The translations under genes were made by a program, and so were the position numbers. Positions 1 through 64,000 of a DNA stretch of 64,000 bases are shown here, one piece after another. The stretch spans positions 2,294,001-2,358,000 of the forward strand of contig NZ_CP128362.1 in assembly GCF_034274695.1 (NCBI RefSeq), written 5' to 3'. Origin of the DNA: Chitinophaga sp. LS1 (GTDB taxonomy: Bacteria > Bacteroidota > Bacteroidia > Chitinophagales > Chitinophagaceae). Numbering within the stretch: the stretch's first letter is position 1; the number at the start of each line of letters is the position of its first letter. The notes under the pieces were generated by a model. That model was not told the origin of the DNA and did not search any database. It was given only the letters and a program-made list of their open reading frames with translations.

Positions 1-49
1 GTACAGAAAGTGGATCGGGATAGGGTGCATAACCCCAAACAGCTAGAAG

Positions 50-679
50 ATGAGAAACGTAATTCAAGTAGTAAGAGAGGCATTGCTCACCAATTTCAGG
101 GAGTTAGACAAGTGGTTTGATAAAGAAGCTGACCTGTTACACTATAAACCTGACGCGGGGCATTGGAATGCCAGAGAAGTGCTGGAACATATCAGCCTTA
201 CAAATTATTTCCTGTTACTGATTATTAACAAGAGTACACGTCGTGCCCTGGATCGCAGACATGCGGCCGGAGCGATTACATTGCCTGCAGATTACCATGA
301 AAAGTTTGACCAGATCGATGTAATAGGTAGCCGTTCTTTTGGATGGATCAGACCCGAACACCTGGAGCCTAGCGGCCTGCAGGACATGCACGAAATCAGA
401 ACCTTGCTCAAACAACAGTTTGCGCAATGTATGTATAATCTTAGTCTGCTGAAAAATGGAGAAGGCATGTTGGTACTTACCAATATGTCTGTGAATCACC
501 TGGGCAAACTGGATATTTACCAGTACATCTACTTTTTAACTAAGCACATCGAGCGCCACATTCGCCAGATGGAAAGGTTAAAAAGAGAATACAATGGAGA
601 AAAAGAACCGGCTACACGTATTGTGACAGCCATCGTAGATGCGCCAGACGAAGCAGCAGCAGATATGGCAGTGCTATAA
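50..679 (+). CDS. DinB-like four-helix protein
   Basis: A 209-residue soluble protein that looks like the DinB/YfiT-type helical-bundle superfamily. The N-terminal part carries the HWNAREVLEHI segment (about residues 38-48) and the C-terminal helix carries KHIERHIRQM (about 165-174), the usual arrangement of histidines that bind a metal between helices in this superfamily. Members act in stress responses or as thiol-dependent transferases, but the substrate cannot be told from sequence. The tail after residue 180 is acidic and probably disordered. It stands alone, followed by a terminator-like hairpin at 740-771. The fold assignment is reasonable; the function is unknown. Confidence 0.6.
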   Translation: MRNVIQVVREALLTNFRELDKWFDKEADLLHYKPDAGHWNAREVLEHISLTNYFLLLIINKSTRRALDRRHAAGAITLPADYHEKFDQIDVIGSRSFGWIRPEHLEPSGLQDMHEIRTLLKQQFAQCMYNLSLLKNGEGMLVLTNMSVNHLGKLDIYQYIYFLTKHIERHIRQMERLKREYNGEKEPATRIVTAIVDAPDEAAADMAVL

Positions 680-739
680 TGGTCAACTATATTGTTCATC
701 CTTTGTTTTTTAATTCCGCTGTTCTAATACCATTCAATG

Positions 740-771
740 TACCGGTAACAATCTTGTTGCCGGTATTTTTT
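740..771 (+). terminator. Intrinsic terminator after the DinB-like gene
   Basis: A 12-bp stem (740-751 against 754-765, one T-G wobble) is followed by a run of six T. It lies 60 bases after the DinB-like stop codon and before the promoter of the next gene. Confidence 0.65.
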
Positions 772-884
772 GTGAAGCGAACAGCAACCCTAAAATTTGT
801 TAATATGCCCAAATGAAATTGTAAGAAACATCGTACATATACCGCGGGGTAATCCTGCCCTGCCAGTTTTCTTATATAAGAATG

Positions 885-892
885 TACCTTTG
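885..892 (+). promoter_or_regulatory. Candidate -7 box (TACCTTTG)
   Basis: This octamer fits the Bacteroidota -7 consensus TAnnTTTG and lies 20 bases before the ATG of the AAA ATPase gene. I see no good -33 TTG box at the expected spacing, so this is a candidate only. Confidence 0.4.
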
Positions 893-912
893 CAATCATT
901 TTTAAAAATCGC

Positions 913-1980
913 ATGGAAAATATTTTACAGCAGCGGGTGATCAGTGGGGATACTATTTTTGGCAATGGCCTGCTTGAGAGCAGACCCTTTTACCTGTATT
1001 ATTTCAATAGAATACCTAATATAAGTATGGTTTACGGCATTAACGGTGAGCGGTCGCTTGCCGCTTTTAAAAATGCCTACAAGGATAAAATATCAGAAGT
1101 ATACAGAAGGGAAGAGATCGACAAGAAAGATAAAACTTATCAGCATGACCTCTCCATTGTCTTGCTCAACAATGAGTTAATGGTGGAGTTTGGCGATGGT
1201 TACTGCGAAATTCTGCACAATGGCCATTCAGACCCCTTTGTCAAAGAAATAACTACCCTGGTAAGAAGATACCGTACCCGCGAAAAGAAAAAGAAATTTG
1301 AACTGAACCTGATCACCGTGGAAAATGGCACTCTGACGCTAAAACCCATGGAGTTCAAGCGGACTAAACTGGACCTGCATCTCTATTATGAGGATGACTT
1401 CCTGTCCATCGATCAGCTGATATACAAACGTCTGAATACAGACGAAGATAAAGGGATTGTATTACTGCATGGATTGCCTGGTACCGGTAAGACCACTTAC
1501 CTGCGGTATCTGATCGGCCGATTGAAGAAGAGAGTGTTATTCCTTTCTCCGGCAGTGGCCCGCAATATTATGCAGCCTGAGTTTATCGATCTGCTGATTG
1601 ATAACCCGAATACCATTCTGGTGATTGAAGATGCGGAGAATATCATCATGGATAGAAAGACTACAGGGAATTCTTCCGTGTCTAACCTCCTGAACCTGTC
1701 CGATGGTCTGCTGGCAGACTGTCTGAATGTGCAGGTGATCTGTACTTTCAATAGTGATATTTCACAGATTGACAGCGCATTGCTGAGGAAAGGGCGTTTG
1801 ATCGCTAAGTATGAGTTTGGTAAGTTGTCAGTAGATAAGGCGCGTCAGCTGTCAGGGAAACAGGGTTTCCAGACGTTGATTGATAAGCCGATGACGATAG
1901 CCGAGGTGATGAACCAGCATGAGCCCAGCTTTGAAAAGCAGGAGGTGACTATTGGTTTCAGGGCCGGGTTTAAGATGTAG
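913..1980 (+). CDS. AAA-family ATPase
   Basis: A 355-residue protein with a C-terminal AAA ATPase domain. Walker A is GLPGTGKTT (about residues 187-195) and Walker B is TILVIEDAENII (about 235-246), where ED replaces the usual DE. An arginine-rich segment ALLRKGRL lies about 50 residues later, where AAA proteins have sensor and arginine-finger elements. The N-terminal 170 residues match no domain I recognise. The layout recalls BCS1-like AAA proteins, which remodel protein substrates, but no membrane segment is visible. It is a single-gene unit between a terminator and a following hairpin. Its partner and substrate are unknown. Confidence 0.7.
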   Translation: MENILQQRVISGDTIFGNGLLESRPFYLYYFNRIPNISMVYGINGERSLAAFKNAYKDKISEVYRREEIDKKDKTYQHDLSIVLLNNELMVEFGDGYCEILHNGHSDPFVKEITTLVRRYRTREKKKKFELNLITVENGTLTLKPMEFKRTKLDLHLYYEDDFLSIDQLIYKRLNTDEDKGIVLLHGLPGTGKTTYLRYLIGRLKKRVLFLSPAVARNIMQPEFIDLLIDNPNTILVIEDAENIIMDRKTTGNSSVSNLLNLSDGLLADCLNVQVICTFNSDISQIDSALLRKGRLIAKYEFGKLSVDKARQLSGKQGFQTLIDKPMTIAEVMNQHEPSFEKQEVTIGFRAGFKM

Positions 1981-2000
1981 TATTTCTGTCTTTCAGAATA

Positions 2001-2036
2001 AAAGGAGGGTCATCAATCTGATGAACCCTCTTTTCC
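2001..2036 (+). terminator. Intrinsic terminator after the AAA ATPase
   Basis: An imperfect hairpin (AGGAGGGT-CATCA against TGATGAACCCTCTT, one bulged base) is followed by a T-rich run. It begins 20 bases after the stop codon. Confidence 0.6.
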
Positions 2037-2184
2037 TTTTTATATAGCCGGCCTCTTCTTTACTAGTAGTTATTCAGGAATTTATATATTTTTAAGTGTT
2101 ATTTATATGATAAATTATTAAAGGGGACGATTTTATTCACTAGTCATAGAGGAGCATTCCATTATTTCTATAACCTAACAGCTT

Positions 2185-3720
2185 ATGCAACACCACAGCC
2201 TTTTTCCAATTAGGCCAGCCGTTCTATTAATTATCCTGATGGCCTTTTTTTCCTGTAAGAAAGAAACGATTATCAATCAGTCATTGATTGCCGAAACAGC
2301 ATCCACGTACAATTTCATAAAGTTTTGGTTTGATACTGCGCAAAACCCACTTTATCTGAATAGTACGATTTCAATGACTATCGATGGCAACTCCATTACA
2401 GGTAGAGTTCCTTATTATACGAATATTACTTCGCTGATTCCTTCTTTTGAAATGAACGGTGTTTCAGTGACAGTCAATGATTCAGCGCAAACCAGTGGAG
2501 TCAATGCGCAAAACTTCAAGAAAGTCGTTTATTACAATGTAGTCGGTGAGGATGGAACAAAAAGCACTTATACTATAAACCTGACTAATTTTACGGGTTT
2601 ACCTGTCATAAATATCAAGACGGCTGATGGTATTGCTATTTCCTCCAAAGATGATTATGTAACAGGTACTATTTCTATAGATGGTGCAGGCATATATGAT
2701 GACCTGAGTGAAACTTCGATGAAAATAAAAGGGCGTGGTAATTCAACCTGGGGACAACCTAAAAACCCTTACAAGATGAAGTTTGATAGCAAGACGGCTA
2801 TATTAGGAGAGGCGAAGGCGAAGACCTGGGTGCTATTGGCCAATTATTTTGATAATACTATGCTACGTAATGGGACAGCATGGTTTATGGGACAATTAAG
2901 TAATCTGGATTGGACTCCTAGTAGTCACTTTGCGGAAGTTTTTCTCAATAATGTATTTATAGGTTGTTACCAGATTACAGATCAGGTAGAAGAAGGTAGC
3001 AACAGGGTGAATGTTGGTGATGATGGGTACCTGGTGGAAGTAGACCAGCTATCCAGGCTGGATGCTGATGACATCTATTTTCAGACATCCCGTATTCTCT
3101 GTAGTATAAAGGCCCCCGATGTAACGGAGGGGGATGAGCAATATACATACATCAAAGATTATGTAACAGCAGCTGAAAATGCTTTGTATGCAGACAACTT
3201 TACAGATCCGGAAGAAGGCTATGCAAAATACCTGGATGTAACCAGCTTTGTAGACTGGTACCTGATCAATGAGATTGCCCGCAATACAGATGCGGCCTTT
3301 GTATCCAGCTGTTATATGAACCTTATACCAGGGGGAAAACTGAAAATGGGCCCGATATGGGACTTTGATATTGCATTCGGAAATGTGAATTACAATACGA
3401 ACTACAGCCCCGAGGGATGGTATATAAATGGTGGTTTATGGCTGGAACGTTTGTGGAAAGATCCTGCCTTTATTGCGAAACTGAAAACCCGCCTGGCTTA
3501 TTTTAAATCAGAGGAAAACACGATACTTGGTTATATTAATAATACAGCTACAAGTCTGAATTATTCTGTAATTGAAAATAACAATAAATACCAGACGCTT
3601 TATACCTATACCTGGCCTAATTACGCCATTTTAGGATCGTATGACAATGAGGTACTGTACCTCAAAACCTGGTTACATTCCCGTCTGGCCTGGATGGAAA
3701 CTGCGTTGGATACCCTTTGA
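2185..3720 (+). CDS. CotH-like kinase-family lipoprotein
   Basis: A 511-residue secreted lipoprotein. The N-terminal hydrophobic segment ends in AFFSCKKE, a lipobox with Cys at about residue 24. Residues about 45-150 form a beta-rich region. The CotH domain follows, recognised from MKIKGRGNSTWGQPKNPY (about 180-197), KTWVLLANYFDNTMLRN, FIGCYQITDQVEE and GPIWDFDIAFGN (about 391-402), the last being the acidic active-site strand of atypical CotH kinases. CotH proteins phosphorylate proteins in Bacillus spores; in Bacteroidota they are often surface lipoproteins of unknown target. The gene stands alone and a hairpin follows. Confidence 0.8.
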   Translation: MQHHSLFPIRPAVLLIILMAFFSCKKETIINQSLIAETASTYNFIKFWFDTAQNPLYLNSTISMTIDGNSITGRVPYYTNITSLIPSFEMNGVSVTVNDSAQTSGVNAQNFKKVVYYNVVGEDGTKSTYTINLTNFTGLPVINIKTADGIAISSKDDYVTGTISIDGAGIYDDLSETSMKIKGRGNSTWGQPKNPYKMKFDSKTAILGEAKAKTWVLLANYFDNTMLRNGTAWFMGQLSNLDWTPSSHFAEVFLNNVFIGCYQITDQVEEGSNRVNVGDDGYLVEVDQLSRLDADDIYFQTSRILCSIKAPDVTEGDEQYTYIKDYVTAAENALYADNFTDPEEGYAKYLDVTSFVDWYLINEIARNTDAAFVSSCYMNLIPGGKLKMGPIWDFDIAFGNVNYNTNYSPEGWYINGGLWLERLWKDPAFIAKLKTRLAYFKSEENTILGYINNTATSLNYSVIENNNKYQTLYTYTWPNYAILGSYDNEVLYLKTWLHSRLAWMETALDTL

Positions 3721-3749
3721 GCAAGGGATTGCAGGATGTAAAGAAATAG

Positions 3750-3782
3750 AATAGCTTTTGCCATCTGGTAGAAGCTATTTTT
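3750..3782 (+). terminator. Probable terminator after the CotH-like gene
   Basis: An 8-bp stem AATAGCTT / AAGCTATT with a 14-base loop is followed by TTTTTG. Confidence 0.5.
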
Positions 3783-3889
3783 GTCTATTAGATTTGTAGA
3801 CTATTGGAATTTATTTGTAATATTGTACTGATCAAGCTCCATTGGCCACCAAACAGTGGGCTATTTTTTCCTGTTAGAAAATAATAGTT

Positions 3890-5101
3890 GTGCATTTAAA
3901 TCACATGGCCTGGGCGATCCCCCTATTTTTGGGATTAATGGTAATTGAGTACCTGGTAGCTAAGAAAACCGGGAAGAACTATTTTGGATTTGCTGAAAGT
4001 GTCAGCAATATTAACGTTGGTATTGCTGAACGTCTGTTTGACACCTTTACTGTTGGTCTTTTTTATTTTGTGTATGATTTCCTTCACAGGCATTTCGGTA
4101 TTTTCCACATTTCTTCCGGCCCTTTATTATGGTTCAGTCTTTTGTTACTGACAGATTTCATCTGGTATTGGTACCATAGGCTGGCGCATGAAGTGAACAT
4201 ACTCTGGGCGGTACATGTCGTTCATCATCAGAGTGAGGATTTTAATTATACCGTATCAGCGAGGATCACCGTATTACAGGCGGTTGCACGTATGTGTTTC
4301 TGGAGCATATTACCTGTGATTGGTTTTCCACCGGCTATGATCGTCAGTGTACAGCTGGTACATGGTATCTATCCATTTTTTATCCATACCCGTACTATTC
4401 CTAAACTGGGTATTCTGGAATATATACTGGTTACGCCATCTCATCACCGGGTACATCATGCGGCAAATGAGCAATACCTGGACAGGAACTATGGGGATGT
4501 ATTCATATTCTGGGACAAGCTGTTTGGCACCTTTACAGAAGAAAATGAGGAACCGGTTTATGGGTTGACCAAACCACTGAATAGTTACAGCTTTTTATGG
4601 CAGCATTTTCACTTTATATTAGAAATTATTTACACTGTCCGGCAAACGAAAGGCTGGTTGCCTAAACTGAAAGTGATTTTTGGTAAGCCGGACTATATAG
4701 ATCCTGCTCTCAGGACCCGGCTGGAAGAAAAGTTCCTTGTTCAGGACAGAAATGGTGTACCTAACCATCGGTTACAATCTTATATCATTGCACAGGTTGG
4801 TTGCCTGATGCTGATCTTATTCAGTTTTCTGTTGCTGGAAAATGTGATTCCTGCTATTATACAGGTCGGTATTTCCCTGTTTATCTTATTGACGCTCATT
4901 AATATAGGAGCTATTCTGGAACAAAGACGCTGGGTAGTTTACCTTGAATATGCCAGATTACTTACCCTGTCGGCCATTATCTTATACCAATGGTATCACC
5001 CGGTATTGCTATTGACCTTTATAGTTTTACAGTTACCTCTGATCTTTTTCAGAAATCCTTTGGAGAAAGGCTATCTCATGGTCTTATATGGTAGGCAGTA
5101 G
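3890..5101 (+). CDS. Fatty acid hydroxylase / sterol desaturase family membrane protein
   Basis: A 403-residue multi-span membrane protein with the histidine clusters of the di-iron fatty acid hydroxylase superfamily: WYHRLAHE (about residue 93), HVVHHQSEDFN (about 109) and HHRVHHAANEQYLD (about 185). These bind two irons and hydroxylate or desaturate a membrane lipid. Hydrophobic segments flank the clusters, and the last 120 residues add several more. The longest frame starts with GTG at 3890; an ATG at 3905 (MAWAIPLF) is an equally good start. Bacteroidota homologues are often annotated as sterol desaturases although they make no sterols, so the substrate is open. It is a single-gene unit closed by a strong terminator. 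Confidence 0.8.
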   Translation: MHLNHMAWAIPLFLGLMVIEYLVAKKTGKNYFGFAESVSNINVGIAERLFDTFTVGLFYFVYDFLHRHFGIFHISSGPLLWFSLLLLTDFIWYWYHRLAHEVNILWAVHVVHHQSEDFNYTVSARITVLQAVARMCFWSILPVIGFPPAMIVSVQLVHGIYPFFIHTRTIPKLGILEYILVTPSHHRVHHAANEQYLDRNYGDVFIFWDKLFGTFTEENEEPVYGLTKPLNSYSFLWQHFHFILEIIYTVRQTKGWLPKLKVIFGKPDYIDPALRTRLEEKFLVQDRNGVPNHRLQSYIIAQVGCLMLILFSFLLLENVIPAIIQVGISLFILLTLINIGAILEQRRWVVYLEYARLLTLSAIILYQWYHPVLLLTFIVLQLPLIFFRNPLEKGYLMVLYGRQ

Positions 5102-5122
5102 TATAATTGTTAAATTAATTAT

Positions 5123-5163
5123 AAAAAGGCAGGTAGTCCTCCAGGAGGATTACCTGCCTTTTT
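5123..5163 (+). terminator. Strong intrinsic terminator before the EPS operon
   Basis: An 18-bp stem (5123-5140 against 5146-5163, one G-T wobble) has a 5-base loop and a T-tail built into the 3' arm. It separates the hydroxylase gene from the exopolysaccharide operon and, being A-led and T-ended, may work in both directions. Confidence 0.8.
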
Positions 5164-5518
5164 CTGTTATAAAATTATGAATAACAACTGATTAGGTGTA
5201 TTTTGGGTAGGAGTATATGGCTTTGGTCCGGATATATTCCGGGGTGATGATATAGCTGTCTGAAGAATAATGTTTCTTATTACCAGTGGTTTAAACTGAG
5301 TGAATTATACTAATATTATTTTAATTCTTACTACATCTTTAATCTTCGGGTATAATTTTCAATCTAATAGGAATTAGTTCACTGGTTTCCATTGGGGTAA
5401 TATTTATATGTTATTTTTAATAGCTTTGCACCTGACTTTTTCCAGATGGCAAAAAATCATTGGGAACTAGTGTATTGAAATTGTTTTAATAATCCGTGAA
5501 GATTTTATCTGATATTTC
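5164..5518 (+). promoter_or_regulatory. Leader region of the exopolysaccharide operon
   Basis: A 355-base A/T-rich gap before the first export gene, without an open frame I would call a gene. A TAGCTTTG sequence at 5421-5428 matches the Bacteroidota -7 consensus and would give a transcript leader of roughly 85 bases. No clear -33 box sits at standard spacing. The upstream 250 bases may hold regulator sites, but I see no strong repeat. Confidence 0.4.
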
Positions 5519-8044
5519 ATGTTGAAGAAATTACTTTTGCTACAGCTGTTTATAATGTTAATTGGTAATTGTGCCTTTGCGCAGAATAACACCAATTCCT
5601 CATCATCGTCTTCTTCAAGCCAATTAAGTCAGGTAAAAGTTGATAACCTCACAGATGACCAGATCCGTCAGCTGGTTGCAGAAATGAAGAAAAACAATGT
5701 TTCCTACTCACAAATAGATGATTATGCAGCTCAGAGAGGGATGTCTGATACAGAAGTGCAGAAATTGAAAGCGCGTATCAAGCAATTAAACCTGGATTCT
5801 GAGTTAACATCAAACGGAAAGAATAACAATTCCTTCCGCGATAGTACCAGCAGGCAATATAATAACGATGAACAACAGGAAGATGACAGTATTGCCTACT
5901 TCCAGGAACGGTATAAAAAGATCAAGGACAGGCAGGATTTTGAAAAGGAACTGAGAAGGCAAAAGATATTTGGTACTGAGTTGTTTAGTAATAAGAACCT
6001 GACCTTTGAGCCCAACCTTCGCATGGCGACCCCTCCCAATTACAAACTGGCAGCCAATGATGAGCTGATCATTGAGGTTTATGGCTATTCAGAAGTACAG
6101 CACAAACTCAAAGTGAGTCCTGAAGGCTATGTACGGATTCCATACTTAGGGCCTGTGTATGTAAACGGCCTTACAATGGAAGAGGCAAGGAACCGGATCA
6201 CAAAGCAATTATCCACTATTTACGGTGGCATCAATAATGGTAATACTTCTGTGCAGGTATCCCTGGGCAATATCCGCAGTATCCGCGTGTTACTAATTGG
6301 AGAGATTATGCGTCCGGGAACATATACCCTGCCTTCTCTGGCTACTGTGGCCAACGCGTTGTATGTATCCGGTGGTCCTAACGAAAATGGTTCTTTCCGT
6401 TACATTGAAGTGATCAGAAACGGGCAAACAATCTCCACTTTTGACTTGTACGACTTCCTGATTCACGGTGATCTTACTAACAATGTCGTATTGCAGGACC
6501 AGGATATTGTAAAGGTAAATGCTTATAAAACCCGTATAGAACTGACTGGTGAAATCAAGCGTCCTGCTATTTTTGAAGCAAAGGAATCCGAGACATTGAA
6601 AGATATGATCACTTTTGCCGGAGGGTATACTGACAATGCTTACAAAGACATCATCAGGGCATTCAGGGTAAATAACAAGGCCAAAGAAGTAGTGAATGTG
6701 CCAGCTGATAAAGTAAGTAGCTTTCACTTACATACCGGCGACAAATTCTACATTGATTCCGTCCTTGCCCGGTATATAAACAGGATCACTATTTCCGGTG
6801 CGGTTTTCCACCCGGGTGATTATGCACTGGATTCGGGTATGACTGTTCAGGACCTGATTCAGAAAGCAGATGGGCTATTGGAAGACGCGGTGTTGACAAG
6901 AGGAGTGATCCGCAGGTTGCAGGATGACTATACACCCGCCTTCATCAGTTTCAATATAAATGATGTAATGGCCGGAAAACAGCCATTGTTACTGAAGAGA
7001 GAGGATAGTGTGATTGTTTTCTCCAAGATGAAGGTAAGGGAAGAATATAAAGTGAAGATAGAAGGAGAGGTGAACAAACCTGGCTATTATAACTATGGTG
7101 ACAGTATGCGCCTGGAAGATCTGATCCTGCTGGCAGGTGGTCTGAAAGACGCGGCGAGCTTGAAACATATTGAAATTTCCCGTCGTATTCGCTCCAATGG
7201 CGCTTATGATTCTTCTGATCTTCGCAAGGCCATTACTCAACAGTTTGATATTAATAAAGACCTTTCAGATGCGCCTGAAGCACCTGGTTTTAGTTTGCAG
7301 CCTTTTGATGAAGTCATCATTCATAAATCTCCTTCTTATACAGAACAGGCCAATGTACTGCTGGAAGGAGAAGTGGTATATCCAGGTTTCTACACCATTT
7401 CCGCCCAGAAAGAACGTATCTCCAGCCTGATTAAGCGTGCTGGTGGTTTGCGTCCTGAGTCTTTCACAGAAGGTTCCTTCCTGCTGCGCAGAACTTACAA
7501 TAGCAAGGGAGACAGCACATTGCTGCTGGATAAACTGGAAGTATTCTACAATAAGCTGAAAGACAGCTCCGATATTGAAAAAGTGCGTAAGGCAGTAGAA
7601 AGAAAAGAACAGCTGGTAGGACTTGAAATGGATAAGATCCTTGCCAATCCAGGTTCTAAATATGACATGTACCTGGAAAACGGGGACGTCATTGTAGTAC
7701 CTAAAAAGACCCAGACTGTACAATTATATGGTGAGGTATATTTCCCTAAAAAGGTAAGATTCGACAAGAACTATAGTTTCAGGGATTATGTACGTGGTGC
7801 AGGCGGCTTTACCAACAATGCGCTGAAACGGAGAAGTTATGTTGTCTTTTCCAATGGCTCAGTAAAGAGTACCCGAAAAGCTATTTTCTTCAACAGATAT
7901 CCCAGAATGGAACCCGGAGCTGAAATATATATTCCGGCCAAAAGAGGTAACCGTGGGTTAAGTAGCGGAGAGGCGGTAGGTTTGGCTAGTGCACTGGCTT
8001 CTCTCGCCCTGGTAATTGTAACAATTATTAATGCAACTAAGTAA
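5519..8044 (+). CDS. Wza-type polysaccharide export protein with SLBB repeats
   Basis: An 841-residue outer-membrane export protein, the first gene of the operon. A signal peptide ends near CAFAQ (residue 22), followed by a serine run (about 28-35). A polysaccharide-export domain follows (ANDELIIEVYGYSEVQHKLKVSPEGYVRIPYLGPV, about 178-212). At least six SLBB-type repeats come next, each with the pattern GE(V/I)xxPGxY then a leucine-rich AGG: GEIMRPGTYTL, GEIKRPAIFEA, SGAVFHPGDYAL, GEVNKPGYYNY, GEVVYPGFYTI and GEVYFPKKVRF. A final hydrophobic helix (about 815-838) probably spans the outer membrane. The protein is much longer than enterobacterial Wza because of the extra SLBB repeats, as is common in Bacteroidota. 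It is followed 43 bases later by the Wzz gene. Confidence 0.9.
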   Translation: MLKKLLLLQLFIMLIGNCAFAQNNTNSSSSSSSSQLSQVKVDNLTDDQIRQLVAEMKKNNVSYSQIDDYAAQRGMSDTEVQKLKARIKQLNLDSELTSNGKNNNSFRDSTSRQYNNDEQQEDDSIAYFQERYKKIKDRQDFEKELRRQKIFGTELFSNKNLTFEPNLRMATPPNYKLAANDELIIEVYGYSEVQHKLKVSPEGYVRIPYLGPVYVNGLTMEEARNRITKQLSTIYGGINNGNTSVQVSLGNIRSIRVLLIGEIMRPGTYTLPSLATVANALYVSGGPNENGSFRYIEVIRNGQTISTFDLYDFLIHGDLTNNVVLQDQDIVKVNAYKTRIELTGEIKRPAIFEAKESETLKDMITFAGGYTDNAYKDIIRAFRVNNKAKEVVNVPADKVSSFHLHTGDKFYIDSVLARYINRITISGAVFHPGDYALDSGMTVQDLIQKADGLLEDAVLTRGVIRRLQDDYTPAFISFNINDVMAGKQPLLLKREDSVIVFSKMKVREEYKVKIEGEVNKPGYYNYGDSMRLEDLILLAGGLKDAASLKHIEISRRIRSNGAYDSSDLRKAITQQFDINKDLSDAPEAPGFSLQPFDEVIIHKSPSYTEQANVLLEGEVVYPGFYTISAQKERISSLIKRAGGLRPESFTEGSFLLRRTYNSKGDSTLLLDKLEVFYNKLKDSSDIEKVRKAVERKEQLVGLEMDKILANPGSKYDMYLENGDVIVVPKKTQTVQLYGEVYFPKKVRFDKNYSFRDYVRGAGGFTNNALKRRSYVVFSNGSVKSTRKAIFFNRYPRMEPGAEIYIPAKRGNRGLSSGEAVGLASALASLALVIVTIINATK

Positions 8045-8087
8045 TACCTGTAACTAATCTGCCAAAATTTCGTTAAAGAAAGAGACT

Positions 8088-9170
8088 ATGGAATATACGA
8101 AACAGGTAACTGATAATGGAGGTAAGCAGGAAATGACTTTGAAGCAGCTAATCCTGAAATTAAAGGAATGGTTCGGGTATTTGAGGAGCAAATGGCTTGT
8201 CATTGGAGGATTAGCACTATTAGGTGCTGTTATTGGCATATTCCTTTCTCTAAAAGGTAAACCAAAGTATGTAGGTGAACTCACCTTCGTCATGGAAGAT
8301 AATAAGTCAGGGGGTGCAATGGGGTCTTATGCCAGCATTGCCAGCCAGATGGGTGTAGACCTTGGTAGCGGTGGTTCCGGTTTAGGTGTATTTTCCGGAG
8401 ATAATATTATGGCATTCCTGACCTCCCGCCTCATGGTGGAAAAGGCGCTCCTGTCTGATGTAACTGTGAATGGGAAAACAACCAGCCTGGCTGACCTTTA
8501 CATTGAAACCTATCAGATGAGAAGAGAATGGAAGGATGAAAAGTTACAGCATCTGAGTTTTTCTTCCCGCATAGATCGTAAAAACTGGACTTTACAGCAG
8601 GACAGCGTCATGAATGGTATTTATATGATGCTGACCAAGATGAACCTGAAAGTAGATAAACCTGATAAAAAACTCAGTTTTATCTCTGTAAGATGTACGT
8701 CTGAAAATGAATGGTTTTCCAAGTTATTTACAGAAAAGTTAGTGAAAGAAGCCACTGAATTTTATGTAGAAACCAAAACTCAACGTTCCAGGGCAAATGT
8801 AGATGTGTTGCAGTCAAAAGCAGATTCACTGGAACGTTTACTGAATAAAATGACTTATTCTGCCGCAATGACCCGTGACCTGAATCAGAACCCGGTTAGG
8901 CAGATCGCCACCGTAGGCTCAGAGATGGTCACAAGGGATAAGGTAATGTTGCAAACTGTATATGCTCAGGTGATACAAAACCTTGAAATGAGCAAGATGT
9001 CAATGGCCCAGGAAACACCTATCATTCAGATCGTGGATGTACCCATGCTGCCATTAAAAAAAGAACGTCTGGGCAAATTGAAAGGGATTGTAATAGGAGG
9101 TTTTTTAGGAGGCTTTCTTTCAATTTTATATTTAATGCTGGTAAGAATCTACAGGGAGATAATGGCATAA
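8088..9170 (+). CDS. Wzz-type chain-length determinant protein
   Basis: A 360-residue inner-membrane protein with transmembrane helices near each end (WLVIGGLALLGAVIGIFLSL, about residues 35-54, and GIVIGGFLGGFLSILYLMLV, about 333-352) and a periplasmic helical region between them. This is the Wzz/PCP topology that sets polymer length. There is no fused cytoplasmic tyrosine kinase domain and no separate kinase next door, unlike Wzc-type systems. It works with the Wza-type protein upstream and the Wzx/Wzy pair downstream. Confidence 0.85.
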   Translation: MEYTKQVTDNGGKQEMTLKQLILKLKEWFGYLRSKWLVIGGLALLGAVIGIFLSLKGKPKYVGELTFVMEDNKSGGAMGSYASIASQMGVDLGSGGSGLGVFSGDNIMAFLTSRLMVEKALLSDVTVNGKTTSLADLYIETYQMRREWKDEKLQHLSFSSRIDRKNWTLQQDSVMNGIYMMLTKMNLKVDKPDKKLSFISVRCTSENEWFSKLFTEKLVKEATEFYVETKTQRSRANVDVLQSKADSLERLLNKMTYSAAMTRDLNQNPVRQIATVGSEMVTRDKVMLQTVYAQVIQNLEMSKMSMAQETPIIQIVDVPMLPLKKERLGKLKGIVIGGFLGGFLSILYLMLVRIYREIMA

Positions 9171-9203
9171 TCTCCCCTGCAGTTCCAATAATCTAATGAT
9201 TGA

Positions 9204-10490
9204 ATGAAGCTTTCCATATTCCAACAATATAAGGATAATGTGATCTTAAACCGATTTGCGAAGGTTTTTAGTGTTGACATATTGGTCAAGGCTTCGGGTT
9301 TCATATTACTTCCTGTCTATCTGAAATTGATGACACAGCAGGAGTATGGATTGTATAGTTACCTGATCTCTATCATCTCCACATTTTCCGTTTTTCTCAA
9401 TTTCGGATTATACATTGCGCAAAGCAAGTTATACCAGGATCTGGAACATAAGGAGAAAGGCAAGTTGTTGTTTACTATACATATTACTCTTTCCCTTGCG
9501 TTATTACCTTTATTGCTCATCATTTATGGGTTTAAGCTGGATTATGTGCTGCTGAATTTCCTCTTCAAAAATCCTATTAACTATTCTTTATATCGTTTCC
9601 CCATACTCATAGCAGTTGTTACTTCTGTGTATTCTTTCATGCTATCAAATTACTTTCTTACAAGTGAAAGGATACGGTATATTCAACGCTTTAATTTTTT
9701 GAGGCTGTTACTGGTGAATGGTCTGGTACTCCTGATCCTTTTCTTTTTTAAAGGAGATGCAGTGGGCATAAGGTTGAAGTATAGCTACATGGTAGAATTG
9801 AGTATCACCGGGGTGTTTTTTTATTTCTACATAAAGGCGATGTCACCCAGCTTTGACAGGCAGCTGGCATTCAAATCCCTGAAACTGGGATTGCCTATTA
9901 TGGCATCTGCATTATGTGATATCGTCATCAATTTTGGAGATAAATTTTTCCTGGAAAAGTACGTTGGATTTAAAGAATTGTCGATTTACTACCTGGCTTT
10001 CTCAGGGGCAAGTGTTATCCCTTTCTTCTTCAGTACCCTACAAAATGTTTGGTTACCTATATTTCTGAAAGAAAAAAATCTATCCGAAAACCTACGGAAA
10101 ACTAAAAAAATGATAAAACGGGTGGGCATCCTGTTACTGCTACTTTGCATAGGCATACTGGTATTTGTGAAATTGGTATTGTGGATTAACCTGATTGACA
10201 ACCAGAAGTATAGTGCTGTATTGCGTTTGTTGCCTATTATGTTGTTATCACAGGCGATCTCTGCACTTACTCATCTGCTCATTAATTACGTTGTGTATTT
10301 TGAACAAACATATTTTACTTCTCTTGTTTCAGTTTGCTTTGGATGCATCTCTTTAGTATGTAATCTCCTGTTCATACGCACCTATGGTATGTATGGAGCG
10401 GCATTTTCCCTGCTGGGAATTAATGTGCTGCAGTTCGGAGTTTACTACCTTTTACTAAAGTGGAATGTACGTAAGCGGTTGGTAGTATAA
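9204..10490 (+). CDS. Wzx-type oligosaccharide flippase
   Basis: A 428-residue protein with about twelve hydrophobic segments and the MATE/Wzx-like beginning FSVDILVKASGFILLPVYLKLMTQQEYGLYSYLIS (residues about 24-58). It should flip the lipid-linked repeat unit across the inner membrane before Wzy polymerises it. It sits 33 bases after the Wzz gene and 24 bases before the DUF268 gene, clearly in the same operon. Confidence 0.88.
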   Translation: MKLSIFQQYKDNVILNRFAKVFSVDILVKASGFILLPVYLKLMTQQEYGLYSYLISIISTFSVFLNFGLYIAQSKLYQDLEHKEKGKLLFTIHITLSLALLPLLLIIYGFKLDYVLLNFLFKNPINYSLYRFPILIAVVTSVYSFMLSNYFLTSERIRYIQRFNFLRLLLVNGLVLLILFFFKGDAVGIRLKYSYMVELSITGVFFYFYIKAMSPSFDRQLAFKSLKLGLPIMASALCDIVINFGDKFFLEKYVGFKELSIYYLAFSGASVIPFFFSTLQNVWLPIFLKEKNLSENLRKTKKMIKRVGILLLLLCIGILVFVKLVLWINLIDNQKYSAVLRLLPIMLLSQAISALTHLLINYVVYFEQTYFTSLVSVCFGCISLVCNLLFIRTYGMYGAAFSLLGINVLQFGVYYLLLKWNVRKRLVV

Positions 10491-10514
10491 GCAGGAGTTT
10501 ATAAATAATTTTTT

Positions 10515-11309
10515 ATGAAACTATATCTTGGTACCGCATTCTTTTATCTGAGGAGTATATTGAATACCTTAAAGCAGGTAGGCATTATTATTAGTGAACA
10601 ACCCCGGTTTTTCAGGGATGCAAACAGGATCAGAAAGGGCATGAAGGCCACTGGCGATTTTCCTCACTTTGCTGTGTATCCCTGTTTGCTGGATAGAACG
10701 GCAGAAGGTGGTACTACTAAAGGCCATTATTTTCACCAGGACCTCTGGGTATCTCAGCAGATCTTTAAGGAAAACCCGGTAAAGCATGTCGATATCGGCT
10801 CAAGGGTAGATGGGTTTGTGGCACATGTGGCTGCATATCGCTTTATAGAGGTGATTGACGTACGGCCTATAAACAGTGAGATTGATAATATGCAGTTTGT
10901 GCAGGCGGATATGATGATGGAGAACCCTCACCTGGAAAATTATTGTGATTCCATGTCCTGTCTCCATGCACTGGAGCATTTCGGCCTGGGCAGATATGGT
11001 GATCCACTGGATATAAATGGCCATCTGAAAGGATTTGCCAGTATGTCGAAGATGTTGAAGGTGGGTGGTAAAATGTACTTTTCTGTCCCCATAGGCCCGC
11101 AGCGTATTGAATTTAATGCACATCGTGTGTTTAGCATCAATTACCTGTTGAAGATGTTCGCCGCCAATAACTACAAGGTAGATACATTTTGTTTTGTAGA
11201 TGATAAGGGTGACCTGCACAAAAATGTGTCATTGGCAAATGAGCAGGACGTGGCAGGAAACTTTGGTTGCCAGTGGGGGTGTGGGATATTTAAACTGGAA
11301 AAGATTTGA
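10515..11309 (+). CDS. DUF268 protein, methyltransferase-like
   Basis: A 264-residue protein that I place in the DUF268 family. KHVDIGSRVDGFVAHVAAY (about residues 93-111) looks like the glycine-rich SAM-binding loop of a class I methyltransferase, DVRPI follows as the acidic strand end, and CLHALEHFGLGRYGDP (about 154-169) is the conserved central motif. The family occurs in polysaccharide clusters, where a sugar methyl transfer is plausible but unproven. Its stop codon overlaps the TTG start of the next gene by 4 bases, so translation is probably coupled. Confidence 0.65.
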   Translation: MKLYLGTAFFYLRSILNTLKQVGIIISEQPRFFRDANRIRKGMKATGDFPHFAVYPCLLDRTAEGGTTKGHYFHQDLWVSQQIFKENPVKHVDIGSRVDGFVAHVAAYRFIEVIDVRPINSEIDNMQFVQADMMMENPHLENYCDSMSCLHALEHFGLGRYGDPLDINGHLKGFASMSKMLKVGGKMYFSVPIGPQRIEFNAHRVFSINYLLKMFAANNYKVDTFCFVDDKGDLHKNVSLANEQDVAGNFGCQWGCGIFKLEKI

Positions 11310-12217
11310 TCACATTTAGTCATTTAGGAGATCCTACCTGGGGGCGTCTGGGAAATCAGTTATTCCAGATCGCAGCTACGATAGGTATTGCGGAAAAAAA
11401 CGGGCAGGATTATGTTTTCCCTGAGTGGAAATATGCCGGTTGCTTCCAGCATCAATTACCTTATCTCACATTGCCTGGCGCATCGTCTTATTACCAGCAG
11501 AGAAGCCATTATTACCAGGTACTGCTGCCAGAGGGCAACTGGGACTTGTTTGGTTTTTTCCAGAGTGAAAAGTTCTTTTTAAATGTGGAGGCGCAGGTGC
11601 GCCGTTACTTTGAACCTTCTGCGGAAATAGAAGCTTATATACAGGAGCGTTATGGAGCAGTGCTGGCAGGCAATACCTGCAGTATACATGTGAGAAGAGG
11701 CGACTACCTGAAATTGCGTTATTCATTCCCGCCACAATCCCTGAGGTATTATCAAAAGGCCATGTCTTTATTTGATAAGCAGACAAAGTTCCTGGTGTTC
11801 TCTGACGATATTGAATGGTGTAAAACGAACTTTAAAGGAACACAATTTTACTTTGTGGAGGGAGAACGTGATATCACAGACCTGTTCCTCATGAGCCGTT
11901 GCCAGCACCATATACTGTCAAACAGTAGCTTTAGCTGGTGGGGCGCCTGGCTGAATAAATCAGCGCAAAAGCGGGTCATTTGTCCTGAGCACTGGTTCGG
12001 TCCGGAGACCAGTATCAACCCTGATAAGGTATCCAAAGATATTTATGCCAGCAATTTTGAGCGCCTGAGAATGAGTGAAAGTCCATTGGCTGGTGTGAAT
12101 TACAGAATATATGCATTTACTATTTTCGTATACAGGGCGGTATATAACTGGACGATGAAATGCCTCCGTGCTGTATGGAAGCCAATTAAGAAGATTATAT
12201 ACCGACCAGACCATTGA
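11306..12217 (+). CDS. GT11 family fucosyltransferase
   Basis: A 303-residue glycosyltransferase of family GT11 (alpha-1,2-fucosyltransferase type). The N-terminal WGRLGNQLFQIAATIGIAEK (about residues 10-29), the GDP-fucose-binding motif SIHVRRGDYLKL (about 128-139) and SNSSFSWWGAWLN (about 200-212) are the family's signature blocks. It should move fucose from GDP-L-fucose to a galactose or similar acceptor. This fits the gmd, fcl and manC genes later in the same operon, which make GDP-L-fucose. The start is TTG at 11306, overlapping the preceding stop; no ATG lies near and the GRLGNQ block needs this start. Confidence 0.85.
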   Translation: MITFSHLGDPTWGRLGNQLFQIAATIGIAEKNGQDYVFPEWKYAGCFQHQLPYLTLPGASSYYQQRSHYYQVLLPEGNWDLFGFFQSEKFFLNVEAQVRRYFEPSAEIEAYIQERYGAVLAGNTCSIHVRRGDYLKLRYSFPPQSLRYYQKAMSLFDKQTKFLVFSDDIEWCKTNFKGTQFYFVEGERDITDLFLMSRCQHHILSNSSFSWWGAWLNKSAQKRVICPEHWFGPETSINPDKVSKDIYASNFERLRMSESPLAGVNYRIYAFTIFVYRAVYNWTMKCLRAVWKPIKKIIYRPDH

Positions 12218-13143
12218 CTATGTATAAAGTTAAATCACCCATATTATTTCTGGTTTTTAATCGGTTGGATACTACTAGCCGTGTGTTGGATGCTATTGCT
12301 GCAGCACAGCCGGCACGCCTCTATGTGGCCTGTGATGGGCCCAGAAGCAACCGGAATGAAGACGAAAAGGTAGCTGCCGTGAGAAACTGGATCACACAGC
12401 ATGTGAACTGGCCGTGTGAGGTGTTTACCTTATTCAGGGAGCAGAACCTGGGATGTAAGCAGGCAGTAAGTTCCGCTATTACCTGGTTCTTTGAGCAGGA
12501 AGAAGAGGGCATCGTATTGGAAGATGATTGTCTGCCCAATGAAAGCTTTTTCCGTTATTGTGACCACAACCTGGAAAAATACCGCGATGATGAAAGAATG
12601 ATGCATATAGGGGGAACTAACTTCCAGCATGGCCTACAGAGAGGAGATGGATCTTACTATTTCTCCAAAGTATGTCATGTATGGGGATGGGCTTCCTGGC
12701 GCAGGGCATGGAAGCATTACGACATTACCATGTCTGCCCTGGATCAGGTACTGGAAAGAAAACTACTGGAAGGTATTGTGCCTAAAAAGCAGCATAGACT
12801 TCGCTGGCAGGATGCATTTGTAAGTGTAAAAGAAAACAGGATCAATACCTGGGATTATCAATGGGTTTTTGCTGTTTGGAATGCAAATGGAGTAAGCATT
12901 ACACCAAATGTGAACATGATCAGTAATATTGGTTTTGATGAACAGGCTACACATACTTTTGATAAAGACAGCATTTTTGCCAACTGCCCCACAGCAGATA
13001 TTGGCAATATCAAAGATCCGACAAGCATCATGGTAGACAACATCGCAGATGCATTTGTAATGCATGGCATGTTCCCAAAACAAAATAAGGTAAAGGAATT
13101 TGCATATAAGATTTATTCAGGGTTAAAAAGGAAACTGAAATAA
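12214..13143 (+). CDS. GT2-like nucleotide-sugar transferase
   Basis: A 309-residue GT-A fold transferase. SPILFLVFNRLDTTSRVLDAI (about residues 7-27) opens the nucleotide-binding domain, EEGIVLEDDCLPNESFFRYC (about 104-123) carries the DxD-type metal site, and VWGWASWRRAW (about 151-161) is typical of the subgroup often misnamed hemolytic protein HlpA-like. Either TTG at 12214, overlapping the previous stop, or ATG at 12220 could start it; ATG 12220 (MYKVKSP) is more likely. Donor and acceptor sugars are unknown. Confidence 0.75.
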   Translation: MTMYKVKSPILFLVFNRLDTTSRVLDAIAAAQPARLYVACDGPRSNRNEDEKVAAVRNWITQHVNWPCEVFTLFREQNLGCKQAVSSAITWFFEQEEEGIVLEDDCLPNESFFRYCDHNLEKYRDDERMMHIGGTNFQHGLQRGDGSYYFSKVCHVWGWASWRRAWKHYDITMSALDQVLERKLLEGIVPKKQHRLRWQDAFVSVKENRINTWDYQWVFAVWNANGVSITPNVNMISNIGFDEQATHTFDKDSIFANCPTADIGNIKDPTSIMVDNIADAFVMHGMFPKQNKVKEFAYKIYSGLKRKLK

Positions 13144-13165
13144 CGAAATAAAAAACGGAACCAAG

Positions 13166-14275
13166 ATGAAAGTACTATATGACTACCAGACATTCACCAT
13201 GCAGGAATACGGAGGGATATCGAGGTATTTCTACGAGCTGATTGCAAGAGGGGCAAAAGATCGGGATATGAATGTGGATGTATCACTTAGACTTTCGAAT
13301 AATGCCTACCTGAATGGTTCCTCTTATCCGGGTCTGTACCGGTTTTTCCCGGGCACACAGTTCAAAGGCAAATCACGCATAATGCATGCTGTGAACAGGG
13401 GAAAAAGTGAACGCATGATCAGTAAAGGTAACTATGATGTACTGCACCCTACCTATTACGATACTTACTTCCTGAAAAACCTCCCTGCCGGCAAACCTTT
13501 TACCGTAACATTTCTGGATATGATTCACGAAAAGTTTGCGGATAAATACGAGGAGCTGCGTGGTGATATAGGCATCTATGAAAATAAAAAAGAACTGCTG
13601 CAACATGCATCAAAAGTGATTGCTATTTCAGAATGTACGAAGCGGGATATTATTGATATTTTCGGTGTAGATGGAGATAAAATCGAGGTCATTTACCTGG
13701 GTAGTTCATTTAACAGTGGCAGCGCTTCCAGCAATCGCCTGGTGGCAGCACCCTATCTTTTGTTTGTAGGCAACAGGTCCATCTATAAGAACTTCTCTCT
13801 CTTTGTGGAATCAGTAAAGCCGATATTAGATGCGAACAAAGAGCTGAAGATCGTATGTGCAGGTGGAGGTAATTTCAGTGTCGCAGAAAAAGAACAGTTC
13901 CAGCGTCTGCAGATCACTGACCGCGTGCTCTTTCATCGTATTGATGATAGTACGCTCGCCAGCCTGTACAAATATGCAGAAGTTTTTGTATTCCCCAGTC
14001 TTTATGAAGGATTTGGTATTCCGGTGCTGGAGGCTTTTGCCTGTGGATGCCCATGTCTGCTGAGTTCGGGTGGATCACTGCCTGAAGTAGGTGGAGATGC
14101 TGCACTCTATTTTGACCCGCTGGATGTAAACGAAATCAGTACCGCAGTAAATAGTATCTTACATGATACAGAAAAACGGGCAGAATTAATTAGCAAAGGA
14201 CTGAAGAGACTGGAACAATTCTCCTGGAATAACACATATCAAAATACCCTGGCGTTTTATAAATCATTAGCATGA
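13166..14275 (+). CDS. GT4 family glycosyltransferase
   Basis: A 369-residue GT-B enzyme. EYGGISRYFYELIARGA (about residues 13-29) forms the N-terminal glycine-rich loop, LLFVGNRSIYKNFSLFVES starts the C-terminal domain, and FPSLYEGFGIPVLEAFACGCPCL (about 275-297) is the nucleotide-sugar-binding EX7E block of family GT4. It probably adds a hexose to the lipid-linked repeat unit in the cytoplasm. It overlaps the next gene by 4 bases (ATGA), indicating coupled translation. Confidence 0.82.
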   Translation: MKVLYDYQTFTMQEYGGISRYFYELIARGAKDRDMNVDVSLRLSNNAYLNGSSYPGLYRFFPGTQFKGKSRIMHAVNRGKSERMISKGNYDVLHPTYYDTYFLKNLPAGKPFTVTFLDMIHEKFADKYEELRGDIGIYENKKELLQHASKVIAISECTKRDIIDIFGVDGDKIEVIYLGSSFNSGSASSNRLVAAPYLLFVGNRSIYKNFSLFVESVKPILDANKELKIVCAGGGNFSVAEKEQFQRLQITDRVLFHRIDDSTLASLYKYAEVFVFPSLYEGFGIPVLEAFACGCPCLLSSGGSLPEVGGDAALYFDPLDVNEISTAVNSILHDTEKRAELISKGLKRLEQFSWNNTYQNTLAFYKSLA

Positions 14276-15246
14276 AGACAGCTATCATAACAGGTATAAC
14301 AGGACAGGATGGCGCATATCTGGCAGAATTACTATTAAAGAAGAACTATAAGGTAATCGGCATCACCAGAAATAACCATGTCTCAAATCTGGAGAAACTG
14401 GCTTATCTGGGCATTGGCGACAAAGTGAAAATGGTGGAGTGTGACATGATGGATATGTCCAGCGTGATCAATATCATCAATACCTTCAGACCTGATGAAG
14501 TGTACAACCTGGCGGCACAAAGCTCTGTAGGATTGTCATTCAATCAGCCGATCGGGACCATACAATACAATATTATTTCAGTGCTGAACCTGTTGGAAGC
14601 ACTTCGTCTTATAAAAAATGATACCCGATTTTATCAGGCATCCAGCAGTGAAATGTATGGAACGGTAAAGAGTCTGCCGGTAACGACTGATACACCTATG
14701 CATCCGCTCAGCCCTTACGCAATCTCTAAAGCAAGTGCTTACTGGACTGTAGTTAATTACAGGGAATCCTACGGACTTTATGCCTGCAATGGGGTATTAT
14801 TTAACCATGAATCATTCCTGCGGTCAGAGAGTTTCTTTGTGAAAAAAGTAGTGGGAGAAGCTGTGAAAAACAGGAATAACCCTGACTGGATACTGAAGGT
14901 TGGAAATATAGATGTGAAAAGAGACTTTGGATATTCACCAAAGTATGTGGAAGCTATGTGGCTAATGTTGCAGCAAGATCATCCAAAAGATTTCATGATC
15001 TGCTCTGGGAAAAGCTATCTGCTCAGAGACCTGATTGACCATGTATTTAAGCAGTTAAATATACCGGCTGAGAAACTGATTGTGAGCCAGGAGCTTTACC
15101 GCCCTACCGATATATTGGATATTTACGGCGACAACAGCAGCGCTATTTCAGCGCTTGGATGGAATTATGATTATAACTTTTATGATGTACTGGACATACT
15201 TATTTCGGAAGAACTAAAAGCTAATGAAAAAATAAATAAAGGTTAG
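14272..15246 (+). CDS. Gmd-like NAD-dependent sugar dehydratase/epimerase
   Basis: A 324-residue extended SDR close to GDP-mannose 4,6-dehydratase. [18 protein letters not shown] (about residues 6-23) is the NAD(P)-binding loop, YQASSSEMYG (about 122-131) holds the catalytic serine region, and the active-site pair is in SPYAISKA (YxxxK, about 145-152). NHESF replaces the NHESP of true Gmd. It is shorter than and clearly different from the second Gmd at 20966, so it is more likely a related enzyme such as a GDP-6-deoxy-hexose-forming dehydratase, reductase or epimerase. Which one cannot be decided by eye. Confidence 0.7.
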   Translation: MKTAIITGITGQDGAYLAELLLKKNYKVIGITRNNHVSNLEKLAYLGIGDKVKMVECDMMDMSSVINIINTFRPDEVYNLAAQSSVGLSFNQPIGTIQYNIISVLNLLEALRLIKNDTRFYQASSSEMYGTVKSLPVTTDTPMHPLSPYAISKASAYWTVVNYRESYGLYACNGVLFNHESFLRSESFFVKKVVGEAVKNRNNPDWILKVGNIDVKRDFGYSPKYVEAMWLMLQQDHPKDFMICSGKSYLLRDLIDHVFKQLNIPAEKLIVSQELYRPTDILDIYGDNSSAISALGWNYDYNFYDVLDILISEELKANEKINKG

Positions 15247-15249
15247 TGT

Positions 15250-16533
15250 ATGGTTCCTAAATTACTTGAACTGAATGTTGGGTTGTACCTGTTGGTTTTT
15301 ATCGGAACCTTCCTGCCATTATTATTTATTTTCAGGAAACAATATTGGAATTTATTTGATCCATTAATCCTATTGTTATTTAGTCTTGCTTTTAATGTGA
15401 GCATTGCTGCTTATACCTATCTGACCGGTGATATGCAGGGGCGGTTCATGGTCTACATATTAATATGTATGGTGGCTTTTGTAGCCGGATTTTTTAGTTA
15501 TGTCCGGTACAAAGAGCCAGCTGTTCCCCCGCTACAGAATGACGTGGTATTTACGGGACCAGATCGGTTTATGACTACTGCACTGATTGTTACAAATATT
15601 CTGTTTATTACTATCAACAATCTGTTTCTCTTATATAGTGTAGGATTAGGTATCCTGACTGGTGATGTAAACCCTGATCTGGCTAAGGTAACCCTCAGCC
15701 AGGGAGGTGCAGGCATCTTCCAGAAGGTAGCATGGATCAGTAAGTTCATTATTGTTCCTCTATGTGCACATGCATTCTATATGTTTAGAATGAAGAAGCT
15801 GGTGTTGTTTACCCTGGCATACTTTGTTTTTTCATCCATGGTATTTTCATTCAGTAAGTCTGGACTATTGTTCATGTTATTCGACTTTAGCATAGTGGCA
15901 TACTATTACAACCGTTACCTGGGTATGAAGCTGATCAATTTTGGAAAAATGTTTGTGTTTGCAGGTATTGGTGGGGGGGCTGCCCTGATCGTGCTGCTGA
16001 ACGTAACTTCCAAATATGGAGTATCCATTTCAGAGTTATTGGCTGAGCGCTTTATCGCTACCGGTTCCGGTACTTACCAGTTTTTCTCAATGGATGGATA
16101 CCGGGCATTTGCCAACTTTGATTTTGTGACACGGATACAGAATTACCTGGATGTAATATTGTCTACTTTTAAGCTAAAAGCCTGGGAGCCGCTTGGCTAT
16201 ATGGCTTATATGACAGAGTACCTGACAGGCTTGAATGCACCCGGGTTTGGTGCCAATCCATATTTATTTGTGGATGGGTATTTCCTGTTTGGCTGGGGAG
16301 GTATCTTATATTGTTTTGTATTGGGCCTCTTATTGCGTACTGTGCGAAGTATGAAAACAGGTTACCTGCGCTTTTTCATTTTTAATACGATAGTGCCACA
16401 ACTATTTGCTGACCCGGGAATTGTACAACATAGCATCATTGCATTGCTGCTTTTTGTACCGGTGTATTTGCTTATTAAGGTAGTGGCAGATATTTATCAT
16501 AAACAAACGACTATTACATTAGCACGGATATGA
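15250..16533 (+). CDS. Wzy-type polysaccharide polymerase
   Basis: A 427-residue, very hydrophobic protein with about ten to twelve membrane helices and a longer periplasmic stretch with charged residues around positions 255-320. This is the layout of O-antigen/EPS repeat-unit polymerases, which are recognised by topology and context, not by sequence. It lies in a Wzx/Wzy-type operon with no other polymerase candidate, which supports the call. It overlaps the next GT4 gene by 4 bases. Confidence 0.75.
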   Translation: MVPKLLELNVGLYLLVFIGTFLPLLFIFRKQYWNLFDPLILLLFSLAFNVSIAAYTYLTGDMQGRFMVYILICMVAFVAGFFSYVRYKEPAVPPLQNDVVFTGPDRFMTTALIVTNILFITINNLFLLYSVGLGILTGDVNPDLAKVTLSQGGAGIFQKVAWISKFIIVPLCAHAFYMFRMKKLVLFTLAYFVFSSMVFSFSKSGLLFMLFDFSIVAYYYNRYLGMKLINFGKMFVFAGIGGGAALIVLLNVTSKYGVSISELLAERFIATGSGTYQFFSMDGYRAFANFDFVTRIQNYLDVILSTFKLKAWEPLGYMAYMTEYLTGLNAPGFGANPYLFVDGYFLFGWGGILYCFVLGLLLRTVRSMKTGYLRFFIFNTIVPQLFADPGIVQHSIIALLLFVPVYLLIKVVADIYHKQTTITLARI

Positions 16534-17606
16534 AGCCTTTGAAAATAGCATATATACGATATCATTTACGAGAGCCAGCGACTGGCATTGGAAATGTATG
16601 CAAGAACTTTGAACTGGAGTTATCGAAATACAATGACGTGCAGTTGATAGGACTGACACCACCTCCTATCAGCAATAAGAAAGGGATATTGAAGATAATC
16701 AATAAAGCCTGGTTTGTAGGCTGGCTCAAGTTTGCAGTACCATTCCTGAGCATCATAAAAGGAGCGGATGTGTATGTGGAAATGAATATGCTGTATCCAT
16801 TGTTCAGGTTTGCAAAGTTTTACTTTTTCATCTATGACCTGGCGTTTGTGAAAATGCCGGAAGTCGTGCTGAATACGAATTACAACAAGCGCGTTAGTTT
16901 CCTGAAAAGAATAAACGGCCAGAAAGATAAGAACATTGCCATTTCTGAGTCTACCCGTCGTGACTTCCTGGAGTATACAGGAGTACCTCCATCTACAGTA
17001 GATGTAGTATACCTGGATAGCTCAATGGCTGTTGATCCTGTTACAGACGGACGGGCTGTACCAACTACTCCTTATTTCCTGTTTGTAGGTACGCTGGAGC
17101 CACGTAAAAATGTCACTAACCTGGTACGTGCTTTTTATAGTTTTTCGGAGCAGGTAAGTGAAGAGTATCACCTGTACCTGATTGGTAAAAAGGGATGGTT
17201 GTATGAGGAAATCTTCAAAACGATAGACGAAAAACCTCATTTGAAAGATCGTATCAAATGGATAGGATATGCCTCAGATCAGGAATTGTCGTTTTACTAT
17301 ATGAACGCATTTGCTTTGTTATATCCCAGCCTTTATGAAGGTTTTGGACTGCCTATACTGGAAGCAATGCGTCATGGGTTGCCAGTCATCAGTACTAACA
17401 ATTCTTCGTTGGGAGAAGTTGGAGGAGATGCTGTATTGTATTGTGACAGTATTGAAGCTCCGGGCATATTACGTCCCATGTTACAGCTGCATCGTGAACC
17501 AGGATTGAGAGATAAACTTATACGGAAAGGATATGAAAGGGCTGGATTATTTTCCTGGAAACAGTTCGGAGATACTTTACATACAACATTTATTCAAAAC
17601 AGGTAA
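16530..17606 (+). CDS. GT4 family glycosyltransferase
   Basis: A 358-residue GT-B enzyme. YFLFVGTLEPRKNVTNLVRAF (about residues 183-203) opens the donor-binding domain and YPSLYEGFGLPILEAMRHGLPVI (about 266-288) is the GT4 EX7E motif. NIAISESTRRDFLEYTGV (about 134-151) matches the usual linker region of mannosyl-type GT4 enzymes. Start ATG overlaps the Wzy stop codon. The exact sugar is unknown. Confidence 0.82.
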   Translation: MKPLKIAYIRYHLREPATGIGNVCKNFELELSKYNDVQLIGLTPPPISNKKGILKIINKAWFVGWLKFAVPFLSIIKGADVYVEMNMLYPLFRFAKFYFFIYDLAFVKMPEVVLNTNYNKRVSFLKRINGQKDKNIAISESTRRDFLEYTGVPPSTVDVVYLDSSMAVDPVTDGRAVPTTPYFLFVGTLEPRKNVTNLVRAFYSFSEQVSEEYHLYLIGKKGWLYEEIFKTIDEKPHLKDRIKWIGYASDQELSFYYMNAFALLYPSLYEGFGLPILEAMRHGLPVISTNNSSLGEVGGDAVLYCDSIEAPGILRPMLQLHREPGLRDKLIRKGYERAGLFSWKQFGDTLHTTFIQNR

Positions 17607-17608
17607 AG

Positions 17609-18691
17609 GTGAAATTCGTTTTTATAAATACAGGAACTATCAGCCAGAATGCAGGCATCGTAAGGTGTTTGGGATTAGGAACGGCACTGGTGCAACTGGG
17701 GCATGATGTCAGCATTATGATCAATGACGACGCGCAGAATGTGCAGGCTTATGGTGAAGTATTGAATGGGATTAGATTTATCTATACTAAATCCGGCAGC
17801 GGTCGGGAGCAGATCAGCAAGACGCTGCACCTGGCCAAGCTCTCAGAGGTCGATTATGTGCATTGTATGGGAGCCGGGTCGTCTATTTTTTTACCTGCGC
17901 TGATAGCAAAAAAGCTGCTGGGAAAAAAATTTAAGCTGGTAGTGGATTTTGAAGACAGACAAAGTCTGTTGGTACCACCAGTGCTGGAAAAAAGAATACT
18001 CTATTATGAAAAGCTGGCAGTGAAATATGCAGATAAGGTTATTTGCGCAAGTAATGAGCTAGCTTTATTATATAAAGAATTATATGGAATCAGGGCGGGT
18101 TACCTGCCTTTTGCAATAGATGCACGCAGGCAGATCGGCAGGAATGTAGCTACAGCCGACCGCTTTACGATAGGCTATTTAGGAAACCTGATCCAGCCCT
18201 ATCGTGAGCAGGTAGATTTTTTGCTGGCCACATTACCTGACATGAATGATTTGCAACTAATAATAGCAGGGAAAGGAGAAATGCTGCCAGTATTTCAGCA
18301 GGAAGTGAAACGGATGGGGCTGGAAGACAAGGTACAGTTTGCCGGGTTTGTACCTGATGAAAAACTAAACCAGCTCTTCGGAGAGCTGGATGCCTGTGTG
18401 TTTTATCTGCCAGATATACCCGTAAATAGGTACCGCTGCCCTAACAAAGCATTCATGTATGCATCTACAGGACTACCAGTGGTAGCTAGTAAGGTAGGAG
18501 AGGTGGTAAGGGTACTACAGGATTATCCTAATGCTGCGTTTTTTGATAATGACAATCCTGCTGATTTTATAAACGCAGTAGCAAAAGCAAAGACACAGCA
18601 TGCAGAAGTACCGGATGCATTTTATGAGAAAAACAGCTGGGTGGCAAGGGCTAAGGTATATGTGGATTTTATCACAGGAAAACAGGCTTAA
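17609..18691 (+). CDS. GT4 family glycosyltransferase
   Basis: A 360-residue GT-B protein. VRCLGLGTALVQLGHDVSIMI (about residues 18-38) is the acceptor-domain loop, FTIGYLGNLIQPYREQVDFLL opens the second domain, and CPNKAFMYASTGLPVVASKVGEV (about 276-298) replaces the classic EGFG motif, as in divergent GT4 members. The start codon is GTG at 17609, two bases after the previous stop; no closer ATG keeps the first beta strand MKFVFIN. Confidence 0.75.
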   Translation: MKFVFINTGTISQNAGIVRCLGLGTALVQLGHDVSIMINDDAQNVQAYGEVLNGIRFIYTKSGSGREQISKTLHLAKLSEVDYVHCMGAGSSIFLPALIAKKLLGKKFKLVVDFEDRQSLLVPPVLEKRILYYEKLAVKYADKVICASNELALLYKELYGIRAGYLPFAIDARRQIGRNVATADRFTIGYLGNLIQPYREQVDFLLATLPDMNDLQLIIAGKGEMLPVFQQEVKRMGLEDKVQFAGFVPDEKLNQLFGELDACVFYLPDIPVNRYRCPNKAFMYASTGLPVVASKVGEVVRVLQDYPNAAFFDNDNPADFINAVAKAKTQHAEVPDAFYEKNSWVARAKVYVDFITGKQA

Positions 18692-18694
18692 ACA

Positions 18695-19726
18695 TTGAGA
18701 ATATTTGTAGATGACGGACTTTCTACTGTAAAAAAGAAGATCACAGGTATTGGCTGGTACACAGTAGAACAGATAGAGATCATTCAGGCGCTGGGGCATG
18801 AAGTGTCAAAACCTGTCTATCCTGCATTTTTTATGAAGGTACCGGATGCGGTGAAACGGCTTTTGTACATCAAATATTTTGCAGGTAGATATACTGATAG
18901 TAGTCGTTACGATGTTATCCATTATACGAATTTCTTTATGCCCGCGAAAAAGCACCGTGCAAAGACGATGGTGACGATCCATGATCTGTCGCCTTATTAC
19001 CTGCCGGAAACATTCCCGCCGGTATATCGGGTTTATGCTACTCGTACGATCAGTAATTCTATGTTGTATGCTGATCGTGTATGTGTGCCTTCGTTGGCTG
19101 TGAAGAATGAACTGATTACACAGTTTCCGGAACAGCAGCACAAAATCGTTGTGATGCCAACCATTATCAGGGACAGTGTTACATCATTCCTCAATAGTAA
19201 TAAACTTACAGAAGAAGGTCCCTTCTTTTTATATGTTGGTGTACTGGAGAAGCGGAAAAACCTTGAAATGTTATGCCGTGCTTTCAGGGAGTTCAGTGCG
19301 CAGCATCGCGATGTGAAACTGGTACTTGTCGGAAAACCCGGATATGGATTTGAAGATATTGAAAAGGAAATAAATAGTTGCAGCGCCATTGAGTATAGGA
19401 ATTATGTGGAAGAAAGTGAAATGATGCAATTGTACGCCGACGCACTGGCATTTGTATTCCCCTCTCTTTATGAAGGATTTGGGAAACCTGTTGTGGAAGC
19501 CATGTATTTCAATATACCGATCATTGCCTCAGATATTCCTACGAACGTGGAACTGCACCAGAAACATGGTGAAAAATTACAGTTGTTCGGTAAGCGGGAC
19601 GCCGCAGACCTAAAACAAGCAATGGAAAATATATATAGCCATCCTCATAAGATTGAATATCCTTCACTGGATATTTACCGCAAAGAGTTTGTGATGGACC
19701 AGATAGAAGCAATATACCGTTTTTAA
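18695..19726 (+). CDS. GT4 family glycosyltransferase
   Basis: A 343-residue GT-B enzyme. KKKITGIGWYTVEQIEIIQAL (about residues 9-29) is the glycine loop of the first domain, FFLYVGVLEKRKNLEMLCRAF the start of the second, and FPSLYEGFGKPVVEAMYFNIPII (about 251-273) the GT4 donor-binding motif. The start is TTG at 18695, three bases after the previous stop. Unusual start codons recur along this operon and probably tune translation or rely on coupling. Confidence 0.8.
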   Translation: MRIFVDDGLSTVKKKITGIGWYTVEQIEIIQALGHEVSKPVYPAFFMKVPDAVKRLLYIKYFAGRYTDSSRYDVIHYTNFFMPAKKHRAKTMVTIHDLSPYYLPETFPPVYRVYATRTISNSMLYADRVCVPSLAVKNELITQFPEQQHKIVVMPTIIRDSVTSFLNSNKLTEEGPFFLYVGVLEKRKNLEMLCRAFREFSAQHRDVKLVLVGKPGYGFEDIEKEINSCSAIEYRNYVEESEMMQLYADALAFVFPSLYEGFGKPVVEAMYFNIPIIASDIPTNVELHQKHGEKLQLFGKRDAADLKQAMENIYSHPHKIEYPSLDIYRKEFVMDQIEAIYRF

Positions 19727-19745
19727 GAAACAGAGTTATTAAACA

Positions 19746-20927
19746 ATGACAGCTGACAAAAAACCAGGATGCCTGCTGCTGATATCCAAACTACCGTATC
19801 CTCCGGTAGGAGGTGATAGAGTAAAAAACTATAATCTCATCAGGATATTGAGCAGATATTACGCCTTAGATCTGGTAGTGATTACCGAAGAGAAGCCTGA
19901 TGAAGCATCAGTGGAATTTATGCAACGTTATACGAATAGTTGCAAGGTATTTCTTTACCCTAAATGGCGGTTTTACATCAATGCACTGGTAGGCCTGCTG
20001 GGTAAGGAACCTATCCAGGTGTCTTACTATTACTTCCGTGAAGTGCAAAAGTACGTCGATGGGTTGCAGGAACAGGCTGCTATTGTGATAGCAAATTTGA
20101 TCAGAACAGCAAAATATGTAAATACCAGTAAGGCTAAGGTATTGGATATAAATGATTCACTTGCAATAAATTATAAACGGTCTATCGGCAATGTCTCATC
20201 CTTGTTCTGGAAAACTATTTACAGGCTGGAAGTAAACCGGCTCTTTGCCTTCGAACAGAAGTGCATAGAGCAATTTGGGTCAACCTTGTTTGTAAATGAA
20301 TCAGAATATGATTACTGGAAAGATAAGGGCAACGTGCATTACGTACCATTTGGTGTAGACGATAAGTTGTTTTCCTACAACCAGTATGATATGCGATATT
20401 CAAATGCCATAACTTTCTTTGGCAAGATGGATTACCAGCCAAATGTTGACACGGTTGTCTGGTTTGCAAAGAATGTATTGGAGAAGCTGGATCCGGGTAT
20501 AAAATTCATAATCGTAGGGGCAAGACCATCAAATGAAGTATTGAACCTATCTTTGAACTATAAAAACCTGGAGGTGACAGGATTTGTGGAAGACCCCTAT
20601 CTGATCATCGCTTCATCGTTTTTGTCAGTAGCGCCCATGCAAACGGGGGCCGGATTACAGAACAAGGTGCTGGAGGCAATGGCGCTGGGCCAGGTGGTAT
20701 TGACTAATCAGCTGGCTGCAAAGCCCATTATGCATGCAGAAGATAACAAACATCTACTACTGGCAGAGACTCCGGATGAAATAGCTGACAGAATCAACGA
20801 AATATTCAGGGATCGGAATAAATACGCCCATATCGGACAAAATGCCCGGGAGCTCATGAGCCGGTATTACACCCTGCAATGTTATGAGCAGAAGGTCATG
20901 AATGTATTGAATACGGTGGCACATTAA
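19746..20927 (+). CDS. GT4-like glycosyltransferase
   Basis: A 393-residue GT-B enzyme. [22 protein letters not shown] (about residues 13-34) is typical of a GT4 subgroup in sugar-polymer clusters, [23 protein letters not shown] (about 223-245) opens the donor domain and [21 protein letters not shown] (about 297-317) is the sugar-nucleotide binding block. It is the last glycosyltransferase of the operon; a candidate internal promoter follows before gmd. Confidence 0.8.
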
Positions 20928-20931
20928 ATTG

Positions 20932-20939
20932 TAATTTTG
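20932..20939 (+). promoter_or_regulatory. Candidate internal promoter before gmd (TAATTTTG)
   Basis: The octamer matches TAnnTTTG, with a TTG at 20907-20909 lying 22 bases upstream, close to the Bacteroidota -33/-7 spacing. It could give separate expression of the GDP-fucose genes. Confidence 0.4.
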
Positions 20940-20965
20940 AAAATCAAGTATATAAAAACCTAATA

Positions 20966-22078
20966 ATGAAAAAAGCACTTATTACAGGTATTACTGGTCA
21001 AGATGGTGCATATCTGACTGAATTACTATTGAAGAAAGGGTATGAAGTGCACGGTATCAAGCGCCGTAGTTCACTTTTTAATACTGATCGTATAGACCAT
21101 CTTTACCAGGATCCACATGAAAATAAAGTTAGCTTGCAGCTTCATTATGGGGATCTGACAGATTCTACCAACCTGATTCGTATTGTTCAGCAGGTCCAAC
21201 CTGACGAAATCTTTAACCTCGGTGCCATGAGCCATGTACAGGTGAGTTTTGAAACCCCTGAATATACTGCCAATGCCGACGGTATTGGTACACTGAGGAT
21301 ACTGGAAGCAGTTCGTTTGTTAGGACTGACTCAGAAAACAAAAATATACCAGGCGTCTACTTCCGAGTTGTATGGTCTGGTACAGGAGGTGCCTCAGTCT
21401 GAAAGAACCCCCTTCTATCCCCGTTCTCCCTATGCAGTAGCCAAGATGTATGCTTACTGGATCACAGTGAACTACAGAGAAGCTTACAATATGTATGCTT
21501 GTAATGGTATCCTGTTTAACCATGAAAGCCCACTGAGAGGTGAGACCTTTGTAACCCGCAAGATTACAAGAGGAGTCGCTAAGATCGCGTTGGGTATGCA
21601 GGATGAACTGTTTATGGGTAATCTGGATGCAAAACGTGACTGGGGTCATGCAAAAGATTATGTAGAAGCCATGTGGCTGATCCTCCAGCAGGATAAACCT
21701 GAGGATTATGTAATAGCAACGGGTATTACTACCCCAGTTAGAGAGTTTATTAGAATGGCTTTTGCAGAAGCAGGTATAGAACTTGAATTCAAAGGTACTG
21801 GTGTCGATGAAAAAGCATTTGTGAAAAGCAAGGCGGCAGATGTGGCAGGGGTAGAGATAGGTCAGGAAGTAGTTGCGATCGATCCCCGTTATTTCCGTCC
21901 TACAGAAGTAGACCTGCTGATAGGTGATCCTACCAAATCACAACAGCAATTGGGCTGGAAGCCGAAATACGATCTGGCTGCACTGGTAAAGGAAATGGTG
22001 GCAGCTGATCTCGAGCTGTTCAGACGTGAAAAGTTGTTGAAAGATGCAGGATACAAAGTTCTAAATCAATTTGAATAG
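20966..22078 (+). CDS. gmd: GDP-mannose 4,6-dehydratase
   Basis: A 370-residue extended SDR that turns GDP-D-mannose into GDP-4-keto-6-deoxy-D-mannose, the first step to GDP-L-fucose. [34 protein letters not shown] (about residues 3-36) is the NADP loop with its family-specific [12 protein letters not shown] (about 127-136), [12 protein letters not shown] (YxxxK, about 150-161) and [16 protein letters not shown] (about 178-193) are the Gmd signature blocks. Length is normal for the family. It is 5 bases upstream of fcl and part of a gmd-fcl-manC supply module for the GT11 fucosyltransferase. Confidence 0.95.
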
Positions 22079-22083
22079 ACCTC

Positions 22084-23019
22084 ATGCAAAAGACTGATAA
22101 AATATATGTGGCAGGCCACCGTGGAATGGTTGGCTCTGCCATAGTGAGAAGACTTGAGAATAGTGGGTTCCACAATATCATTGTCAGAACCTCCAAAGAG
22201 CTGGATTTGCGTGATCAACAGGCTACAGCCAGATTTTTTGCTGAAGAAAAGCCTGATGTGGTATTCCTGGCTGCAGCTAAAGTGGGAGGTATTATTGCAA
22301 ATAATACTTACAGAGGCGAATTTATTTATGAAAATCTGATGATCCAGAACAACATTATTCATAATGCTTATCTCGTAGGTGTTAAGAAACTGATGTTCCT
22401 GGGATCTTCATGCATATACCCAAGGTTGGCCCCACAGCCGTTGAAGGAGGATTACCTGCTTACCGGCCTGCTGGAACCTACTAATGAACCATATGCTATT
22501 GCCAAGATAGCAGGTATCAAAATGTGTGATGCCTACAGGGCGCAATACGGTTGTAACTTTATTTCTGTAATGCCAACTAACCTGTATGGACCAAACGATA
22601 ACTATGATCTGAATACCTCGCATGTACTGCCAGCGTTGCTGCGCAAGTTCCATGAGGCCAGAATCAACAATACACCGGAAGTAGTGATATGGGGTACGGG
22701 AACACCACTGCGTGAGTTCCTGCATGCAGATGATATGGCTGATGCATGTTTTTATTTAATTCAGCATTATAATGAGGAAGGACTGGTGAATATCGGAACC
22801 GGTGTAGATATTAGTATTGGTGATCTGGCGTTGATGATTAAGAAAATTGTAGGCTATGAAGGCAAGCTGACATTTGATTCCAGCAAGCCGGATGGTACTC
22901 CTCGTAAACTGATGGATGTAAGTAAACTGACTGGATTGGGATGGAAGGCCAGCATACAATTGGAAGAGGGGATCCGTTCAGTATACGAACAGGTAAAAAA
23001 TACTCATTGGAAAAATTAG
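22084..23019 (+). CDS. fcl: GDP-L-fucose synthase
   Basis: A 311-residue SDR that epimerises and reduces the Gmd product to GDP-L-fucose. [17 protein letters not shown] (about residues 9-25) is the NADPH-binding loop, [45 protein letters not shown] is the active-site block with catalytic Ser, Cys and YxxxK (about 104-148), and [11 protein letters not shown] follows. Length and motifs are typical of WcaG/Fcl. It lies directly behind gmd and 2 bases before manC. Confidence 0.95.
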
Positions 23020-23021
23020 TT

Positions 23022-24104
23022 ATGAAAAACCACAATCACGTTTTTATTATGGCAGGTGGCGTTGGAAGTCGCTTCTGGCCTAAAAGTAGGAATAACTATC
23101 CCAAACAGTTCATTGATATCCTTGGCATAGGCAAATCATTGTTACAATTGACTTATGAGCGGTTTAATAAAATTATACCTGCTGAGAATATCTATGTAGT
23201 AACCAATACTGCCTATAAAGGACTCATCCAGGAACAGTTGCCCGAAGTGTTAGCTGACAATATCCTTTGCGAACCTTCCCGGAATAACACTGCACCAGGT
23301 ATTGCATATGCTGCATTTAAAATATTGGCAAAAGATGCGAATGCCTCTATGGTTATTGCTCCTTCTGATCATTTTATTCTCAGGGAAGAAACTTTCCTTG
23401 GAAAAATTCAGCAGGCATTAAATATCGTAGCTGAAAAGGATATATTATTAACCCTTGGTATTACACCTACCAGACCTGATACTGGTTACGGTTATATCAA
23501 GTTTGCAGAGAAGGGAGTAGAGGATATTCATAAGGTGATAAAGTTCACTGAAAAACCAGTTTTGTCCAAGGCGCTTGAATTTTTAAACAGCGGCGACTAT
23601 GTATGGAATGCAGGCATTTTCATCTGGAAGGCACAATCTATACTCAATGCAGTAAAGCAGCTGACCCCTGAATTATATGACCTTTTCAGTAAAGGTGAGG
23701 GGCTCTATAATACCGCTCAGGAACAGGTATTCATAGATCAGCATTATCCACAGTCACCCAATATTTCCATAGATTATGCAGTAATGGAAAAGGCGGAAAA
23801 TGTATATACTATGCCTGTTGAGTTTGGCTGGAGTGATCTTGGTACCTGGGCATCCCTGTTCATGGTAGCTGAAAAGCAGGATGACAGTAACAACGTTTTT
23901 TCTGGTGGCGATGGGAAGCTGGAAGATACCTCTGATTGTATCATTCATATACCCAAAGATAAACTGGCAGTGATTCGTGGACTGAAAGATTTCATTGTTG
24001 TAGATGATGGAAATGTATTGCTGATCTATCCTAAAACAGCAGAACAGGAAATTAAACGAGTGACGGAACAGCTTCGGATACAGAATAAGATCAGCCATTT
24101 ATAA
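23022..24104 (+). CDS. manC: Mannose-1-phosphate guanylyltransferase
   Basis: A nucleotidyltransferase of about 360 residues that joins GTP and mannose-1-phosphate into GDP-mannose, the precursor for gmd. The signature loop FIMAGGVGSRFWPKSRNNYPKQF (about residues 8-30) and FTEKP (about 174-178) are clear. It lacks the C-terminal phosphomannose-isomerase domain of bifunctional ManC. The ATG at 23022 is chosen, not the longer frame reaching back into fcl, because it sits two bases after the fcl stop and directly before the catalytic loop. Confidence 0.92.
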   Translation: MKNHNHVFIMAGGVGSRFWPKSRNNYPKQFIDILGIGKSLLQLTYERFNKIIPAENIYVVTNTAYKGLIQEQLPEVLADNILCEPSRNNTAPGIAYAAFKILAKDANASMVIAPSDHFILREETFLGKIQQALNIVAEKDILLTLGITPTRPDTGYGYIKFAEKGVEDIHKVIKFTEKPVLSKALEFLNSGDYVWNAGIFIWKAQSILNAVKQLTPELYDLFSKGEGLYNTAQEQVFIDQHYPQSPNISIDYAVMEKAENVYTMPVEFGWSDLGTWASLFMVAEKQDDSNNVFSGGDGKLEDTSDCIIHIPKDKLAVIRGLKDFIVVDDGNVLLIYPKTAEQEIKRVTEQLRIQNKISHL

Positions 24105-24148
24105 TGGTCTTTTAATTCACGTTAGTCCGATATTCCTGTAAAAGGAAA

Positions 24149-24156
24149 TATATTTG
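24149..24156 (+). promoter_or_regulatory. Candidate -7 box (TATATTTG)
   Basis: Matches the TAnnTTTG consensus 25 bases before the ATG of the Wzi-like gene, in a 76-base gap after manC. This suggests the Wzi-like gene can be transcribed separately. Confidence 0.4.
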
Positions 24157-24180
24157 TGGCTGGCAAGCTAATTCTTTTCT

Positions 24181-25752
24181 ATGTTCAAATCATGTTTTAC
24201 CTCATCAATACTCCTGCTAGGCTGTAGCATAGTGGCATCAGTGTCTGTGAATGCACAAAGTATAGGCCGACAATATTCACTTGGCTTTTATCAAAACTCA
24301 ACGGATAGTCTGGGTTACCATTCTTCCCAGCGGGACTACAGCCTGGAACCATCGTTTGATCTTCCAAAAGGAGATACAACCCGTAAGCAGAGCTGGTTGT
24401 ATCGTAAATTGTTTAGAGAACATCTGTTGGAGGTAAAAGATGATGATTTTACTTTTTATGCAAGTATACTTCCGGATTTTCAGATTGGGCATAGCAATGT
24501 AAATGGTAGAACATGGCTGAATACCCGGGGCGTAATAGCTGGTGGTACTATTGGACATAATCTCACATTTAGAACAGAGTTCTACGAGAATCAGGGAAAA
24601 TTTGCATCCTATATCGATGAATATAGCCGGAAAAATGACATTGTGCCCGGACAGGGACAATGGAAGGCATTTAATACAAATGCATTTGACTTCGCATATT
24701 CATCAGCACTCATAAATTATAAAGCGGGACGTCATTTTGATTTTCAGCTGGGTTATGACAAGAACTTTATAGGCGATGGCTATCGCTCTATGTTGTTGTC
24801 GGATGCTTCGTTCAACTATCCTTTCCTGAAAATTATAGCTAATCTGGGGCGTGTACAGTATACCACTATGTGGGCGCAGTTCGTAGATATGCAATATCCT
24901 AAATCTTCTTATGATAATGGTTATCGAAAGAAATGGGGCGTATTTAATTACCTGGACTGGAATGTCAGCAAGAAGTTTTCCATCGGATTGTTTGAAGCTG
25001 TAATATGGCAGGACTCTGATTCTACAGGCAAAAGAGGATTTGATGTGAGTTATCTGAACCCCATCGTTTTCCTTCGTCCGGTCGAATTCTCAGTAGGTTC
25101 TCCTGATAATGCACTATTGGGGCTTAACCTAAAGTATGCTCCTTCAGTGAACAGTACTATTTATGGTCAGTTTATTCTGGATGAATTCGTGCTGAAGGAA
25201 ATGACCAGTGGTAGCGGTTGGTGGGCCAATAAATTTGGCGGTCAGTTGGGTTTCCGTTCCAACAGCCTTTTTAAGGTGCCTAACCTGAATGCATTGACAG
25301 AAGTGAATGCTGCCCGTCCATATACTTACTCTCAGCGTACTACGCTCAATAACTATGGTCACTACAATCAGCCATTGGCACATCCGCTGGGAGCAAACTT
25401 TGTGGAGTGGGTCAATATTGCAGATTACCGGTACAAACGCTTTTTCCTCCGTGGACAGATTACCTATGCAAAGTATGGTTTGGATTCTGCCGGAATCAAT
25501 TATGGGAGTAACATTTTCGAGTCTTATAATACACGTGCAGAAGACTTTGGTAACCACATCGGACAAGGTCTGAAAACCACCCTGACGAATATTCAGGGGT
25601 CAGTTGCTTATCTGCTGAATCCAAAGTATAACCTGCGATTGGAAGCATCTGTGACCGCACGTCAGGAAAAGAATGACCAATGGAAGAAAAATGAGCTGAT
25701 ATTTAATCTGGGACTAAGAGCCAGCTTCAGACAACTTTACTATGATTTTTAA
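24181..25752 (+). CDS. Wzi-like capsule assembly outer-membrane protein
   Basis: A 523-residue outer-membrane protein. A signal peptide ends near VSVNAQS (about residue 26). The rest alternates aromatic beta strands ending in RASFRQLYYDF, the C-terminal aromatic signature of beta-barrels. Blocks such as RTEFYENQGKFASYID, FDFQLGYDKNFIGDGYRSMLLSD and DVSYLNPIVFLRPVEFS resemble the capsule-assembly Wzi family of Bacteroidota. It probably anchors or shapes the exported polysaccharide at the cell surface. Its position at the end of the EPS operon supports this. Confidence 0.7.
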   Translation: MFKSCFTSSILLLGCSIVASVSVNAQSIGRQYSLGFYQNSTDSLGYHSSQRDYSLEPSFDLPKGDTTRKQSWLYRKLFREHLLEVKDDDFTFYASILPDFQIGHSNVNGRTWLNTRGVIAGGTIGHNLTFRTEFYENQGKFASYIDEYSRKNDIVPGQGQWKAFNTNAFDFAYSSALINYKAGRHFDFQLGYDKNFIGDGYRSMLLSDASFNYPFLKIIANLGRVQYTTMWAQFVDMQYPKSSYDNGYRKKWGVFNYLDWNVSKKFSIGLFEAVIWQDSDSTGKRGFDVSYLNPIVFLRPVEFSVGSPDNALLGLNLKYAPSVNSTIYGQFILDEFVLKEMTSGSGWWANKFGGQLGFRSNSLFKVPNLNALTEVNAARPYTYSQRTTLNNYGHYNQPLAHPLGANFVEWVNIADYRYKRFFLRGQITYAKYGLDSAGINYGSNIFESYNTRAEDFGNHIGQGLKTTLTNIQGSVAYLLNPKYNLRLEASVTARQEKNDQWKKNELIFNLGLRASFRQLYYDF

Positions 25753-25776
25753 GTTATAACAGTAATATCTTTTATG

Positions 25777-25806
25777 AACCCCGGGCCGCTCGCCCGGGGT
25801 TTTTTT
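25777..25806 (+). terminator. Strong intrinsic terminator ending the EPS region
   Basis: A GC-rich 10-bp stem AACCCCGGGC / GCCCGGGGTT with a 5-base loop is followed by six further T. It ends the EPS region 24 bases after the Wzi-like stop. Confidence 0.88.
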
Positions 25807-25819
25807 ATAACTTCGCCTC

Positions 25820-27730
25820 ATGCATTATGTTACAGTAGAAGGGCTTACAAAGTCCTACGGCGCAGGCCCCTTGTTTAAAGATATTTCTTTCCATATCGAA
25901 GAAGGTGACAAAATCGCCCTGGTGGCGCTGAATGGTACCGGTAAGTCCACCCTGCTCCGCATTCTTTGCGGTCAGGAAACCCCCGATGCCGGCACGGTAT
26001 GGATACACAAAGATGTAACAGTAGTAATGCTGGAACAGCAAAATGCTTTCAATCCCGGAGAAACCATCTCCCGCCATATATTCTCACAGGGGCACCCTGT
26101 ACTGTCCGCTATCAGAGATTATGAAATGCTGACAGAAGAAGGCGAGGAGCCGGATCTGGATAAGCTCACCAAAGCCATCGAACGTATGGATGAGCTGAAC
26201 GCATGGCACTTTGATTCCAAGGTAAAACAGATCCTGGGCAAACTGAATATTCACCACATGGAACAGCTGATGGGCAGTCTGTCCGGTGGTCAGGTAAAAA
26301 GAGTGGCGCTGGCCAAGGTGCTGATCGATATCGGCTTTGAACACAGACATACCCTGCTCATCATGGATGAACCGACCAACCACCTGGACGTAAGCATGAT
26401 CGAGTGGCTGGAAAACTACCTGGATCAGGAAAGAGTGACCCTGCTGCTCGTAACGCATGACCGTTACTTCCTCGATAGCGTGTGTAATGAGATTATGGAA
26501 ATCGATCAGCAACAGCTGTATATCTATAAAGGTGATTACGAGAACTATCTCGAAAAGAAAGCGACCCGTGAAGAAATGAATAAATCCAGTGTGGAAAAGG
26601 CCCGCAACGTATTCCGTAAAGAGCTGGAATGGATGCGCAAACAGCCCAAGGCACGTACCACAAAGTCTAAATCACGAATAGATGCATTTACCGATGTAAA
26701 GGAAAAAGCCAGTGTAAGACTGGAAAAACAGCAGCTGGAGCTGAATGTGAAGATGACCCGACTGGGAGGCAAGATCATCGAAATGAAAAAAGTATACAAG
26801 GCGTACGGCGATTTACAGATTCTGAAAGGCTTTGACTATACATTTAAGAGAGGAGAACGCGTAGGCGTGGTGGGTAAGAACGGTGTGGGGAAATCCACAT
26901 TCCTCAACATGTTGCTGGGATTGGAACAGCCTGATTCCGGAAAGATCAATACAGGGGAAACCATTGTATTCGGTAACTACGATCAGCGTGGCCTGATTAT
27001 AAAGGAAGATATGCGGGTGATCGAATTCGTAAAGAATATCGCCGAAAACTTCCCGCTGGCAGATGGTACCAAAGTGAGTGCCGCCCAGTTCTTACAGTTA
27101 TTCCTGTTCCCGCCTGAGAAGCAGTATACCTACATCTCCAAACTGAGTGGTGGTGAAAAGAGAAGATTACACTTATTGAGCATACTCTTCCGTAACCCGA
27201 ACTTCCTGGTACTGGATGAGCCTACGAACGACCTGGATCTGCCTACCCTGAGTATTCTGGAAGACTTCCTGCTGGATTTCCAGGGATGTCTGATCATCGT
27301 GAGCCACGATCGTTATTTCATGGATAAACTGGTAGATCACCTGTTTGTATTTGAAGGACAGGGAGAGGTACGAGACTTTCCGGGCAACTATACCCAGTAC
27401 CGTGATTGGGAAAAGGATAAACCTGAAAGAGAAAAAGAAGCTGCTGAGCAGAAAGCTGCACCAACACCAGTGGCAGAACCTGTAGCTGCTGCGGTAGCAG
27501 CACCGGCTGCACCCGCCCGTAAAATGTCTTTCAAAGAAAAGCGTGAATTGGAACTGCTGGAAAAGGAAATTGCGGACCTGGAAAAAGAGAAAGCAACCCT
27601 GGATGCAAAAATGGCGGCAGGCGATATACCCTATGCAGAATTGGAACCGATGGCGCGACGTGTGGGAGAAGTGATCGGCCTGCTGGATGAAAAAGGACTG
27701 CGGTGGCTGGAATTGAGTGAACTAGGCTGA
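25820..27730 (+). CDS. ABC-F family ATPase (ribosome-associated type)
   Basis: A 636-residue protein with two ABC ATPase domains and no membrane segments. The first has Walker A ALNGTGKST (about residues 36-44), signature LSGGQVKR and Walker B LLIMDEPTNHLD; the second has GKNGVGKST (about 350-358), LSGGEKRR and FLVLDEPTNDLD. Between them lies the charged linker typical of ABC-F, and an alanine/proline-rich hinge leads to a C-terminal coiled coil (about 565-625), as in Uup. ABC-F proteins act on the ribosome or on DNA junctions. The C-terminal coiled coil favours a Uup-like role. The start lies 14 bases after the EPS terminator. Confidence 0.9.
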   Translation: MHYVTVEGLTKSYGAGPLFKDISFHIEEGDKIALVALNGTGKSTLLRILCGQETPDAGTVWIHKDVTVVMLEQQNAFNPGETISRHIFSQGHPVLSAIRDYEMLTEEGEEPDLDKLTKAIERMDELNAWHFDSKVKQILGKLNIHHMEQLMGSLSGGQVKRVALAKVLIDIGFEHRHTLLIMDEPTNHLDVSMIEWLENYLDQERVTLLLVTHDRYFLDSVCNEIMEIDQQQLYIYKGDYENYLEKKATREEMNKSSVEKARNVFRKELEWMRKQPKARTTKSKSRIDAFTDVKEKASVRLEKQQLELNVKMTRLGGKIIEMKKVYKAYGDLQILKGFDYTFKRGERVGVVGKNGVGKSTFLNMLLGLEQPDSGKINTGETIVFGNYDQRGLIIKEDMRVIEFVKNIAENFPLADGTKVSAAQFLQLFLFPPEKQYTYISKLSGGEKRRLHLLSILFRNPNFLVLDEPTNDLDLPTLSILEDFLLDFQGCLIIVSHDRYFMDKLVDHLFVFEGQGEVRDFPGNYTQYRDWEKDKPEREKEAAEQKAAPTPVAEPVAAAVAAPAAPARKMSFKEKRELELLEKEIADLEKEKATLDAKMAAGDIPYAELEPMARRVGEVIGLLDEKGLRWLELSELG

Positions 27731-27758
27731 TAAATAATTGAGTGAATTAAGTTAAAAT

Positions 27759-27791
27759 AAAAAGGGCTGACCATCAAAGGTCAGCCTTTTT
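27759..27791. terminator. Bidirectional terminator between converging genes
   Basis: A stem of A-led and T-ended arms around GGCTGACC / GGTCAGCC (one bulged G) with a 6-base loop. It sits between the plus-strand ABC-F gene and the minus-strand small exported protein and can serve both. Confidence 0.75.
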
Positions 27792-27804
27792 GTATATGTA
27801 CGAA

Positions 27805-28104
27805 TTAATCTTTCTTGTCCCTGATTTGAGATGGCTTCAGGTATACTTTTTTACCCTTTTCATCTACATAGTATTTCTTGTCTTTTTTATTAATATACAC
27901 AGTTTGGCCGCCTGGACCTTCTTTGCCTTTATATGTTTTGTCAGTTACCTTGCTGGCGCCTTTTACAGCGATGGAAGCAGTTTTATTCCCCACTTTTTTT
28001 GCAGTACTGTCTATACCCTGGGCCATCGTTACATGGCTACCAAGCAATGCTGCGGCAGTGATGGTCATAGCCACTACACCTGCACGTATTGTTTTCAGTT
28101 TCAT
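27805..28104 (-). CDS. Small exported basic protein of unknown function
   Basis: A 99-residue protein with a clear signal peptide (MTITAAALLGSHVTMAQG, about residues 13-30). The mature part is lysine-rich with the repeated pattern VYxxKKDKKYYVDEKGKKVYLK. That resembles short PBCV basic-adaptor-like repeats seen in Bacteroidota exported proteins. No catalytic motif is visible. It converges with the ABC-F gene. Confidence 0.6.
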   Translation of the reverse strand: MKLKTIRAGVVAMTITAAALLGSHVTMAQGIDSTAKKVGNKTASIAVKGASKVTDKTYKGKEGPGGQTVYINKKDKKYYVDEKGKKVYLKPSQIRDKKD

Positions 28105-28227
28105 AATATCAGATTTTTATACAGCTTATAATCCAATTTTGGTGCCAGTACATGAACGGATGAGTTGGGCTATAATGGATTAGGTTGGTAGTGACGGAAG
28201 CCTTTTCGTTGAATGATATATTTACAA

Positions 28228-28235
28228 TACATTTG
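28228..28235 (+). promoter_or_regulatory. Candidate -7 box (TACATTTG)
   Basis: Matches TAnnTTTG 27 bases before the ATG at 28263, with a TTG at 28209-28211 about 16 bases upstream. Confidence 0.4.
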
Positions 28236-28262
28236 TTTTACAACATCAAAAATAAAATCACT

Positions 28263-28553
28263 ATGGCTAAGTTACCCAAGTTTATGATCGCTGATGATCC
28301 AGTGACGGATCCTGATAACGAATATATCTTTCATACTGAGCAGCCTCGTTTCTTCGCTAAACGTGTGGAAGAAGATGAAGAAAGTGCATATATTGATATC
28401 GTTCATGAAATAGACAATGTAGAAGACTTCTTCAAGAACGATCCGGCTAAAAAAGAAGAATTACTGGATGAACTGGAAAGCTGGTATTATGCATACCTGG
28501 AATGGCTGGATGAAGATGAATTGGGTGATGAAGATGAAGACGACGAAGAATAG
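28263..28553 (+). CDS. Small acidic protein of unknown function
   Basis: A 96-residue, strongly acidic protein (MAKLPKFMIADDP... ending in an Asp/Glu run). I recognise no catalytic motif; helices around EEDEESAYIDIVHEIDNVEDFF and a DELESWYYAYLEWLDEDEL segment suggest a small alpha-helical fold. A longer in-frame start at 28185 is possible but would overlap the -7 box at 28228, so ATG 28263 is preferred. A strong hairpin follows. The gene looks genuine from codon pattern, promoter and terminator; function unknown. Confidence 0.65.
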   Translation: MAKLPKFMIADDPVTDPDNEYIFHTEQPRFFAKRVEEDEESAYIDIVHEIDNVEDFFKNDPAKKEELLDELESWYYAYLEWLDEDELGDEDEDDEE

Positions 28554-28574
28554 TCTGCAATAATTATTCAGGAT

Positions 28575-28612
28575 AAAAGAGCGTGTATCAAAAGTAAGAT
28601 ACACGCTCTTTT
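28575..28612. terminator. Long palindromic terminator
   Basis: A perfect 15-bp stem (28575-28589 against 28598-28612) with an 8-base loop; both ends are A/T runs, so it can act in either direction. Part of its 5' arm, 18 bases at 28576-28593, recurs exactly at 44987-45004. Confidence 0.8.
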
Positions 28613-28755
28613 CATTCTGATACCTAATGGTGCAGGATTTCCATTTATGAGATGCTTAGGAATTTCATTTCTTTATGATACTATTTAACTAGATAGTAAA
28701 CAGGTTTTTCTATGCAAGGGAGTTACTTTTATATACAGATAAAAGTTTTGAAACT

Positions 28756-29793
28756 ATGGAATACAGACAATTAGGAGGATCAGGATTAAGAGTACCCGTA
28801 TTGAGTTTTGGGACAGCGACCTTCGGTGGTGGCAACGAGTTTTTTAAAGCATGGGGTAGCACGCAGGTAGAAGAAGCGCGTCGCCTGATAGATATCTGTT
28901 TAGAAGCTGGTGTCAATTTTTTTGACACTGCCAATGTATATTCAGCAGGAACTTCTGAAGAGATCCTGGGCAAGGCCCTGAAAGGCCTGCGCGATCAGGT
29001 CCTGATTTCTACAAAATCCACTTTCCCGTTGGGTGAAGGGGTGAATGATTATGGTTCTTCCCGTTTTAATCTTATCAAGAGCGCTGAAGCGAGTTTGAAG
29101 AGACTGGGTACAGATTATATCGATGTGTATCACCTGCATGGCTTTGATGCCAATACGCCTGTAGAGGAAACGCTGAATGCCCTGAATACGCTGGTACAGA
29201 GTGGTAAAGTGCGTTACATAGCCTGCTCTAACTTCTCCGGCTGGCACCTGATGAAGTCACTGTCAATATCTGAAAGATATGGCTGGTCTAAGTACATCGC
29301 ACACCAGGCCTACTATTCACTGGTAAACAGGGATTTTGAGTGGGAGTTGATGCCACTGGGTATCGATCAGAACGTGGGTACCATCGTATGGAGCCCGCTG
29401 GCAGCAGGCAGATTAAGTGGTAAATACCGCCGTAACCAGCCTGCACCTGCTGATTCAAGGGTAGCGCAGGGTGGTAGCCCCATTCCGGCATCTGCCATCA
29501 CTGACGAGGTGTTTTACAACATCATCGACGAACTGGAAGCTATTGCCAAAGAAGTAGAGAGAACAGTGGCGCAGGTAGCCATCAACTGGTTGCTGCAAAG
29601 ACCGACTGTTTCCAATATCATCATTGGAGCCAGGAATGAAGAACAGCTGAAACAGAATTTTGGAGCAGTAGGCTGGAACCTGACCGTAGATCAGGTAAAG
29701 CGACTGGATAAGGTAAGCGAGGTACCACCGGTGTATCCTTACTGGCACCAGCGTGAGTTCCCAATGCTGAATGCAGCGCCGAAATTGTACTAA
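28756..29793 (+). CDS. Aldo/keto reductase
   Basis: A 345-residue NADPH-dependent aldo/keto reductase with the TIM-barrel tetrad: Asp and Tyr in NFFDTANVYSAG (about residues 54-65), Lys in LISTKSTF (about 86-93) and His in DVYHLHGFD (about 122-130). IACSNFSGWHLMK and the C-terminal NIIIGARNEEQLKQNF block bind the cofactor. It belongs to the broad group of oxidoreductases that act on small carbonyls; the substrate is not evident. Single gene with a strong terminator. Confidence 0.9.
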   Translation: MEYRQLGGSGLRVPVLSFGTATFGGGNEFFKAWGSTQVEEARRLIDICLEAGVNFFDTANVYSAGTSEEILGKALKGLRDQVLISTKSTFPLGEGVNDYGSSRFNLIKSAEASLKRLGTDYIDVYHLHGFDANTPVEETLNALNTLVQSGKVRYIACSNFSGWHLMKSLSISERYGWSKYIAHQAYYSLVNRDFEWELMPLGIDQNVGTIVWSPLAAGRLSGKYRRNQPAPADSRVAQGGSPIPASAITDEVFYNIIDELEAIAKEVERTVAQVAINWLLQRPTVSNIIIGARNEEQLKQNFGAVGWNLTVDQVKRLDKVSEVPPVYPYWHQREFPMLNAAPKLY

Positions 29794-29818
29794 GGCCGTT
29801 TTCTTATAACAGAAGATT

Positions 29819-29870
29819 GCAAAGCCCTTAGAAAAATGCTTCAACATTTTTCTAAGGGCTTTGCTCGTTT
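29819..29870 (+). terminator. Strong intrinsic terminator after the aldo/keto reductase
   Basis: A perfect 20-bp stem (29819-29838 against 29845-29864) with a 6-base loop and a following CGTTTT. Confidence 0.85.
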
Positions 29871-29950
29871 TATAATAATGACGAATGGTATTTCTTTGAT
29901 GCTAACCGGATTTTTGTATTTTTATTCGGTTACTAACATTATTTAATCGC

Positions 29951-30568
29951 ATGGGTGGGGCAGATACCAGTTTCAACCAAGATATGACGAGGACACATTT
30001 GGATACTGTCTTCTTCCAGCGCATCGCAGCAGGTGATCAGACTGCATTTGCAGTTTTGGTATCCCAATACTCTAAAGTTGTGTATAGCGTCGCATACAGG
30101 CTCACAAGGTCTGTTCCCCTTTCGGAAGAGATTGTGCAGGATGTATTTCTGAAGATCTGGCTGAAAAGGGCAATGCTTGTTGATATCGTGAACTTTCCAG
30201 CTTTTCTGCATACTGTTTCAACAAATATCATCTATAGTACACTCCGGCAACAACAGAGGGATGTTTTGAGTATCAATGCGACAGACATAGAAGCGCATCA
30301 ACCTGCGGTGAATGCAACAGAAGACATAGTTCAGGACCGGGAATATGCCGGCTTATTGGAGAAGGCGATCCGCCGGTTACCAGAGCGCCAGCAACAAACC
30401 TATATACTTATTAAAAAAGAAGGGATGAAAAGAGATGCAGCCGCTGCGGCTATGAACATCTCTCCGGAAACAGTGAAATCTAATCTGGAACAGGCAATGA
30501 AGAACATCCGGGCATTTTGCCTGGCTAATCTGGACATACTGATGATTATTATCTGGTTGATCCTGTAA
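29951..30568 (+). CDS. ECF sigma factor (FecI/SigW type)
   Basis: A 205-residue sigma-70 family factor with region 2 (AFAVLVSQYSKVVYSVAYRL... EEIVQDVFLKIWLKR, about residues 34-76) and region 4 (RRLPERQQQTYILIKKEGMKRDAAAAAMNISPETVKSNLEQAMKNIRAF, about 140-188). ATG 29951 is the longest start; ATG 29984 is an alternative. With the FecR and SusC genes just downstream it forms the usual Bacteroidota trans-envelope circuit, in which substrate binding at the STN-containing receptor releases this sigma factor to transcribe the uptake operon. Confidence 0.9.
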   Translation: MGGADTSFNQDMTRTHLDTVFFQRIAAGDQTAFAVLVSQYSKVVYSVAYRLTRSVPLSEEIVQDVFLKIWLKRAMLVDIVNFPAFLHTVSTNIIYSTLRQQQRDVLSINATDIEAHQPAVNATEDIVQDREYAGLLEKAIRRLPERQQQTYILIKKEGMKRDAAAAAMNISPETVKSNLEQAMKNIRAFCLANLDILMIIIWLIL

Positions 30569-30622
30569 TTTTTTTTTATAAGTCATACCCCCAAACCTAT
30601 TTTTTAAGCGTCATTATTAATA

Positions 30623-31789
30623 ATGGATTCATTTAACCGTCTGGAAGAATTATTTCAAAGATGCATGAGTGAGCAAGCTACTAAAGAAGAAGTAGCGGAA
30701 CTGACCGACCTGTTGCGACTACCTGAAAATGAGGAGAAAGCCAGGCAGTTAATAGAACATGCTCACCTGACAGTGCCAGAAATGGAGTTGCCAATGAGTA
30801 CTATTGCATCCATTACAACCGCCATATTCCAGGCTGAAGAAAAGCAACAGCTGGTAGTGGTAAAGAAAAGTAATTTGCGCTGGGTACGGCATGCGGCTGC
30901 AATTATTCTGCTACTGGCAGTAGGTGGAGGGTATGTATGGCGGTCATACCACAAGTCTAAACCGGAGGTCCTGACGCAACAGGTATATGATATCATGCCC
31001 GGCGGAGATAAAGCAATCCTGACACTGGCAGATGGCTCTACTATCGCCTTGGATAGTATGGGAAATCAGCAGATTGCAAAACAAGGCGGGACTTCTATTT
31101 TAAAATTAGCAGGCGGCACATTAGCCTATAATCCTGAGGGCAATAGCAATGAAGTTTTATACAATAAAATCAGCACACCACGCGGAGGCCAGTTCCAGAT
31201 AACATTGCCGGATGGGTCACAGGTATGGCTCAATGCCCTATCGTCACTCCGCTTTCCGACAGCGTTTACCGAGAGTAACAGAACAGTGGAACTAACCGGT
31301 GAAGCCTATTTTGATGTACAGCAAAATGCAGCTAAACCATTCATAGTAAAGGTTGCAGGCATGAAAATAGAAGTACTGGGCACAAGTTTCAATGTTATGG
31401 CCTATCCAGATGAAAAGAGCGTTCAGACAACTTTAATGACAGGCGCAGTTAAAGTCTCAGCCACAGGACAAACCAGGCTGTTACTGCCTGGACAACAAAC
31501 ACAATTACAAAAAGATGGCAAGCTTGATGTGATATCCACCACAGACACAGAGAGCGTAATTGCATGGAAAAACGGTTATTTTAAATTCAACCAGGCAGAT
31601 TTGCCAGATGTTATGAGACAATTGGCCCGTTGGTATGATATCGACGTCAATTTTGAAGGTCCTATACCTGATTTTCGATTCGTAGGTGAACTTAAGAAGG
31701 GAGCTAGTTTATCGACCAATTTAAAAATCCTGAGTTATAGTCAGGTAAATTTTAAGATTGAAGGAAATACGCTAACAATTACTCCGTAG
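30623..31789 (+). CDS. FecR family anti-sigma factor
   Basis: A 388-residue inner-membrane anti-sigma factor. A cytoplasmic N-terminus is followed by one membrane helix (HAAAIILLLAVGGGYVW, about residues 91-107), the periplasmic FecR domain (STPRGGQFQITLPDGSQVWLNALSSLRFPTAF... VELTGEAYFDVQQN, about 188-236) and a C-terminal STN-like domain (FKFNQADLPDVMRQLARWYDIDVNFEGPI, about 320-348). It starts 54 bases after the sigma gene and senses the SusC STN domain downstream. Confidence 0.92.
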   Translation: MDSFNRLEELFQRCMSEQATKEEVAELTDLLRLPENEEKARQLIEHAHLTVPEMELPMSTIASITTAIFQAEEKQQLVVVKKSNLRWVRHAAAIILLLAVGGGYVWRSYHKSKPEVLTQQVYDIMPGGDKAILTLADGSTIALDSMGNQQIAKQGGTSILKLAGGTLAYNPEGNSNEVLYNKISTPRGGQFQITLPDGSQVWLNALSSLRFPTAFTESNRTVELTGEAYFDVQQNAAKPFIVKVAGMKIEVLGTSFNVMAYPDEKSVQTTLMTGAVKVSATGQTRLLLPGQQTQLQKDGKLDVISTTDTESVIAWKNGYFKFNQADLPDVMRQLARWYDIDVNFEGPIPDFRFVGELKKGASLSTNLKILSYSQVNFKIEGNTLTITP

Positions 31790-31998
31790 CGGTCTATATC
31801 TATTAAATATCAAACCAAAAACTAACATCATTATGAGCAGTAATCAAATGAAAAATTAACTTATTATCTAAACTGTTGTAAGCTTACTACTTAGTAAGCC
31901 GGGATTGCTACAACAACCCCGGCTGGTAGTCCTGGTTTGGCTATATGCATATAGCCTTAATGTATCGTCATTTTTCTTAACCAAAACCGACTCAAGGT
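31790..31998 (+). promoter_or_regulatory. Structured leader between fecR and susC
   Basis: A 209-base gap without a convincing gene. It holds three palindromes in a row: GCTTACTA/TAGTAAGC near 31881-31900, GCCGGG (31898-31903) with CCCGGC (31918-31923), and the perfect 18-base palindrome GGCTATATGCATATAGCC at 31939-31956. These may fold in the mRNA or bind a dimeric regulator. Overlap of the first two makes alternative structures possible. Confidence 0.35.
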
Positions 31999-34900
31999 AT
32001 GAATTTATCCATGCACGGCAAAGCCTGGCCTGGCAGCCGTTTTATGTCTTCCGAAATCTTAAAAATTATGCGCCTTGCTATTTATCTGATATTGGCCAGC
32101 TGCCTGCAGATTCATGCAAAAGGGTTTTCTCAGAAGGTCACTTTCTCCGGCAGGAATGTATCATTAACACATGTGTTGAACACTATTAAAGAGCAAACAG
32201 GGTACCTCTTCTGGTACGATGCCCGTTTAATTGAAAACGCACATCTTGTGAATGTCTCCTTGAAGGATGCCTCAATTGATGAGGCAATGTATGTCTGTTT
32301 GAAAGATCAGCCGATTACTTACAAAATTGAGGACAATACAATTGTATTAAGTCCTAAAAAAATAATTGATCCCGTGATACTATTCCGGCAGGTCATCACA
32401 GGTATCGTAAAGGATGAAAAAGGTACGCCGTTACCAGGCGTATCTGTGCGTGTAAAAGGTGCACAAAAAGGAACTTCAACCAAACCTGATGGTAGCTTTG
32501 AGCTGGATGCCCCGGCTGGAGCTACCCTCGTATTTTCTTTTGTTGGTATGGAGCAGAAGGAGGTGGTTGCAAATTCAGGCGAACCGCTCAAGATAGTGCT
32601 GGTGTCCAAAACAGGTGCCCTGAATGAAGTAGTTGTAACCGGGTTTGGTGACCGTAACAAAGGAGAACTGGGTTATAGTGCGGTAACCGTATCTGGTTTG
32701 GATGTGCAGAAAGCAACTCCAATCAACCCGATCGCAGCACTGCAGGGTATGGTGCCCGGGTTGCAGGTACAATCAGGTACCGGGGGACCTCAGGGTACCA
32801 CACGTTTCCTGATCAGAGGGAGCGCTTCTCTTGACCCTTATGGCAACCAGCCACTGGTAGTAGTGGATGACATCATCATGGACCAGGATGTAATTATGCC
32901 TAACAAAGGCAGTGATCAGGATATGGGTAACATGCTGAAAGACATCAACCCGGATGATATTGAATCTATCACTGTATTGAAAGGTGGCGCTGTAACCGCA
33001 CTGTATGGTAGCCGTGCTTCCAATGGCGTGATTCTCATCAAAACAAAAAAAGGATTTAAGCAAAAAGGTCTGGGTGTGAATGTGAGTGCTGATATCTATG
33101 CGAGCACGCCTTATAAAACAGTGGATTTCCAGGATCAATTCGGGTCAGGTTATGGTCTGAGTGACTTTGTGACTGACGCTGATGGCAACCTGAATGTGAA
33201 TCCTAATACTTATGGTTACAATTTTGGTCCTGAAATGACAGGCCAGACTGTAATTGATATCACCGGTAAAACAATTAAAAATAATCCACGTCCTCATAAT
33301 ATCCTGGATGCATTTCGCACCGGTATTACCAGAAACTTTAACGTAGGATTATCCAATGGTAGTGACCTCGGTACCTATAGAGTGTCTTATTCTAATCTGT
33401 ATTCAGAAGGTGTGACACCCAACAATGATTTGAAAAGAAATAACCTCACCTTCCGGGGTACTACTAAGATTGCCAATGTACTGACAGTAGATGCAAACAT
33501 GACTTATGTACAGAGCACTGCCCTGAACCCTGCTAATACTGGTAGCACCTATGGTACTATGAAGAACTTTGTGTATGGTGGTACACGTAACTACGATACC
33601 AAATACTGGATGAATAACTACATTGATAAAACAAACGGTGGTGTAAATAACAATGACGTAAGTGGATTGACATGGTATGTATGGTATCCTATCTATCAGA
33701 ACAGAATGACGCAGGTAGAAAATAACTTCAGGGGAAGCCTGAATCTGAAAGCAGATTTAGCCAGCCATCTCAGATGGGAGGCCCTTGCAAATGTGAACTA
33801 CATTGGTACTGAATATGATAATAAAGTAAGAGGTAAAGATGAAGGCTTCGGCAATCCAGGATATTCTACCAGCAGTACTAACAAGAGAGTAGAGCGTTAT
33901 ATGTCTAATCTGACTTATACCAATGACCTGACATCCTCCCTGAGTCTGGTCGCACAGGCTGGTGGTGAAATAGATAGAGGTACTCAGAAATATATGTATG
34001 CTGAAATGAATGGTTATATCCTGCCTGATATCTATCGTCTTTCCAACTCTTCAGGCACACCAACTGTAACGGAAGGTGCACCTAACCAATATCAGACCAG
34101 CTCCGCATTTGCACAGGCTACACTCGGCTATAAACAATATCTTTACTTAAACCTCTACGGCAGGAATGACTGGAATTCGACACTGGTTTACAATGATGGC
34201 CATGGTAACTATTCCTACTTCTATCCAGGTGCTGATGTCTCCTGGATCTTCACAGATATGTTCAAACTGCCTGCCGCATTCGATTATGGAAAGTTTCGTG
34301 TGTCTTATGCAAGCGTAGGTGGAGGTACATCTAACTATAAAGCGAATACCGGTGCTTATTCTGCTAATACACCCTATGTAAATGCAGTAGGTGATAACGT
34401 GGCTAACTATAGTTATTCTTCCAATACATTGCCTAACCAGACATTATTACCTACCCGCTCTAACAAGTTTGAAACAGGCCTTGAACTGAAACTTTTCAAA
34501 AACAGACTGGGCGCAGATATTACTTTTTACAATCAGGACAGCAAAGCACAGATCATCAGTTTCTCTGCCCCTGTTGAATCAGGTGTAAACGCTACCCTGA
34601 TCAATGGTGGAAAGGTACGTAACCGTGGATGGGAAATACGAATTAATGCTACACCTGTTAAGACAAAGAACTTCTCATGGGATACCTACTTTAACTATAC
34701 CCGCAACAGAAATAAAGTATTGACCTTGCCATATGGATTAGACTATGTAACACTGGGTAGCGGAGATGGATTCTCTGTGATTGCTAAAAAAGGTGGAGAC
34801 TATGGTACTATCATCGCTAACTATGGATATGCACTATACAACAGCCCTGATGGAAAACATAGTGAAAACAATGGAAAACATGTAATTACTACTTCCGGTG

Positions 34901-35628
34901 CGAAGAGTTCTTCTTATTATGTAAGAGCACAAAACTATGCTGATGGCACCTCCAAAAGCCCGGCAGTAGGTAATATCACCCCTGATTTCCTGGGTAACTG
35001 GCGCAATAACTTTAACTACAAAAACTGGCAGTTAGGTTTTGTACTTGACAGCAAGTTCGGTGGTAAGGTGTATTCCTTTACACATGATCTGGGTAGCTGG
35101 CTCGGTAGTATGAAGAGCACTATTCCCAACAGAAACGCTAAACTGGGTGGTTTAAAATATACCAACTCGTCAGGTGTGGATCAGGAGAATGGTATGATCA
35201 TCGATGGTGTGTACAAAGATGGTACTGTGATCACCGGTCTGGATGGTAACTCACATGACATCTCCGGAATGACGATGAAGGATGTATATGCCAATGGATG
35301 GATCAATCCAACAAGTGCTTTCGCCTATTATCAGAACACTCATAGCTGGGGAAATGGTATCCGTGAATCTTCAATGTTTACTTCTTCCTGGGTATCTCTG
35401 CAGCAGGTAAGTCTTACTTACGATATGCCGGCTAAGGTAGCCAGTAAGTTTAAAATGAATGGAATGCGTCTTTCCATTATTGGCAACAACCTGATGTACC
35501 TGTATAACAGTGCCAAAGACCATATCAATCCGGACAACCTGAACAGCAGCGGATCTGATGCATTCCAGGAGGTATCTGCTATGCCTTATATCCGCAATAT
35601 AGGTTTTCAGATCTGGGGTAGCTTCTAA
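31999..35628 (+). CDS. SusC/RagA-type TonB-dependent receptor with STN domain
   Basis: A 1209-residue outer-membrane receptor. After the signal segment (IMRLAIYLILASCLQIHAKGFSQ) come an STN domain (VSLTHVLNTIKEQTGYLFWYDARLI, about residues 52-76), a carboxypeptidase-like beta domain (ITGIVKDEKGTPLPGVSVRVKGAQKGTSTKPDGSF, about 133-167), a plug (NEVVVTGFG... TVLKGGAVTALYGSRASNGVILIKTKKG, about 207-352) and a beta-barrel ending in NIGFQIWGSF. It imports a macromolecule with the SusD lipoprotein downstream, and the STN domain links it to the FecR/ECF pair upstream. ATG 31999 gives a long start; internal ATGs at 32044 or 32068 are possible. Confidence 0.93.
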   Translation: MNLSMHGKAWPGSRFMSSEILKIMRLAIYLILASCLQIHAKGFSQKVTFSGRNVSLTHVLNTIKEQTGYLFWYDARLIENAHLVNVSLKDASIDEAMYVCLKDQPITYKIEDNTIVLSPKKIIDPVILFRQVITGIVKDEKGTPLPGVSVRVKGAQKGTSTKPDGSFELDAPAGATLVFSFVGMEQKEVVANSGEPLKIVLVSKTGALNEVVVTGFGDRNKGELGYSAVTVSGLDVQKATPINPIAALQGMVPGLQVQSGTGGPQGTTRFLIRGSASLDPYGNQPLVVVDDIIMDQDVIMPNKGSDQDMGNMLKDINPDDIESITVLKGGAVTALYGSRASNGVILIKTKKGFKQKGLGVNVSADIYASTPYKTVDFQDQFGSGYGLSDFVTDADGNLNVNPNTYGYNFGPEMTGQTVIDITGKTIKNNPRPHNILDAFRTGITRNFNVGLSNGSDLGTYRVSYSNLYSEGVTPNNDLKRNNLTFRGTTKIANVLTVDANMTYVQSTALNPANTGSTYGTMKNFVYGGTRNYDTKYWMNNYIDKTNGGVNNNDVSGLTWYVWYPIYQNRMTQVENNFRGSLNLKADLASHLRWEALANVNYIGTEYDNKVRGKDEGFGNPGYSTSSTNKRVERYMSNLTYTNDLTSSLSLVAQAGGEIDRGTQKYMYAEMNGYILPDIYRLSNSSGTPTVTEGAPNQYQTSSAFAQATLGYKQYLYLNLYGRNDWNSTLVYNDGHGNYSYFYPGADVSWIFTDMFKLPAAFDYGKFRVSYASVGGGTSNYKANTGAYSANTPYVNAVGDNVANYSYSSNTLPNQTLLPTRSNKFETGLELKLFKNRLGADITFYNQDSKAQIISFSAPVESGVNATLINGGKVRNRGWEIRINATPVKTKNFSWDTYFNYTRNRNKVLTLPYGLDYVTLGSGDGFSVIAKKGGDYGTIIANYGYALYNSPDGKHSENNGKHVITTSGAKSSSYYVRAQNYADGTSKSPAVGNITPDFLGNWRNNFNYKNWQLGFVLDSKFGGKVYSFTHDLGSWLGSMKSTIPNRNAKLGGLKYTNSSGVDQENGMIIDGVYKDGTVITGLDGNSHDISGMTMKDVYANGWINPTSAFAYYQNTHSWGNGIRESSMFTSSWVSLQQVSLTYDMPAKVASKFKMNGMRLSIIGNNLMYLYNSAKDHINPDNLNSSGSDAFQEVSAMPYIRNIGFQIWGSF

Positions 35629-35642
35629 TTTTAAAAGTAAAC

Positions 35643-37343
35643 TTGTTAAAGATGAACATTACGAATAAATTAAAATATATAATCTTGTTGCTGTTTGTAC
35701 CGGCTTTGTTTATCGGATGCAGCCGCGAAAAGTTTGCAGAAATGAATACTGATCCGGATGATCTGTTAAGTATAAATCCAGAGACAGAATTTACTTCTGC
35801 TTTATTAGCCATTAATAGTAGTAGTTTCGAGTATTATTACGATCATAACAGAGCAATGTACTACTGGACACAGTCCTTTGTAACATTAAATGGTGCCTCT
35901 TCCACAGTGTATGATGGTTCTGGTAACCTGAATCAGCGGTATAGCAATTTTTATAATAATGTAGGAAATCAGCTGGTGGATGTACAAAAACTGATCGAAA
36001 AAATGACAGGTGAGCAGCGTGAGAAGTATACTTATCTGTATGCTATATCATACATTCCGCTGGCTTATTATGCGGCTTATGTATCTGATGTACAGGGTAG
36101 CATTGCATACTCTCAGGCATTCCAGGCAAGGTATACCGGGTTGCTCACACCTGCTTATGATACACAGGAGGAATTGTTTTCCAACCTGCAGGTGAAACTG
36201 GATAGTGTTGTGCAGGTATTAAAATCCACTCCATCTGTTGAGCAGGTAAATCTGAGTACAGCTGATGTAGTATATGGTGGCGATGAAAAGAAATGGATCA
36301 GAGCGGCAAACAGTTTGCGCTTAAGATTAGCAATGCGTCTTATAAACAGGGATGCTGATGAAATGAAGACCCTGGTAGCCGATATACTGTCAGATGATGG
36401 TGGATTAATCAGCTCTAATGAAGAGAACTGGCAGTTTGTAGGCGGTGTGAACTTCGCATCTGGTGGCAACTATAATCCTCAAAGTAATGGAGATGTATCT
36501 GGTTCTAAAAACCTGATTGATTATATGTCTGCTACATCAGATCCTCGTACCAGAATTTTCTTTCAGAAATCTGATTTTACAAAAGATAAATTTGATTCTG
36601 CAAAGGCCCAGGGTAAACTGCCTGCTACATTGACATGGGATGGACAGTTGTATAGAGGGCAGTTTGCGAATCCAGCTGCGTCTTCAGTATCTTCTAACAG
36701 CTATTATTTTTCAGACATTTCTTATAGTTATAAAGGCGTAACCACCGCAGATAGATGGGTGTCTAATATCCAGGATAGATTATTTTACAATCCTGAAACC
36801 AAGGCGCATATTACATTCCCTGTTATTACTTATGCTGATGTTTGCTTTATGCGCGCAGAGCTGGCGGTAAGAGGGATCACCAGTGAAGATGCTTCAGGTC
36901 TGTATACTGCCGGTATAGAAGCTTCTATCAAGGCGTATGATGAAATGGGTAGTAATGCGTCCCTGAGTGACTATACTGCCCTGGGTGCTACTGAGATTGC
37001 AACGTACCTTTCTCAAACTGGCGTGGCATATGATGCTGCCAATGCATTGGAACAAATCTGCATTCAGGAGTATCTAAACTGTTTCAAAAATCAGAACGAA
37101 GCATGGGCAACCATCAAACGTACGGGTTATCCTTCTATGACAAGCAGTATACTTAAGAGAGAGACTGTAGTAGTAGATGGTGATACGAAGACAATGCCAA
37201 GACGCTTTATCGTTAGTTATCCTTCAATTTCTGATCTGAACTATACCAACAGATTAAATGCGATCGAAGAGATGACGAAAGATGCTGGTTTCAGTACACC
37301 AGATGACATTACCGGTCGGGTATGGTGGGATACTGCTAATTAA
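35643..37343 (+). CDS. SusD/RagB-type surface lipoprotein
   Basis: A 566-residue lipoprotein of the SusD-like group 2 family. The lipobox LFIGCSREKF puts the lipid Cys near residue 22. Helical repeat segments (EQREKYTYLYAISYIPLAYYAAYVSDVQG, KWIRAANSLRLRLAMRLIN) and the C-terminal QICIQEYLNCFKNQNEAWATIKRTGYPSM (about 475-505) are family-typical. It forms the lid over the SusC barrel. The ligand is not evident: no glycoside hydrolase is encoded beside it, so this may not be a classic polysaccharide locus. Confidence 0.9.
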   Translation: MLKMNITNKLKYIILLLFVPALFIGCSREKFAEMNTDPDDLLSINPETEFTSALLAINSSSFEYYYDHNRAMYYWTQSFVTLNGASSTVYDGSGNLNQRYSNFYNNVGNQLVDVQKLIEKMTGEQREKYTYLYAISYIPLAYYAAYVSDVQGSIAYSQAFQARYTGLLTPAYDTQEELFSNLQVKLDSVVQVLKSTPSVEQVNLSTADVVYGGDEKKWIRAANSLRLRLAMRLINRDADEMKTLVADILSDDGGLISSNEENWQFVGGVNFASGGNYNPQSNGDVSGSKNLIDYMSATSDPRTRIFFQKSDFTKDKFDSAKAQGKLPATLTWDGQLYRGQFANPAASSVSSNSYYFSDISYSYKGVTTADRWVSNIQDRLFYNPETKAHITFPVITYADVCFMRAELAVRGITSEDASGLYTAGIEASIKAYDEMGSNASLSDYTALGATEIATYLSQTGVAYDAANALEQICIQEYLNCFKNQNEAWATIKRTGYPSMTSSILKRETVVVDGDTKTMPRRFIVSYPSISDLNYTNRLNAIEEMTKDAGFSTPDDITGRVWWDTAN

Positions 37344-37350
37344 TAATTCT

Positions 37351-37385
37351 ACCGGTGGCTACATTCATAGCCACCGGTTTTTTTT
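37351..37385 (+). terminator. Intrinsic terminator after susD
   Basis: An 11-bp stem ACCGGTGGCTA / TAGCCACCGGT with a 6-base loop runs into nine T. It ends the SusCD unit but lies only about 15 bases before the next gene, so the redoxin gene may depend on read-through. Confidence 0.85.
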
Positions 37386-37399
37386 AAATTAAGTGATGT

Positions 37400-37918
37400 A
37401 TGAGGGTGTCAGTTTTACTTTTATTGATCTGTAATTTTGCAGTAGCGCAAAATGTACAGCAATTTCTAAAGCAGGTACATACACCTATGGTGGCCATTGT
37501 ATGGCTATCGCCAGAATGCCCGTTGTGCAGGAATTATACTAAACCATTGAATGAACTGAGCCGGAAATATGCCAACACAGTTACTGTGGTCGGCGTCTTT
37601 CCAGGGCATTGGTATACCCAAAAGGATTACACTGCATTTCAAAAGAAATATAAGGTCTTTTTCCCATTGTTAACTGATAGAAAGAACAAATTGGGTAAGC
37701 AGCTGCATGCATCTGTAACACCGGAAGTATGTCTCCTGAATAAAAAGGGGAAAGTGTTGTATCAGGGAGCAATTGACAACTGGGCAACTGGTTTGGGACA
37801 AACAAAAACCGGCACTGCAACAGAACATTACCTTGAAGATGCAATTACAAATACTATTGCCGGGAAAACTATATATCCAACGGTTACCAAACCAGTGGGA
37901 TGTTTTATTAATGATTAA
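37400..37918 (+). CDS. Exported redoxin / thioredoxin-like protein
   Basis: A 172-residue protein with a signal peptide (to about VAQN, residue 17) and a thioredoxin-like fold. SPECPLCRNYTKPLNELSRKYA (about residues 36-57) carries the CxxC redox pair, and TPEVCLLNKKGKVLYQGAIDNWA (about 109-131) is the cis-proline region followed by the RG/GAID strand. A third Cys near the end (KPVGCFIND) is unusual. The next gene overlaps its stop by one base. In many bacteria a redoxin domain, a cytochrome c domain and a copper monooxygenase domain form one protein; here they are split over two coupled genes. Confidence 0.8.
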   Translation: MRVSVLLLLICNFAVAQNVQQFLKQVHTPMVAIVWLSPECPLCRNYTKPLNELSRKYANTVTVVGVFPGHWYTQKDYTAFQKKYKVFFPLLTDRKNKLGKQLHASVTPEVCLLNKKGKVLYQGAIDNWATGLGQTKTGTATEHYLEDAITNTIAGKTIYPTVTKPVGCFIND

Positions 37919-39204
37919 TGATGAGAGCACTAATTTTATTGATGGTGATATTATTGCCTGCACGCCTGTTGCTTGCACAGACATATACAGATGTACAACC
38001 TGTTTTTGCAACAAGGTGTGTGGGTTGTCACCATACAGGTGGATCAGCACCATTTTCATTAGCCACTTATGATGAGGTAAAAAGAAGAATTTCGTTTATC
38101 AAAGAAGTGATCAATACCGGTTACATGCCCCCATTCAAAGCAGATGTGCACTATCGGGATTATGCCAATAACCGTATCCTGACCCCCGACGAAAAGAATG
38201 CTATTCTGAACTGGATAAGTAAAAATGCGCCAAAAGGGAAAACGGTGGCGCCGGCAAATGTTGTAGATGTGAATACCACAGCTCCTGATCTCATTCTGAA
38301 AGCAGATAAACCCTATATCGTAAAAGGCGATAACCAGGAGCGGTTTGTTATATTCAAAGTGCCTTTTGAACTGAAAGATGCTGCTAATATTGAGCGACTC
38401 GAATTATACACAGATAACAAGAAAGTCATTCACCATATCAATTATGGGTTTTATGCCGTGGCAGATGCCGGCAAAGACATCTCCATTGCTCCTTCCTTTG
38501 TAGAAGCAGATATTGATACCGCTGGCCTGGAAGTAAAAAGGTTCGGACCATTAAAGCAAAATATGGTGTACTATTCCGGATGGATACCCGGCACGACCGA
38601 AGAATTTTACCCTAAGCAGTTCGGATGGGTACTGCCTAAGCGCGGTGTCGTATTATTAACTGTACATTATGCCGCAGTAGCAGCAGACGAAGTATCTACA
38701 GTAGGGGTAAAGTTATTTTATAAGAAAGGACCTATACAGCGAAAGGTGCAGATCATCAGCCTTGGATCCGGAGGTATAGCCGAAAGAGATATTCAACCCA
38801 GGTTTGTAATCTTTCCGAACCAGGTTAGCACTTATACACTGAAGGTAAAAACACAGGAGACGCAGTCTGTTATGTATGTATGGCCGCATATGCATTTGTT
38901 GGGTAAGGAGTTTGTGGCTTACGCCGTGACGCCGGATCGTGATACCATCCCATTGGTACATATCCCTGCCTGGGATTTCCGCTGGCAGGAATTGTATCGT
39001 ATGCAGCACCTGGTGAAAATACCTGCAGGTTCTGTCATTCATATGATTGGAATTTATGATAATACGACGGGCAACCCAGTGAACCCAAATAATCCGCCAA
39101 AGCTGGTGATGTCAAGTGGAGATATGCGGGCCAATGAGGAAATGTTTACCCTTATGATGATCTATGTGCCATATGAGTTGGGGGATGAAAAGATTACATT
39201 GTGA
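37918..39204 (+). CDS. Cytochrome c / copper type II monooxygenase-like exported protein
   Basis: A 428-residue exported protein. After a signal peptide (to about LLLAQ, residue 21) lies a short cytochrome c domain with CVGCHH (Cys34, Cys37, His38) and the distal Met in GYMPPFKAD. The rest resembles copper type II, ascorbate-dependent monooxygenases: KKVIHHINYGFYAV (about residues 163-176) supplies a His-His copper pair, and WPHMHLLGKEFVAY (about 321-334) a second His set. It may oxidise a periplasmic substrate with electrons passing through the haem and the coupled redoxin. Substrate unknown. Confidence 0.75.
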   Translation: MMRALILLMVILLPARLLLAQTYTDVQPVFATRCVGCHHTGGSAPFSLATYDEVKRRISFIKEVINTGYMPPFKADVHYRDYANNRILTPDEKNAILNWISKNAPKGKTVAPANVVDVNTTAPDLILKADKPYIVKGDNQERFVIFKVPFELKDAANIERLELYTDNKKVIHHINYGFYAVADAGKDISIAPSFVEADIDTAGLEVKRFGPLKQNMVYYSGWIPGTTEEFYPKQFGWVLPKRGVVLLTVHYAAVAADEVSTVGVKLFYKKGPIQRKVQIISLGSGGIAERDIQPRFVIFPNQVSTYTLKVKTQETQSVMYVWPHMHLLGKEFVAYAVTPDRDTIPLVHIPAWDFRWQELYRMQHLVKIPAGSVIHMIGIYDNTTGNPVNPNNPPKLVMSSGDMRANEEMFTLMMIYVPYELGDEKITL

Positions 39205-39542
39205 TCAGTGATCAATCCCCTGACTGACCAGAAAAGATTCCTTTTCCAGCCAGTCAACAGGGGTTGGGATGGGGCTAATAGCGTTATCTAATTCATCACG
39301 CTTTGATAGAAATTTAAAAGAGGGCTTATCCCGAAGTATTGTTGGGGCTACAAATATGAATGCGCTTACGAACAATTCTTTCTTCGCAGTGAAGAAAGGG
39401 GATTAATTTCACTACAGGACTAATAGGCCGTTATGCTGATATGCTATTGCGAAGTAAAGAAAGGATAAAACACTCAAATCTGTATAAAATGAGCGTCTAC
39501 AAAGTGTATACAAGGTATTGATTTGTAGTTGTGTAGTATGTT
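39205..39542. other. Intergenic gap between converging genes
   Basis: A 338-base stretch with no gene I can support. The one structure I see is an 8-bp hairpin CTTTCTTC / GAAGAAAG at 39378-39398, which could slow transcription from either side but has no proper T-tail. Confidence 0.5.
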
Positions 39543-41189
39543 TTATTCGTTGGTTTTCAATTTTTTATTCAATCTTGCCTTTGCCTGCCGCACACTCGCT
39601 GCCTCAATATTAAGGAGGGCAGCAATCTCTTTTGTTGACAAATTGATGTGGAAATAAGCATATAATCTCAATTCATTATTGGTGAGATTTGGATGTTTGG
39701 ACTTCAGTTTTTCGAAAAAACCAGGATGTACCTGTTCAAAATGTAACCTGAATTTATCCCATTCGGCATCCAGAAATTTATGTTCTCTCAATGAAGATTT
39801 GATTGATTTTATGCCCGGGTATAATTCGTCAATGTCGTGGATCTGTTTCTTCAGGTCATCCAGCAGTTTATTTTTCTGATAGATGTAGAGACTATTACTC
39901 ACCAGCTCCCGGTTGTTGGTATCCAGCTTTTGCTGCAATAGATCGTTTCTGTCTTTTTCTGCCTGCATGGCCAGGGAGATCTGCTCATTTTCCTTTTCTA
40001 TGAGCCATTGATGGTGTTTACTTTGGGCAATGTCCATTTCCAGTTTCGCTATTTCATATCCTTTTGCATCCAGTTCCTCATGGATGCTCTTGATCCGGCT
40101 CACCAGTACCATGGTGAAGGTAATGATCTGGGAAATGATGGCGATCTCCGGCAGCAGAGTGCTATTGTTACTATAATCAGGAGTAGAATTAATAATGAAA
40201 AACACGGCCAGTCCGGTGGCAAATATAATCGGCAGCATATTCGCCAGCATGAACACACTGGCCCCCCGTATGTGTTTCTTGTGAGCTACTACGCTGGTAA
40301 TCAATAGACTTAAAGAAAGTACACAGATGAAGATGTCATCATATACCAGAGTATAATTGTCCATGTAAAACCAGCCTGAAATCGTGATGATACACGGAAC
40401 TACCTCAAAAATTATATACCCGATCAGCAGATAACGAAGCATCCTGTCGTATGATGGCAACAACTCTTTGGTTCGCAGGTAGGAGCGGGTTAACTGAATG
40501 AGCCCTGTAAAGATGATGGTACAACCAACATGTAAAAAGAACGAGTTCAGATCGTACATATACACCGTACCATCCGGCATGGCCCTGAGCTGATAGTAGG
40601 AGAGGGGAAGTAACTGGGTGGTGAAATGCTTAAAGGAGGTAACAAATATCATGGCCCCCAGCTGTACCAGCAGGTACCAGATATTAACACGGTCGTGCAG
40701 TTGGAACCAGATATATAAATTATAAGCTGCAAAACAGGCCAACAGGGAAATGGTGACGATCCAGGAATTATGCATTAGGTGATCCCGGCTGGCGGCGGCG
40801 ATCTCTTTTTCAAGCCGGATCATGGGATGGCCCTTATATCCATAGCGCTGTATTTCGGCTAAATCTGGTTGTAGGTACAGGGTAGTGGTCGCATTGCCAT
40901 TGAAAGTAAGATGTATTTCCCCTCTTTCCCGCTGGCGCGAGGGAATGGCCGGGCCTGCTTTGTACACCTTCCCGTCTATATATAATGTATAGTTTAGGGG
41001 CTCGGAAAGCGAGAACCGGTATTTTTCTTTGTTGGGATAGGGGTTCCCCACTATAACCTGAGCAGAATCAGTGCTGATTTCCAGTACCGGTTCATTGTTC
41101 AGATAGTGTATTTTAGATTGTGCGCGTACCCCCAACGTAGCGAACAGTAATAGTATAGGAATGAAATGATTGGCGACTCCCGATGGCAT
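39543..41189 (-). CDS. 7TMR-DISM sensor with LuxR-type HTH
   Basis: A 548-residue regulator in one chain. A signal peptide (to about RAQS, residue 25) is followed by a beta-rich sensor region (about 26-120, the 7TMR-DISM extracellular type), seven membrane helices (about 142-370), a coiled coil (LDAKGYEIAKLEMDIAQSKHHQWLIEKENEQ, about 372-402, continuing to about 445) and a C-terminal LuxR-like helix-turn-helix (SKHPNLTNNELRLYAYFHINLSTKEIAALLNIEAASVRQAKARLNKKL, about 498-545). Such proteins couple an outside signal directly to DNA binding at the membrane. It is divergent from the Oar-like receptor gene at 41660, which may be its target. Confidence 0.82.
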   Translation of the reverse strand: MPSGVANHFIPILLLFATLGVRAQSKIHYLNNEPVLEISTDSAQVIVGNPYPNKEKYRFSLSEPLNYTLYIDGKVYKAGPAIPSRQRERGEIHLTFNGNATTTLYLQPDLAEIQRYGYKGHPMIRLEKEIAAASRDHLMHNSWIVTISLLACFAAYNLYIWFQLHDRVNIWYLLVQLGAMIFVTSFKHFTTQLLPLSYYQLRAMPDGTVYMYDLNSFFLHVGCTIIFTGLIQLTRSYLRTKELLPSYDRMLRYLLIGYIIFEVVPCIITISGWFYMDNYTLVYDDIFICVLSLSLLITSVVAHKKHIRGASVFMLANMLPIIFATGLAVFFIINSTPDYSNNSTLLPEIAIISQIITFTMVLVSRIKSIHEELDAKGYEIAKLEMDIAQSKHHQWLIEKENEQISLAMQAEKDRNDLLQQKLDTNNRELVSNSLYIYQKNKLLDDLKKQIHDIDELYPGIKSIKSSLREHKFLDAEWDKFRLHFEQVHPGFFEKLKSKHPNLTNNELRLYAYFHINLSTKEIAALLNIEAASVRQAKARLNKKLKTNE

Positions 41190-41659
41190 AATTATCGAAT
41201 AGCGGGGAAGGTAGATGATAATCAGCGAAAAAGCAAAATGATAGAAGTTGTATATTGTGGGTATAAAATGGTTCGTATTTCTCTTTATACCTGTATCTTT
41301 CTCGTGCCATCAGTATCCTAAACAGCCAAAACAACCAACGACACAACAAGAACGATAACAGATACAACAAAAGAAGAGGAAGAAGAGATAAGTAATGCAG
41401 AAATTGGGCAATACGAAATAGATTCTCTGTTTGCACTAAAGAAAGATTGAGTTTAAGAATGGGGATTGTTGTGAAATTAGAATACAAGGCAAACAACCTT
41501 TTAAAGTGCCTAATAATACTGCCTATAAGTATGTACCGGAATTGTATCAGGATGCTGTAAAATACAAACTGGAAATGTAACCAACACTTAACACACATCT
41601 CATAATAAGTAGCTTGTAATTCATATAATTTAACAACCAAAATCAAAATCAGGCACATC
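41190..41659. other. Divergent intergenic region with a possible gene remnant
   Basis: A 470-base gap between the divergently read regulator and Oar-like receptor, so it should hold both promoters; I find no clean TAnnTTTG box. On the plus strand, 41326-41580 has protein-like composition in two frames joined by an apparent +/-1 shift near 41445: an Asp/Thr- and Glu-rich part ending EIDSLFALKKD, then a part reading IEFKNGDCC and ending VPELYQDAVKYKLEM before TAA at 41578. This may be a decayed small gene. It may equally be chance. Confidence 0.3.
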
Positions 41660-44600
41660 ATGTCGATCCGAAATTGTCTATTAACACTCGTGTTAATACT
41701 TTGTTTACCTATGTTCCTCCTGGCGCAGGAAACAACCTCAGAAATTCACGGTATCATTACCGACGGCCAGACTGGTGTACCAGGCGCCGTTATCACAGCT
41801 GTACACTCCCCAACCGGCACCCGCTATGTAACCACCAGCCGTGCGGATGGTCGCTACAATTTTGCCAACGTACGTGTAGGCGGTCCTTACACCATTTCCG
41901 TGACCTATATCGGGTATGGCGATCAGCACCTGGACAACATCAATCTGTCGCTGGGACAGGAATTTACCGGCAACTTCACCCTCGCCCCGAGTACCAAACA
42001 ACTGGGCGAAGTAGTGGTGAAAGGCAAGCAGGATAAAACCTTTAACAACAGCCGCACCGGTTCCCAGGAGATCATCAGCAGAGATCAGTTGGAAAAACTG
42101 CCAACCATCAGCCGTTCTGCACAGGATTTTACCCGTCTTGAGCCTACCAGCAGTACTGTAGCCGCTGGCCAGAGCTTTGGTGGCAGAAGCCCCCAGTACA
42201 ACAACTTTACGGTAGATGGTGCAAACTTCAACAACTCCTTCGGTCTGTCTGGTACCCTGGGTGGTCAAACCAGTGCACAACCTATCAGCCTGGATGCGAT
42301 TGAGCAGGTACAGGTGAGCGTATCGCCTTACGATATACGTCAGGGTGGTTTCTCCGGTGCCGGTGTAAATGCCGTAACCAGGAGTGGTACCAATACCCTG
42401 AAAGCATCTGTATACACCTACATCAAAGGTGCAGGTACACAAGGGTATAAAGTAGGCAACAGCCAGGTGAACAAAACACCGCTGTCCTTCAATATCCGTG
42501 GCCTCTCTATCGGTGGGCCGATCATTAAGAACAAAGTGTTCTTCTTCCTGAGCTTAGAGTCTTCCCGCCAGACCGCGCCTGCTACCAGCTGGGTACCTTC
42601 TGATGCTAATCATCCTGCTAATGCCAGCGCTGGTGTATCACAAGCCAATGCCGATACGCTGACTGCACTCGCAGCTTTCCTGAAGTCTAACTTCGGCTAT
42701 GACCCAGGTGCTTTCACCGGTTATTCTTTCAGAACAAACAGTGATAAGGCTACGCTTAAATTCGACTGGAACATCAATGAAAAACATTCATTGACAGTGA
42801 AGTACAACTACCTGAAATCATTCACTGATCAGTTCGCGAGCAACAGCCGCCCTGCCGGCGTTACTACCGGTCAGCCGGGCACGAACGCCATGCCTTTCTT
42901 TGGTAGCGGTTATGTGATCAATAACAACTTCAACATCTTTATCGCTGAGTTGAATTCCCGCTTCAGCAATAAAGTGTCCAATAAGTTCCAGGTGGGCTAT
43001 ACCGCACTGCGCGACTATCGTACACCTAACTCTACTTCAAATACCTTCCCACTGGTGGATATCCTGAACAACGGTAATATTTATACCACCTTCGGATACG
43101 AACCATATACTTACAACAACGTACTGAATACAGACGTATTCCAGATCTCAGACATCTTCACGTACTATGCCAGTGCACACGAGATTACCGTGGGTACACA
43201 GGACTATTACAGGAAGTACCAGAACGCATTTGCTCCCGGCTACCAGGGCGCTTATCAGTTCAATAGTCTGACAGATTTCTACAACAGTGTAACCAATGGC
43301 ACTGCCAATGCAAAAAGTTATTACCTGCAATACTCTGCACTGAAAGATGGTTCCTTCCCATGGGCATATGCAGGTTCTACAGAACTGGGTGTATTTGCAC
43401 AGGATAAATGGAGAGTCTCCGATCGTTTCACTTTCACCTATGGTGTAAGGTTTGACATGACGATCTACAAGCAATCCTTTACTGACAACCCTAATTTCGA
43501 CAAACTGATTTTCAAAGATGGTCAGTCTTACAACATCGGTAAAGCGCCGGGCAATGCAGTGCTGATCTCTCCACGCATCGGTTTCAACTATGATGTAATG
43601 GGCGACAGAACCCTGCAATTAAGAGGTGGTTTCGGTATCTTCTCAGGTCCTCCTCCGTTTGTATGGTTGAGCAACCAGGCTAGTAACAACGGTATTCAGT
43701 GGGGGTCCTTCACGAATACTTCCGGTGTGGCCTTTAGCGCAGATCCAAATGCATACCGTCCTGCGGGTGCATCAGCTAACACTTCGTACAGTGTAGCACT
43801 GACTGACAAGAATTTCAAATACCCTTCCGTATTGAAATCAAGTCTGGCTGTTGATAAAAAGATCAATGACTGGGTATTCACAGTAGAAGGTACGTATACC
43901 AAAGATATCAATGCAGTCTACTTCTCTAACATCAACCTGAATGAGACGAATGGTTATGCATTGAATAATGGCGGTGATAACCGTATGCGATATAATACAT
44001 CGCTGACTACTTCTCTGAATACAAGCAATAAGTATTATTCAGGTACCACACTGGAAAACCCTAATATCGGCAATGCTATTCTGATGAAGAATACCAACAA
44101 AGGGTATACATACAATATCACAGCAAGAGTAGAGCGTACTTTTGGTAACCTGTACACCAGCGTAGCTTATGCACATGGCGACGCAAGAAATACTTCTGAA
44201 ACAGGTAGTACCGCATCTTCTATGTGGAGTGCACGCGCAGTAAGTGGTGATCCAAATGGCGCTAATCTTGCATATGCTTCTTACAGACTGCCTAACCGTG
44301 TCATTGCGATGGCATCTTACAAAGTGTCTTATGCAAAGTATTTCTCTACTTCATTCGGTGCTATATTCGAAGCGGCACCTGCTGGTACCGTTTCTTATAT
44401 TTACAATGGTGACCTGAATGGCGATGGCTTTAACAATGACCTGATCTATATTCCAAAGAGTGCTACCGATATCAACCTGATCAATGTGGGTTCTTACAAT
44501 GCTACCACACATACAGGGTCTACTACAGGTACTACTGCTGATCCAAGAACTGCTTCACAGATCTATACACAGCTGGACAACTTCATTGGTCAGAACAAAT

Positions 44601-44971
44601 ACCTCAATTTCCACCGTGGTGAAACAGCAAAAGCAAATGCGGCTGTATTACCTTACTACAAAAAGCTGGATGTAAATATCACAGAAGATATCTCAGTAAA
44701 AACAGGAAAAGACAGACATACATTGAGACTGTCTCTCGATATTATCAATGTAGGTAACTTCCTGAACAGGAACTGGGGTATCGTGCAAGCCGCTACAGTC
44801 AATAACTTCCTGAAGTTTGAAGGGTTGGCTGCTGATGGTAAGACGCCTTTATTCTCATTCCCTTATGCTGATGCAAAAAATCAGGTATCTTATGTGAATA
44901 GCTATGCAAATAACACAGCTCTTACTTCAAGATGGCAGATGCAGTTTGGTGTCAGATATTTATTTAACTAA
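41660..44971 (+). CDS. Oar-like TonB-dependent outer-membrane protein
   Basis: A 1103-residue outer-membrane protein. A signal peptide (to about LLAQE, residue 23) is followed by a carboxypeptidase regulatory-like beta domain (EIHGIITDGQTGVPGAVITAVHSPTGTRYVTTSRADGRYNFANVRVGGPY, about 28-77), a plug (RTGSQEIISRDQLEKLPTISRSAQDFTRLEP... QVQVSVSPYDIRQGGFSGAGVNAVTRSGTN) and a large barrel ending in RWQMQFGVRYLFN. This is the layout of Oar/OmpA-related receptors, which move proteins or peptides across the outer membrane in Bacteroidota and myxobacteria. No SusD partner is next to it. The divergent 7TMR-DISM/LuxR protein may control it. Confidence 0.87.
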   Translation: MSIRNCLLTLVLILCLPMFLLAQETTSEIHGIITDGQTGVPGAVITAVHSPTGTRYVTTSRADGRYNFANVRVGGPYTISVTYIGYGDQHLDNINLSLGQEFTGNFTLAPSTKQLGEVVVKGKQDKTFNNSRTGSQEIISRDQLEKLPTISRSAQDFTRLEPTSSTVAAGQSFGGRSPQYNNFTVDGANFNNSFGLSGTLGGQTSAQPISLDAIEQVQVSVSPYDIRQGGFSGAGVNAVTRSGTNTLKASVYTYIKGAGTQGYKVGNSQVNKTPLSFNIRGLSIGGPIIKNKVFFFLSLESSRQTAPATSWVPSDANHPANASAGVSQANADTLTALAAFLKSNFGYDPGAFTGYSFRTNSDKATLKFDWNINEKHSLTVKYNYLKSFTDQFASNSRPAGVTTGQPGTNAMPFFGSGYVINNNFNIFIAELNSRFSNKVSNKFQVGYTALRDYRTPNSTSNTFPLVDILNNGNIYTTFGYEPYTYNNVLNTDVFQISDIFTYYASAHEITVGTQDYYRKYQNAFAPGYQGAYQFNSLTDFYNSVTNGTANAKSYYLQYSALKDGSFPWAYAGSTELGVFAQDKWRVSDRFTFTYGVRFDMTIYKQSFTDNPNFDKLIFKDGQSYNIGKAPGNAVLISPRIGFNYDVMGDRTLQLRGGFGIFSGPPPFVWLSNQASNNGIQWGSFTNTSGVAFSADPNAYRPAGASANTSYSVALTDKNFKYPSVLKSSLAVDKKINDWVFTVEGTYTKDINAVYFSNINLNETNGYALNNGGDNRMRYNTSLTTSLNTSNKYYSGTTLENPNIGNAILMKNTNKGYTYNITARVERTFGNLYTSVAYAHGDARNTSETGSTASSMWSARAVSGDPNGANLAYASYRLPNRVIAMASYKVSYAKYFSTSFGAIFEAAPAGTVSYIYNGDLNGDGFNNDLIYIPKSATDINLINVGSYNATTHTGSTTGTTADPRTASQIYTQLDNFIGQNKYLNFHRGETAKANAAVLPYYKKLDVNITEDISVKTGKDRHTLRLSLDIINVGNFLNRNWGIVQAATVNNFLKFEGLAADGKTPLFSFPYADAKNQVSYVNSYANNTALTSRWQMQFGVRYLFN

Positions 44972-44986
44972 GAAAAACACTATCAT

Positions 44987-45292
44987 AAAGAGCGTGTATC
45001 AAAAATAAATAAACCTCCTCAGAAGTGCTTAAAGGACTACCTATCTCCATTAGGTATCCGGATAAAACGAGGCTGTATCTTACTTAAGATACGGCCTCGT
45101 TCTTTGAAAATAGTTTTCATTCCCCGTTGGAAAATTCTCCTCTTTCGTGACTGTTTTATTCAGATACCTAATGGATCCAGGTTTTTATTTATTCGATTCT
45201 CAGGTTTTTTATTTATTTTATAATACAACCTCTTTTCTGAAAATGGTTTCATTCCCCGTTGGTGAATTCCCTTTTTCATGAATGTTTTATTT
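44987..45292. repeat. Compound intergenic repeat element
   Basis: Several repeats are nested here. AAAGAGCGTGTATCAAAA at 44987-45004 also occurs at 28576-28593. CCATTAGGTATC at 45047-45058 is inverted as GATACCTAATGG at 45163-45174, and the latter also occurs at 28619-28630. A 16-bp hairpin lies between them at 45066-45101. A direct repeat of about 55 bases, both copies containing TTCATTCCCCGTTGG, sits at 45105-45160 and 45238-45292; the second copy covers the end of the minus-strand gene. This looks like a family of non-coding repeats dispersed between genes. Confidence 0.6.
45066..45101. terminator. Hairpin terminator in the repeat element
   Basis: A 16-bp stem (45066-45081 against 45086-45101, one wobble) with a 4-base loop, followed by TCTTT on the plus strand. 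It separates the Oar-like gene from the converging minus-strand gene. Confidence 0.65.
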
Positions 45293-45949
45293 CGTTAATG
45301 CCAATGCAGACCCTTTTATCTTCGAATTCCAGTAAGTAATATAGAAAGTCCCTATAATCGAAGGCATTATCCACGTAACCAGCGTTTGTATATGTAAACC
45401 CGCCACCATAAAGGCTGTAATAGAAGCGATCAGCGCCGCCACCATCCTGCCTATATGACTACTCAACCATGCATTTTTCTTCTCTTTAAAAACCCTGAAA
45501 GTGTAAAAATCCTTCAATGTCATATACAACCCAAATCCACCAAAGAAAGCAAACAATACGGCATTTCCACCTTTGTGTGTAGTGATCTGGTAAATGCCGA
45601 TCAGCAACATGATGACAGAAGCACCCAGCATAGTACCCGATATCGTTTTATCAATCGTATCAGCACTGCTTTTAGTATCATATCTGAATGTAAGCGCGCG
45701 ATTGCCTGCCAGTACCAGATAAATGGTAAATACCCCGATCAGGAATAAGAACAGGTTCTCATGGCCAGGCATTCGCGCGATCACCAACGATAACAGTGAA
45801 CTGATGACCATTGAATAAGAAAAAGTTTTGCCACTGTTTTTATGCAGCTTGCTGCCCTTTTTTACACCTATGCTGGCAATGCCGCTGACAAGGCCCAGGC
45901 CACCACATAAGGCATGTATATAAATAAGAACTTTTACGAGCGTTTCCAT
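45287..45949 (-). CDS. DUF2306-like membrane protein
   Basis: A 220-residue membrane protein with seven probable helices. The beginning, VKVLIYIHALCGGLGLVSGIASIGVKKGSKLHKNSGKTFSYSMV (about residues 6-49), resembles DUF2306-type proteins with a His in helix 1 and LHKNSGK in the first loop. Function unknown. It is the last gene of a minus-strand row that begins at the lanthipeptide-like peptide, 18 bases after the small exported protein gene. Confidence 0.6.
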   Translation of the reverse strand: METLVKVLIYIHALCGGLGLVSGIASIGVKKGSKLHKNSGKTFSYSMVISSLLSLVIARMPGHENLFLFLIGVFTIYLVLAGNRALTFRYDTKSSADTIDKTISGTMLGASVIMLLIGIYQITTHKGGNAVLFAFFGGFGLYMTLKDFYTFRVFKEKKNAWLSSHIGRMVAALIASITAFMVAGLHIQTLVTWIMPSIIGTFYITYWNSKIKGSALALTK

Positions 45950-45967
45950 GGTAATAACAATTGATGG

Positions 45968-46594
45968 TTAATTACATTTGGCCAGGTATCTTTCTGTCTC
46001 TGCCAGTCCCCAGTGTGGATATAACTCTGCTGGTTTCTCTGCTTTAAAGAGTTGTTCTGCTTTTACAAACAGTGGTTTTGCTTTCTCTTTTCCTCCACCT
46101 ATGTATTCAGGTTTACCAAAGGTAGAAGCACCATCCAGGAAGTACAGGCGAGGGTTGTTCGGATCCAGTTTGTATCCTTCCTGCAGGTAAGTATACGCTT
46201 TGATGCCAAAGGTTTTAAAGCGTTCCATGGGATTCACCAGCATCTGTATAGTCGCTGCCATATTGCGGATGGTGCAGAACTCTGCATTTTTCTGAATTGC
46301 TTCTCCTTTTGCTGCCAGGTCATTGGCTTTCTGACCGATGGCGTCTTTATCTGCTTTAGGATCGCCAAACCCAATGCGGGTCTGTGCCAGCGCTGCATAG
46401 TAGTAAGGCAGCCACTGTGTTTTTTCAGCATCACCAATACGTTCAAATGCCTGTGATACGGTAGCGAGTTGTTCGATGGTTTTGGCAGAATCAAGCAATT
46501 CGAGGTTATGCTGCATAGCTGCCACATACTTTGTGCTCTGTGCATGGGCACCAATGGTGACCAGTAAAGTAAGGGCGAAGATGATTTTTTTCAT
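45968..46594 (-). CDS. Exported TPR-like small protein
   Basis: A 208-residue protein with a signal peptide (MKKIIFALTLLVTIGAHAQS). The mature part is all-helical and looks like two or three TPR-type helical pairs (EKTQWLPYYYAALAQTRIGF; AYTYLQEGYKLDPNNPRLYFLDGASTF; AKPLFVKAEQLFKAEKPAELYPHWGLAETERYLAKCN). It lies 9 bases after the TonB receptor gene and is probably a periplasmic partner of it. No enzyme motif. Confidence 0.65.
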   Translation of the reverse strand: MKKIIFALTLLVTIGAHAQSTKYVAAMQHNLELLDSAKTIEQLATVSQAFERIGDAEKTQWLPYYYAALAQTRIGFGDPKADKDAIGQKANDLAAKGEAIQKNAEFCTIRNMAATIQMLVNPMERFKTFGIKAYTYLQEGYKLDPNNPRLYFLDGASTFGKPEYIGGGKEKAKPLFVKAEQLFKAEKPAELYPHWGLAETERYLAKCN

Positions 46595-46603
46595 GGTTAT
46601 ATT

Positions 46604-48817
46604 TTAAAGGTTATCAATAGTGCTTTGTCTTCTATCTATGCCCCAGTTCAGTATCAGACCTACAAAGAAGGTGCGTTGTGCCGGGGGGAGAATGGGTTGT
46701 TTTACCAGGGCATTATAAGAGTAGTTGTATCCTGAGATGTTCGTACGCCCAAGCAGATTGGTAGCAGAAGCATATAGAATAGCCGATGCTTTGCCGATCG
46801 TGGTCAGGTGATAAACGCTCATGTCCAGTGTTTGATAGCCGTTTGTTTTGCCCTGATCTTTGATGTAGTAAGCTTTGCCTGTACTATCAGGGATGATGGC
46901 ATAATAAGGCCTTCCTGTAGCAAAGGTGTACGTCAGACTGGCACCGGTTCCTATTTGAGTAAAGAAGCGTTTTACAGAAGCGGTAGCGGTGTGATTGGCT
47001 GCAATATTAGGCATGAGTGCCCTTGGATAATTCAGGTAATCACGTTTGGTATCCAGGTAGGAATAGCTGATGCTGTAATCCAGGTGTTTGAACGATGTCT
47101 TGTCACGGAAGTACAGTTCAATTCCTTTGGCATAGCCACTGCCGCTGTTGTTGTACGTAGGCACTGTTTTAATCAGGTCTTCGTATTGCTTGTAGAATGC
47201 TTCCACTCTCAGGAAGGTACCGCGTACCTGTCGCTGATAGTTGATGATATAGTGAGTGGCTTTGGTATAACCGAGCGATGAGGTCACTTGCAGATAGGTG
47301 TTTTCTGGTTTTTGCCAGAACTGTCCGTATGCTGCAGAGATGGTAGATCCATTGCCCATCCTATAGGCCAATGAGGCACGGGGTGCCACTTTGGCCTTTT
47401 GTAGGATGGAAGAATATTCTGCCCTGATGCCGAAAGTAGCCACGAGCGAATTCGTAAAGTATAGTTCTGTTTCAGCAAAGCCGGCGGTCAGTTGATCCGG
47501 AAGCTCCTTACTGATTTTATTATAATGGAAATTATAGGAAGAGTACCAGTATTCACTACCAAAGCGAATGGTATTCAGGTTGCTGAATTTTTTCTCTATC
47601 ACAGCTTTGCCTTGTATCAGGCTTTCTTTTCTGTCTAATCTAAAATTCACCGTATCCAGCCAGTATTTTTCAGAGATGTATTTAGGTACGTTGTTCGCAT
47701 CCTGCAGCTGACTGCTGATGCTGTCGTGGGTAATGCTATAGCTGGCGGAGAGGGTCATTTTCCAGCCGTCTCCCAGGTTTTCTTTCCAGTTGAGGGCATT
47801 GAACCAGTTATAATTACTAAGGGTGATCGCGGTTTTCATATCAACCGTGTCGATATTGGGATTGCGTACACCCAGTTTATTATAACTAAAGGTGGTGTAG
47901 TATTTTATCATTCCGTTCTTAGTCCTGATGCGGAAGTTAGCATCCGCATTATGAAACCGTGGACGGATATAGTAATCAGGTGTTTGTTTCACCAGTGCAT
48001 AATACAGGCTGGTGTTGGTATATTGATAGTTAAAGCCAAAAGAAGATCTTTGGTTCTTCGCAAGCTTTTGTACACCCAGGCTATTCTGGATAGGAGAGAT
48101 GAAGGCATTGGCTTCTGATTGCTGTGGCAGATCGATGGTCTCCATGATCAATACAGAGCTGAGGGCCTGTCCATACAGTGCGGAATAGCCACCGGTACTA
48201 AAGGCAAAGCCTTTGAACAGGGTAGCCGGGTATCTGCCACGGCTGGGGATATTAGAGGCACTCAGGTAGTAAGGTCTGCTCACGAGCGATCCGTCTATGA
48301 ACTGTTTGGCCTCATAGCTATCACCCCCTCTTACAAAGAGGCCTTCCTGGTTGCTGATCTGTTGTGCACCGGGTAGGGTATTGACAGCCCGGGAAATGTC
48401 TGCGTTGGCGCCGGCCGTGGTTTGTACGTCCAGCGAACTTAATACGGTAAGGCCTTTTTTGCCCAAACCTCCTCCAAATGCGCCTGCGGTGATCGTGACG
48501 GCATTGAGTTCACTTATCTTTTCCTTGAGGGCAAAGTCTATTTGTATAGGTTCACTACCCAGGGTGATGGTTTGTACTTTGGTCTCATACCCTGTGGCGG
48601 AGGCGATCAGTGTGAAAGTACCTTTTTCTGTGGTACTGATACGGAAGCGCCCGGTAGAGTCAGTGGTGGCACCATCGTAGGTGTCTTTTAAAGCGACAGA
48701 TACACCAGGTATTGCCTGCTTTTTGTTGTCAGTAACCGAACCGGTTATTTGTGCCTGCCCAAGGGCCACGGTGGTTACAAGCAGGAACAATATGATGGTA
48801 AGTATCTTTTTAGGCAT
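46604..48817 (-). CDS. TonB-dependent receptor without SusD partner
   Basis: A 737-residue outer-membrane receptor. A signal peptide (to about LGQAQ, residue 22) precedes a carboxypeptidase-like beta domain (ITGSVTDNKKQAIPGVSVALKDTYDGATTDSTGRFRIS, about 24-61), a plug (TTAGANADISRAVNTLPGAQQISNQEGLFVRGGDSYEAKQFIDGSLV, about 132-178) and a barrel ending with TFFVGLILNWGIDRRQSTIDNL. Its size fits siderophore- or peptide-type receptors better than SusC. It follows the receiver gene and may import or sense a small molecule for that regulatory unit. Confidence 0.88.
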   Translation of the reverse strand: MPKKILTIILFLLVTTVALGQAQITGSVTDNKKQAIPGVSVALKDTYDGATTDSTGRFRISTTEKGTFTLIASATGYETKVQTITLGSEPIQIDFALKEKISELNAVTITAGAFGGGLGKKGLTVLSSLDVQTTAGANADISRAVNTLPGAQQISNQEGLFVRGGDSYEAKQFIDGSLVSRPYYLSASNIPSRGRYPATLFKGFAFSTGGYSALYGQALSSVLIMETIDLPQQSEANAFISPIQNSLGVQKLAKNQRSSFGFNYQYTNTSLYYALVKQTPDYYIRPRFHNADANFRIRTKNGMIKYYTTFSYNKLGVRNPNIDTVDMKTAITLSNYNWFNALNWKENLGDGWKMTLSASYSITHDSISSQLQDANNVPKYISEKYWLDTVNFRLDRKESLIQGKAVIEKKFSNLNTIRFGSEYWYSSYNFHYNKISKELPDQLTAGFAETELYFTNSLVATFGIRAEYSSILQKAKVAPRASLAYRMGNGSTISAAYGQFWQKPENTYLQVTSSLGYTKATHYIINYQRQVRGTFLRVEAFYKQYEDLIKTVPTYNNSGSGYAKGIELYFRDKTSFKHLDYSISYSYLDTKRDYLNYPRALMPNIAANHTATASVKRFFTQIGTGASLTYTFATGRPYYAIIPDSTGKAYYIKDQGKTNGYQTLDMSVYHLTTIGKASAILYASATNLLGRTNISGYNYSYNALVKQPILPPAQRTFFVGLILNWGIDRRQSTIDNL

Positions 48818-48828
48818 ACAATGAAGGG

Positions 48829-49209
48829 TTAATTTAATTTGGATGCGTGCAGGTCCTTTATTCTCCCTATTTCTTTTTTAAAGAGCAGGAAACTCACGGG
48901 TTTGTTTAAATATCCTACGTTGGCTAATTGTCTGGGCAATATATCCAGCACATAGTCATATGGATATTTGGTGACGAAAACATAGACAATGTCCTTCTGG
49001 AATATGTCGTCAAACACCAGGTTTTCAATACCTGAAATACTGACGTCTATAAAAACTATATCCGGAGCGGACTTACTGATGGTGGTCAATATATCGGAGG
49101 CTTTGGTCGATTTGGCAATGAGCCTTATTCCATCCGTCTGACTGATATAGTATTCCAGCATATCAACACTGAGCGGGTCTTCGTCTATTATAATACAAGT
49201 CAAATACAT
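48829..49209 (-). CDS. Receiver-only response regulator
   Basis: A 126-residue CheY-like receiver domain with no output domain. The acidic pocket DED (about residues 9-11), phospho-acceptor Asp55 in DIVFIDVSIS, Thr80 in VFVTKYP and Lys103 in YLNKPVS are all in place, so phosphorylation is likely. The longer frame to 49332 is rejected because MYLTCIIIDEDPL is a perfect family start. It lies 29 bases after the lanthipeptide-like gene. Without a DNA-binding domain it could act by protein contact or as a phosphate sink for the LytS kinase at 49715. Confidence 0.82.
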   Translation of the reverse strand: MYLTCIIIDEDPLSVDMLEYYISQTDGIRLIAKSTKASDILTTISKSAPDIVFIDVSISGIENLVFDDIFQKDIVYVFVTKYPYDYVLDILPRQLANVGYLNKPVSFLLFKKEIGRIKDLHASKLN

Positions 49210-49238
49210 TGCTGGTAGATAATTAATGAAAAAAGGGA

Positions 49239-49415
49239 TTAAGCGGTTACAGTCGCTAAGCTGGATACACCGGTAGGCAGGGTGTTGATAGAAGAATAGT
49301 TGTTGCCCTGGCCATTCGCACCTTTGCCGCAACCGCAGGCGTTGAGCTTGCTGATAATTTCTTTGTTCAGGCTCAGATTTGATTGTTTGCCGGTAGTGTT
49401 TTTTACTTGTTTCAT
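49239..49415 (-). CDS. Lanthipeptide-like precursor peptide
   Basis: A 58-residue peptide, MKQVKNTTGKQSN then LSLNKEIISKLN, then a core. The LxLNKexIxkLN leader is what I know from Bacteroidota class I lanthipeptide precursors such as those of the pinensin group. The core starts about residue 26 (ACGCG), is rich in Gly, Asn, Ser and Thr, and has Cys27 and Cys29 plus eight Ser/Thr after residue 40 (S41, S42, T45, T48, S51, S52, T55, T57) for possible ring formation. No LanB dehydratase, LanC cyclase or transporter gene is in this window, so it is an orphan precursor here. ATG 49415 is chosen because it gives the typical MK-leader. Confidence 0.6.
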   Translation of the reverse strand: MKQVKNTTGKQSNLSLNKEIISKLNACGCGKGANGQGNNYSSINTLPTGVSSLATVTA

Positions 49416-49714
49416 AGTGGTAGTTTTTTGTTGTTGATTACGATACAAACTTTCATCTTTTCCCGCCGGGCAAAAATTCTTTTAGACCAAAGTGATGTCT
49501 TACCCAACGAAATGATCACACCGTAGGCATCAAGGATTTTGAAAAACAGGAAAAATGGGGGAAGAAGGGGTGTTTTTGGGAGATTACTCACCAAAATTTG
49601 AGCTGGAAAACCCCCTTAGATAAGGAAATACGCCAAAAAAAACATATCTTCATTAAGTATTGTAGAAAATGACCCAAAGAGAAGGCACTGATTTATAATT
49701 GTTTAGAGGCGGAC

Positions 49715-50824
49715 ATGAAAAAACCCTTTGATTTTACCCGACTACTTATCCCGGAGAATGTAAAGTATGTGCACATCGTATTCTGGTGTATTATGTTGAT
49801 CCTGTATACCCTGAATATTATGTTCCTTTACTCGACGAACGGACTTATTTCCCTCATGTTTGGTTTAAGGAACTTACTGGGGGCCATGTTTTTCTTTTAT
49901 TTCATCTTTTATGTACTGGTACCGGTTTTCCTGAACAGGAAGGAACGGATACTGTTCTTTGCAGGCCTCCTGGTTCCCTTCTGGATCTGGGCAGTGATCA
50001 ACTATTCCTTTATGTCACTGCTTATTAACTATTTTACGATAGCAGACAGGGATCTACTGGCCTCGGTAAAGGTGATTGCTGACAAATCTATCTGGCAGAT
50101 CATGGCGCCACACACCATTTTGCAGACCTCCATCGGGGTGCTCATGATCGTAACGCCGCCTATTACCATAAAACTCGTCGAGGAAATCTCCCGATCAGTC
50201 AACAGGGCCCTCCGGTTGGAAAGAGATAACCTGAACCTGGAAGTGAGTTTTCTACGATCCCAGCTAAATCCACACTTTTTATTCAACACGCTCAATAATA
50301 TCTATTCGCTGTCTGTCAGAAATAATCCCAGGGCACCTGAATTAATTATGCAGCTCTCCGATATGCTGCGTTATACCCTGTACGAATCAAACCGCGAAGA
50401 AGTAGAATTGTCAAAAGAAGCCGATTTTTTATATAACTATGTTCAACTGGAAAAAGCCAGGTATGGAAAGGATGTAGATATTCAGTTTGTATACGATGCT
50501 GAATCCCTGGAGGGATATAAGATCGTACCGTTGCTGACATTCCCGTTTATCGAGAATTCATTTAAACACGGGCTGGATACATCAACCCAAAATCCATGGC
50601 TGAAGATTTCATTTGAGGTGGCGGACAATACCCTCTTTTTTGAAATCGCAAATAGTAAAGGGGACGAATCATTATTTAAACATCATAAAGAATCCGGAAC
50701 GGGGGGGATAGGGATTGCAAATACGAAAAAACGCCTATCCTTGTTATATCAGAATAAGTACTCATTATCCATCAACAATAGTCCGGATTCCCATAGCATC
50801 AACCTTAATATAACTCTTATCTAG
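49715..50824 (+). CDS. LytS-type sensor histidine kinase
   Basis: A 369-residue membrane kinase. Four membrane helices lie in the first 150 residues, then a coiled linker, then the HisKA-type LytS domain with the phospho-acceptor His187 in SQLNPHFLFNTLNNIYSLS, an N box (PLLTFPFIENSFKHGLD) and a glycine box (GTGGIGIANTKKRLSLLY). It pairs with the LytTR regulator two bases downstream. It stands beside the acyl-peptide cluster and is its likely controller, though this is inferred from position only. Confidence 0.92.
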   Translation: MKKPFDFTRLLIPENVKYVHIVFWCIMLILYTLNIMFLYSTNGLISLMFGLRNLLGAMFFFYFIFYVLVPVFLNRKERILFFAGLLVPFWIWAVINYSFMSLLINYFTIADRDLLASVKVIADKSIWQIMAPHTILQTSIGVLMIVTPPITIKLVEEISRSVNRALRLERDNLNLEVSFLRSQLNPHFLFNTLNNIYSLSVRNNPRAPELIMQLSDMLRYTLYESNREEVELSKEADFLYNYVQLEKARYGKDVDIQFVYDAESLEGYKIVPLLTFPFIENSFKHGLDTSTQNPWLKISFEVADNTLFFEIANSKGDESLFKHHKESGTGGIGIANTKKRLSLLYQNKYSLSINNSPDSHSINLNITLI

Positions 50825-50826
50825 CC

Positions 50827-51567
50827 ATGAAGAAAATCAAATGTATCATCGTAGATGATGAGCCGTTATCCCGGGAATTGTTAGAAAGTCATATCGAGCG
50901 CATACCCTTCTTAGAACTTGTCAAATCCTGCGCAGATGCTTTCGATGCGATAGACATATTGCAGACAGATACCATTGAGCTCCTGATCACAGATATCCAG
51001 ATGCCGAGAATCAATGGTCTGGAACTGATCAAATCATTGTCTAATCCGCCCTTCCTGATTTTTGCCACTGCCTATTCCAACTATGCGATCGAGGGGTACG
51101 ACCTGAATGCGGTAGACTTTTTACTAAAGCCTATTTCGTTCGAAAGATTTTTAAAAGCGATCAATAAAGCAAAGAAAGATATTGATCAGAAAGCAGGAGA
51201 AGCAGCAGCAGTCGCTCCTGCACCAGTGAGCGCCACACAGCTGCCACAGCACCTGTTTGTAAAAGACGGACACAAGTTGTCAAAGATCCTGTTCGAAGAT
51301 ATTCTGTACATCGAAGGCATGAAAGATTACATTAAAATAGTCACGAAACAAAAGAATGTAGTGACTTACATGCGTATGAAGAGTATTGAAGAAGTACTGC
51401 CTGAAACACAATTTGTACGTATACATAAGTCTTATATTATTCACCTGCCTGCTATTAAATCAGTAGTAGGGAATTCAATTGAATTGATAAATAATGAATC
51501 AATCATCATTTCAAAACAACATAAACAAATGTTGATCGATCGATTGAATGTAGCTGGTAAAGTATAG
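50827..51567 (+). CDS. LytTR-type response regulator
   Basis: A 246-residue regulator with an N-terminal receiver (DDEP at residues 10-13, phospho-acceptor Asp56 in LLITDIQMP, Lys in FLLKPISFERF) and a C-terminal LytTR DNA-binding domain (LFVKDGHKLSKILFEDILYIEGMKDYIKIVT, about residues 142-172; VRIHKSYIIHLPAIKSV). An alanine/proline-rich hinge links the two. It is the partner of the LytS kinase. A terminator follows, so the target operon at 51907 has its own promoter region. Confidence 0.93.
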   Translation: MKKIKCIIVDDEPLSRELLESHIERIPFLELVKSCADAFDAIDILQTDTIELLITDIQMPRINGLELIKSLSNPPFLIFATAYSNYAIEGYDLNAVDFLLKPISFERFLKAINKAKKDIDQKAGEAAAVAPAPVSATQLPQHLFVKDGHKLSKILFEDILYIEGMKDYIKIVTKQKNVVTYMRMKSIEEVLPETQFVRIHKSYIIHLPAIKSVVGNSIELINNESIIISKQHKQMLIDRLNVAGKV

Positions 51568-51586
51568 CTAAACCCCCGCCAGTATT

Positions 51587-51629
51587 GCGGAAAGCCCGCT
51601 TCAACATAGTGTTGGAGCGGGCTTTCCGC
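51587..51629 (+). terminator. Strong terminator after the LytTR gene
   Basis: A 19-bp stem (51587-51605 against 51611-51629, one T-G wobble) with a 5-base loop, followed by the weak tail ATTTAAG. Confidence 0.8.
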
Positions 51630-51906
51630 ATTTAAGCGCATTTTACACGATATCTAAACCAAGGTCTATTTGGTGTGGTAAACTCTCAATTTCGTCTAAA
51701 AGAGTTTTTGTGCGAAGCGTTTTGTTAGACATTTGAATCATCGAAGCAAACATGATCAAAACGAAAACGAAAATGTTCGCCACCAGATACAAGATTTGAA
51801 GAGAATGAACTTTGGTTGTGTAGAAACATCATCTTGTCTAAAAAAATTTTCTAAGTGTACGTTTCGAAGCAATTTTAAACCATCAATCAAAACTGAAAAT
51901 AAAAAC
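51630..51906 (+). promoter_or_regulatory. Putative control region of the acyl-peptide operon
   Basis: A 277-base A/T-rich gap after the terminator. The motif GTCTAAAA(R)A... TTTT... CGAAGC occurs twice, at 51694-51718 and 51836-51870, about 140 bases apart; these could be binding sites, for instance for the LytTR regulator, but they do not clearly match a LytTR consensus. An open frame reaches back to 51733 but its first 58 residues have an unlikely composition, so it is taken as non-coding leader. Confidence 0.35.
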
Positions 51907-52314
51907 ATGGAACTTAAAAATTACAGCACAGTATCGAATGCCTTCTACAAGGTGGTGCAGGCTGGAGCAAAAATAGATGAACTGATCACAGCCATCAAAA
52001 CCACCAGCCTGCCTGCATCTGAGAAGTATGCGTACCAGGCGTTCTGTTATGCGATGATGGCGAGAGAAGCTTCCGGAATGTTGCAGAAAGGAAAATATAT
52101 TCAGCAGTACGGTGAGTTCATTGGCAAATCGATCGTGATCAACAATGATTGTTTCGAAGCAAGACTGATGCGCTTCATTGTAGAAAAGAAATTGTCTGAC
52201 GTCGGTTTTGTAAGTCACAAAGAAACAGACATTGCATTCCTCTCGACCAATGTCGAATCCATACAGGACGATTGTTTAAAGCATGTAACCTTAAAAGCCC
52301 TTTCAAATGTATAA
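51907..52314 (+). CDS. Small conserved-looking protein at operon start
   Basis: A 135-residue soluble helical protein that I do not recognise. Helices such as NAFYKVVQAGAKIDELITAI (about residues 10-29), SEKYAYQAFCYAMMAREASGML (about 37-58) and NDCFEARLMRFIVEKKLSD (about 79-97) suggest a TPR-like bundle. It overlaps the acyl ligase gene by 8 bases, so the two are translationally linked and its function is probably tied to acyl activation or to the synthase. It may be a scaffold or chaperone. Confidence 0.6.
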   Translation: MELKNYSTVSNAFYKVVQAGAKIDELITAIKTTSLPASEKYAYQAFCYAMMAREASGMLQKGKYIQQYGEFIGKSIVINNDCFEARLMRFIVEKKLSDVGFVSHKETDIAFLSTNVESIQDDCLKHVTLKALSNV

Positions 52315-53710
52315 GGACTCATTTTTCATCCCTTTCAAAGAACATCACGACTCGATCATAATAGATGCTACACAGTCGAAGAGTTATACCTATGAAGAAG
52401 TGTATAGCCAGATTGAAGGTATAGCTGCGGGCATCGAAGCGTTGCAACTGGCAAAACATTCTATCGTAGTGATCTATGGCTACAAGAATGCATTCAAATC
52501 ATTGCTGTTGTTTTTCTCCTGTCTGAAATGCGATCTGATCCCATTCCTGGTAGAAACAGGCGGATTGAGTAAAATCACAGATCTCAAGTTCAACGCACTC
52601 ATTGCAGAAGCAGCTGTAACAGATAGTATCGTAGAAAACGCCACTGCACAAAAAGTAAATGATGCATACGTTTATTACAACCTGCACGATGATATTTATA
52701 TAGGCGATGAAAATGATCTGCTGGTAGTATCCAGTTCCGGCACTACCGCAGGCACTCCTAAGAAGATACTGCTGGGCAAACAGCAAACCATTGCAAACAT
52801 TGCCTCCAACAGAGAAGCGATGGCTATCACAAAGGATGATGTGACGCTTGTATTACTACCTGTATCATACTCCTACGGCCTCATCGCACAGTTCCTTACA
52901 CACTTCTTTACAGGTGCAAAGATCGTACTGGGCGAAAGATTGCTGGGCATCTTACAACTACCACAGCTCTTTCAGAAACACCAGATCACGAATGTGTTTA
53001 TGACGCCCCTGTTGGCAAGACTCATCTTATACTACTATCAGAAGATACCTAAGATCAAAAATAATCTGCGGTTCATGACCATGGGAGGAGATAAGCCACA
53101 CCTGCCTACATTCCAGAATGTATTCAGACTGTTCAGCTGCTCTATCTATAGCACCTATGGCCTGGCTGAAGCGGGACCCAGAGTCGCAACCTGCAAATAT
53201 ACAGACGTACCCGAACAGGATAGTGAAGCCTGCATTGGCCTTGTCAATCCAGGTATCACCCTCCGGGTTGCACACACAGAAAAATACCAGGACAAGTACA
53301 ACGATACGCCCATTGGCTATCTGCAAATAGAAAGTCCTTCCATCTACCTCGGTTATATCAGGGGCAATGTGCTGGACAAACCAGCTTCCAATGCGGTACT
53401 CACGACAAAAGATATTGTGGTGAAGAAAGATAACCGCTACTTTATACTGGGTAGGGAAGGAGATTTCATCGAGTACAAAGACAGGATCATCTGGTTCAAT
53501 AGTCTCTCCGATGAACTCTATCATGCGCCCGAAGTACTGAAAGTAAGTATCCGGAAAGATAGTGAAGACAGAATGGAAATAGGCGTCTTTCACAGAAATA
53601 AGATCAACGTGCCCGAAGTGGAACAGGCGCTGAAAGATAAGTACGACCTGCACGCAGGGGATCACTATGACCTGAAATTAATAGAATTTAATAATACCTA
53701 TTACAAATGA
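52307..53710 (+). CDS. AMP-dependent acyl ligase (short form)
   Basis: A 467-residue ANL-superfamily ligase that should activate a carboxylic acid as acyl-AMP and load it on the ACP or CoA. The P-loop-like motif SSSGTTAGTPK (about residues 142-152), the YGLAE motif (about 284-288) and the later KDIVVKKDNRYFILGREGDFI (D and GR-type hinge) are present. The chain ends at EFNNTYYK, where family members usually have PxTxxGKxxR with the catalytic lysine; only the final Lys could stand in for it. It therefore lacks a normal C-terminal end and may act at reduced scope or with a non-standard lysine. It overlaps the phosphopantetheinyl transferase gene by 4 bases. Confidence 0.8.
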   Translation: MYKDSFFIPFKEHHDSIIIDATQSKSYTYEEVYSQIEGIAAGIEALQLAKHSIVVIYGYKNAFKSLLLFFSCLKCDLIPFLVETGGLSKITDLKFNALIAEAAVTDSIVENATAQKVNDAYVYYNLHDDIYIGDENDLLVVSSSGTTAGTPKKILLGKQQTIANIASNREAMAITKDDVTLVLLPVSYSYGLIAQFLTHFFTGAKIVLGERLLGILQLPQLFQKHQITNVFMTPLLARLILYYYQKIPKIKNNLRFMTMGGDKPHLPTFQNVFRLFSCSIYSTYGLAEAGPRVATCKYTDVPEQDSEACIGLVNPGITLRVAHTEKYQDKYNDTPIGYLQIESPSIYLGYIRGNVLDKPASNAVLTTKDIVVKKDNRYFILGREGDFIEYKDRIIWFNSLSDELYHAPEVLKVSIRKDSEDRMEIGVFHRNKINVPEVEQALKDKYDLHAGDHYDLKLIEFNNTYYK

Positions 53711-54312
53711 CCCGGCTATTCATTGCTGAAATAAAACCAGCTGCTGATGACAGCTGTATGGATACGATCAGACATCATTTCAGCGATGAATTAGTAAACA
53801 GACTAACGAAATCTCCGGGTACGGGACACTGGTTAAAAAGGGTGACTTCCAGGTTAATGCTTGTAAGGATCTTCAAGGAACTGGGGCTGGACACAACGCT
53901 GCTCAGGGAACTGCATTACAACCCGCATGGAAAGTTAGTGATGGATAAGGGGATCCTCAATATATCTATCTCCTATAGCAACAGTATCGTAGCATGTGTA
54001 GTGAGTGAAAACAAAATAGGGGTGGACATAGAAGACGTAAGTGCGCCTCCCACCAGCAAAACAATGACCCTGCTGGAAAAGTGGACAGGCAGAAAGGTAA
54101 AGGATCAGATGGATTTCTTTATGCTATGGACCCAAATAGAATCGATCGCCAAGCTATACGACGACAAGGGACTTGCTGATATATTCTACGGCAATCTGCT
54201 ATCAGAAAAACATTATACCAGACAATATCTTTTAAATCACAATTACCTCGTATCCATGTCTGCATTGACATGCCTGGATACTGTTGACCAAATAAAAACA
54301 TTGACTATATGA
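53707..54312 (+). CDS. 4'-phosphopantetheinyl transferase
   Basis: A 201-residue Sfp-type enzyme that attaches the phosphopantetheine arm of CoA to Ser46 of the ACP encoded downstream. GVDIED (Asp107, Glu109) binds magnesium, and WTQIESIAK (Trp141, Glu145, Lys149) is the second signature. NISISYSNSIVACVVSENK (about residues 85-103) replaces the more common FNLSHS block. It overlaps both neighbours by 4 bases, so the operon carries its own ACP-activating enzyme. Confidence 0.87.
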   Translation: MTRLFIAEIKPAADDSCMDTIRHHFSDELVNRLTKSPGTGHWLKRVTSRLMLVRIFKELGLDTTLLRELHYNPHGKLVMDKGILNISISYSNSIVACVVSENKIGVDIEDVSAPPTSKTMTLLEKWTGRKVKDQMDFFMLWTQIESIAKLYDDKGLADIFYGNLLSEKHYTRQYLLNHNYLVSMSALTCLDTVDQIKTLTI

Positions 54313-54767
54313 CAACGGCAGAATTTGATACCCTGAAGCCTTCCGCGCTACTACCCCACAGAGAGCCAATGTTGCTGGTGGACAAGGTACTGCACACAGA
54401 TTTTAAAAATACCATTACCACCGAAACCGAAATAGGGGAAGACATGATATTCCTGAAAGGACACTTTCCCGGTTATCCCTTACTACCAGGTGTAATCATT
54501 ATCGAAGCCATGTTCCAGGCATCTGGTGTACTCAACAGAGTCGCTACGCTGGATAGAGATGGTGAAGCACAACAGAAGAAGAAATTGGGCAAGGCAGTGA
54601 AAGTTAAATCTGCCGTGTTCTACAAAGAAGTGTTACCCGGAGATAAACTCGTGATCACATCTGAACGCATCAAGAATATATTAAACTTCAGCGAATACAA
54701 GGCGACAGCCACAGTGAACGGTGAAGTAGTATGTAAAGCAGAAATCACTTTATCTATTAGCATATGA
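54309..54767 (+). CDS. FabZ-like 3-hydroxyacyl-ACP dehydratase
   Basis: A 152-residue hotdog-fold protein. GHFPGYPLLPGVIIIEAM (residues 51-68) carries the catalytic His52 and Glu66 pair of FabZ. LLPHREPMLLVDKVL (about 14-28) is the usual FabZ entrance. It removes water from 3-hydroxyacyl-ACP to give a trans-2-enoyl chain. With a ketoreductase but no enoyl reductase next to it, the chain would keep double bonds. It overlaps the following ketosynthase-like gene by 4 bases. Confidence 0.9.
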   Translation: MTTAEFDTLKPSALLPHREPMLLVDKVLHTDFKNTITTETEIGEDMIFLKGHFPGYPLLPGVIIIEAMFQASGVLNRVATLDRDGEAQQKKKLGKAVKVKSAVFYKEVLPGDKLVITSERIKNILNFSEYKATATVNGEVVCKAEITLSISI

Positions 54768-55939
54768 AAAATAATAACAAAATTCTGATCACTGGCCTTG
54801 GCAGCATTTCCCCACTGGGATATGGATCTGCCGCCGCATGGGAGAAAATACTCGCAGGTGAGAATGGCATCAAAATAAAAACCAACTGGGCCAATGCAAG
54901 TATTCAACCCCAGTATTACGGTGAAGCACCTGTTGTAGAATTTGCAGGCGAAGTAAAATGGGATGATCGGTTCCCTCCCCAGCAATACTCCAAACTCGGT
55001 CTGCTGGCCTGTAAGAAGGCCCTCGACGATGCAGGCATTGTACTCGAAGCCTCTGACAACGAAATCGGCCTGGTCATAGAAACCAGCCTCGGTGCTACGG
55101 CTAGTGTAGAAGATTACCTGTATGATCTGTACCGGTTCGGGTTACAAAAAATAAGCCCGGTGAAGTTTACGAAGACTGTTGCCAATACCGTATTGGGTGA
55201 CATATCAAGAGTCTTCAAACTGAATGGTCCCAGCTCTTTGATCTATAATTCCAACAGTATCACCTACGGGTTTGACCTGATTAAAAAAGGTCTTGCAGAT
55301 ATAGTGATCTGTGGTGGAGTGGATCACTACACAGAGTTCAGGGTGCTTAGTGAACAGGAAAGCAATCACCTGGTCAATGTAAATGAAGAGACGGATGCAT
55401 ACAGTGCTGCTACAAAAGAGCCGGATGACCGCCGCAATATACTGGGAGATGGCGCCGCCTTCCTGGTGCTGGAAAGTGAAGACAGCGCAGCACGCAGAGG
55501 AGCCAAACGATATGCAGAACTGGTAGAATACCACAGCTGCTTCGACTACCAGAATGTGGAAGATACCACCCGTCGCTCACCAGCAGTCGTAAAGTCTGCG
55601 ATCGATGCACTCAAACCCATCGTAACCGCCAGCGGTAAGTTAGTCTACCTGAGTGCTTACACCACTGCCGAACAACTGGAACACAGCGAACGGCACCTGT
55701 TAGAAGACCTGAATAAACAACACGAAACTTACAGCCTGCGGCACAAAGCCTACACTGGTGATATGAAATCGGCCAGCAGCATTATGGGGGCAAGCATTGC
55801 CAGCCAGATCCTGTACAGTGACCGGTTCCCTGAACCAGATGCAGCGGGAGAATATCCTTCCGGATTCGGTTATGCCCTGGTCAATACAAGCCACGAAGGT
55901 GGCGGTAGTTCTCATCTCTTACTTAGAAAAACACATTAA
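54764..55939 (+). CDS. Ketosynthase-like chain-length-factor protein
   Basis: A 391-residue thiolase-fold protein related to FabF. Where the catalytic Cys block TACASG is expected, it reads SSLIYNSNSITYG (about residues 147-159), so the Cys is gone and about five residues are deleted. The NAHGTGT and GHTLGAAG histidine blocks are also missing; KAYTGDMKSASSIMGASIA is what remains of the second. The KS scaffold is otherwise kept (ICGGVDHYTEF, ILGDGAAFLVLES). This is the pattern of KS-beta or chain-length-factor proteins that pair with a complete KS, here the gene at 56706. Context: dehydratase before it, ketoreductase after. Confidence 0.8.
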   Translation: MKNNNKILITGLGSISPLGYGSAAAWEKILAGENGIKIKTNWANASIQPQYYGEAPVVEFAGEVKWDDRFPPQQYSKLGLLACKKALDDAGIVLEASDNEIGLVIETSLGATASVEDYLYDLYRFGLQKISPVKFTKTVANTVLGDISRVFKLNGPSSLIYNSNSITYGFDLIKKGLADIVICGGVDHYTEFRVLSEQESNHLVNVNEETDAYSAATKEPDDRRNILGDGAAFLVLESEDSAARRGAKRYAELVEYHSCFDYQNVEDTTRRSPAVVKSAIDALKPIVTASGKLVYLSAYTTAEQLEHSERHLLEDLNKQHETYSLRHKAYTGDMKSASSIMGASIASQILYSDRFPEPDAAGEYPSGFGYALVNTSHEGGGSSHLLLRKTH

Positions 55940-55941
55940 TC

Positions 55942-56691
55942 ATGAAGAATATTTTCATCACAGGCGGTTCCAAAGGAATCGGCAAAGAACTGGTAAAAAC
56001 CTTCGCCAGACTGGGTCATCAGGTTGTATTCACCTACCAGTATTCAGCAGAAAGCGCACAGAAAATAGTGGAAGAACTCCACGCAGAAGGTTTCCCAAAT
56101 GTATACACCTTCAAGTGCGACATGGGCAATGAAGCAGAAGTAAAAGCCCTGTTCAAATCCAACAAAGAGATCCTGAGAGATGTGGATGTACTGATCAACA
56201 ACGCAGGTATCCGCGACAGCAAGCTCAATGCAAACCCCAAGCCTTTCCTCATGACGTCGGGTGCAGAGTGGTGGGAAGTGATGCACAACAACGTGAATGG
56301 TGTAATGAATACCAGTCGTGCAGTACTGCCATCTATGATCAAAAGAAAGAACGGCAGGATCATCAATGTGACTTCGCTGGCAGGTATCAAAGGCAACCCC
56401 GGACAATCGGCTTATGCCGCTTCCAAAGCCGCCATCAATTGCTTCTCCAAGTCCTTGAGCAAGGAAGTAAAGGGCATGGGTATCATCATCAACTGTGTGG
56501 CGCCTGGCTTTATCGAAACAGATATGGTAGACAATCTTCCTGATCAATATGTAAGCAACAGGGTGGGTAATAGTCTGCTAAAGCGGATGGGTACCACCGA
56601 TGAAATTTCGAACTTCATCTCTTACCTGGCACTGGAATGTCCCGAATTTTTAATCAACCAGGAAATCGTGATCGATGGTGGTATGAACTAA
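55942..56691 (+). CDS. FabG-like 3-ketoacyl-ACP reductase
   Basis: A 249-residue classical SDR. GGSKGIG (residues 8-14) binds NADPH, NNAG (86-89) stabilises the fold, and Ser145, Tyr158 and Lys162 form the catalytic set in VTSLAGIKGNPGQSAYAASKAA. Length and the final IVIDGGMN are typical of FabG. It reduces the 3-keto group made by the ketosynthase pair. It lies between the chain-length-factor-like gene and the complete ketosynthase, with gaps of 2 and 14 bases. Confidence 0.92.
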   Translation: MKNIFITGGSKGIGKELVKTFARLGHQVVFTYQYSAESAQKIVEELHAEGFPNVYTFKCDMGNEAEVKALFKSNKEILRDVDVLINNAGIRDSKLNANPKPFLMTSGAEWWEVMHNNVNGVMNTSRAVLPSMIKRKNGRIINVTSLAGIKGNPGQSAYAASKAAINCFSKSLSKEVKGMGIIINCVAPGFIETDMVDNLPDQYVSNRVGNSLLKRMGTTDEISNFISYLALECPEFLINQEIVIDGGMN

Positions 56692-56705
56692 AAAAACTAT
56701 GTAAC

Positions 56706-57917
56706 ATGAAAAAGAGAGTCGTTGTTACCGGTATCGGTGCCATATCAGCACTAGGCAATAATATAGCTGAAATGACAGAAAGCCTCGAAAATGGCAGCAT
56801 CAAATACAATGCAATTCCATCAGACAGGTTTAGCACCGCCCACAAACTATTTGCCAACAACAGGGGATTTATGATGGATTATGAACTCTATCAGAGCTCC
56901 TGGGACAAAGATGTATCCATCATGAGCGAAGTAGCCGTAAAGTGTATACAGGAGGCGATAGATAGCGCAAACCTGTCAGAAGAAATACTGCACGAGCACA
57001 ATGCAGGTCTCATCATCGGTACATCAGTAGGGGCCAGTTTTCCCATCCTGCAGCGAATCAAGAAATCAGTGCAGGAAAATGAGGATGACTATGAGCTGGC
57101 GCTGTATTCGACCCCCAAGATCTTAGGCAAGATCGCCCGCGCTTTCAAACTACAGGGATACGTTTCTGCCATCTCCACAGCCTGTGCTTCCGGCACAAAC
57201 TCGATAGGCAGGGCCTTTGACCTGATCGAAAACGGAAAGGCCGATATCATGATCAGTGGTGGAATGGACATCTTTACGGAGCTCACTTATACAGGGTTCA
57301 ATAGCCTGATGGCTATCTCCAAAACCAAGTGTAAACCCTTTACCAAATCAAGAGATGGTATGTCGCTGGGTGATGGGTGTGCCATCCTGATCCTTGAAAG
57401 CCTGGAATCGGCTGTCGAAAGGGGAGCGCCCATCTATGCAGAGATCAAAGGGTATCACATATTAAACGAAGCCTATCACGCTACAGCACCTCATCCGGAT
57501 GGCATCTATGCACTGAAGTGTATGAAGAGTGCCCTTGCATATGGTGGTATGAGTACAGATGATGTGGATTACATCAATGCACACGGTACGGGTACCGGCA
57601 AGAATGATAGTGCGGAACTAAAAGGGTGTGAAGCCTTGCTACAGGAAAAGACCAGTAAAACATATGTAGGGTCTACCAAGTGCCTCACCGGTCATACCCT
57701 GGGTGCAGCAGGCAGCATAGAAGCGATCATCAGCATCCTGAGTATGCAGCACAATGCCCTCTATGCAAACTACGAGGCGGACGACCTGCCTGAATCTGAA
57801 AAGATCGAATTCGTCACACAAAACAAAAATAACATTCCGCTGGATACAGTATTGTCCAACTCCTTTGGATTCGGCGGAAACATGGCCAGCATTTTATTAA
57901 CAAAATATAAAAACTAA
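56706..57917 (+). CDS. Beta-ketoacyl-ACP synthase (complete catalytic set)
   Basis: A 403-residue FabF-type ketosynthase with all catalytic residues: Cys160 in AISTACASG, His293 in NAHGTGT and His330 in CLTGHTLGAAG. It condenses malonyl-ACP with a growing acyl chain and probably forms a dimer with the defective partner at 54764. The ATG at 56706 is chosen, not a frame reaching back into the ketoreductase gene, because MKKRVVVTGIGAIS is the usual KS start. No malonyl-CoA:ACP transacylase is encoded in the cluster, so that step is probably shared with primary fatty acid synthesis. Confidence 0.92.
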   Translation: MKKRVVVTGIGAISALGNNIAEMTESLENGSIKYNAIPSDRFSTAHKLFANNRGFMMDYELYQSSWDKDVSIMSEVAVKCIQEAIDSANLSEEILHEHNAGLIIGTSVGASFPILQRIKKSVQENEDDYELALYSTPKILGKIARAFKLQGYVSAISTACASGTNSIGRAFDLIENGKADIMISGGMDIFTELTYTGFNSLMAISKTKCKPFTKSRDGMSLGDGCAILILESLESAVERGAPIYAEIKGYHILNEAYHATAPHPDGIYALKCMKSALAYGGMSTDDVDYINAHGTGTGKNDSAELKGCEALLQEKTSKTYVGSTKCLTGHTLGAAGSIEAIISILSMQHNALYANYEADDLPESEKIEFVTQNKNNIPLDTVLSNSFGFGGNMASILLTKYKN

Positions 57918-57947
57918 AAATTTAAAAACCTTTAAAAACTTATAATT

Positions 57948-58223
57948 ATGGAACACAAAGTAATCGAACAAAAAACTAAAGAAGTTCTCATCAGCGTACT
58001 GAACCTGAACAAATCAGTTGATGAATTATCTAACGATCAGGCCTTGTTTGGCAATGACGAAAACCCCGGATTGTTTGACGACAGCCTGGCAGTACTGGAA
58101 GTGACTTCTGTACTGATGGCAGAATTCGAACTGGAAGCATCTGACTTCGGCGAAGAAAGCTTCAAGACAGTGGGTACCCTTGCGCAGCGCATCTATGATG
58201 TATTGCACCTGGCAGTTGTATAA
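57948..58223 (+). CDS. Acyl carrier protein
   Basis: A 91-residue acidic helical protein with the phosphopantetheine site Ser46 in GLFDDSLAVLEVTSVLMAEFELE (DSL motif). Helix order and length are those of type II ACPs. It carries the chain made by the synthase genes before it and stands directly in front of the precursor peptide array. Its ATG follows an A/T-rich run with TTTAAAAACTT, which resembles the sequence before each precursor gene. Confidence 0.92.
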   Translation: MEHKVIEQKTKEVLISVLNLNKSVDELSNDQALFGNDENPGLFDDSLAVLEVTSVLMAEFELEASDFGEESFKTVGTLAQRIYDVLHLAVV

Positions 58224-58239
58224 CCGTAATTCAAGCCCC

Positions 58240-58341
58240 ATGCAAAAAGAACTAGTCAAAAACGGTCTTTCTAACATTGTGTCACCGGAGGGTGTGCGTA
58301 GCATCAGAAGGCCTTTCAGGCAGGTTTGCATCAATAAGTAA
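58240..58341 (+). CDS. Short peptide of 33 residues with near-terminal Cys
   Basis: A small open frame, MQKELVKNGLSNIV then SPEGVRSIRRPFRQVCINK, between the ACP and the precursor array. Like the array peptides it starts with MQ and has one Cys close to the end (VCINK), but the body is basic and otherwise unrelated. It could be another precursor, a cofactor peptide, or a chance frame. Confidence 0.35.
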   Translation: MQKELVKNGLSNIVSPEGVRSIRRPFRQVCINK

Positions 58342-58386
58342 GCTACCCCCGGTTTAACCCACTCATCAACCAAAATTTATATCAAC

Positions 58387-58479
58387 ATGTCCATGCTCGA
58401 ACTCAACGTAGTAGAACTGGAAACCCGTCTTGAACTGGCTGGTGCTACTGTGATCGATTCAATCGAAGTAAACTGTTAA
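58387..58479 (+). CDS. Precursor peptide 1 (divergent first copy)
   Basis: A 30-residue peptide: MSMLELNVVELETRLEL followed by AGATVIDSIEVNC. It is the first of ten tandem copies. From ELN onward it has the same 26-residue length as copies 4-10. Its tail (ATVIDSI) matches copy 10 more than the inner copies, so both ends of the array seem to keep an older form. The single Cys is the last residue. Leader/core division near residue 17 is inferred. Confidence 0.75.
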   Translation: MSMLELNVVELETRLELAGATVIDSIEVNC

Positions 58480-58511
58480 TCATTTTCATAAACAATTTAA
58501 AACTTACACAC

Positions 58512-58595
58512 ATGCAGGAAACAACTATCGTAGAACTGGAAAGCCGCATAGAGCAGGCAGCAGCAGCAATCGACATCACAATCAATTGCGACTAA
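58512..58595 (+). CDS. Precursor peptide 2 (short variant)
   Basis: A 27-residue peptide: MQETTIVELESRIEQ followed by AAAAIDITINCD. It has two fewer Ala than the main type and an extra Asp after the Cys. Copy 3 is identical in protein and differs by a silent change only. Confidence 0.75.
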   Translation: MQETTIVELESRIEQAAAAIDITINCD

Positions 58596-58628
58596 TTAAC
58601 ATTCATAAACAATTTAAAACCTACACAC

Positions 58629-58712
58629 ATGCAGGAAACAACTATCGTAGAACTGGAAAGCCGCATAGAGCAGGCAGCAGCAGCAATCGATATCACAATC
58701 AATTGCGACTAA
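58629..58712 (+). CDS. Precursor peptide 3 (short variant)
   Basis: Same 27 residues as copy 2, with one silent GAC to GAT change in the tail. The two copies lie 117 bases apart and share their upstream sequence (CATAAACAATTTAAAAC), which points to a recent duplication. Confidence 0.75.
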   Translation: MQETTIVELESRIEQAAAAIDITINCD

Positions 58713-58745
58713 TTAACATTCTTAACCCTTTTAAAACTTAACAAA

Positions 58746-58832
58746 ATGCAGGAATTAAACATCGTAGAACTGGAAAACCGCGTAGAACTGGCGGCAGCCG
58801 CAGCAGCAATCGACATCACAATCAATTGCTAA
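58746..58832 (+). CDS. Precursor peptide 4 (main type)
   Basis: A 28-residue peptide: MQELNIVELENRVEL followed by AAAAAAIDITINC. This is the commonest form (copies 4, 6, 7, 8, 9). The leader part is acidic and helical; the tail is hydrophobic and ends in the only Cys. It is preceded by CCTTTTAAAACTTAACAAA and followed by the array hairpin at 58842-58860. Confidence 0.8.
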   Translation: MQELNIVELENRVELAAAAAAIDITINC

Positions 58833-58900
58833 TTGCTCAGAAGCTATTCATGCAATAGCTCATTGAACATCTTTTTTCAAACCTTTTAAGACTTAACAAA

Positions 58901-58987
58901 ATGCAGGAATTAAACATCGTAGAACTGGAAAGCCGCGTAGAACTGGCGGCAGCTGCAGCAGCAATCGACATCACAATCAATTGCTAA
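58901..58987 (+). CDS. Precursor peptide 5 (Asn to Ser variant)
   Basis: Identical to the main type except Ser for Asn at residue 11 (VELESRVEL). The tail AAAAAAIDITINC is unchanged, and an extra silent change lies in the Ala run. The gene starts 155 bases after copy 4. Confidence 0.8.
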   Translation: MQELNIVELESRVELAAAAAAIDITINC

Positions 58988-59054
58988 TTGCACAGAAGCT
59001 ATTCATGCAATAGCTCATTGAACATCTTTTTCAACCCTTTTAAAACTTAACAAA

Positions 59055-59141
59055 ATGCAGGAATTAAACATCGTAGAACTGGAAAACCGCGTAGAACTGG
59101 CGGCAGCCGCAGCAGCAATCGACATCACAATCAATTGCTAA
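59055..59141 (+). CDS. Precursor peptide 6 (main type)
   Basis: Main-type 28-residue peptide; its coding DNA is identical to copy 4. Followed by the hairpin at 59151-59169. Confidence 0.8.
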   Translation: MQELNIVELENRVELAAAAAAIDITINC

Positions 59142-59208
59142 TTGCACAGAAGCTATTCATGCAATAGCTCATTGAACATCTTTTTCAACCCTTTTAAAAC
59201 TTAACAAA

Positions 59209-59295
59209 ATGCAGGAATTAAACATCGTAGAACTGGAAAACCGCGTAGAACTGGCGGCAGCCGCAGCAGCAATCGACATCACAATCAATTGCTAA
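59209..59295 (+). CDS. Precursor peptide 7 (main type)
   Basis: Main-type peptide with the same DNA as copies 4 and 6. The following hairpin (59305-59323) has loop CATAC where others have CATGC. Confidence 0.8.
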   Translation: MQELNIVELENRVELAAAAAAIDITINC

Positions 59296-59364
59296 TTGCA
59301 CAGAAGCTATTCATACAATAGCTCATTGAACAACCTTTTTTCAACCCTTTTAAAACTTAACAAA

Positions 59365-59451
59365 ATGCAGGAATTAAACATCGTAGAACTGGAAAACCGC
59401 GTAGAACTGGCGGCAGCCGCAGCAGCAATCGACATCACAATCAATTGCTAA
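59365..59451 (+). CDS. Precursor peptide 8 (main type)
   Basis: Main-type peptide with the same DNA as copies 4, 6 and 7; spacing to the next copy is 154 bases. Confidence 0.8.
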   Translation: MQELNIVELENRVELAAAAAAIDITINC

Positions 59452-59518
59452 TTGCACAGAAGCTATTCATGCAATAGCTCATTGAACATCTTTTTCAAAC
59501 CTTTTAAAACTTAACAAA

Positions 59519-59605
59519 ATGCAGGAATTAAACATCGTAGAACTGGAAAACCGCGTAGAACTGGCGGCAGCCGCAGCAGCAATCGACATCACAATCAATT
59601 GCTAA
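59519..59605 (+). CDS. Precursor peptide 9 (main type)
   Basis: Main-type peptide. The following hairpin (59615-59633) has loop CATAT, again with an unchanged stem. Confidence 0.8.
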   Translation: MQELNIVELENRVELAAAAAAIDITINC

Positions 59606-59673
59606 TTGCACAGAAGCTATTCATATAATAGCTCATTGAACAACCTTTTTCAAACCTTTTAAAACTTAACAAA

Positions 59674-59760
59674 ATGCAGGAATTAAATATCGTAGAACTG
59701 GAATCTCGCGTTGAACTGGCAGCAGCTTCTGTGATCGATTCTATCACAATCAATTGCTAA
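59674..59760 (+). CDS. Precursor peptide 10 (divergent last copy)
   Basis: A 28-residue peptide: MQELNIVELESRVEL followed by AAASVIDSITINC. The tail shares VIDSI with copy 1. Codon choices (TCT, GTT, GCT) differ from the inner copies, so it has not been homogenised with them. It ends the array; no array hairpin follows. Confidence 0.78.
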   Translation: MQELNIVELESRVELAAASVIDSITINC

Positions 59761-59830
59761 TCACAGCAGCCTGTAACCACCGGCAGGAGAATGCGAACCC
59801 CCAATTTATAACAGTCTAAAATCGATTCCC

Positions 59831-59911
59831 ATGAAAAGAATAGATCCTTGTTATAAGTCATTACCCAAAGTTGGTGTTGGTGTATGTTACCCGGCAATAT
59901 ATGATCACTAA
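59831..59911 (+). CDS. Short two-Cys peptide of 26 residues
   Basis: A small open frame, MKRIDPCYKSLPK then VGVGVCYPAIYDH, behind the array and directly before a hairpin. Cys7 and Cys19 sit before aromatic residues (CY twice). It is unlike the array peptides. It may be a further precursor or an unrelated small peptide; position between array and M50 gene makes it worth noting. Confidence 0.4.
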   Translation: MKRIDPCYKSLPKVGVGVCYPAIYDH

Positions 59912-59940
59912 TGATGGGCATTTGATAAAAATGCCCATCA
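59912..59940 (+). terminator. Hairpin between precursor array and M50 gene
   Basis: A perfect 12-bp stem TGATGGGCATTT / AAATGCCCATCA with a 5-base loop, starting right after the stop codon at 59911. The tail is only TTTAAAAA, so it may end some transcripts and let others pass. That would make precursor mRNA more abundant than mRNA for the maturation enzymes. Confidence 0.6.
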
Positions 59941-59966
59941 TTTAAAAACCCTTCAAATCATTTTAT

Positions 59967-61175
59967 ATGAATCCTCTACAAACAGAAAATTCCTTGTTAA
60001 ACTATGATTACTCAATCACCAGTGCTTCTAACAATGAATTTGTACTTTCCTACGAGGGCAAGTACTTCAAGATAGGCGAGTTCATGTATCAGATCTTAAG
60101 GGAAGGCCAGCAAGCCAAATACCTGGAAGACTTACAAGCCCGACTTGATAACGTCAGCCTGGCCGGCCTGAAAGAAATAATAGACACAAAGATTTTGCCC
60201 ATCTTCAAAACCACAGAAAGCAAAGCCAGTGAAGCGTCCGACGATGGATTCTGGTATAAGAAGCAAGTTCTTTCCAGCAGGCAATCCACCACACTGGCCA
60301 AACCATTGTCCTTTCTGTTTGGCAAATCATTCTACTTCCTGTTCCTGTTACTAACAGGTGTAAACTTTGCGCTCTATTCCCGTACACACAGTATCGTAGC
60401 CAACGATGACCTGCCACTGGGAACAGAGATACTGACCTGGGTCGCCTCTTACTTTTCCCTCTTCTTCATCATGTTTGTGCATGAACTGGGTCACACAGCC
60501 GCTGCCTATAAATCAGGTATCAATGCCAGGAGTATAGGCCTTGGATTCTACACCATCATGCCAGCCATGTATACCGACCTGACGGATGTATGGACAGTGT
60601 CCAAAAGCAACAGAATAAAAATCAACCTGGCAGGAATTTATATTCAATTGATCATCAACCTGGGCCTTGTAGCAGCATTGCATACCACTAGCAACGATTT
60701 TGCACAAAGCTTTGTCTGGAAGATCTATGTGTTCAACAGTGTGCTCATGGTGGCGAACCTTGTACCACTCTTAAAGCTCGACGGCTATTGGGTATTATCA
60801 GACTTCCTCGGTGTACCGAACCTGATAAAGACATCCAATGAACTACTCCTGAATGCGGTCACTAAGAAAGACCCGTTCGCAGAAGAGCAACCCCGCGACT
60901 ATAGCTTTAAAAAGATCTTACTGGTTGTATATACCATCATTCGCGTATCGTTTATCATATTCGTCACCTTTATGGCATTTGCCTTTATATATGCCTCCAT
61001 ATTGAAGACAATTGCACTGATCAGGTATATACCTTACCTGAGTTTTAATTTCGAGACGGCCATTGAAGTGCTCAAGCGCATAGTGACCATAGTGATCATA
61101 TCACTGTTTACCCGGAAGTACAGGAAGCTATTTTCAAACGTCATTTTAAAACGTGTAAAATGGTACAGAGCATAA
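59967..61175 (+). CDS. M50-type membrane metalloprotease with PqqD-like N-terminus
   Basis: A 402-residue integral membrane protease. The zinc site is VHELGHTAAAYKSG (His172, Glu173, His176) within a membrane segment, and NLVPLLKLDGYW (Asn264, Asp272) is the second M50 block. About six membrane helices are visible. The first 90 residues (NNEFVLSYEGKYFKIGEFMYQILREGQQAKYLEDL) have the strand-strand-strand-helix look of PqqD-like RiPP recognition elements, as found in peptide-modifying enzymes. It probably binds the ELNIVELE leader and cuts the peptide at or in the membrane. It overlaps the hydrolase gene by 16 bases. Confidence 0.82.
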   Translation: MNPLQTENSLLNYDYSITSASNNEFVLSYEGKYFKIGEFMYQILREGQQAKYLEDLQARLDNVSLAGLKEIIDTKILPIFKTTESKASEASDDGFWYKKQVLSSRQSTTLAKPLSFLFGKSFYFLFLLLTGVNFALYSRTHSIVANDDLPLGTEILTWVASYFSLFFIMFVHELGHTAAAYKSGINARSIGLGFYTIMPAMYTDLTDVWTVSKSNRIKINLAGIYIQLIINLGLVAALHTTSNDFAQSFVWKIYVFNSVLMVANLVPLLKLDGYWVLSDFLGVPNLIKTSNELLLNAVTKKDPFAEEQPRDYSFKKILLVVYTIIRVSFIIFVTFMAFAFIYASILKTIALIRYIPYLSFNFETAIEVLKRIVTIVIISLFTRKYRKLFSNVILKRVKWYRA

Positions 61176-61918
61176 ATAAAAATGCGGATGAATGCCTGAT
61201 ATTCTTTAACCCCATGAGTTCAGACAGCCGCTTCTGGACAACCAATATTCCCAAGGATCTATTGGAGCGCTTTGAGGTCATCTTTTACGAATATCCAGGC
61301 TACAACAGGCCATTTATCAAGCTGGAAAATTTTAAGGAACTGGCCCAATATATCGACAAAGAAGTACTGGATCATATACATAAACCCATACACCTGGTCG
61401 GTTATAGTTACGGAGGTCTCCTGGTACAGCACTTATTGAATCTGAACCGTCACAATATCAAGTCTGCCGTACTGATAGCATGTGCCAACAGAATTCTGGC
61501 AAGAGATAAAGAGCTGCTGTCTGTACTGAAAAAAGTGAGTGATGTAGATATGTACCTTTTCTGTAGGGTACTGAGTCTCTTCTCTCATGGTTACGAAGAC
61601 TTCAACAAGAATCCATTGATCGGGTTACAGAAGTTTTCAAATCTGAAACTTTCTATACCTGATAAGGTTCCTATTATCCAGCAGATGAATCACATTATCC
61701 GTACCTCGCGGATCGAGATTCGGCCACAGTCTACGAGGGCGATGCTGCTGTATGGATCGGAAGACAAGATGATCGACATGGATACGTTGGATAGTCTACA
61801 TGAATATTTAGAAAATCTGAGTTTTAAAAAATTGATTGGTGAAGCACACATCATTGATCCAACGAAAATGTTTCATCACATTCATCAATTCCTAAAAACA
61901 GAGGAATATGCAATCTAA
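61160..61918 (+). CDS. Alpha/beta hydrolase (thioesterase-like)
   Basis: A 252-residue alpha/beta hydrolase. The nucleophile elbow is GYSYGG (Ser83), the acid is in LLYGSEDKMIDMDT (about residues 194-207) and the His in GEAHIIDP (about 229). The size and NPMSSDSRFW... YEYPGYNRP start fit type II thioesterases and small esterases. In this cluster it could release chains from the ACP, edit wrong ones, or act on the acyl-peptide. It lies between the M50 and acyltransferase genes, overlapping both. Confidence 0.8.
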   Translation: MVQSINKNADECLIFFNPMSSDSRFWTTNIPKDLLERFEVIFYEYPGYNRPFIKLENFKELAQYIDKEVLDHIHKPIHLVGYSYGGLLVQHLLNLNRHNIKSAVLIACANRILARDKELLSVLKKVSDVDMYLFCRVLSLFSHGYEDFNKNPLIGLQKFSNLKLSIPDKVPIIQQMNHIIRTSRIEIRPQSTRAMLLYGSEDKMIDMDTLDSLHEYLENLSFKKLIGEAHIIDPTKMFHHIHQFLKTEEYAI

Positions 61919-63020
61919 AAATTTAAGGCTCGAAATATTCGAGGAAAGCAAGCAGGAACTGAAAGTATCATTTGAAAAGAAGTGGGAAAGCCACAGTCTG
62001 CAGACGTTTCAGTTCCTGTCTGCCAACCTTTCGAGGTGTCTGCCAGCAATGCCGGAATCCCAGCATAAAAGCGCCTATTTCGATATCCTGTCTTACAAGG
62101 TGCTACAAGGGATCGATACACAGTTCAGTTCAAAGTTCAGTGGTATAGACGACTTTAATGAATTTAATTATGATGAAATTAAAAAGCATTTGCCAGCGCT
62201 GTTTGTTTCTTATCATACAGGTTCATACAGATCAGCCATTGCTTTTTTGGTGAAGTACAATATTAATGTAGTGCTGATAGCAGATCCGCTTGCTTACAAG
62301 TTTAACCTGGAGAAAATGATGTACCAGTTCCAGCTGGTGAAAGATGCATTCAATTCTACTTCAGAATTCATCGTATTTCCTGCTGATAGAGCAGACCTCG
62401 CTTTGCAGATTATGGGTAAAATGAAACAGGGCTATTCAGTACTGGCTTATTTAGATGGCAATTCCGGATCCAATGGTTATCTGAACCGGGATAACAGCCA
62501 GCAGATCCCATTCTTCGGTCAGGAAATGTTTGTGAGAACAGGTTTGCCTACATTGTCATTCTATCTGAAAGTGCCTATCATACCGATGTTGTCATATTAT
62601 GATGAGCGCTTACAGCCCAGGTGGAATGTGTATGATCCTATTGCACCGCCTAAGGGAGAACGGAATCCTGCAGCTTATGTAGATCAGAGCATTCGCTATT
62701 TGTATAGCATATTGGAAAATGCATTGCAGACATATACTATGCAGTGGGAGGGGTGGATGTTTATACACCGGTATCTGACTATAGTAGCTCCTGATGCGGG
62801 TATACCATCCAGTCTTACAAATATAGCGATCAATGATAAAGCTGGGTTGTTCATGCTCGATGGCAGGTACTATATATTGAATAGAGAGAATTACAAATTG
62901 ATGGAACTTGATAAAGATGTCTTCCATTTGTTTAACAATAAAAACCGGGACGCAATTATAGACCGTCCATTGGCAGATGTTCACCTACTTTATAAAAATA
63001 GATTCTTAATTCATAACTAA
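61908..63020 (+). CDS. LpxL-like acyltransferase with PqqD-like C-terminus
   Basis: A 370-residue protein. Residues about 95-285 resemble LpxL/HtrB-type acyltransferases: ALFVSYHTGSYRSAIAFL (His103), EFIVFPADRADLALQIMGKMKQGYSVLAYLDGNSGSNG and QIPFFGQEMFVRTGLPTLSFYLKVPIIPM follow the family order. The HX4(D/E) catalytic pair is altered: position 108 is Arg, so the usual acid is absent. The last 70 residues (KAGLFMLDGRYYILNRENYKLMELDKDVFHLFN) look PqqD-like, a second possible leader-binding domain. It is the best candidate for joining the ACP-bound chain to the peptide. Confidence 0.7.
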   Translation: MQSKNLRLEIFEESKQELKVSFEKKWESHSLQTFQFLSANLSRCLPAMPESQHKSAYFDILSYKVLQGIDTQFSSKFSGIDDFNEFNYDEIKKHLPALFVSYHTGSYRSAIAFLVKYNINVVLIADPLAYKFNLEKMMYQFQLVKDAFNSTSEFIVFPADRADLALQIMGKMKQGYSVLAYLDGNSGSNGYLNRDNSQQIPFFGQEMFVRTGLPTLSFYLKVPIIPMLSYYDERLQPRWNVYDPIAPPKGERNPAAYVDQSIRYLYSILENALQTYTMQWEGWMFIHRYLTIVAPDAGIPSSLTNIAINDKAGLFMLDGRYYILNRENYKLMELDKDVFHLFNNKNRDAIIDRPLADVHLLYKNRFLIHN

Positions 63021-63025
63021 CTATC

Positions 63026-63430
63026 ATGAAAATATTATTTACATCCTTGTTGCTGTTGTCAGCGTTCGCGGGCTTTGCACAGAGAAATTGTTCTATAAAG
63101 GTCAATGTTAGAAATATACTGATCAATAAAGGGGATTTCTATTTCGCGCTTTACAACAAAGAAGGTGACTTTATGAAAGTACCTTTTTCAAAAATCAAAG
63201 TGCCTGCCAGCCGTGTGAAAAACGGAGTGCTGTTTACCAAACTGCCGGCAGGGGAGTATGCGGTTACTATATTTCAGGATCTGAATAGTAACAAGACGCT
63301 GGATAAGGTGATGTCAGTGCCTGTAGAGCCGTATGGGCTTTCTAATAATGTACCGGCTTATCCGACGTATGCGAGTACAAAGTTTACGGTGACGGACCAG
63401 TCATCGATAACGGTAAGTTTAAGGAATTAG
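63026..63430 (+). CDS. DUF2141 family exported protein
   Basis: A 134-residue exported protein with a signal peptide ending at about GFAQR (residue 20). The mature part (KVNVRNILINKGDFYFALYNKEGDFM... FTKLPAGEYAVTIFQDLNSNKTLDKVMSVPVEPYGLSNN) is a beta-sandwich typical of DUF2141. It follows the acyltransferase gene after only 5 bases and could be cotranscribed. Whether it belongs to the peptide system is unclear; such proteins also occur alone. Confidence 0.8.
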   Translation: MKILFTSLLLLSAFAGFAQRNCSIKVNVRNILINKGDFYFALYNKEGDFMKVPFSKIKVPASRVKNGVLFTKLPAGEYAVTIFQDLNSNKTLDKVMSVPVEPYGLSNNVPAYPTYASTKFTVTDQSSITVSLRN

Positions 63431-63466
63431 GCGAGAGCTAGCGGTATCGCTAACTCTCGCTTTTTT
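63431..63466 (+). terminator. Terminator ending the acyl-peptide operon
   Basis: A 13-bp stem GCGAGAGCTAGCG / CGCTAACTCTCGC with one mismatch and a 4-base loop, followed by six T. Confidence 0.82.
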
Positions 63467-63610
63467 AATAAGCGTATTTGTAATTCCTTTTGATGGCATA
63501 TTTTTTTTGTGACACCAACCGTACATATATGACAATAGGCCGGTGTGGCAGATGTGCAATCTGCCAGATCTGAAATAAAAGGATATTAATTGGAGGTGAA
63601 AGAGTCGTTA

Positions 63611-63994
63611 TTATCCGCCTATCGATAGCTCTTTTACCGTTTCATTGCCCGGCAAATCGACCGCGACTATTATCACCTTACCACCTGGGGGTAAACTGGT
63701 AGCCTTATAATGCCAATCCACGCCGTTTCTGCTTAATACTGCATTTCCTCTTTCCTGTATGTTACCTACTTTATTTACCACCCGTATTTCCACTGCAGCT
63801 ACTCTGAATTCGTCTTTCGCGGTTACGATTACAGTCTCCTCTTCAAAACGAATGTTCTGCACTTCTGGTGACTTGTAAGCATCCTTTACTGCCATATTAT
63901 AGGCATTCTGGCCGGGTCCTGCGAGGGATTTATAATAAGCTTTCAGCTCAGGATCTTCCAGGATCGCCAGTGCATAAGCTGCTGCTATTTTCAT
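63611..63994 (-). CDS. Hypothetical protein, probably cut by the window edge
   Basis: A 127-residue frame read toward the left. AAAYALAILEDPELKAYYKSLAGPGQNAYNMAVKDAYKSPEV looks like the middle of a family that normally has an N-terminal part before it, so the true start is probably beyond base 64000 and the ATG at 63994 internal. The second half (VIVTAKDEFRVAAVEIRVVNKVGN... GVDWHYKATSLPPGGKVIIVAVDLPGNE) is a beta-sandwich. Function unknown. Confidence 0.6.
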   Translation of the reverse strand: MKIAAAYALAILEDPELKAYYKSLAGPGQNAYNMAVKDAYKSPEVQNIRFEEETVIVTAKDEFRVAAVEIRVVNKVGNIQERGNAVLSRNGVDWHYKATSLPPGGKVIIVAVDLPGNETVKELSIGG

Positions 63995-64000
63995 CTTATA

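Follow-up and report, generated by a model that had tools for sequence, protein, structure and literature searches.

An operon of Chitinophaga sp. LS1 that may encode a new kind of ribosomal lipopeptide

The soil-type bacterium Chitinophaga sp. LS1 carries an operon with a tiny ribosomal peptide gene in ten copies (contig NZ_CP128362.1; positions are those of the window, the whole stretch of 64,000 nucleotides analysed). The peptide array, at 58387-59760, is preceded by a type II synthase, comprising an acyl ligase, a phosphopantetheinyl transferase (PPTase), FabZ, a chain-length-factor-like protein (CLF), FabG, a ketosynthase (KS) and an acyl carrier protein (ACP), and followed by an M50 protease, a hydrolase and an LpxL-like acyltransferase. 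This arrangement is best read as encoding a ribosomal lipopeptide of a new kind. The cluster probably makes a ribosomal, acyl-modified peptide, with a chain built on the ACP and moved by the LpxL-like enzyme, and a leader cut off by the M50 protease.

The seven synthase proteins, the M50 protease, the alpha/beta hydrolase and the LpxL-like enzyme (the ten main proteins) were compared with Pfam and NCBIfam (Table 1). Open reading frames and family matches bear out the gene set given in a preliminary description of this DNA, from the ligase to the ACP, the peptides, the M50 protease, the hydrolase and the LpxL-like enzyme, and confirm that the ten-peptide array between the synthase and the last three genes is real. 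The KS, the start of which was set by homology, has a Cys-His-His set that is missing from the CLF, and the ACP gave only weak family matches. The span 51907..63020 stands as the core of the cluster but not as its limit, because genes at 49715-51567, at 63026-63430 and on the minus strand at 45287-48817 have homologues adjoining related clusters. The response regulator among them is presumably of the LytTR type; in counts of homologues of the two-component pair, L011 and L053 are one genome.

Table 1. Features of the cluster and its flanks (L, related loci)
Feature	Position	Strand	Matches and homologues
Small membrane protein, weak DUF2306; probable accessory	45287..45949	-	PF10067 5.2e-4, below cut-off; homologues in L029, L205, L206
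Conserved protein, apparently secreted; probable accessory	45968..46594	-	No Pfam match; homologues in L030, L207, L205, L118, L037, L043, L047
TonB-dependent-receptor-like outer membrane protein, CarboxypepD_reg domain; probable accessory/transport	46604..48817	-	Pfam; homologues at cluster in L029, L030, L031, L037, L043, L047 (E 2e-144 to 2e-62)
Histidine kinase, two-component pair	49715..50824	+	Homologues in L116, L115, L117, L030, L207, L010, L011, L053, L031, L035, L065, L034
Response regulator, two-component pair	50827..51567	+	Homologues as for histidine kinase
Small conserved protein before ligase	51907..52314	+	No Pfam match; homologues in L115-L118
AMP-dependent acyl ligase, proposed starter loading	52307..53710	+	PF00501 1.2e-30; best NCBIfam AmcH, 126 bits (cut-off 370)
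PPTase, proposed ACP activation	53707..54312	+	No Pfam match; NCBIfam AusB 1.6e-16, below cut-off
FabZ-like dehydratase	54309..54767	+	PF07977 7.9e-22; NCBIfam FabZ, 115.8 bits (above cut-off 113)
CLF-like KS homologue	54764..55939	+	PF00109 1.5e-16; without active-site Cys and both His
FabG-like ketoreductase	55942..56691	+	PF00106 1.1e-59
KS	56706..57917	+	PF00109/PF02801; Cys-His-His present
ACP	57948..58223	+	DSL site shared by all 7 sequences aligned (this ACP and six homologues)
33-residue ORF, conserved in Chitinophaga	58240..58341	+	Homologues in L115, L116, L117
Precursor peptide 1	58387..58479	+	
Precursor peptide 2	58512..58595	+	
Precursor peptide 3	58629..58712	+	
Precursor peptide 4	58746..58832	+	
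Precursor peptide 5	58901..58987	+	
Precursor peptide 6	59055..59141	+	
Precursor peptide 7	59209..59295	+	
Precursor peptide 8	59365..59451	+	
Precursor peptide 9	59519..59605	+	
Precursor peptide 10	59674..59760	+	
26-residue ORF, two Cys, no leader motif, conserved in Chitinophaga	59831..59911	+	L116, L117, L027
M50 site-2 protease with a predicted, fused RRE-like domain, proposed to cleave the leader	59967..61175	+	PF02163; NF041824 (daptide protease); model and fold matches
Alpha/beta hydrolase/thioesterase-like	61160..61918	+	PF00561 6.6e-12, PF00975 1.1e-8
LpxL/LpxM-fold acyltransferase, predicted C-terminal RRE-like domain, proposed peptide acyltransferase	61908..63020	+	Predicted model/fold
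DUF2141 protein; probable accessory	63026..63430	+	PF09912 2.1e-20; homologues in L116, L117, L027, L118, L030, L205, L029, L037, L043, L047

The precursor ORFs start 117-156 bases apart, and a search of the whole genome with a 28-mer returned these ten and no others. All ten had been called near-identical and said to end in a Cys motif; six are near-identical (five identical) and four are variants, and Cys is the last residue in eight, with two ending in Cys-Asp. Terminal Cys does not define the family, since Ser takes its place in 14 of the 15 copies at L117 and none ends the copies at L118 (Leu in 5 of 6), and we therefore rejected it as an obligatory acceptor. Across the examined loci the peptides end in Cys, Cys-Asp, Ser, Leu or Val, and in many relatives Cys is internal. 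The leader motif is VELExRxE or close to it; downstream of it, the window cores have neither Lys nor Arg. Around 81 M50 loci, short ORFs with the motif number 152 in sense and 10 in antisense (57 versus 10 loci), and pN/pS between Chitinophaga genomes is 0.20-0.26 (the pairs are not independent). With a conserved leader, a variable core and low pN/pS, the peptides have the features of ribosomal precursors with a leader and a separate core, and judged by its sequence the repeat evolves as coding genes; a chance or non-coding repeat is ruled out by the genome-unique array, the sense excess and the low pN/pS. None of the ten peptides matched an NCBIfam family, and five compared with Pfam gave only weak, unrelated matches (E 0.018 or worse).

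The synthase and the peptides occur together. Searches with the ACP found the synthase in 6 of 79 Chitinophaga genomes, and searches with the CLF found it in 4 of 158 Chryseobacterium and 6 of 36 Spirosoma genomes, with peptides beside it every time (6/6, 4/4 and 6/6). Synthases lacking the peptides, named beforehand as evidence against the association, were absent among these 16 true homologues, all of which have leader-type peptides. The converse, peptides lacking the synthase, gave a divided answer: of the 79 Chitinophaga genomes, each of the 5 that have the window-type 28-mer also has the synthase, but peptides of the wider leader family are regularly found without it. The synthase is therefore an add-on to a more widespread RiPP system. 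Two further ACP matches were set aside. The genus search (7 of 79) included G665 (E 1.4e-8), taken as unrelated, with KS, CLF and motif peptides absent within 20 kb; the phylum search (2 of 395 genomes) returned LS1 itself and G297 (E 5e-8), a different KS/ACP cluster with no motif peptides within 20 kb. In a class sample the CLF was found in 1 of 119 genomes, its own. It was also found at E <= 1.1e-98, always with peptides, in six of nine genomes, a search that is no test of co-occurrence because the genomes were chosen mostly by M50 loci and three had supplied profile rows. Of the 126 relatives found in a scan, 80 were retained; a single sequence pattern had guided their pre-selection, so proportions within this set do not reflect natural frequencies.

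The broader system was traced with an M50 profile, which matched 23 places in 21 of 395 genomes of the phylum. Ten places in nine genomes were opened (11 weaker ones were left out; the window's own and that in G031 had been seen before). All ten hold a leader/M50 system without LpxL or synthase (no LpxL, KS, CLF or ACP label), and motif peptides lie in the stretch at nine. Other loci combine precursor, M50 and LpxL and lack the synthase, and the gut species Segatella copri (L042) has a synthase-free relative. Precursors accompany 30 of 33 LpxL-bearing loci, the exceptions being L069, L089 and L097; in this set two of six distinct L031 entries are spurious, and some genomes are counted twice (L028 and G675; L027 and L115, both G671; L011 and L053).

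In structure models the M50 protein has a domain like a RiPP recognition element (RRE-like); a second one, at the C-terminus of the LpxL-like enzyme (residues 304-370), is the more telling of the two. In relatives, the presence of an arginase goes with an Arg-Cys core (10 of 10 loci versus 2 of 47, the exceptions being L039, where the contig ends 180 bases past the M50 match, and L102, with one of four peptides). At the arginase loci L032 and L033 Arg-Cys precursors appeared only under a looser search, and L069, also with an arginase, yielded none. An arginase profile matched 135 of 395 genomes of the phylum, in the catalytic part only and at E 3e-45 or weaker; we take these to be ordinary arginase-family enzymes. 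The window cluster has neither an arginase nor Arg in the core. The predicted RRE-like domains and the arginase/Arg-Cys match support the acylated-RiPP reading. The earlier proposal of a ribosomal peptide acylated with a chain from the adjacent ACP is supported; acylation itself, the step order, the chain structure and the acceptor are what we infer.

In the proposed mechanism, the PPTase would activate the ACP, the ligase would load a starter acid onto it, and KS-CLF, FabG and FabZ would extend the chain. The cluster has no recognised enoyl reductase of its own, which makes an unsaturated or hydroxylated chain probable. The leaders of the ten precursors would be bound by the RRE-like domains. 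The LpxL-like enzyme, by family presumably an acyl-ACP enzyme, would grip the leader through its own C-terminal domain and shift the chain from ACP to peptide, and the membrane protease, which also bears a predicted RRE-like domain, would then remove the leader from the membrane-held product. In relatives the chain may go to the side chain of Orn or Lys; in the window the acceptor may be a Cys, Ser or Thr side chain or the new N-terminus.

Acylation at the N-terminus only after leader cleavage, as in goadvionins, by the LpxL-like or another enzyme, is a possible but less likely route. The N-terminus is the sole acceptor common to all window-type cores, and microvionin, goadvionins and lipoavitides are lipidated there, according to the part of the source consulted (PMC13060382). 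However, Arg (with arginase) or Lys in relatives' cores suggests side chains, and the predicted leader-binding-like domain on the acyltransferase argues for the uncut precursor as its substrate.

We consider it improbable that two systems merely share an operon, a RiPP (peptides, M50 and perhaps the hydrolase) and an unrelated acyl-lipid pathway (synthase and LpxL), even though leader/M50 systems exist without synthase or LpxL and a flexirubin cluster includes an LpxL-like gene. Cluster content is kept in Chitinophaga, Chryseobacterium, Spirosoma, Arcicella, Pseudarcicella and one Acidobacteria MAG despite differing gene orders; the predicted RRE-like end of the LpxL-like enzyme and the synthase-free loci with precursor, M50 and LpxL also argue against it.

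Slightly less probable still is a pearlin-like scaffold, in which the peptide would be a reusable carrier, acylated or built upon at a C-terminal Cys, and M50 would clip off a small cysteine-derived product. Window peptides do end in Cys or Cys-Asp, and the M50 proteases TglG and TmoG trim C-terminal residues from scaffold peptides in the consulted part of PMC10885120, where pearlin and epipeptide pathways use a membrane M50 protease, as the window cluster does. Against this stand the terminal Ser and Leu of L117 and L118, the internal Cys of many relatives and the lack of a match to a peptide-aminoacyl-tRNA ligase among the ten main proteins. Among the Pfam and NCBIfam matches listed for these proteins, there was also no radical SAM enzyme, aminotransferase, methyltransferase, lanthionine- or avionin-forming synthetase, or GNAT.

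The acylated-peptide reading has partial parallels in known systems. Lipoavitides reportedly use discrete, non-modular fatty-acid-type enzymes to build the acyl part of a RiPP (Ren 2024), as proposed for the window. The window differs from them in its KS-CLF pair and its LpxL-fold enzyme with a predicted RRE-like domain. In the part of PMC13060382 consulted, lipoavitides, goadvionins and lipolanthines are class III lanthipeptides, the latter two N-terminally lipidated and discussed with GNATs, and selidamides use a GNAT acyltransferase. Goadvionins and lipolanthines, like the proposed product of the window cluster, link a polyketide or fatty acyl chain to a peptide of ribosomal origin. Like selidamides, the relatives of the window cluster combine an arginase-family enzyme, a core Arg and an acyltransferase, which would fit an acylated ornithine, but the acyltransferase has the LpxL/LpxM fold instead of GNAT, and the window lacks the first two.

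Daptides, as described in the part of PMC10036551 consulted, have a site-2 protease of the intramembrane type with a fused RRE, more than one short precursor, the leader ELExMEAP and an aliphatic core. The window cluster resembles them in its several short precursors, its aliphatic core and its VELExRxE leader; its M50 protein is predicted to carry a comparable fusion, and its FabG matches PF13561, the Pfam family of the Bacillota daptide oxidoreductase. Unlike daptides, it has the synthase and the LpxL-like enzyme, no aminotransferase or methyltransferase was matched among its ten main proteins, its precursors lack the invariant C-terminal Thr, and its M50 protein scores 103 bits against a daptide protease cut-off of 300. 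With flexirubin/aryl polyene clusters it shares a KS, a CLF-like gene, an ACP and an LpxL-like enzyme, and immediately upstream of one flexirubin cluster (L012/L049) lie an M50 gene and leader peptides. Neither the tyrosine ammonia lyase FlxA nor the ligase FlxY, both matched in L012, was among the NCBIfam matches of the ten main proteins (the best 25 families in the case of proteins 1, 5 and 6), and the window KS is only 31-34% identical to the two KSs of L012.

A literature search, mostly outside subscription papers, found no description of this gene set or lipopeptide route. The consulted part of a peptide-arginase paper (PMC12703449) has no mention of Bacteroid, M50, lipid, Chryseobacterium, ketosynthase or acyltransferase, and that of a Bacteroidales RiPP paper (PMC10352776) none of M50, acyl, lipid, ketosynthase or arginase. 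On balance, and with less confidence than in the acylated product itself, we lean towards a distinct RiPP class, spread across Bacteroidota and present in one or more Acidobacteria MAGs. Its acyltransferase, an acyl-ACP enzyme of the lipid-A type that would have gained a leader-recognition domain, would couple type II fatty or polyketide chains directly to short, beta-strand-like ribosomal peptides; in some branches the acceptor would be lysine or an ornithine made by arginase, and other branches accompany pigment clusters of the flexirubin type.

Because arginase and Arg-Cys cores go together, and Spirosoma offers one natural contrast (the Val-Cys precursor of G878), the identity of the acceptor is open to direct testing, and the VELExRxE leader, RRE-M50 and RRE-LpxL offer a genome-mining handle for apparently undescribed lipopeptides of Bacteroidota. 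If true, the proposal would add a non-GNAT lipidation route for ribosomal peptides, in which a peptide-recognition domain would guide an LpxL-fold enzyme supplied by a dedicated type II synthase, and such an enzyme may permit programmed peptide acylation.

The gene set proposed in the preliminary description, a synthase followed by ten short peptides and by M50, hydrolase and LpxL-like proteins, is present in full and in plus-strand order. A two-component pair and a small protein precede the genes for the ligase, PPTase, FabZ, CLF, FabG, KS and ACP, and ten short ORFs then lead to the genes for the M50 protein, an alpha/beta hydrolase and the LpxL-like protein. The KS retains Cys-His-His and the CLF has lost the Cys and both His; family searches recognised no dedicated enoyl reductase among the ten main proteins. 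The host genome is a single contig of 8.67 Mb. DNA identity to the same region is 99.6-99.8% in the draft genome of [Flexibacter] sp. ATCC 35208; Chitinophaga silvisoli has a related region, at 85%. Further small features are listed in the table; the minus-strand ORF has no NCBIfam family, and we take it to resemble a lanthipeptide-type precursor.

Small ORFs and repeats in the window
Feature	Coordinates	Strand	Remarks
Small ORF	49239-49448	minus	Homologue in L116 (Chitinophaga) alone among the loci compared
Small ORF	58240-58341		Flanks array; without leader motif; conserved in Chitinophaga relatives
7-base inverted repeat	58833-59673		AGCTATT...AATAGCT, in intergenic stretches between peptide copies
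Small ORF	59831-59911		Flanks array; two Cys; without leader motif; conserved in Chitinophaga relatives

A whole-genome search with the 28-residue precursor found exactly ten copies. Other Chitinophaga loci carry 12 (L116), 15 (L117) and 6 (L118), C. silvisoli has 10 matches over two contigs (L115 and L027), and the six copies in the same-species draft may reflect assembly collapse. Within one genome the copies are often the same, and the differences fall between species, where pN/pS is 0.20-0.26 for same-length peptide pairs, which are not independent of one another. Copy 1 differs between the window and L117 by five synonymous changes and one non-synonymous change. The short peptide ORFs are real genes. 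The inverted repeats between them, with a longer, GC-rich one in L118, are possibly RNA hairpins stabilising many short cistrons.

Co-occurrence was examined from the synthase side in Chitinophaga, Chryseobacterium and Spirosoma. The ACP profile matched 7 of 79 Chitinophaga genomes, six of them true matches (E <= 3e-29). All six have the peptides immediately downstream, and the genes for M50, hydrolase and LpxL-like protein come next; in C. silvisoli a contig break falls within this series. Four of 158 Chryseobacterium genomes matched the CLF profile; three correspond by contig position to known loci (L037, L043, L047), and the fourth, G805, has a cluster of ligase, FabZ, CLF, FabG, KS, ACP, four peptides, M50, arginase, hydrolase and LpxL-like genes. 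Each of the six CLF-positive Spirosoma genomes (of 36) has an ACP, three to seven leader peptides (four in L031), an M50 gene and an LpxL-like gene. In G866, whose cluster is otherwise complete, the LpxL-like gene is divided between two ORFs, one of 126 and one of 279 residues. Beyond these genera the set is found in Arcicella, in Pseudarcicella and in an Acidobacteria MAG (L046), where two 23-residue ORFs ending in VVICN and VYICN lie ahead of M50; in the class sample, CLF was found in 1 of 119 genomes, the window's own. A synthase without peptides, named beforehand as a refuting observation, was thus not seen in Chitinophaga (6/6), Chryseobacterium (4/4) or Spirosoma (6/6): the synthase goes with the peptides. 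The reverse linkage stood for the 28-mer: the five Chitinophaga genomes (of 79) that contain it also have the ACP, and in G698, the sixth genome with the ACP, the peptides have diverged below threshold. It did not stand for the wider family, which includes leader/M50 loci without a synthase label.

We propose that the acyl chain would be built on the cluster's ACP and transferred by the LpxL-like enzyme to the leader-bound precursor, after which the leader would be cut off in the membrane and the product handled by TonB-like and small proteins. Homologues of these last proteins each occur in six or more related loci, a DUF2306-like one in three. The N-terminus is the only candidate acceptor common to all window-type cores, which have no single side chain in common. 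A short acyl chain is also possible, because the nearest NCBIfam match of the ligase and ACP is the cispentacin set, far below its cut-offs. Lipoavitides reportedly use discrete fatty-acid enzymes. A literature search, with subscription papers mostly outside its coverage, found no description of this gene set. Microvionin, goadvionins, lipoavitides, selidamides and nostolysamides are discussed as lipidated RiPPs with GNAT enzymes in one article (PMC13060382).

The M50 protein was present in 8 of 244 family genomes and 21 of 395 in the phylum sample. Scanning GTDB species genomes yielded 126 relatives, of which 80 were kept; in these and the window (81 M50 loci), the motif L[EDQST].R[LIVMF][EDQST] occurred in 152 short sense ORFs at 57 loci, versus 10 antisense ORFs at 10 loci. 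Thirteen of the 81 have an arginase-family gene within 6 kb of M50; in the five scanned proteins with the best coverage, some 110-120 residues precede the arginase domain. Among the 57 loci with motif peptides, an Arg-Cys core occurs in 10 of 10 with arginase versus 2 of 47 without (one-sided Fisher 1.5e-9, or 3.7e-8 with Chryseobacterium as one, other relatedness uncorrected); in one of these two, L039, the sequence stops 180 bases past the M50 match. A looser precursor look added Arg-Cys in L032 and L033 and gave no precursor in L069. Arginase accompanies Arg-Cys in all four peptides of G805 and in every peptide of four of five new Spirosoma clusters (7, 7, 6 and 5 peptides). The fifth, G878, has Val-Cys in 3 of 3 peptides and no arginase label within about 40 kb, which shows that a synthase-bearing cluster can do without the Arg. 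The arginase/Arg-Cys match is an independent sign of enzymes acting on the peptides. In Prevotellaceae, the arginase/LpxL branch occurs in Segatella copri (L042), and a similar peptide in Prevotella cerevisiae (L039).

In two loci that carry LpxL but lack arginase, Lys takes or adjoins the Arg-Cys place (NKC and LKC in L054; IKFC in one of two peptides of L059). L010, L053 and L066 have Lys shortly after the leader. By analogy with selidamides, in which GNATs acylate ornithine according to that article (PMC13060382), Orn or Lys may be the acyl acceptor in these relatives. The window has no arginase in the cluster and no Arg or Lys in its cores; aligned by eye, Asn-Cys takes the Arg-Cys place. 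In the LpxL-plus-arginase genomes of L033, L035 and L042, the CLF profile gave FabF-like matches only (best E 2e-44 to 2e-48), and the acyl chain would therefore come from general fatty-acid synthesis.

Several M50 loci have other neighbours. Radical SAM/SPASM maturases occur in L013, L014 and L015 (L013 and L015 scanned); in the Edaphocola pair (L013/L014, and again L071/L075) they stand with an LpxL-like gene and Cys-rich cores. Leader peptides and an M50 gene lie directly upstream of a flexirubin cluster in L012/L049 (FlxA and FlxY matches), which L041 and L045 resemble by gene order only; the cores read SLLCDF. In L050, where a KS and an M50 gene accompany a weakly LpxL-like gene, no peptide turned up. 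Outside Bacteroidota, L080 and L102 (Chloroflexi) and L072 (Ktedonosporobacter) combine the same leader motif and M50 with Cys-rich or aromatic cores.

Ten M50 places in nine further phylum-sample genomes, some on short stretches, had a motif peptide in nine cases but never a label for LpxL or the synthase, so the LpxL/synthase branch is rarer than the leader/M50 system at large. Leaders are similar across relatives (VELENRVEL, VELEERFET, VELEDRFET, LEPRLEL, LEERLEM) whereas the cores vary, and a single leader/protease system therefore appears to serve several RiPP branches.
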